From a virus, in the IMG/VR virus record IMGVR_UViG_3300042006_000321, positions 1 through 20,648 of that record: a stretch of DNA of 20,648 nt; one strand, 5' to 3'. Below, one piece after another: positions 1-20,648 of this stretch. The position numbers were made by a program, and so were the translations under genes. How positions within the stretch are numbered: position 1 is the first letter of the stretch; each line of letters begins with the position of its first letter. The notes beneath the pieces are model-generated. The model saw only the letters and a list, made by a program, of their open reading frames with translations. It made no database searches and was not told the DNA's origin.

Positions 1-1
1 G

Positions 2-454
2 TTGTCCGCGACCGTGGAAGAGTTCACCCCGCCGAAGATCGAGTTCGACATGGAACTCATGTCCGGTGGGCGCTTTATCGCCGAGGAAATGGCCAAGAGC
101 GGCAAGGTGCTCAATGCCACGCTGGTCCTCCAGGGTGCCGGTCCTGAAATCATGCTGGCGCTGGGCGTGCGCATGGGTGACGACATCCTGCTCAACGTAC
201 GTGAAGCCGGCCAGGACCAGGATGGCAAGACGTATTTCACCTACCACACCGTCGGCGGCAAGCTCAAATCCCTGGATGAAGCGAAGCTGAAAATGGGCGA
301 CAAGGCGCTCACCACGCTGGTGTTGTCCTGCCGCACCTACAACCGACTGGAAAACGGCATCCCGGTGATCGACATCGATGTGCGCACCCAAAAATTCGTG
401 CTCAATGGCGTCGACATCCTGGGCGATGCGCGCCGCGCTGTGCTGATGCCTTAA
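2..454 (+). CDS. Phage major tail tube protein (P2 FII-like), 5' end outside window
   Basis: This is the inner tube subunit of a contractile tail: hexameric rings stack on the baseplate and the sheath contracts around them. The readable 150 residues carry the family pattern, with EFTPPKIEFDMELMSGG near the start, a beta-rich middle and a C-terminal stretch (IDIDVRTQKFVLNGVDILGD) typical of P2 FII and the R-pyocin tube protein. Family members are about 165-175 residues, so roughly 20 N-terminal residues are missing; the TTG at position 2 is probably an internal codon, not the start. The gene ends in TAA and is followed by a short GC-rich hairpin before the chaperone gene. Its place ahead of a chaperone, tape measure, GpU, GpX and GpD series is the conserved P2 order. 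Family assignment is from remembered sequence pattern and from synteny. Confidence 0.88.
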   Translation: MSATVEEFTPPKIEFDMELMSGGRFIAEEMAKSGKVLNATLVLQGAGPEIMLALGVRMGDDILLNVREAGQDQDGKTYFTYHTVGGKLKSLDEAKLKMGDKALTTLVLSCRTYNRLENGIPVIDIDVRTQKFVLNGVDILGDARRAVLMP

Positions 455-461
455 ACCCCTG

Positions 462-481
462 GGGGCGGGTGCGCTCGCCCC
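462..481 (+). terminator. GC-rich hairpin between tube and chaperone genes
   Basis: GGGGCG (462-467) pairs perfectly with CGCCCC (476-481) around an 8-nt loop, and CTTGCTTG follows without a real T tract. In tail operons the tube protein is needed in far higher amounts than the chaperone, so a leaky terminator or mRNA 3'-end stabiliser here would make sense. The role is inferred; only the hairpin is seen. Confidence 0.35.
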
Positions 482-504
482 TTGCTTGAACAAGGAATTG
501 CCCC

Positions 505-1077
505 ATGGCCTGGATGCCACCGCTGCATAGGTTGCTGTCTGCAATCACCGCCGACACCGGCGCGACGATCGAGCAGGTGCAACTTAAACCGCTGTACTAC
601 GCCGCGCAAAAAGACGCGCTGGCCCGGGCCGGTGACGACGAGGACGATCAGTTCTTTGAACTGGCGAAACTCGCCACCGGCCTGTCGGAAAAAGAACTCG
701 ACCAGCTCAAGCGCCCGGACTACGTGTCTATCGCTCAGTACGTACACGAGATGTCGACGCGACCTGCTTCATTCTTTCTCAACGAACCTCAGCAGTCGTC
801 CCACGACCAGCCCATCCAACTGCTATTGCCCCTGGATGCAGCCGGCCGAACCCTGAATGAACTGCCCCTGGAAATGCCCGCCCTGCGCGCCACCAAAGTG
901 ATGAAAAAACTCGCCACCAACAAAGAACGCGCCGAATTCATCACCGCCCATTGCACCGGCTTGATGATCCCGGATCTCGCGGGGTTGACCGTACCGGACT
1001 GGACGGAATTGCAGGAGCGCATCGACGATTTTTTAAATCAACCGGCGGACTTCTTTCGGAACGCGACATCGACGTGA
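505..1077 (+). CDS. Tail assembly chaperone, short (gpE-like) product
   Basis: This is a 190-residue protein in the position of P2 gpE, the chaperone that coats the tape measure during tail assembly. It starts at ATG 505 after an AAGGA ribosome-binding site. The sequence is mostly helical and acidic in its first half and has no enzyme motif, as expected. A conserved-looking segment around residues 130-150 (PALRATKVMKKLATNKERA) precedes the frameshift site. Translation that stays in this frame ends at the TGA at 1075-1077, shortly after the slippery heptamer at 1029-1035. Function is assigned from gene order (tube, this gene, tape measure) and from the -1 frameshift signature known for tail chaperone pairs of long-tailed phages; the sequence itself is weakly conserved across phages. 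Confidence 0.8.
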   Translation: MAWMPPLHRLLSAITADTGATIEQVQLKPLYYAAQKDALARAGDDEDDQFFELAKLATGLSEKELDQLKRPDYVSIAQYVHEMSTRPASFFLNEPQQSSHDQPIQLLLPLDAAGRTLNELPLEMPALRATKVMKKLATNKERAEFITAHCTGLMIPDLAGLTVPDWTELQERIDDFLNQPADFFRNATST

Positions 1078-1199
1078 TCCTCGATGTGGTGCCGCTGGTT
1101 TACTCGGTAAACGAAGCGGAAATTCTCGACTGGGACGCCGCAAAAGCACTGCGCCGCTACGACATTGCGATCACTCGCCTTGGGGTTAAACAGGAGTAA
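505..1199 (+). CDS. Tail assembly chaperone, frameshifted long product (gpE+E'-like)
   Basis: A second product is predicted by programmed -1 ribosomal frameshifting. The heptamer T TTT TTA lies at 1029-1035 in exactly the phase needed for tandem slippage (zero-frame codons TTT TTA). After the slip, reading continues at AAA (1035-1037) and runs open to the TAA at 1197-1199, adding 54 residues (KSTGGLLSERDIDVILDVV...) to the first 177 and giving 231 residues. The -1 frame has no good start of its own near the junction, and its stop lies only 6 nt before the tape-measure ATG, so the extension is clearly used. In P2 the analogous pair uses T TTT TTG. The long form normally recruits tube subunits to the chaperone-coated tape measure. 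The frame arithmetic is seen directly; the biological use is family knowledge. Confidence 0.82.
1029..1035 (+). promoter_or_regulatory. Slippery heptamer for -1 frameshifting
   Basis: The seven bases are T TTT TTA, matching the X XXY YYZ rule in the zero frame of the chaperone gene. The zero-frame stop follows 40 nt downstream, and the overlapping -1 frame encodes the conserved extension. I did not identify a clear downstream pseudoknot. Confidence 0.85.
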
Positions 1200-1205
1200 A
1201 GCGAG

Positions 1206-2450
1206 ATGCAAGAGACTCAATATGCGACCCGGCTCGCGGTGCAAGACAACCGCTGGATGCTCGGTGACGCGGATCTGGGCAGTGTGCTCGCACCGTTCTC
1301 TGCAAGCTTGGCCGCGCCTGAACGCGAGGCTCCATCACCGCAATCGACGCTCAGCTCGGCGCTGGTTACCGTCAGCGTGGACCTGAATGCGTTGACCCTG
1401 GAGCAGGTACGGTTGCGCGAGACGCTGGAGACGCTCAACACGACGTTGTTCATCACCGGCGCTGCCCTGACCGCCCCGGCCCTGAGCCCCGCGACCAGTG
1501 AGACGAAGAAAACGCCGGAAGAAACAAAGCCTGCCGAATCCTCCGCCACTCAATTGCTCAAGTGGGCCGTTGAAGGCTTGGCGGATTCGTTCAGAACCAA
1601 GGTTTCAGACAAGGTGCTTGAAGCGACCTTGGGCAAGATCCCCCGCATCGGCGCGGTGTTTAAGGGGGCCGGCAAGGGCGGTGACGCTTGCTGCTCGGGT
1701 GTCAGCGAGGTGCCGCGGGGGCGTAAGCGTTATGGGCCCAACAAGTCATCTGGGAAGAGAGGGCCAGGCAAGCCCACGTTCATGAAGTCAAGGCGCAGTC
1801 CCCCCCGAACCTCTTTGAGTTTGTTCGCCACGGTGCGCAGCCTCTTCGAAAAGGTAAGCAAGGTCTTCGAAGGTCCGCGCCTGGGGTTCAATGCCTCGAC
1901 GATTGCTCCACGCACAGCGGCCCCTTCGAGCCTGGCTGGCGCCGCGACCCGACTGGAATCATCCTTCGTGCGCAGGCTGGGCCCGCTGAAGTACGTCGAC
2001 ACCGCGATGGCCGTCGTGCAAGGCGTGCGCCAGGGCGATGCAAAAGCCGTTGGCAGTGGCCTGAGCACCGCCGGTGGCGCCTGGGCTGGCGCATCGGCCG
2101 GGGCTGCACTTGGCACGCTGGTTTTTCCCGGTATCGGTACCGCCGTCGGTGGTGCAATCGGTGGCTTGCTGGGCAGCGAAGCGGGCAGTTGGCTCGGTGA
2201 CAAACTGTTCAGTTCAAGTGATCGCTTGCCCGCGCCGAATGCCTTGAGCAAGGAACTCAACAGTGCTCGCACCGACAACATCCAGGTCACGATCTCGCCG
2301 AGCATCCAGATCACTGGCGTCAACCCCGCCGATGCCCAGCAAGTGGTCAACCAAGTGCTCCAGGCCCTGCAATTCCAATGCATGCCCATGGTGACCGATT
2401 CCCTCGGTATTCGACGCAACGCGGCATTGGCCGACCCCGGAGGTGATTGA
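1206..2450 (+). CDS. Phage tail tape measure protein, short
   Basis: This is a 414-residue protein in the tape-measure slot, starting at ATG 1206 with a GGAG ribosome-binding site that overlaps the end of the chaperone extension. A helical N-terminal half includes a Lys/Glu-rich stretch near residues 95-115. Residues about 155-205 form a low-complexity basic linker with a CC pair. Residues about 290-335 are a strong glycine-zipper/hydrophobic segment (GGAWAGASAGAALGTLVFPG and following), which is typical of tape-measure proteins that line the tube and insert into the membrane. The C-terminus reads like a conserved Pseudomonas tail-protein end (ISPSIQITGVNPADAQQVVN). P2 gpT is about twice as long, so the tail should be short if the usual length relation holds. 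It stops in TGATG overlapping the next gene. Assignment rests on synteny and the glycine zipper. Confidence 0.78.
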   Translation: MQETQYATRLAVQDNRWMLGDADLGSVLAPFSASLAAPEREAPSPQSTLSSALVTVSVDLNALTLEQVRLRETLETLNTTLFITGAALTAPALSPATSETKKTPEETKPAESSATQLLKWAVEGLADSFRTKVSDKVLEATLGKIPRIGAVFKGAGKGGDACCSGVSEVPRGRKRYGPNKSSGKRGPGKPTFMKSRRSPPRTSLSLFATVRSLFEKVSKVFEGPRLGFNASTIAPRTAAPSSLAGAATRLESSFVRRLGPLKYVDTAMAVVQGVRQGDAKAVGSGLSTAGGAWAGASAGAALGTLVFPGIGTAVGGAIGGLLGSEAGSWLGDKLFSSSDRLPAPNALSKELNSARTDNIQVTISPSIQITGVNPADAQQVVNQVLQALQFQCMPMVTDSLGIRRNAALADPGGD

Positions 2451-2833
2451 TGCGACAACAGATGGTATTGGGCGATTTTATCTTTGGCCTCTCACGAGGT
2501 TTTGCCTACGCCACGCTCACCCACAGCAGTTACGGGGGCTGGAGCAACCTGGAAATCATTGCCAGCAAGCCGCAGTCCCGTCAGAGCGGTCAGGCTCTGG
2601 AGAAACTCACGTTCGGCGGCACGGCAATGTACGCCGTAGGTATGCAGCGCCTGGACGAGTTACGCGCCTTGCAGAATGCGCGGGCACCGCTGCCGCTGGT
2701 CGACGGGATCGGCCGGAACTGGGGGCTGTGGCGCATCAACGCCGTGGTGGAAAACCAAAGCCATGTGATCGACGACGGCACCGCCATGGTCATGTCCTGG
2801 AGCCTTGAATTGGAGGAGTTCGTCAATGCGTAG
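2450..2833 (+). CDS. Phage tail protein GpU family (tail completion/terminator)
   Basis: A 127-residue protein of the P2 GpU family, which caps the tail tube and sheath at the head-proximal end. The N-terminal motif MVLGDFIFGLS, the central FGG-TAMYAVG-L segment and the late PLPLVDGIGRNWGLWRI motif are family hallmarks. The ATG at 2450 overlaps the tape-measure stop (TGATG) and has GGAGG seven bases upstream; a TTG one codon earlier is in frame but less likely. The end overlaps the start of the GpX gene by eight bases, so the genes are translationally coupled. Confidence 0.9.
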   Translation: MRQQMVLGDFIFGLSRGFAYATLTHSSYGGWSNLEIIASKPQSRQSGQALEKLTFGGTAMYAVGMQRLDELRALQNARAPLPLVDGIGRNWGLWRINAVVENQSHVIDDGTAMVMSWSLELEEFVNA

Positions 2834-3038
2834 AGTGCGAAGTATTGCCGGGGATTCAGTCAACCTGCTGCTGTACCGCGAGTTGGGGCGCTGTGACGAC
2901 GCTGCTGAAGAAACCCTCTGGCGCCTGAACCCCGAACTGGCCGAGCACGGGCCGGTATTGCCGGCGGGCGTGTGGGTGGTGGTGCCGGAGTTGCACGCCC
3001 GGCCAGCGGCTTTGCGGCCGATTTCGGCCTGGGATTGA
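2826..3038 (+). CDS. Phage tail protein GpX family
   Basis: A 70-residue protein of the GpX family, a LysM-like small tail protein that associates with the baseplate hub in P2-like phages. It reads RSIAGDSVNLLLYRELGR, then LWRLNPELAEHGPVLPAGVWVVVPEL: the same layout of a short LysM-like fold with an N-x-x-L-A core as P2 gpX. Start chosen at ATG 2826 because it has a GGAGG nearby (TTGGAGGAG) and overlaps the end of the GpU gene; the in-frame upstream extension lies inside that gene. GpD follows after nine bases. Confidence 0.88.
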   Translation: MRRVRSIAGDSVNLLLYRELGRCDDAAEETLWRLNPELAEHGPVLPAGVWVVVPELHARPAALRPISAWD

Positions 3039-3047
3039 GGAGGCCAT

Positions 3048-4058
3048 ATGACACAGGGATTCACCCCGGTCGTTGAGTTCTACGGTGCCAATGCGGCATT
3101 GCTTAACCAACGGTTGATGCACTGGAGCCATACCGATGCCGCCGGTATCCAGACCGACCGACTGGAACTCACGCTCAATACCGAGGGCCTGGAAGGGTTG
3201 CCGAGCTTGAGCGGCAAGATCGGCATGCGGGTCGGCTATCAGGAGTCGGGCCTGGTGGAGAAGGGCGAATTCGTCATCACGCAGCGAACCCCGGTGCTGT
3301 TTCCGATGCGCCTGATGATCGTCGCCACCGCCGCACCTTTCAGTGCTGCGGACCCCAGCCATTACCGGCAGCGTCGCTCCGCCAGTTACGGGCCTACCAC
3401 CCTGGGCGCGCTGTTTCGTCAGTTAGTCAGCCGGCATGGCTATTCACCCCGGGTGGCACCGGCGCTGGAAGGCATTCCGATTCCCCATATCGATCAATCC
3501 AACGAAAGCGACATGGCGTTTATCACGCGCCTGGCCAATCGCTATAGCGCCATCACAAAACCGATCAACGAACTGTATGTATTGGCGGAAGCCGGCAAGG
3601 TTCACTCCCTTTCCGGCCAGCCTCTGCCGGATGTGACGTTATCCGTGACCCAGGACAACCGGCCCGGTGACCAAGCGTTCATCACAGCCAAGCTCGACGA
3701 ACAATCGCGCTCTAAGTACATGGGGTGCCGTGTGACCTGGTGGGATGCCGCCGGGGGCAAACAGCACGTCGTGCAAGTCGGCATTGCGCCGTTCAAAACC
3801 TTGCGCCAACGCTGCCAGAACGAAGCCGAAGCCCGCGCTGTGGCCGAAGGCGAACTGCGGCGCGTGGGCCGTGAAGGTTTGAAATTACAGATCGATTGTC
3901 CAGGCAATCCGCTGCTCGCCGCTGAAGGGTTGCTGCTGCTGGATGAGAGCTGGCCGTCCTATATGCAAGGGCGCTGGTCGATCACCCAAGTGACCCATGT
4001 GGGTGACCCGACGACGGGGTATCGCAGTTCGATTGTGGCGGGCGGGTTGTCGATCTAG
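3048..4058 (+). CDS. Phage late control protein GpD (baseplate hub, VgrG gp27-like)
   Basis: A 336-residue homologue of P2 gpD, the trimeric baseplate hub that links tube to spike and is structurally related to T4 gp27 and the N-terminal half of VgrG. Visible features are the N-terminal PVVEFYGANAALLNQRLMHW, an LSGKIGMRVGY strand pair, ESDMAFITRLANRY (the classic E-S-D-x-x-F-x-x-R-L-A helix of the family) and the C-terminal GRWSITQVTHVGDPTTGYRS. It starts at ATG 3048 with GGAGG six bases upstream. It is the last tail gene of the module; the next gene in such modules is the endolysin, which is broken here. Confidence 0.92.
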   Translation: MTQGFTPVVEFYGANAALLNQRLMHWSHTDAAGIQTDRLELTLNTEGLEGLPSLSGKIGMRVGYQESGLVEKGEFVITQRTPVLFPMRLMIVATAAPFSAADPSHYRQRRSASYGPTTLGALFRQLVSRHGYSPRVAPALEGIPIPHIDQSNESDMAFITRLANRYSAITKPINELYVLAEAGKVHSLSGQPLPDVTLSVTQDNRPGDQAFITAKLDEQSRSKYMGCRVTWWDAAGGKQHVVQVGIAPFKTLRQRCQNEAEARAVAEGELRRVGREGLKLQIDCPGNPLLAAEGLLLLDESWPSYMQGRWSITQVTHVGDPTTGYRSSIVAGGLSI

Positions 4059-4080
4059 ACCTTCTTACAGAGTAGAAATC

Positions 4081-4194
4081 ATGCTGATTACGCTTGCCCA
4101 ACTTGTTCACGTCATGCCAGCAGCCCGCCTCGTAGCGGGTGTTTTTTTGTTTGACGATGACTCCAGCCCGGTACTTCGCTGGACTGCGCCGTAG
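4081..4194 (+). pseudogene. Endolysin (probable GH19 family) 5' remnant cut by ICE insertion
   Basis: The frame from ATG 4081 reads MLITLAQLVHVMPAARLVAGVF and then diverges to a stop at 4192-4194. The opening resembles the N-terminus of phage GH19-type endolysins (M-x-x-T-x-x-Q-L-x-x-I-M-P-x-A, then A-G-V-F), which usually follow GpD in Pseudomonas tail modules. Similarity ends at the GVF codons, exactly where a run of seven T residues occurs (4142-4148). The remaining ~180 codons are absent. The best reading is that the ICE inserted here and the rest of the gene lies beyond its right end. The 22-residue match is short, so the family call is moderate; the truncation is clear from the position and the abrupt change. 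Confidence 0.6.
4142..4150. other. Probable left attachment junction (attL) of the ICE
   Basis: Seven T residues followed by GT mark the point where endolysin-like sequence stops and ICE sequence begins, about 176 bp before the integrase start. Tn4371-family elements are known to integrate at short T-rich sites such as TTTTTCAT, not in tRNA genes, which fits a TTTTTGT core here. The partner site is outside the window, so the exact core is unproven. Confidence 0.5.
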
Positions 4195-4325
4195 CTCGAT
4201 GAAGCAGGTTTATCAAGGACTTACGCGCGTCCATCATATGCCGGTGCTTTCTGAAACTTGACCCGGTTTTCCCTCGCGCCGCTCCTATCTGGCTCTTGGA
4301 ATTCGGGTCGTTCCAAGGAGTCATC

Positions 4326-5525
4326 ATGGCGAAGATCAAGCTCACCAAGACCGCCGTAGAGTCGGCGCAACCCCAGGCCAAGGACATCGAACTACGGGAT
4401 ACCGTGGTGCCGGGTTTCCTCTGCAAGATTACCCCGAAGGGCCGTCGGGTGTTCATGCTCCAGTACCGCACGAACTCCGGGCAGCCCCGCAAGCCCTCGC
4501 TGGGCCTGTTCGGGGAACTGACCGTGGAGCAGGCCCGCGTCATGGCGCAGGACTGGCTGGCCGAGGTTCGCCGAGGCGGCGACCCCGGCGGCGCCAAGGC
4601 CGAGGCGCGCAAGGCGCCCACGGTCGAAGCGCTGTGCAAGAAGTTCATGGAGGACTACTCCAAGAAGCGCAACAAGCCGAGCACGCAGCGCGGCTATCAG
4701 GCCGTCATCGACCGCTGCATCGTCCCGCTGATCGGCCGCAAGAAGGTGCAGGACGTGAAGCGGCCCGACATTGCCGGGCTGATGGAGAAACTGGCCTACA
4801 AGCCCGCCGAGGCGAACAACGCCTTCGGCGTGCTGCGCAAGATGTTCAACCTGGCCGAAGTGTGGGGCTACCGCCCGGACGGCACGAACCCGTGCCGCCA
4901 CGTCCCGATGTACCCGCCCGGCGAGGAAACCCGGCTCATCGTGGACGACGAACTGGCGCTGATCTTCCGCCAGTTGGAGAAGCTGGAGGCGGAAGGACTG
5001 GAGAACTACGTCATCCCGCTGGCGATTCGCCTGCAATTCGAGTTCGCCGGCCGCCGCTCCGAAATCTGCATGCTTGAATGGGATTGGGTCGATCTGGAGA
5101 ACCGGCGCGTGGTCTGGCCCGACAGCAAGACCGGCGGCCTCTCCAAGCCCATGAGCGCGGAAGCCTATCGACTGTTCTCGACGGCACCGCGCCGAGAAGG
5201 TTGCCCCTACGTCCTGCCTTCGCCCAACGACCCGACCAAGCACCTGACCTTTGGCGAGCACTATGGCGGATGGTGCCGGGTGCTCAAGGCAGCCGGCGTC
5301 CCACACGTCGGCACGCACGGCATCCGCCACCGCTCCACGACCGACATTGCCAATTCGGGAGTGCCGACCAAGGTAGGCATGAAGCTGACGGGCCACAAGA
5401 CCGTGGCGATGTTCATGCACTACGTCCACACCGAGGACAAGCCGGTGCGGGATGCTGCCGAACTGGTGGCGAGTCGGCGGCAGGCCATCACGGGCGCGCG
5501 GCGCCCTGCGGAGGCCACGGCATGA
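4326..5525 (+). CDS. int: ICE tyrosine integrase
   Basis: A 399-residue site-specific tyrosine recombinase that integrates and excises the element. Residues 1-90 are an arm-type DNA-binding domain of the DUF4102 kind (LTKTAVESA, DTVVPGFLCKITPKG, LGLFGELTVEQAR). Residues about 98-185 are the SAM-like core-binding domain. The catalytic domain shows all key residues: R243 in AGRRSEI, K268 in DSKTGG, H331 and R334 in HGIRH, H357 in LTGHK and the nucleophile Y366 in FMHYVH. Start chosen at ATG 4326 with AAGGAG upstream; an in-frame TTG at 4296 lacks a site. The gene sits at the left edge of the element reading inward. The ATGA overlap at its end couples it to the broken DUF1016 gene. It appears intact, so the ICE may still be able to move. 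Confidence 0.95.
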   Translation: MAKIKLTKTAVESAQPQAKDIELRDTVVPGFLCKITPKGRRVFMLQYRTNSGQPRKPSLGLFGELTVEQARVMAQDWLAEVRRGGDPGGAKAEARKAPTVEALCKKFMEDYSKKRNKPSTQRGYQAVIDRCIVPLIGRKKVQDVKRPDIAGLMEKLAYKPAEANNAFGVLRKMFNLAEVWGYRPDGTNPCRHVPMYPPGEETRLIVDDELALIFRQLEKLEAEGLENYVIPLAIRLQFEFAGRRSEICMLEWDWVDLENRRVVWPDSKTGGLSKPMSAEAYRLFSTAPRREGCPYVLPSPNDPTKHLTFGEHYGGWCRVLKAAGVPHVGTHGIRHRSTTDIANSGVPTKVGMKLTGHKTVAMFMHYVHTEDKPVRDAAELVASRRQAITGARRPAEATA

Positions 5526-5821
5526 GCAAGAGGACGCTTTCGGTGGCGCCCCCCGCTGCCTTGGCGGCCGACTATCCCCGTTCCGCAATTTCCGAGACAG
5601 TGTCTGGGAAATTCGGCCTCGCCGAGCTGGCCAAGGTCTTCACGCTGCCGTGGTCGGCCTATGCGCTGCTGATTTCGGTCAAGGATGCCCGCGGATCGGT
5701 GGCCGGCATCCCGTCCAGTCGGCTCCGATTGTCGTGCCGGCGTCACGACAATCGGGCGGGCCATCCCTTCTATCTAGGTGCTACACCGGAGACTGGAAAA
5801 GTATGCCCGTTTCGGGTATAG
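5522..5821 (+). pseudogene. DUF1016/YhcG-type nuclease remnant
   Basis: The frame opens at ATG 5522, overlapping the integrase stop by four bases. Its first ~58 residues include KVFTLPWSAYALLISVKDAR, which matches the N-terminal DUF1016 region of YhcG-like PDDEXK proteins (usual pattern F-x-L-P-W-S-x-Y-x-x-L-L-S-V-K, about 350 residues in total). After the codons near 5695 the similarity stops and the frame runs through unrelated sequence and a palindrome to a TAG at 5819-5821. The catalytic C-terminal PDDEXK domain is gone. Tn4371-like elements often carry an intact gene of this type directly after the integrase, so this looks like a leftover after insertion of the downstream cargo. A short expressed peptide cannot be excluded. 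Confidence 0.62.
5725..5755. repeat. 12-bp perfect inverted repeat
   Basis: CCGATTGTCGTG (5725-5736) pairs with CACGACAATCGG (5744-5755) around a 7-nt loop. No T tract follows on either strand. It lies at the point where the DUF1016 remnant loses similarity, so it may be a breakpoint scar, a protein-binding palindrome or an mRNA hairpin. Confidence 0.6.
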
Positions 5822-5822
5822 T
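5802..5822 (+). promoter_or_regulatory. Probable promoter/operator of the toxin-antitoxin pair
   Basis: A near-palindrome TATGCCCG/CGGGTATA (5802-5809 and 5813-5820, one mismatch, 3-nt centre) overlaps a good -10 box TATAGT at 5817-5822, seven bases before the toxin ribosome-binding region. The -35 region is poor. This is the usual place for an autoregulatory antitoxin operator. Confidence 0.45.
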
Positions 5823-5834
5823 TTGGAGGTCGAA

Positions 5835-6218
5835 ATGACGGTCATCCTCAAGCGCAAGGACTTTGCACGCTGGCAGTCGGGCGAGAAGCTGTCCGATGCC
5901 GCGTTGTGCAAGGCGGTTCAGGAGATGGAAAGCGGTCTGATCGACGCGGACTTGGGCGGCTCCCTCTACAAGAAGCGGGTGGCCCGCCCCGGTGGTGGTA
6001 AAAGCGGCGGCTACCGCACACTGGTATCGGCCAGGATCGGCAGCCGCTACGTGTTCCTGCATGGGTTCCCGAAGAACGACAAGGCGAACATCACGCAGGA
6101 CGAGAAGAAGGCGCTGCAATTCGCCGGCAAAGCGTTCTTGCAACTGTCCGGGGAAACGTTATCGAAGGCGTTGCAGTCGGGCGTGTTATTGGAGGTGCAT
6201 TGTGAGCAAGATCATTGA
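5835..6218 (+). CDS. RelE/HigB-type toxin of a type II toxin-antitoxin pair
   Basis: A 127-residue protein of the RelE-like family represented by YgjN/HigB-2-type toxins, which act as ribosome-dependent mRNA endonucleases. Visible family features are DADLGGSLYKKRVARPGGGKSG, then YRTLVSARIGSRYVFLHGFPKND and NITQDEKKALQFAGKAFL; the basic R-x-G-x-GKSGG-x-R region is the expected RNA-binding/catalytic face. It starts at ATG 5835 with GGAGG six bases upstream. Toxin precedes antitoxin and the genes overlap by 17 bp, which is the higBA-like order. It sits just behind the integrase and DUF1016 remnant and probably stabilises the element. No truncation is visible. Confidence 0.85.
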   Translation: MTVILKRKDFARWQSGEKLSDAALCKAVQEMESGLIDADLGGSLYKKRVARPGGGKSGGYRTLVSARIGSRYVFLHGFPKNDKANITQDEKKALQFAGKAFLQLSGETLSKALQSGVLLEVHCEQDH

Positions 6219-6504
6219 ATCCCTGCGTGACGACCTGGCCACGCTTCATGAAGTGGGTGCGATCAGCAAGGTGACGATGCGCGAGTTCGACGCGATCTGC
6301 CCGCCGCCAGTGCGGGAGTTTGGCGCCGAGGACATTAGGCGCCTACGGGAGACGCTGAAATTCAGCCAGCCGGTGTTCGCGCATCACCTGCACACCTCGG
6401 CCTCGACCGTGCGCAAGTGGGAGCAAGGTGAAACCCGACCCGCTGGCCCGGCGCTGAAGCTGCTCAACATCATCGCCGACAAGGGGCTCCGGGCGATCCT
6501 TTGA
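6202..6504 (+). CDS. XRE-family antitoxin (HigA/NadS-like)
   Basis: A 100-residue helix-turn-helix protein that should neutralise the upstream RelE-like toxin and repress the operon. The N-terminal half (SLRDDLATLHEVGAISKVTM, DAICPPPVREF) is typical of NadS-type antitoxins; residues about 46-85 hold the HTH (IRRLRETLKFSQPVFAHHLH, TSASTVRKWEQGETRP). It starts at GTG 6202, preceded by GGAGG at 6191-6195, and overlaps the toxin end. The 3' boundary is followed by about 80 bp of AT-richer sequence that probably carries the promoter of the TIR operon. The pairing is certain from overlap; the precise family name is less so. Confidence 0.88.
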   Translation: MSKIIESLRDDLATLHEVGAISKVTMREFDAICPPPVREFGAEDIRRLRETLKFSQPVFAHHLHTSASTVRKWEQGETRPAGPALKLLNIIADKGLRAIL

Positions 6505-6583
6505 TTGATCTGCGTTTTCTGCCATAACCACCTAATTTCAGTTACGATCTTTTACGCTATCAAAACGTCGATGGAGGTGACAG

Positions 6584-7051
6584 ATGGCAGAGAAAAGGAA
6601 CGTGTTTATCAGCCATGTCCATAAGGACGATCATGGGCTCCAAAAGCTCAAAGATCTGCTGGCTCCGAAAGGGATGGATGTAAGGGACTCCTCCATCCAT
6701 ACAGGAAAGTTCAACAACGCCACGGATGAGCATTACATCAAGACGCAGATTCTGGCCCCAGCGATAAACTGGGCGGGCGTATTTATTTGCTACGTCTCAC
6801 CCCAGACGAAAGATAGCGACTGGGTGACCTGGGAAATCGAATATGCAGCCAAGCAAGGCAAACGTATTGTTGGCATCTGGGAGCATGGTGAGAAGGAATG
6901 CGACATTCCTGAGGCACTGAAAGAATACGCCGATGCCTTGGTCGGCTGGAATGGTGACTCAATCATTGATGCGATCAACGGAAAAGATACATGGGAAAAA
7001 CCCGACGGTGGCGCCTGTGATCCGGTTCCTCTGAAAAGGCATCCCTGCTGA
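6584..7051 (+). CDS. ThsB-type TIR-like protein, first gene of a four-gene cassette
   Basis: A 155-residue TIR-like protein of the MTH538/ThsB type (PF08937-like). Such proteins hydrolyse or cyclise NAD; in Thoeris, ThsB makes a cyclic ADP-ribose signal when a phage infects. The fold signature is clear: strand A NVFISHVHKDD at residues 6-16, the WAGVFICYVSP strand at 63-73, and DSDWVTWEIEYAAKQGKRIV with putative catalytic Glu84 (W80-x-x-x-E84), followed by a GIWEHG strand. It begins at ATG 6584 with GGAGG nine bases before it. Its stop overlaps the next ATG (TGATG), coupling it to the Nmad2 gene. No SIR2-SLOG (ThsA) partner lies next to it. It could be an enzyme that makes a signal, a plain NADase effector or a nucleotide glycosidase; the sequence does not decide. 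Confidence 0.85.
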   Translation: MAEKRNVFISHVHKDDHGLQKLKDLLAPKGMDVRDSSIHTGKFNNATDEHYIKTQILAPAINWAGVFICYVSPQTKDSDWVTWEIEYAAKQGKRIVGIWEHGEKECDIPEALKEYADALVGWNGDSIIDAINGKDTWEKPDGGACDPVPLKRHPC

Positions 7052-7677
7052 TGGCACGTGTCCACTCCTACGTGGTGCGGTACGACAGTGGTTTCGCACC
7101 CAATCCCTTTTACGAATACTGCACGCTTGCAACCTGCAAGCCAAATATCCGCAAGGGCGCTGACATCGGTGATTGGGTGGTAGGCAGTGGCAGCAATGAT
7201 CGAAGTGTTCGGCGAGGCGGGTATCTGGTTTATGCGATGCAAGTCACCGAAACGATGACATTTGATGAATATGGGGCAGATCCACGGTTTGAATCTAAAA
7301 AGCCCTATCGCAACGGTAGTCGGAAGCAAAGTTGCGGGGACAATATCTACTTCAGAGCCGCACCAGCGGCCGTCTGGCAGCAACGAGATTCCTTTCACTC
7401 TCGCCCCGATGGTTCACTTAATCCTGATCACGTCACTCGCGACACGGGTGTAAACAGGGTTCTCATCAGCAATGACTTCGTGTACTTCGGAGGAGAGGGG
7501 CCGGAGTTCCCGGAAGAGCTAAAAGACCAGCAAGGCCGGTCTCTATGCAAAACAGGAATAGGTCTAACTACTTTTGACGATCCAAAACTGATTGCGAACC
7601 TAGAGCAATGGGTTCGTAGCTTTGGGCTGAATGGATATCAGGGCGCTCCATTCGAATGGCTGACGCTTCGGAGGTAA
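7051..7677 (+). CDS. Nmad2-domain protein (nucleotide-modification-associated)
   Basis: A 208-residue protein whose N-terminal 65 residues match the Nmad2 family (PF18753) as I know it: HSYVVRYDSGFAPNPFYEYC, then TLATCKPNIRKGADIGDWVVG and SGSNDRSVRRGGYLVYAMQV. The rest is a mixed alpha/beta region including FYFG-like VYFGGEGPEFP and a short C-terminal helix. Nmad families were predicted from genome context to bind or process modified nucleotides or bases; no biochemical activity is established for Nmad2 that I know of. Its ATG shares a base with the TIR stop, and only three bases separate it from the MazG gene, so it belongs to the same functional unit. A role in recognising modified phage nucleotides is inference from family name and neighbours. 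Confidence 0.72.
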   Translation: MARVHSYVVRYDSGFAPNPFYEYCTLATCKPNIRKGADIGDWVVGSGSNDRSVRRGGYLVYAMQVTETMTFDEYGADPRFESKKPYRNGSRKQSCGDNIYFRAAPAAVWQQRDSFHSRPDGSLNPDHVTRDTGVNRVLISNDFVYFGGEGPEFPEELKDQQGRSLCKTGIGLTTFDDPKLIANLEQWVRSFGLNGYQGAPFEWLTLRR

Positions 7678-7680
7678 CCG

Positions 7681-8811
7681 ATGCACAAGGAAGGTTCTCT
7701 GCTGCTTTCGGACTACGCTTCGGAAATTGCAGCTACGGATGTACTCAGTCCAACCGATTTCAATCCTGTCCTTCAAGGGCTTTATGGGGAAGTCGGTGGA
7801 ATAATGTCTACTGTCAAAAAACATGTCCGGGAAAAATCTGCGTACCCTGGTTTCAGAAGGGCGGCGGAAGAAGAATTCGGTGATACGCTTTGGTATTTGG
7901 CTGCGATCTGCCGGCGCATGCAAGCTCCACTTGAAGATATCTTTGCCGAGGCGGCGAATCACGGGAACTTCAAGAACATAGGGGCAGCAAGCGACATAGC
8001 CGAAGGTGCATTCGCTTACATCGCCATGCCTGTGGCGGCCCCTGCGTCGTTGGACATTACCTTGGTACGCTTGGGGCAGGCGGCCGCAGCTCTGCTGGGA
8101 AGTGGGCCTGCGCGCAATGACGTGGTCACCTTCGCGCGAGCCTATCTCGATGCAATCCATGCCGCAGAGTTGGCGTTCTCGGACGTAGCGCGGGGGAACC
8201 TCCGGAAAGCTAGGGGTGCATTCTTGGAGCCACAGGCGGTTGACCTGATTGGCCTTGATTTCGATAGCGAGTTTGGAATAGAAGAGCAGCTCCCTAGAGA
8301 GTTCAAGATCCGAGTCAATCAACGCGGTAGCGGCAAAAGCTATCTCCAATGGAATGGCGTATTCATAGGTGATCCCCTGACCGACAACATCGCTGACCGA
8401 GATGGCTACCGATTTCATGATGTTTTCCATTTTGCATATGCAGCCATCTTGCATTGGTCACCTGTAATACGGGCATTGATCAAGCACAAGCGAAAGAGCC
8501 AGTCCAAATATGATGAAGAGCAAGACAGCGGCCGGGCAATCGTCGTTGAGGAAGGGCTTACGGCATGGATTTTCTCTAGAGCCAAGGAATTAAACTATTT
8601 TGAGAATCAAGAAAAGGTTTCCCTTGGGATTCTCAAAACCATTGAAGAGTTTGTGAGTGGCTATGAGGTTGAGAAGTGCCCGCTAAAGCTTTGGGAAAAA
8701 GCCATCATGGACGGATATTCCGTATTCCGTCAAATCAAGAAAAATCAAGGCGGCTGGATCATCGGCAACCGAAAAGAACGCACCCTACAATATATGCCGC
8801 TTGAGTCTTAA
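7681..8811 (+). CDS. MazG-like nucleotide pyrophosphohydrolase with C-terminal domain
   Basis: A 376-residue two-domain protein. Residues about 25-90 are MazG-like: LQGLYGEVGG (32-40), TVKKHVREK, then EEEFGDTLWYLAAICRR (63-79). MazG enzymes cleave (d)NTPs to (d)NMPs using Mg bound by an E-x-x-E...E-x-x-D set. Here E65-x-x-D68 is intact, but the first pair reads E37-x-x-G40, so one metal ligand may be missing or shifted. The C-terminal half is a separate domain with RFHDVFHFAYAA (H246, D247, H250) and VVEEGLTAWIFSRA (E290, E291), resembling the MazG_C domain found in nucleotide-conflict operons. ATG 7681 has GGAGG six bases upstream. It is the longest gene of the cassette. Likely it acts on free nucleotides or a nucleotide signal; the substrate cannot be read from sequence. 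Confidence 0.8.
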   Translation: MHKEGSLLLSDYASEIAATDVLSPTDFNPVLQGLYGEVGGIMSTVKKHVREKSAYPGFRRAAEEEFGDTLWYLAAICRRMQAPLEDIFAEAANHGNFKNIGAASDIAEGAFAYIAMPVAAPASLDITLVRLGQAAAALLGSGPARNDVVTFARAYLDAIHAAELAFSDVARGNLRKARGAFLEPQAVDLIGLDFDSEFGIEEQLPREFKIRVNQRGSGKSYLQWNGVFIGDPLTDNIADRDGYRFHDVFHFAYAAILHWSPVIRALIKHKRKSQSKYDEEQDSGRAIVVEEGLTAWIFSRAKELNYFENQEKVSLGILKTIEEFVSGYEVEKCPLKLWEKAIMDGYSVFRQIKKNQGGWIIGNRKERTLQYMPLES

Positions 8812-8813
8812 GA

Positions 8814-9476
8814 ATGAAAATCCACCCCTTTGTTGAATCAGTTTCCTCGCTGCAATTTGAGGACTGCTTCAATCCTTATTCTGATCGCTGTGAAGTTCAT
8901 GATCGTCGAGACGCGCCCCGCCGCCGCGCCGCCGCACTTTCCGCATTATTGCGTCGCGCTTCAGAGGAGCCTGTAGATGCGATTTGGATCGGTCGAGATT
9001 TGGGGTATCGCGGAGGCCGCCGAACTGGGTTGGCCCTGACTGACGATGTTCACATGAGCCAACATGCCAAACGTTGGAATGTCGATCTGGCTCCAGAACG
9101 GCCCACAGTCGGCAATGCCGTAGCCGAGCGAACCGCTGCGGTTATATGGGGAATGCTAGAGCACATTGATGCTCGCATCTTTCTCTGGAATGTTTTCCCA
9201 CTTCACCCTCATGAATCAGGGGATCCGTTCACCAACCGGCAACACAACGCCCGTGAAAGGCGAGCCGGCGAAGAGCTACTACAACAGCTCATCGTTCTGC
9301 TTCGTCCCTCGCGCATCGTCGCCATCGGCAACGATGCTGCCGCAGCCGCTCATCGAATCACGGATAGCGTGCCTGTTATCTGCGTGAGGCATCCGAGCTA
9401 TGGCGGACAGACGCAGTTTCAAGGGCAAATCTCTGAACTGTATGGACATCCAATGAAGACTGGATCGCTGTTCTGA
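8814..9476 (+). CDS. Uracil-DNA glycosylase superfamily protein
   Basis: A 220-residue protein with the UDG superfamily layout. Motif A is IWIGRDLGYRGGRRTG at residues 57-72, where D62 sits where the catalytic Asp of GQDPYH lies in family-1 enzymes. A central LWNVFPLHPHESG (124-136) supplies the Asn/Pro-rich pocket, RIVAIGND (167-174) is the core strand, and VRHPSYGG (191-198) is motif B with the H-P-S triplet. Such enzymes remove uracil or damaged or modified bases from DNA. It is not the housekeeping Ung or the Fe-S family 4/5 type, as I see no cysteine cluster. The start at ATG 8814 is two bases after the MazG stop, with no strong ribosome-binding site, which implies coupled translation. 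It closes the cassette and may attack modified phage DNA. Confidence 0.78.
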   Translation: MKIHPFVESVSSLQFEDCFNPYSDRCEVHDRRDAPRRRAAALSALLRRASEEPVDAIWIGRDLGYRGGRRTGLALTDDVHMSQHAKRWNVDLAPERPTVGNAVAERTAAVIWGMLEHIDARIFLWNVFPLHPHESGDPFTNRQHNARERRAGEELLQQLIVLLRPSRIVAIGNDAAAAAHRITDSVPVICVRHPSYGGQTQFQGQISELYGHPMKTGSLF

Positions 9477-9542
9477 CGAATTGCTCCAGCATTTTAGCGA
9501 GCGGATACCGCCCCTTCTATCCAACTCGCCAGGTTTTCACTG

Positions 9543-9650
9543 ATGCAGCGACTGAAAGAGGCTCTGACGCTGGTGGAGGTGCGCACACTGGATCACGTCG
9601 TTGTGGCCGGGCAGGAAACAACTTCATTTGCAGAGCGAGGGCTATTGTGA
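9543..9650 (+). pseudogene. radC: radC 3' remnant (last 36 codons)
   Basis: The frame from 9543 to the TGA at 9648-9650 reads MQRLKEALTLVEVRTLDHVV and ends FAERGLL, the well-conserved C-terminus of RadC/JAB-type proteins. The JAB metal motif (H-x-H...S-x-x-D) and everything upstream are gone; sequence before 9540 does not match RadC. Tn4371-like elements normally carry a full radC in this region. The fragment therefore marks where the four-gene cassette replaced or deleted most of radC. It keeps its own terminator. Confidence 0.8.
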
Positions 9651-9656
9651 ACCGAG

Positions 9657-9684
9657 GGGGCTGCACAGGCGGCCCCATTTTTTT
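9657..9684 (+). terminator. Rho-independent terminator after radC remnant
   Basis: GGGGCTGC (9657-9664) pairs with GCGGCCCC (9669-9676) with one G-T wobble around the loop ACAG, followed by A and seven T residues (9678-9684). It ends + strand transcription from the TIR-Nmad2-MazG-UDG operon before it meets the opposing operon. Confidence 0.88.
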
Positions 9685-9732
9685 ATTCGCTCCATCAAGC
9701 TTACTGAACGCAGTTACTGCAAAATTTCCCGG

Positions 9733-10302
9733 CTAATCCACAGGCAGAAGCTTTCGACGAAATAAGCTGGAATAGGTTCGGTCGCGTGAAAAAATTGGAT
9801 CATATTCTCCCTGTTGATAAATTATTTTGGCGGCGGCCCCTGTTGTTGAAAGCGGGAGCACTGTAGCTTTGGGATGGTGTTCGACGAACAATTTATGCTC
9901 CTCATAGATCCCCTCCATGCCGCCGACGAACACCGCTGCGCTGAAACGGCGGCTTTCGATCATTGCTTGCCTCATGGCCGTCAAACTGGCTTCTCTGTTG
10001 CCATCAACCGCTGGCACCATATGCACGTCGACGAACTCCGCTAGCTCAGGAGGCAATCGACCCTCAAAAAGCTTACTTTGGTAAATCGCCACCCTGTTGC
10101 GGTCAAGGTTTGCCTCGCGGGAAAAGAGAGCCAATAGCGGCGTTATCGCCGGATGGCCGCCGCACGTGATTCGTCCAATCGGCAACACTACTTCAACCAA
10201 AGCCTTGATTGCTTCCCGTATAGCAAGAACATCGGCGGTGTCGAAAAATACCCGATTGCGATCAGGCAAAGGCACGCTGGCAGATAGAAATATATCTATC
10301 AT
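9733..10302 (-). CDS. SLOG-domain protein (LD_cluster3-like), predicted nucleotide sensor
   Basis: A 189-residue Rossmann-like protein with SLOG features: MIDIFLSASVPLPDRN at the start, VVLPIGRITCGGHPAITPLL (GGH at 48-50, the ligand-binding turn) and FVGGMEGIYEEHKLF (GGME at 127-130, acidic residues 134-135), then an LPLSTTGAAA strand-helix. It resembles the SLOG cluster-3 family described in TIR-linked nucleotide conflict systems (Burroughs and colleagues, 2015). In Thoeris the SLOG domain of ThsA binds the cyclic ADP-ribose made by TIR proteins; here the SLOG stands alone with no SIR2 fused to it. Its ATG overlaps the stop of the TIR gene upstream (ATGA, 10299-10302), so it is the last gene of the operon. 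Ligand sensing is inferred from the fold. Confidence 0.75.
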   Translation of the reverse strand: MIDIFLSASVPLPDRNRVFFDTADVLAIREAIKALVEVVLPIGRITCGGHPAITPLLALFSREANLDRNRVAIYQSKLFEGRLPPELAEFVDVHMVPAVDGNREASLTAMRQAMIESRRFSAAVFVGGMEGIYEEHKLFVEHHPKATVLPLSTTGAAAKIIYQQGEYDPIFSRDRTYSSLFRRKLLPVD

Positions 10303-11486
10303 GCGGTGAGCTCCTTCAGAAGTTGTGGCGCCTTCGACATTTGCACGGCCCGGATCGGCAAATACGAGTCAAGCCAATCTAGGTGAGAGAGCCACGTTCT
10401 CAGTACACCTCTATTGTCGTAAATCACCCATATTTCTCTCGTCTCAACAGTGGGGTTGGTAATGGCTTCGAACACTTCGTTGATGCGATCAGCGGTTGGT
10501 ATTCCCACTGCCGGTACGATCGCCAGCGTTCGATTGGACTCGGTTTTGAGAGAAATCCAGCCTTCAATCTGAACACTTGGATCAAGTCCCTCGTCGCGGG
10601 CGGCGTCGCAAAAGTTATCGACCAAATATCGGTGGCGGGCGGCAATTGCTGGTGCGCGTAGCCGTTCGACCTCGTCGCAAATTCTCGTCACCAATCCCTT
10701 CGTGGCCCAACGCCCCCGCATTGGAATAAATCCAAAGAAGTCCCGACGCCTAAGCTTCATGAAGTGGCTGAAGGACGATGCAGGGTCTTCCTTTTGCCCC
10801 GGCCATAGTAGGTGCAAGATTTGCACATTGGTCGCGTTTGCGCGCGCCAATTCTTCAGCCGTCCAACGACCTTCTCTGAAGCCAGGTGTGTCGATCAGCA
10901 CCACGACATCGGAATCCGACATCCTGTGCCAGAGTTGTGATTGGAAATCTGCGGCTGGAGGCACTGACCTCACGTCGATGAAAACGTCAAAGCCACGAGC
11001 ATCGAGCGCATCGTACAACCGATCGGCCAGCGGCTGAGACCCTGTTCGTTTGTAACTGATGAAAAGTCGTCGCTCACGTCGCAACAGCCTAAATGTCTCA
11101 AGGACTAGCGTAACGAGGCGGGTGATGCCTTCATCGTTGGTGCCCAATACAATAGCATTGACATGTCTGAGCTGCGGCGGAATTTCTGCATGAACCTGGG
11201 ACAAATCCGAAACGACCGGAGCGATAACGATCGAGTCATCAATCAACTCCGTCACAAGTGCGGTATCGGCAGTGCTTTCCGACGAGCCGAAAAATACTGC
11301 CATCACCGGCGATTTTAAGCTGCGGTTAGAGGCGTTGGCATCGCTGAGAAACGTAATTGCGTTGCTCGGAATCCCGAGCCCCTGAAGCGCCAGATCAACG
11401 CTACGGCGGAGGCGAGTGTCATGCCCATGGACCGCACCCAGCAGGATAAGCTGGTAGGGTGATCTCATGCTTGAGTTCTCGCTCAT
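10299..11486 (-). CDS. Three-part protein with central TIR domain
   Basis: A 395-residue protein. Residues 10-135 are an alpha/beta region (LILLGAVHGHD, VMAVFFGSSE, IVIAPVVSDL) that may be a receiver or Rossmann-like sensor. Residues about 139-230 are a full TIR domain: RRLFISYKRTGSQPLADRLY, the GFDVFIDVRSVPPAADF loop, SDSDVVVLIDTPGF and REGRWTAEELARA with putative catalytic Glu212 (W208-x-x-x-E). Residues 270-395 form another alpha/beta region (REIWVIYDNRGVLRTWLSHL) that I do not recognise. TIR domains with this glutamate hydrolyse NAD, so it is the best effector candidate of this operon. It overlaps both neighbours by four bases (ATGA). The first ATG is chosen for the overlap; one six codons later is possible. 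Confidence 0.8.
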   Translation of the reverse strand: MSENSSMRSPYQLILLGAVHGHDTRLRRSVDLALQGLGIPSNAITFLSDANASNRSLKSPVMAVFFGSSESTADTALVTELIDDSIVIAPVVSDLSQVHAEIPPQLRHVNAIVLGTNDEGITRLVTLVLETFRLLRRERRLFISYKRTGSQPLADRLYDALDARGFDVFIDVRSVPPAADFQSQLWHRMSDSDVVVLIDTPGFREGRWTAEELARANATNVQILHLLWPGQKEDPASSFSHFMKLRRRDFFGFIPMRGRWATKGLVTRICDEVERLRAPAIAARHRYLVDNFCDAARDEGLDPSVQIEGWISLKTESNRTLAIVPAVGIPTADRINEVFEAITNPTVETREIWVIYDNRGVLRTWLSHLDWLDSYLPIRAVQMSKAPQLLKELTA

Positions 11487-12085
11487 CGGCCAGCCATTCC
11501 CGCAGCAGTTTCAATCCATCCGCCAATATTTTTCCTGCCATCCTGGCCTATGAAATCGTAACTCAGGCAGTGATTTGACAGTTGGACTACGCTATTCGTT
11601 TTTGGTGCTGTGAACCACAGATCACCCTCAGGAATCGCAAGCGTGTAATCTGCGTAGGCCACCCACTTTCCGTCCTTCCACTCGGCGAGATATATGCCGC
11701 GATCGGTTCTATAAAGTCCCATCTGCGCCAATGGATCAGCACCCTTTGTAGATGTCGCTTTGTCTTTATTCTGGACACCGTGAATGAAAACGGTTAGCAA
11801 GCCGTTTCCCTTGATAACACTGCGAGCAATTTCGTAGCGCACCCATCGCCGTGACCATGTATGGGTTCCAGCAAGGACACAAGTTACCGAAGTATTCTCC
11901 AACCCCTTGCGGAGAAAAGTCTTTAGTGCATCGTCACTCTCTTTTTTCGATGCCTCAAACACGCTGCTGTCAAAGAAGCCCCGGCTTTCCTCATCGGATT
12001 CCTTCACAACCCAACTGTTGCGGACATTCCAGGCGCGCCATACATCAGGCTCATAGTGAAAAGAAAAGAATGTTCTGCGTGGCAT
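11483..12085 (-). CDS. ThsB-type TIR-like protein, second of operon
   Basis: A 200-residue ThsB/MTH538-type TIR-like protein. MPRRTFFSFHYEPDVWRAWN opens it, then VTCVLAGTHTWSRRWVRYEI with putative catalytic Glu85 (W81-x-x-x-E85) and GLLTVFIHGVQNKD. These match the ThsB pattern F-S-F-H-Y-x-x-D-x-W-R. Start chosen at ATG 12085, since GGAGT lies seven bases upstream and the TIR fold begins at once; 25 further in-frame codons upstream have no homology. After residue 110 a longer C-terminal part (YLAEWKDGKWVAYADYTLAI) is particular to this paralogue. It overlaps the TIR-effector gene downstream by ATGA. It probably makes a NAD-derived signal, perhaps in response to a different trigger from its neighbour. 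Confidence 0.82.
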   Translation of the reverse strand: MPRRTFFSFHYEPDVWRAWNVRNSWVVKESDEESRGFFDSSVFEASKKESDDALKTFLRKGLENTSVTCVLAGTHTWSRRWVRYEIARSVIKGNGLLTVFIHGVQNKDKATSTKGADPLAQMGLYRTDRGIYLAEWKDGKWVAYADYTLAIPEGDLWFTAPKTNSVVQLSNHCLSYDFIGQDGRKNIGGWIETAAGMAGR

Positions 12086-12190
12086 TTTGACTCCATCTAT
12101 TACACTAAACCCAGGCAAATTTGGATGTAGGTGACCCGCATCCTCCACAGCAAACGACACCTCGCAGGATGCAATTCAGATATTGCCGGT

Positions 12191-12667
12191 TCATCGTGCC
12201 TTTATAGCGTCGCTGACCCAAGTTTCAATATTCGACTTGATGTAGTCATACACATTGGTGCTGGTGGTGTATGGCGGATCGTAGACTTTACCCGTGACAG
12301 CTTCTCCATCAACGGTGAGGCCTGTAAACGGATTAGATCCTTTCGACGACTGATTTCCGTCTGAGTCTTTCAGATTGTGGACATGGATGGCGAGTACACC
12401 CAGCCCGTCCTTCCAGGCTTTCTTTATCTCGTGTTTGACCCAGCGGCGGCTGGCAGTCTTCTCGCCCACAAGTACGACAAGGCATTCTTTGCCTTTCATG
12501 TTGTCGGCGATCCATTTTTTGATGGCATCATCGCCTGCTTTCTTGATTTCTTCCCATTTGTTCGAATCCAGTAGAGGCTGTTTTTCGATAGCTCCGATTT
12601 GCCGAACTTGCGACACGCGCCAACTATCCTGTTTATAGTGAAAGCTCAGAAAGCATTTATTCGCCAT
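12191..12667 (-). CDS. ThsB-type TIR-like protein, first of operon
   Basis: A 158-residue TIR-like protein of the widespread ThsB type: MANKCFLSFHYKQDSWRVSQ, the WEEIKKAGDDAIKKWIADNM helix, CLVVLVGEKTASRRWVKHEI with putative catalytic Glu80, and GVLAIHVHNLKD followed by SSKGSNPF. It starts at ATG 12667 with GGAG upstream and stops 105 bp before the next TIR gene. Sequence identity to the neighbouring paralogue is only partial, so the two are not a recent duplication. It is the first gene of the four-gene - strand operon. In Thoeris, several ThsB paralogues often feed one ThsA and widen the range of phages sensed; the same logic may hold here. Confidence 0.88.
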   Translation of the reverse strand: MANKCFLSFHYKQDSWRVSQVRQIGAIEKQPLLDSNKWEEIKKAGDDAIKKWIADNMKGKECLVVLVGEKTASRRWVKHEIKKAWKDGLGVLAIHVHNLKDSDGNQSSKGSNPFTGLTVDGEAVTGKVYDPPYTTSTNVYDYIKSNIETWVSDAIKAR

Positions 12668-12775
12668 GACTTATCTCCATTTGTCGTTGGTGCTTCGATG
12701 AAGCAAATCTCGAATTGAGGATTGCGATAGTTATTTAACTGAAGTCGTAATTAATCGCTGGCTTGAAATACTTTC

Positions 12776-12793
12776 TTGTAAATTTCCTTACAA
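12776..12793 (-). promoter_or_regulatory. Palindrome and possible promoter of the TIR/SLOG operon
   Basis: TTGTAA (12776-12781) and TTACAA (12788-12793) form a 6-6-6 inverted repeat about 110 bp upstream of the first TIR start. On the - strand, TTGTAA could also serve as a -35 box with TATTTC 17 bases further on as a weak -10. It is either an operator for an unknown regulator or part of the core promoter; sequence alone cannot tell. Confidence 0.35.
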
Positions 12794-12799
12794 ATGATA

Positions 12800-13290
12800 G
12801 CTGAAAGTGTGCGCCTGCGTCTCCGCTTCGCGGACCGCGCTGCTCCAGGTTCGCTATTCGCTCATCCCTGACGGGACTGGCATTCGCCAGCCTTCCACAT
12901 CCCTGACGCCTCCGGCCCGGCTTCCAGCTTCGGGCCTGCGCGCTTCGCTTGCGTGCGGTCAGCACAAAGGGATGGCCGTTGCCTTGTCCAGCCGTCTCCC
13001 CTGACTTCATCACCTTACCCGCGACCGTAGCCCGCTCCCGTGTGCCGTCAAGGCGCGCAGGGCCGTGTCCTCGGCTGCGCCTGCGGGCCGCACCAACCCT
13101 GCGCTTGTCTCCTTGACGGCCCCCGTCCGCGCGCTCCTTTGGCCGCGGGCGATGAACTCAGGAAAGACGGTGGCAACAGGGCCAACCGGGTTCCTCGTGC
13201 CGACCGCACCGAACAGCCGAAAGGCTGGGCTCCGAATCTAGGAATCCGGTGTGCGGTTTGAACAGCAAACCCTTTTCGTCAGGAGAAATG
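12800..13290. other. Gene-free, hairpin-rich leader upstream of DUF932 gene
   Basis: About 490 bp without a convincing gene. It is dense in short perfect stems, many closed by TTCG-like loops: TCCGC/GCGGA (12822-12834), CTGGC/GCCAG near 12880 and GGCCCG/CGGGCC near 12915. A long-range stem pairs GCCGTCAAGG (13044-13053) with CCTTGACGGC (13111-13120), with an inner GCGCAGGG/CCCTGCGC pair. A final hairpin GGTTTG/CAAACC (13255-13271) is followed by CTTTT, just before the AGGAG of the DUF932 gene. This looks like a structured 5' leader or a replication/transfer site. Frames crossing it on either strand have random-looking, shadow-type composition. Confidence 0.5.
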
Positions 13291-13292
13291 CA

Positions 13293-14120
13293 ATGCAACT
13301 CGCATCCCGATTCGCTTCCCGTTCCCCGTCGCTGCGCAGCGATTACCCGCTGTCCGATGACCAAATCCGCCGTGTGGCCCCGTCCATCTTCGCGGACGCG
13401 CCGCACGAAAGCCGTTCCGAACGGTACGCCTATATCCCCACCGCCGCCGTGCTGGCGGAACTACGCAAGGAAGGGTTTGAACCCTTCATGGCAGCGCAAA
13501 CCCGCGTGCGCCACGACGACCGCCGCGACTACACCAAACACATGCTGCGCCTGCGCCACGCCAGCCAGATCAACGGCGCGGAGGCTAACGAAATCGTGCT
13601 GCTGAACTCGCATGACGGCACGAGCAGCTATCAGATGCTGGCCGGAATGTTCCGGTTCGTGTGCAGCAATGGCCTTGTCTGCGGCGACACGGTGGCGGAC
13701 GTGCGCGTGCCCCACAAAGGCGACGTGGCCGGTTCCGTCATCGAAGGCGCTTACGAAGTCTTGCGCGGCTTCGACCGCGTGCAGGAATCCCGCGATTCCA
13801 TGCGCGCCATCACCTTGAACGATGGCGAATCCGAAGTGTTCGCCCGCGCCGCGCTGGCCCTCAAGTACGACGACCCCGACAAGCCCGCGCCCATCACGGA
13901 ATCGCAAATCCTGATGCCGCGCCGCTTTGATGACCGCCGCCCGGACTTGTGGAGCGTGTTCAACCGCACGCAAGAGAACCTGACCCAAGGCGGCCTGCGC
14001 GGGCGCAGCGCCAACGGACGCCGCCAGCAAACCCGCCCGGTACAGGGCATCGACCAGAACATCCGCCTCAACCGTGCGCTTTGGCTGCTGGCCGATGGCA
14101 TGCGCCAGTTGAAAGCCTGA
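13293..14120 (+). CDS. DUF932 protein, ICE backbone
   Basis: A 275-residue protein of the DUF932 family, common on plasmids, phages and ICEs; the function is unproven. Visible family features are DYPLSDDQIRRVAPSIFADA near the start, the core YIPTAAVLAELRKEGFEPFM, and SYQMLAGMFRFVCSNGLVCG in the middle. The C-terminal region (DLWSVFNRTQENLTQGGLRG) is also typical. Start chosen at ATG 13293, seven bases after AGGAG; an out-of-frame ATG at 13288 is ignored. It lies behind a structured leader and is followed by a strong hairpin and the ParB-like gene. Backbone-type GC-rich codon use is evident, in contrast with the TIR cassettes just upstream. Confidence 0.88.
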   Translation: MQLASRFASRSPSLRSDYPLSDDQIRRVAPSIFADAPHESRSERYAYIPTAAVLAELRKEGFEPFMAAQTRVRHDDRRDYTKHMLRLRHASQINGAEANEIVLLNSHDGTSSYQMLAGMFRFVCSNGLVCGDTVADVRVPHKGDVAGSVIEGAYEVLRGFDRVQESRDSMRAITLNDGESEVFARAALALKYDDPDKPAPITESQILMPRRFDDRRPDLWSVFNRTQENLTQGGLRGRSANGRRQQTRPVQGIDQNIRLNRALWLLADGMRQLKA

Positions 14121-14128
14121 ACCCCCAC

Positions 14129-14158
14129 GCGGCAGGGGCAGGCAGCAGCCCTTGCCGC
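14129..14158 (+). terminator. Strong hairpin between DUF932 and ParB-like genes
   Basis: An 11-bp stem GCGGCAGGGGC/GCCCTTGCCGC (14129-14139 and 14148-14158, one G-T wobble) encloses an 8-nt loop and is followed by TTCTCTC, not a clean T tract. It is either a weak terminator or an mRNA-processing or stability element between the two genes. Confidence 0.5.
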
Positions 14159-14199
14159 TTCTCTCGCTGCTGCATCCCTAACCGCAAGGAGTTATCACC

Positions 14200-16263
14200 A
14201 TGAACGCCGTTACCCAAACCGAAACCCGCGCCATCGAAACTGCCGCGCCGCTGGAAGTGGCCGACCCGAGCAAGAACCTGATTTTGGTTCCACTCTCGCA
14301 GTTGCTGCCGCGCCGCTCCAAGCGCAACGCACGCAAGACCCCGCGCCTGTCCATTCCCGAACTGGCCGCGAGCATCGCCCGCATCGGCCTGCTGCAAAAT
14401 CTCGTCGTCATCCTCGCCGCCGATGGCGAGCAGTACGAAGTGGTGGCCGGCGACCGCCGACTGACCGCGTTGAAGCTGCTGGCGAAGAAGAAGCGCATCC
14501 CTGCCGACTACGAAGTGGCGTGCCTGCTGGTGCCCGATGCTTCGGCCCGTACCGTCAGCCTCGCGGAAAACCTGCTGCGCGAGCAGATGCACCCGGCCGA
14601 CCAGTTCGAGGCGTTCGCCGCACTGGTCAAGGAAGGCCGCCCCATCGAAGACATTGCCGCCGACTTCGGCGTGACCCCGCTGGTGGTGCAGCGCCGTCTC
14701 AAACTCGCCAACGTCTCGCCGCGCCTGCTGGCCGACTACCGCGCCGGAGCCGTCACCCTGGAACAGTTGATGGCCCTGACCATCACCGACGACCACGCCG
14801 CGCAGGAAAGCGCGTTCTACGGTGCGCCAGAATGGCAGCGTGGCGCGTCCGCGCTGCGCGAACGCCTGACCGAACGCGAAATCGACGCCACGCATCCGCT
14901 GGTGCGCTTCGCCGGGCTGGACGCCTACACGGCGGCGGGCGGCGGCATCCGCCGCGACCTGTTCGCGGAAGGCGATGCCGGAACCTACCTGACCGACGCC
15001 ACGCTGCTGGAAACGCTGGTGCGCGGCAAGCTGGATGCGCTGGCTGGGGACGTGCGCGCCGAGGGTTGGGCGTGGGTCGAAGCCGTGCCGCACATGAGCT
15101 ACGCCGAGCGGCAGGCGTTCCAGAACGCACCGCGCCAGCGCCGCGAACCGAGCGCCCGCGAAGCCCGCCGCATCGCCTCGCTGCAAACCCGCCTCGACAA
15201 GATCGACACCGAACTGGAAGAAGCCTACGACGCCGAGGACGAGGACAAGACCGAAGCGCTGGAACCGCGCCGCGAACAGGTTGCCGGGGAACTGCAAGCC
15301 GTGGAGGAAGCCTTGCAGGGCTACGCCCCGGATGTGCGCGCCGTGGCCGGCGCCATCGTCACCCTCGACCGCAGCGGCGAAGCCGTGATTCATCGCGGGC
15401 TGCTGCGCGAGGCAGAAGCCAAGGCGCTGCGCACGCTGGAACGCTTGCGGCAGGGTTTCGGCAGCGCGGAAGGCGAGGCCGGGAACGACGACGAAGGCGA
15501 GGACACCGAGCAGCCCAAGGCCGCGAGCCTGTCCGACCGGCTGGCGCAGCGGTTGAGCGCGCACCGCACCGCCGCGCTGCAAATCGAAGTCGCCCGGCAT
15601 CCGCAAGTCGCGCTGGCCGCGCTGGTGCATGGCATGGTGCAGAGCGTCTTGCAGGACAACCACTACGGCCACGACTTGCCGCTGGGCGTGAGCCTGAAAG
15701 TGCAAGACCGGCTGGAAGGCATGGCCCCCGACTGGCCCGAGTCGCCCGCCGCCGTCGCCCAGCGCGAGTTGCAGCAGGTCGCGGGCGAAGCGCTGCCGCA
15801 GGACAGCGCCGAACTGTTCGTCGCGCTGCTGGCGATGGAGCAAGGCGAACTGGTGCGGCTGCTGGCGGTATGCGTAGCGGCGACCGTGGACGTGGTGACG
15901 CCTCGCGCCACTGCGCACCAGCCGGGCGCGGAACTGGCGCAGGCTGTGGGGCTGGACATGGCCGCATGGTGGCAGCCCACCGCAGACGGGTATTTCCAGC
16001 ATGTGCCGAAGGCCGCGATTCTGGAAGCCGTGGGCGAGTTCGCACCGTCGCACGCTGCACGGCTGGCGAAGTTGAAGAAGGCCGACATTGCCAGCGAAGC
16101 GGAACGGCTGGCCGATGGTACGGGCTGGATGCCCGCCATCTTCCGCACCGAAAGCCCGCAACAGGACGCGCAGGCCGTGGCAGTGGATGCGGGCGCCGAA
16201 GCGCCGGAGGAAGTCGCCGCCGTGGCGGATGAGCTGCCGCAGGCCGAGGCACTGGCCGCGTGA
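14200..16263 (+). CDS. Large ParB/Spo0J-family protein, ICE backbone
   Basis: A 687-residue protein with an N-terminal ParB/sulfiredoxin-type domain: ILVPLSQLLPRRSKRNARKT at 28-47, EYVVAGDRR-type YEVVAGDRRLTALKLL (79-94; GDRR at 84-87, the nucleotide-binding box) and SLAENLLREQMHPADQFEAF (120-139; the E-N-x-x-R-x-x-x-H/x-P-x-D box). A helix-turn-helix follows at about 148-170 (IEDIAADFGVTPLVVQRRLK). The remaining ~500 residues include an acidic coiled-coil near 320-380 and a long Ala/Glu-rich tail, well beyond the ~300 residues of a chromosomal ParB. Such long versions are typical of ICEs and may be DNA-binding CTPases or nucleases. It starts at ATG 14200 with AAGGAG. It is separate from the ParA/ParB pair expected near RepA, so a partition role is uncertain. 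Confidence 0.85.
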   Translation: MNAVTQTETRAIETAAPLEVADPSKNLILVPLSQLLPRRSKRNARKTPRLSIPELAASIARIGLLQNLVVILAADGEQYEVVAGDRRLTALKLLAKKKRIPADYEVACLLVPDASARTVSLAENLLREQMHPADQFEAFAALVKEGRPIEDIAADFGVTPLVVQRRLKLANVSPRLLADYRAGAVTLEQLMALTITDDHAAQESAFYGAPEWQRGASALRERLTEREIDATHPLVRFAGLDAYTAAGGGIRRDLFAEGDAGTYLTDATLLETLVRGKLDALAGDVRAEGWAWVEAVPHMSYAERQAFQNAPRQRREPSAREARRIASLQTRLDKIDTELEEAYDAEDEDKTEALEPRREQVAGELQAVEEALQGYAPDVRAVAGAIVTLDRSGEAVIHRGLLREAEAKALRTLERLRQGFGSAEGEAGNDDEGEDTEQPKAASLSDRLAQRLSAHRTAALQIEVARHPQVALAALVHGMVQSVLQDNHYGHDLPLGVSLKVQDRLEGMAPDWPESPAAVAQRELQQVAGEALPQDSAELFVALLAMEQGELVRLLAVCVAATVDVVTPRATAHQPGAELAQAVGLDMAAWWQPTADGYFQHVPKAAILEAVGEFAPSHAARLAKLKKADIASEAERLADGTGWMPAIFRTESPQQDAQAVAVDAGAEAPEEVAAVADELPQAEALAA

Positions 16264-16279
16264 TCCTGCACCGCAGATA

Positions 16280-16303
16280 GCGCCCCGGTTCCGGCCGGGG
16301 CGC
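16280..16303 (+). terminator. Perfect 9-bp hairpin after the ParB-like gene
   Basis: GCGCCCCGG and CCGGGGCGC pair perfectly around TTCCGG, 16 bases after the ParB-like stop; TTCACG follows. Without a T tract it may stabilise the mRNA or attenuate read-through to the small gene. Confidence 0.45.
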
Positions 16304-16324
16304 TTCACGCCAAGGATTCCTATC

Positions 16325-16534
16325 ATGAGCCGCAACACCACGGACCGCCCGCGCATGGCGGCGATCTATGCCCCCGGTACGGTACGCGCCCGCCGCTGGC
16401 ACGGCGATGGCGACGTGCGCGGCTACCGTCCGCCGCGTGGCTGGACGGCCCGCGCCGACCTGACCGACCTACATCCCATTACCGGCCACACCTTGCCGCG
16501 TGCCGCGTGGTGGATTGTCGAAACCAAGGAATAA
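16325..16534 (+). CDS. Small ICE backbone protein, function unknown
   Basis: A 69-residue basic protein starting at ATG 16325 with AAGGA ten bases upstream. It contains MAAIYAPGTVRARRWHGDGD and ends in HPITGHTLPRAAWWIVETKE. I do not recognise a named family; small proteins of this type are seen between the ParB-like and DUF736 genes of related elements. The good ribosome-binding site, its GC-rich codon pattern and its compact spacing after the hairpin support a real gene. The W-R-H and R-x-W clusters could suit nucleic-acid binding, but that is only a guess. Confidence 0.6.
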   Translation: MSRNTTDRPRMAAIYAPGTVRARRWHGDGDVRGYRPPRGWTARADLTDLHPITGHTLPRAAWWIVETKE

Positions 16535-16541
16535 CGAGCAG

Positions 16542-16690
16542 CACCGGCCCCAAGCCGTTCCGCCTTGGGGCCGGTGGTCAAAAATCCGGGGCGTCGGTGG
16601 CCGCGCCCGGTTCCAACGTCGAAGTCAAAATCGCCCCGTTGCCGCCTTCGTCCAGGCGGCAACGGGGCGGACGTGCAAGTGCCTTGCACG
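16542..16690. repeat. Three consecutive strong hairpins
   Basis: Three perfect inverted repeats follow one another. A 13-bp stem CACCGGCCCCAAG/CTTGGGGCCGGTG (16542-16554, 16564-16576) comes first. A 15-bp stem CGCCCCGTTGCCGCC/GGCGGCAACGGGGCG (16632-16646, 16655-16669) is second, and an 8-bp stem CGTGCAAG/CTTGCACG (16672-16679, 16683-16690) third. None is followed by a T tract on the + strand. The cluster is consistent with a transcript end, a structured RNA or a protein-binding site. Confidence 0.7.
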
Positions 16691-17292
16691 CGACACGTCC
16701 ATCGGTGCCCGCTGGCGCGGGCAAGGTTTCGATGGCGCCCCGCCGCAATGGGCGGGGCTTGTAGGGCTACGCCCCGGCTTGCTGCGGCAGGTTGTGCGAT
16801 AGCGTGCCGTCCCCGACGCTGGCGATTCGCGCCTGTACGTCACGAAGGGCGATTCACCGACACGCCACCCGGCCTCGCTATGGAGCATCCACACCACGCC
16901 TCAAGCATGTGGTCGCGCGCTGCGGCAGGGGCGCTCTGGCCTTGTCGTCGGGGCTTTGACCTGGTTCGCGTCAGGGCGCAAGCCGGTGCAGCCGTCACGC
17001 GGGGATGCCGAGTCGGCCATGTCTCCTTTCGGGGGCGGGCGGCCCGTGCGTCCTTGGCTTGTCGTGAATCCTGGCGAGGGAACGGCTACGCCTTGGGCTT
17101 CATGGCCGCAACCTTCCAGCGAAAACAATTTCCCCGCCGCTGCGCGGCTTCCTCGCGCGGCAAATTCTTTTCGCTTCCAGGTTCTCCACGGTGTTGCGAC
17201 CGCTGCGCGGTGCGGCCAGCCCATCCCCCGCCGGCCGGATCACAACAAGGACGCACTGGCGCGACCTTGTTCAACCCGAAAGGAGAAACATC
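16691..17292. other. Gene-free structured leader of the DUF736 gene
   Basis: About 600 bp with no convincing gene on either strand. It holds the first copy of a dispersed palindromic element (16734-16758). A 54-nt stem-loop has arms CGAAAACAATTT (17120-17131) and AAATTCTTTTCG (17162-17173), one mismatch, with an inner GCCGC/GCGGC pair. An 11-bp direct repeat CCGCTGCGCGG lies at 17137-17147 and 17200-17210. A last hairpin AACAAGG/CCTTGTT (17244-17250, 17265-17271) comes just before the DUF736 ribosome-binding site. It looks like a long regulated 5' region. Confidence 0.5.
16734..16758 (+). repeat. Dispersed palindromic element, copy 1
   Basis: The 25 bases contain GCCCCGCC/GGCGGGGC stems (16737-16744, 16751-16758) around GCAATG. 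The reverse complement of 17622-17646 matches them at 24 of 25 positions, counted by eye. The loop sequence is conserved as well as the stem, so this is a true repeat and not two chance GC-rich hairpins. Confidence 0.75.
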
Positions 17293-17607
17293 ATGGCTAA
17301 CATCGGCACCTTCACCGCAGAGAAAGACGGCTTCACCGGCCAGCTCCGCACCCTGACCCTGAACGTCAAGGTCAAGCTGGTTCCCAACGACAAGGGCGAC
17401 AGCGAGAACGCCCCCGACTTCCACCTTCAGGCGGCCGGCCACGAGATCGGCGCGGCGTGGAAGAAGACCAGTGAGGCCGGGCGCGAGTACCTGTCCGTGA
17501 GCATCGACGACCCTTCGTTCCCGGCGACGGTCTATGCCCGCCTGATCGAGAACGAGGACGGCACGCACGACCTGATCTGGTCGCGCAGCAAGCCCAAGGC
17601 AGCCTGA
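17293..17607 (+). CDS. DUF736 protein, ICE backbone
   Basis: A 104-residue DUF736 family protein, very common on ICEs and plasmids of proteobacteria; the function is unknown. It reads [20 protein letters not shown], then [40 protein letters not shown] and ends in [13 protein letters not shown], matching the family over its full length. The start is ATG 17293 with AGGAG upstream, directly behind a leader hairpin. It probably has its own promoter given the ~750-bp gap from the previous gene. The second copy of the dispersed palindrome follows 12 bases after its stop and separates it from the convergent XRE gene. Confidence 0.95.
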
Positions 17608-17619
17608 CGGCCGCCCACC

Positions 17620-17646
17620 GCGCCCCGTCCATTGCGGCGGGGCGCC
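17620..17646 (-). repeat. Dispersed palindromic element, copy 2 (between convergent genes)
   Basis: An inverted copy of the element at 16734-16758. GCGCCCCG (17620-17627) pairs with CGGGGCGC (17638-17645). It lies between the DUF736 gene and the convergent XRE gene, where it could act as a bidirectional transcription barrier, though no T tract is present. Confidence 0.75.
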
Positions 17647-17677
17647 GTGCTGCTGGCGCAGCACGTCACGCACGCGC

Positions 17678-17971
17678 CTACGGCGTGTCGCGTTCCTTCA
17701 ACACCGCCTCCAGCTCCTGGCGCACCTGCGCCAGAAGCTGATCGGCCCTGCGCGTGCTGTCGCCGGCATAGGCCAGCGTCAGCAACGTGAGCGGATGCAC
17801 GTCCATGACCTCGCACAGCTCGGTCAGCTTGTGCATGGTCGGGCTCTTCAGGTCGCGCTCCAGCAAACTCAGGTAGGTACGGCTGGACACGTCGGAGAAC
17901 GCTTCCTGGCTCAAGCCGCGCGCTTTCCTGACCGTCCGTATTGCTGTCGCCAATGAGTCTTTCGCCGCCAC
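17678..17971 (-). CDS. XRE-family transcriptional regulator
   Basis: A 97-residue helix-turn-helix repressor. Residues about 9-65 form the XRE domain: IRTVRKARGLSQEAFSDVSS, RTYLSLLERDLKSPTMHKLT, then a helical tail rich in Arg, Gln and Glu. It starts at GTG 17971 (MAAKDSLATA), preceded on its strand by AAGGA. Its gene points away from the DUF2958 gene, and two perfect palindromes lie in the space between them, one of them (17975-17994) directly over its own ribosome-binding region. This layout is typical of an autoregulated ICE repressor that also controls the divergent backbone operon. Confidence 0.9.
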   Translation of the reverse strand: MAAKDSLATAIRTVRKARGLSQEAFSDVSSRTYLSLLERDLKSPTMHKLTELCEVMDVHPLTLLTLAYAGDSTRRADQLLAQVRQELEAVLKERDTP

Positions 17972-17974
17972 CTA

Positions 17975-17994
17975 TGGTTTTCCTTAGAAAACCA
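17975..17994. promoter_or_regulatory. 8-bp palindrome at the XRE start (putative operator)
   Basis: TGGTTTTC (17975-17982) and GAAAACCA (17987-17994) pair perfectly around CTTA, three bases upstream of the XRE GTG. It includes the AAGGA ribosome-binding site on the - strand, so binding or folding here would block XRE translation or transcription. Confidence 0.55.
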
Positions 17995-18007
17995 AGATGA
18001 CAGCCGA

Positions 18008-18040
18008 TTGCGCACTATAGGGCTACAAACTATAGTGCGC
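18008..18040 (+). promoter_or_regulatory. Divergent promoter with 11-bp palindromic operator
   Basis: GCGCACTATAG (18010-18020) and CTATAGTGCGC (18030-18040) form a perfect 11-bp inverted repeat with a 9-nt centre. On the + strand a -35 box TTGCGC (18008-18013) and a -10 box TATAGT (18031-18036) are spaced by exactly 17 bases; by symmetry the - strand has TATAGT in the left arm with ATGCGC 17 bases upstream of it. Both promoters thus sit inside the palindrome, which suits a repressor that controls both directions, probably the neighbouring XRE protein. Confidence 0.7.
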
Positions 18041-18289
18041 ATTTGGTGTCGTTGATTTCCGTATTCGTGCCTTTGCAGAAATCCGCATGGGCGGATTCCG
18101 ACAGAATCTGGGAACCGCATCTGTGTCTTTCCTGGCCTGCGCAATTCCGCTTCCGCGTTTCCGTGCATGTACGGATTCGATGGCTTGCGCCTTCGTGCTT
18201 TCCCGCCAAAGCACGCATCCGCTTCGGCGGTTCCGCGCTTCGGTGGAAAATCGTATCCGTGCATCCTCGGATGCGTGGGGATTCGGGCC
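18041..18289 (+). other. Untranslated leader of the DUF2958 gene
   Basis: About 250 bp with no convincing gene. It contains AATCCGC/GCGGATT (a 7-bp hairpin near 18080-18100), GCATCC/GGATGC near 18261-18274, and many copies of TTCCG, ATCCG and the longer TCCGTGCAT, which occurs twice (near 18160 and 18256). The even spread of these short motifs could be an iteron-like array or a structured leader; copies are too imperfect to decide. Confidence 0.4.
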
Positions 18290-18640
18290 ATGACCCAGCC
18301 GCTCGTCACCGCTGAACAGCGGGCGCAACTGCTCGCCGTCGGCGCGGCACGCGCCGCTGGCCGAAGCATCGACCCAATGCCGGCGGTGCGACTGTTCACC
18401 CCCGACGCGCACGCCACCTGGCTGCTGGCCGCGCTCGACCCGGCCGATGGCGATACGGCATGGGGGCTGATCGACCTGGGAATAGGCATGCCCGGCCTGG
18501 GCCATGTGAAGCTGTCCGATCTGGCGTCCATCGTCGGGCCGCACAAGCAACCTGTGATGCGCGATCGCTACTTCCAGCCCGTGCGGCGGCTGTCGGAGTA
18601 CCTGCGGCTGGCCGAGGAAAACGGTTCGATCACCGACTGA
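18290..18640 (+). CDS. DUF2958 protein, ICE backbone
   Basis: A 116-residue DUF2958 family protein of unknown function. It reads MTQPLVTAEQRAQLLAVGAA, then PAVRLFTPDAHATWLLAALD, DTAWGLIDLGIGMPGLGHVK and RYFQPVRRLSEYLRLAEENG, the standard family order, where the P-V-V/A-K-L-F-x-P-x-x-x-x-T-W-L-L motif is the hallmark. Start chosen at ATG 18290 because the family begins here and a GGGGA lies upstream; the frame is open for 41 more codons but that part has no homology. It is the first gene of the operon driven by the divergent promoter. Confidence 0.92.
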   Translation: MTQPLVTAEQRAQLLAVGAARAAGRSIDPMPAVRLFTPDAHATWLLAALDPADGDTAWGLIDLGIGMPGLGHVKLSDLASIVGPHKQPVMRDRYFQPVRRLSEYLRLAEENGSITD

Positions 18641-18975
18641 GCAGTCCCAGCCAACGACGGCGCATTCTGACTATTTCAGTCTTACCCAAGACCTGATTGG
18701 TCTGAATCCGCACTCTTGCACCGAAGCGGTGCGCTTCTGATGCAAACAGTCATGATCTATGGCGCGGGCTGCTGCACGGTGCTCCATGCTGCGCACCATT
18801 TTTGTGGCGCGCAACCGTCGCATTCAGACGATTTCCGCAATGCCCTGGAGCCAATCGGTCTTGACACCGCAGTTACAGAGTACCCCGATTTCGATGACGA
18901 CTTGATGGCGACTCGATAGCTCCCGCACAGCGGAATCCGTGGCGACGTTCCTGCTGAATGACAGGAGGCTGCGTC
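18641..18975 (+). other. Gap with overlapping hairpins and one small doubtful ORF
   Basis: Near 18675-18706, GTCTT/AAGAC (18679-18692) and AGACC/GGTCT (18689-18703) are mutually exclusive stems, and a GCACC/GGTGC hairpin follows at 18718-18732. A 59-codon frame from ATG 18740 to the TAG ending at 18919 (MQTVMIYGAG...DFDDDLMATR) has no good ribosome-binding site and no family I recognise; it is left unassigned. An aggagg-type site at the far end belongs to the DUF2285 gene. Confidence 0.35.
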
Positions 18976-19773
18976 ATGGCTGACCCGAGCGCCGAACACT
19001 GGTATCCGACCGCCGCGTATCTCTACATGCTGCACCTCGACGGCCCCGCGCTGGCGTGGGAATACCTGCGTCGCCACCCCGACTACCGCCGCGACTGGCT
19101 GCGCCGCCGCCGCCGGCCAGAGGCCGCCGCGCGCTGGGGACTGCGCCTGCTGGAAGATCCCGCCCTGGATGCGCGCGACGCGCACCCGGCCTGGTTCCCC
19201 GATCACGATGCGGTAGTGCAGCTCTACCCGGACGCCGACCCGCCGCCCGACGCGGTGGCTTTCGCGTTCTGGTGCCTTCCCGGCCAGAAGCACCTGATCC
19301 ACGACGGCAAGCGCCTGGTGCTGCTGACACGCTGGCTGGGCTGCTGCCTGCGGCTGGTGATCGCTCCCGGCCTGGCCGACGGCATGGCTTACGCCTATGC
19401 CATTCGCGCCTGCGCCGCATCCTGCGGACGCTATCAGGCGCTGGCGGCCGAACTGGACAAGCTGGCCGCCGCTGGCGATGCAGCGCCAGCGGGAACGGCA
19501 CGGTCGCGGCCGGCACCCGCTGCGCTGCTGGAGTTGAACACGCTCCAGGCGCTCGACGGCACCCTCGCGGGCGCGTCCCTGCGCGACGTGGCCGAAGGGC
19601 TGTTCGGCGTCGATGCTGTCGCCGCCGACTGGTACGCCGATAGCGCCTTGCGCGCCCGCGTGCGGCGACTGGTGCACCGGGGCGATGCGCTGATGCGCGG
19701 CGGCTATCGCCGCCTGGCACAGCTTCCGCCCGTTGCACAGGGACGCGCTGCATCCCCTGCAAAACGTCCCTGA
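18976..19773 (+). CDS. DUF2285-type ICE regulator
   Basis: A 265-residue protein of the DUF2285 type. Its N-terminal part (WYPTAAYLYMLHLDGPALAW, EYLRRHPDYRRDWLRRRR) is the regulator-like domain that precedes DUF2285 in ICE proteins, and the C-terminal part (LRDVAEGLFGVDAVAADWYA, LRARVRRLVHRGDALMRGGY) is DUF2285 itself, an HTH-like region. Proteins of this kind, together with an AlpA-like partner, activate ICE genes in several elements. Start chosen at ATG 18976 with AGGAGG upstream. It sits directly ahead of the AlpA-like and RepA genes in the standard Tn4371-like order. Confidence 0.88.
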   Translation: MADPSAEHWYPTAAYLYMLHLDGPALAWEYLRRHPDYRRDWLRRRRRPEAAARWGLRLLEDPALDARDAHPAWFPDHDAVVQLYPDADPPPDAVAFAFWCLPGQKHLIHDGKRLVLLTRWLGCCLRLVIAPGLADGMAYAYAIRACAASCGRYQALAAELDKLAAAGDAAPAGTARSRPAPAALLELNTLQALDGTLAGASLRDVAEGLFGVDAVAADWYADSALRARVRRLVHRGDALMRGGYRRLAQLPPVAQGRAASPAKRP

Positions 19774-19848
19774 GCAGGAAGCCTTGCTTTCTTGAAAGTG
19801 CCTCTATCCGGCCGCGTGGTGTGGCCGGGCTTGATGGAGGTACATCCC

Positions 19849-20133
19849 ATGCGACCCGCTCCCTTGCGGCCTGCCGCCGCTGCTGTCGCTGCGCCCGTGC
19901 AGCCCCAACGCTACCTGACCAACGACGAAGCCGCCGAATACCTGCGTCTGTCGCCGCGCACGCTGGAGAAACAGCGCGTGATCGGCGGCGGCCCGAAGTT
20001 CCGCAAGTTCGGCCGCCGCGTCATGTACGCGGTGGCCGACCTCGATGCCTGGGCCGACCAGCGCAGCTACGAGGCCACGTCCGACCCGGAATATGCCGAG
20101 CGTCACGCGGGCGACTACCGTGATGGCCGCTGA
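19849..20133 (+). CDS. AlpA/MerR-like helix-turn-helix protein (excisionase-type)
   Basis: A 94-residue small DNA-binding protein. After a Pro/Ala-rich lead, residues 23-65 form the HTH_17 fold: YLTNDEAAEYLRLSPRTLEK, then GGGPKFRKFGRRVMYAVADL and DAWADQRSY, the standard pattern of AlpA-like and excisionase-like proteins. It starts at ATG 19849 with GGAGG; an ATG five codons upstream is in frame but has no site. The upstream hairpin CCGGCC/GGCCGG (19808-19828) may act on its expression. It lies between DUF2285 and RepA, as in other elements. It may direct excision or activate the conjugation genes. Confidence 0.9.
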   Translation: MRPAPLRPAAAAVAAPVQPQRYLTNDEAAEYLRLSPRTLEKQRVIGGGPKFRKFGRRVMYAVADLDAWADQRSYEATSDPEYAERHAGDYRDGR

Positions 20134-20159
20134 TCGTCGGCTCGCCGGTGGCCATCGTC

Positions 20160-20648
20160 ATGTCCAGCCCATCGCTGCCGTCGGGGCAGCGATCGCAGCA
20201 GCGGGAACAGCTCGACCTGTTCCGCGCGCTGCCGGGCGACGGCATGGCGCCGCGCGACAGCCAGGACTTGATGGCCTTTCCGTTCTTCTCGCTGGCGAAG
20301 TCGCGGCGCACGGCGCCGATCGACTTCCGCAGCGGGAACATCACCATCCGCGTGGAAGGCACGGCCGAGCACGGCATCGCCACGATATGGGATGCCGACG
20401 TGTTGATTTGGGCGGCCTCGCAGATCGTGGAGGCGCGCGACGCAGGCATTCGCCCGTCGCGCTGGATACACGCCACGCCCTACGAAATCCTGCGCTTCAT
20501 CGGGCGCGGCACGTCCTTGAACGACTACCAGCGCCTGAAAGCCGCGCTCGACCGGCTGCAATCGACCAGCGTGGCGACTTCCATCCGCGAAACCACCGGG
20601 AGGCGCTTGCACCGCTTTTCGTGGGTGAACGAATGGCGCGAGCTGGCC
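20160..20648 (+). CDS. repA: RepA replication initiator, 3' end outside window
   Basis: The frame is open from ATG 20160 to the window edge (163 residues). It reads QRSQQREQLDLFRALPGDGM, then DLMAFPFFSLAKSRRTAPID, GTAEHGIATIWDADVLIWAA and EILRFIGRGTSLNDYQRLKA, with a late winged-helix region. These are the landmarks of RepA (RPA family) of plasmids and Tn4371-like ICEs, which initiates replication at an origin and lets the circular element persist after excision. In-frame GTG 20148 is an alternative start; no strong ribosome-binding site is seen for either. Full-length proteins are about 280 residues, so nearly half is missing. ParA is expected next. Confidence 0.9.
   Translation, partial: MSSPSLPSGQRSQQREQLDLFRALPGDGMAPRDSQDLMAFPFFSLAKSRRTAPIDFRSGNITIRVEGTAEHGIATIWDADVLIWAASQIVEARDAGIRPSRWIHATPYEILRFIGRGTSLNDYQRLKAALDRLQSTSVATSIRETTGRRLHRFSWVNEWRELA

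What the first reader, a model, noticed from the sequence alone, without database searches (positions are those of the whole stretch)
4081..4150. ICE inserted into the endolysin gene of a tail module at a T-rich site
The endolysin-like frame stops at GVF where seven T residues lie, and ICE sequence begins there. Tn4371-type integrases use short T-rich targets, not tRNA genes. If right, the prophage or tailocin keeps its tail genes but has lost its lysis enzyme, so particles could not be released by this route, an example of one mobile element disarming another.
Basis: partly seen in the sequence, partly recalled or inferred. Interest (0 to 1): 0.62.

Follow-up and report, generated by a model that had tools for sequence, protein, structure and literature searches.

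The report
Mobile element inside lysis-gene terminator hairpin
A conjugative DNA element has cut the cell-wall-digesting gene of a bacterial phage-tail weapon in two, and comparison with more than a hundred other insertions shows that its family prefers to insert right behind the hairpin-plus-T-run signals that end transcription, one of which is embedded in this lysis gene.

Summary
Bases 1-4149 are 99.93% identical to an uninterrupted Pseudomonas R-tailocin-type locus that continues into a 185-residue GH19 endolysin, then Rz/Rz1 and (in a relative) cinA. From 4150 on the window is 100% identical to a 40.3-kb Tn4371-type ICE in Stutzerimonas azotifigens, inserted there at another site. The insertion leaves 22-23 of 185 endolysin residues and no GH19 domain. 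The right junction lies outside the record, so attR was not seen. Loss of particle release is inferred; some tailocin clusters carry a second endolysin. 'T-rich site' is incomplete: of 92 distinct left junctions of this integrase family, 67 (73%) have a GC-rich hairpin directly before the T-run; an independent Pseudomonas set gives 17 of 21; ordinary T6-9-G/A sites give 21% (intergenic 26%). The preferred target is an intrinsic-terminator-like site. Whether the hairpin itself or a GC-rich-then-T sequence is read stays open (GC-matched odds ratio 4.5 against all sites, 2.7 against intergenic sites). In the tailocin this hairpin lies inside the endolysin codons and is far commoner among relatives than codon usage predicts. 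I found no earlier report of the preference in the searchable library; group IIC introns show a similar one.

The parts
2..454 (+). phage tail tube protein (FII type)
   Evidence: Pfam PF04985, E 1.8e-21
1206..2450 (+). probable tape-measure protein
   Evidence: position and length; only a glycine-zipper hit just under its cut-off
2447..2833 (+). tail protein GpU
   Evidence: Pfam PF06995, E 2e-22
2805..3038 (+). tail protein X
   Evidence: Pfam PF05489, E 1.1e-11
3048..4058 (+). baseplate hub gpD-like protein, intact
   Evidence: PF05954 (27.4 bits, below its cut-off of 30.1); 122 relatives in viral contigs
4081..4194 (+). endolysin stub: 22-23 native residues plus 14 residues and stop read from the ICE
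4123..4140 (+). terminator-like hairpin GCCCGC-CTCGTA-GCGGGT inside the endolysin codons
   Evidence: conserved in relatives
4142..4149 (+). T7-G: T-run of the terminator-like site and core of attL
   Evidence: shared by the empty sites and by the left ends of about 90 ICEs
4150..20648 (+). left 16.5 kb of a Tn4371-type ICE; the record ends inside it
   Evidence: 100% identity to the S. azotifigens DSM 17556 ICE, L085 and L184
4326..5525 (+). tyrosine integrase, 399 aa, co-directional with the tail operon
   Evidence: PF00589, PF13356, PF14659; 100% relatives in other genera
13251..14120 (+). DUF932 protein of the ICE backbone
   Evidence: PF06067, E 6.1e-56
14200..16263 (+). ParB-like protein
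   Evidence: PF02195, E 1.5e-7
17287..17607 (+). DUF736 protein
   Evidence: PF05284, E 4.3e-36
20148..20648 (+). replication initiator RepA, cut by the end of the record
   Evidence: PF10134, E 1.2e-44

Best explanation
A Tn4371-type ICE of about 40 kb integrated by tyrosine-recombinase recombination inside the T7-G tract of a terminator-like hairpin that lies within the first codons of the endolysin gene of a Pseudomonas R-tailocin-type tail module. Shown: the break is exactly at the T-run; the upstream DNA and the ICE each exist apart from the other; the gene is intact in near-identical relatives; the integrase family inserts mostly directly 3' of GC-rich hairpins followed by six or more T, with the T-run next to the int end. 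Inferred: strand exchange occurs within TTTTTTG; the attL terminator stays functional and insulates int from host transcription; terminators serve as a gene-independent target in many hosts; loss of endolysin and separation from Rz/Rz1 impair particle release as long as the ICE stays in place.
For: Break point. Intact endolysin, Rz/Rz1 and cinA in relatives. Left-end alignment of 97 loci. Hairpin counts: 67 of 92 against 31 of 149 T6-9-G/A sites in the same loci and 49 of 230 (all) or 26 of 100 (intergenic) sites in 1.6 Mb sampled from four of the host genomes. Shuffling the 33 bases 5' of the last 12 leaves a mean of 15.7 of 92, at most 22. Independent Pseudomonas set: 17 of 21. GC-matched Mantel-Haenszel OR 4.5, z 4.7 against all sites. 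Right ends CTTGACACMGGCMC-TTTTTT-G in 27 of 30 genomes, up to 2 mismatches. Pre-insertion terminator shown for one site 3' of an ahpC-like gene: 18 of 40 Pseudomonas genomes align contiguously across it, and six that I printed have the hairpin and T-run without an ICE. Conjugation genes in the identical twin: TrbI, TrbL, CagX, TrbE, TraG, plus a LysR gene.
Against: 25 of 92 junctions have no hairpin at the threshold, so it is not required. Against intergenic T-runs of matched GC the odds ratio is only 2.7 (z 2.4). The coding/intergenic call of the background rests on simple open frames. attR of this insertion is outside the record. No second insertion in a tailocin was found. Termination at the endolysin hairpin is not tested; its fold energy is only moderately unusual (z -1.8), and terminator-like sites are common by chance in that scan (2 found, mean 1.6 in shuffles).
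Confidence: 0.82

Rival explanations
1. The integrase reads only sequence: a GC-rich stretch, then T6-8, then G or A. Hairpins appear because such sequences in GC-rich genomes are mostly terminators, and because insertions inside genes are lost by selection.
For: GC of the 6 bases left of the T-run is 0.92 at hairpin junctions and 0.67 at junctions without hairpin; 25 of 92 junctions lack a hairpin; GC-matched intergenic OR only 2.7.
Against: Hairpin excess persists in the GC-matched comparison with all T-run sites (OR 4.5, z 4.7); keeping the last 12 bases and shuffling the rest removes it (15.7 against 67 of 92).
Confidence: 0.4
2. The insertion works as a switch: the ICE excises when the tailocin is induced, restoring the endolysin, as for elements inside prophage late genes.
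For: int is co-directional with the tail operon and exact excision would restore the frame. Helper-embedded PICIs sit inside prophage late genes with the same orientation (PMC10111431).
Against: The attL terminator should hinder read-through into int. The same ICE sits at unrelated sites elsewhere. Only one tailocin insertion is known, so there is no sign of selection for it.
Confidence: 0.06
3. The junction is an assembly chimera, or the short frame is a natural 37-codon gene.
For: The right junction is not in the record.
Against: The break is at the exact family-typical attL core and the ICE begins at its exact end; near-identical relatives have the full gene.
Confidence: 0.02

Closest known systems
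Tn4371 family of ICEs (e.g. the ICE of P. aeruginosa PA7; PMC2789088)
   Same: Integrase 85% identical to that of PA7; same left-end motif; T6-G core; RepA, ParB-like protein; Trb/TraG transfer genes and a LysR gene in the identical twin
   Different: The known target description is a short T-rich attB; here the target is shown to be mostly terminator-like, and this copy lies inside a tailocin lysis gene
Group IIC introns, which insert at intrinsic transcription terminators (PMC4424553)
   Same: Target is a terminator motif rather than a fixed gene
   Different: Retroelement with ribozyme and reverse transcriptase; here a tyrosine recombinase moves a large conjugative element
Helper-embedded PICIs in prophage late genes (PMC10111431)
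   Same: A mobile element sits in a phage late gene in the sense direction
   Different: Those are phage satellites with an integrase clade specific to late genes; this ICE family mostly inserts behind chromosomal terminator-like sites
R-tailocins of Pseudomonas between mutS and cinA/recA (PMC7815802)
   Same: Tail genes, then lysis genes, then cinA in relative L006
   Different: Lysis cassette cut by an ICE; regulator and capsid status not visible in the window

Membership tests
Tn4371 ICE family | integrase over 70% related to intTn4371 | tested here: met
   85% to the PA7 member's integrase over residues 1-396; intTn4371 itself was not available
Tn4371 ICE family | short T-rich direct repeat at both ends (TTTTTCAT, TTTTTTGT, TTTTTTAT) | tested here: met
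   attL T7-GT in the window; right end with T6-G in the identical twin and in most other genomes; attR of this copy not seen
Tn4371 ICE family | maintenance genes (RepA, ParA, ParB) | tested here: met
   RepA (cut by the record end) and ParB-like protein; ParA not tested
Tn4371 ICE family | Ti/RP4-like transfer module | tested here: met
   TrbE, TrbI, TrbL, CagX, TraG in the twin ICE; beyond the end of the window itself
Tn4371 ICE family | excision as a circle and transfer | not testable with these tools
   identical copies in different hosts imply recent transfer
Pseudomonas R-tailocin | contractile tail genes with lysis genes next to cinA | tested here: met
   tail genes in the window; cinA-like gene in relative L006
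Pseudomonas R-tailocin | no capsid genes | tested here: inconclusive
   the window holds only the last 4 kb of the module
Intrinsic terminator (endolysin hairpin) | GC-rich hairpin directly followed by a T-run | tested here: met
   6-pair stem and T7
Intrinsic terminator (endolysin hairpin) | stops transcription | not testable with these tools
   needs RNA data or a reporter

The most novel reading that the evidence does not exclude
The integrase of Tn4371-type ICEs recognises intrinsic terminators as structures (hairpin or cruciform plus T-run), giving a conjugative element a gene-independent safe-harbour target in many hosts, while tailocin endolysins carry a conserved intragenic terminator that attenuates the lysis gene and exposes it to this element.
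Probability: 0.3. Interest if true: 0.75.

Novelty: new variant of a known kind. Interest (0 to 1): 0.55.

Why it matters
It turns a loose description ('T-rich attB') of a widespread ICE family, which carries resistance and degradation genes, into a testable rule: insertion directly behind terminator-like sites, mostly outside genes. Such a rule would predict insertion sites in new hosts and explain a broad host range without a conserved target gene. The tailocin case shows the cost when a terminator-like sequence is part of a gene. The conserved hairpin inside the endolysin start also raises a separate question about control of lysis.

Tried and rejected
Phage collection: only three DNA matches at about 70% identity. 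Search for other insertions at the same endolysin site and for the right junction in viral contigs: none; no gpD in the flanks of other junctions. An empty PA7 site was not found in 25 genomes of its genus, so the empty-site proof uses an ahpC-like site of another genome. Solved structures of the integrase: no hit. A sigma-70 promoter near the junction: none. An assembly chimera and a natural short gene were rejected. Plain T-richness as the whole target rule was rejected as incomplete. Literature search for terminator targeting by this family or other integrases found none in the library; most subscription papers are missing from it.

Full report
Observation. The frame from 4081 encodes MLITLAQLVHVMPAARLVAGVFL and then runs into foreign sequence, ending at 4194. 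Uninterrupted relatives exist. L002 matches window 1-4149 with 3 mismatches and the match ends at 4149; L002-L006 continue TTTTTTTG-CCSGCCATAAATGC. The full protein is 185 residues with a Glyco_hydro_19 domain at 39-143. Downstream in the relatives lie an Rz-like frame with an overlapping Rz1-like lipoprotein frame (named by position and appearance, not by a profile search), and in L006 a cinA-like gene. This fits the R-tailocin position between mutS and cinA/recA (PMC7815802). The insertion removes the whole catalytic domain and separates the tail operon from Rz/Rz1.

The element. From 4150 the window is identical to an ICE in Stutzerimonas azotifigens DSM 17556 as far as the window goes (L085: 4150-15522; L184: 7062-20648). 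That twin lies at another site and runs about 40.3 kb from its left end to its right end, with TrbI, CagX, TrbL, TrbE, TraG and a LysR gene. The window part has the integrase, DUF932, ParB-like, DUF736, regulators and RepA. The integrase is 85% identical to that of PA7, a listed Tn4371 family member with core TTTTTTGT (PMC2789088). Membership is well supported, although the transfer genes were seen only in the twin.

Both ends. Aligning 97 integrase loci shows one left end, T-run-G/A-TTTSACGATGACTCC. In PA7 the published element length led to the right end, CTTGACACAGGCCC-TTTTTTGT-host. The same right-end motif was found in 27 of 30 genomes. In the window the T7-G is shared with the empty site, so the crossover lies within it; the exact base cannot be placed.

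Target preference. At most left junctions the T-run directly follows a GC-rich hairpin. With one rule (stem of at least 4 pairs, at most one mismatch, at most -8 kcal/mol) 67 of 92 distinct junctions pass. Among other T6-9-G/A sites of the same loci 31 of 149 pass, and in 1.6 Mb sampled from four of the host genomes 49 of 230, or 26 of 100 intergenic. Junctions found independently, by DNA pattern in 399 Pseudomonas genomes, give 17 of 21. When the last 12 bases are kept and the 33 before them shuffled, a mean of 15.7 of 92 pass. Stratified by GC of those 12 bases, the odds ratio is 4.5 against all sites and 2.7 against intergenic ones. I quote the -8 cut-off, chosen after seeing the junction energies but before counting any background; -6 and -10 were counted too and give similar contrasts. 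The result shows a preference, not a requirement. It does not separate structure reading from reading a GC-rich-then-T sequence combined with selection against insertions in genes.

Pre-existing terminators. Joining the two flanks of the ICE in G017 gives a site just 3' of an ahpC-like stop codon. Eighteen of 40 Pseudomonas genomes align contiguously across it, and six printed ones have the hairpin and T7 without any ICE. Of 64 hairpin junctions with enough flank, 30 have a co-directional stop codon within 200 bases (median 53.5) and 3 have an open frame running in without one; of 22 junctions without hairpin the counts are 4 and 5. These frame counts are rough.

Why this gene. The endolysin start encodes a conserved PxARLxAGVFL stretch. 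In 20 of 30 distinct variants its codons form a hairpin of at most -8 kcal/mol followed by at least six T, whereas recoding by codon usage predicts 0.4 to 0.9. Rare codons such as AGA and TTA recur there. The variants are related, so this is not a formal probability, and some lineages lack the T-run. A terminator-like element inside the lysis gene is thus probably kept by selection; attenuation of lysis is a guess.

Mechanism. Shown: the site, the orientation, the loss of the domain, the family preference. Inferred: the attL terminator insulates int from the upstream operon; terminators offer a target present in any host; the tailocin loses endolysin-driven release while the ICE is in place. 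The last point depends on whether another endolysin exists: records G035 and G037 hold two GH19 genes, G031 one, and CHA0 has two endolysins.

Comparison and novelty. I found no paper in the library that links this ICE family, or another integrase family, to intrinsic terminators as preferred targets; the library lacks most subscription journals. Group IIC introns do insert at terminators, and satellites sit in prophage late genes. The individual insertion is an ordinary ICE event; the target preference is the interesting part.

Noticed in passing
window 6584-12667: ICE cargo looks like a defence island: four TIR proteins that hit ThsB models of PADLOC, an SLOG cluster3 protein, Nmad2, MazG_C and a UDG-like protein; no separate ThsA was seen.
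   Followed up: partly
window 4123-4148; L002-L075: Conserved terminator-like hairpin plus T-run embedded in the endolysin codons of many Pseudomonas tail modules, built with rare codons.
   Followed up: partly
window 4150-20648; L085, L184, L083, L082: ICE 100% identical over the window's 16.5 kb in Stutzerimonas azotifigens; long 100% stretches also in Achromobacter pulmonis and 99.9-100% stretches in Variovorax: very recent spread.
   Followed up: partly
ICE right end, e.g. L212, L213: Right end carries TTGACA 17 bases before the left-end sequence in the circular form, which might form a junction promoter for int; no good -10 box was seen by eye.
   Followed up: no
plasmids collection: Relatives of this integrase lie on 138 plasmids, many from Klebsiella, Pseudomonas, Citrobacter and Enterobacter.
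   Followed up: no
window 1-20648: The record is filed as a virus contig but about 80% of it is ICE DNA.
   Followed up: yes
L052, L081 just after gpD: In these relatives an ordinary terminator-like hairpin lies between gpD and the next gene instead of inside an endolysin gene.
   Followed up: no
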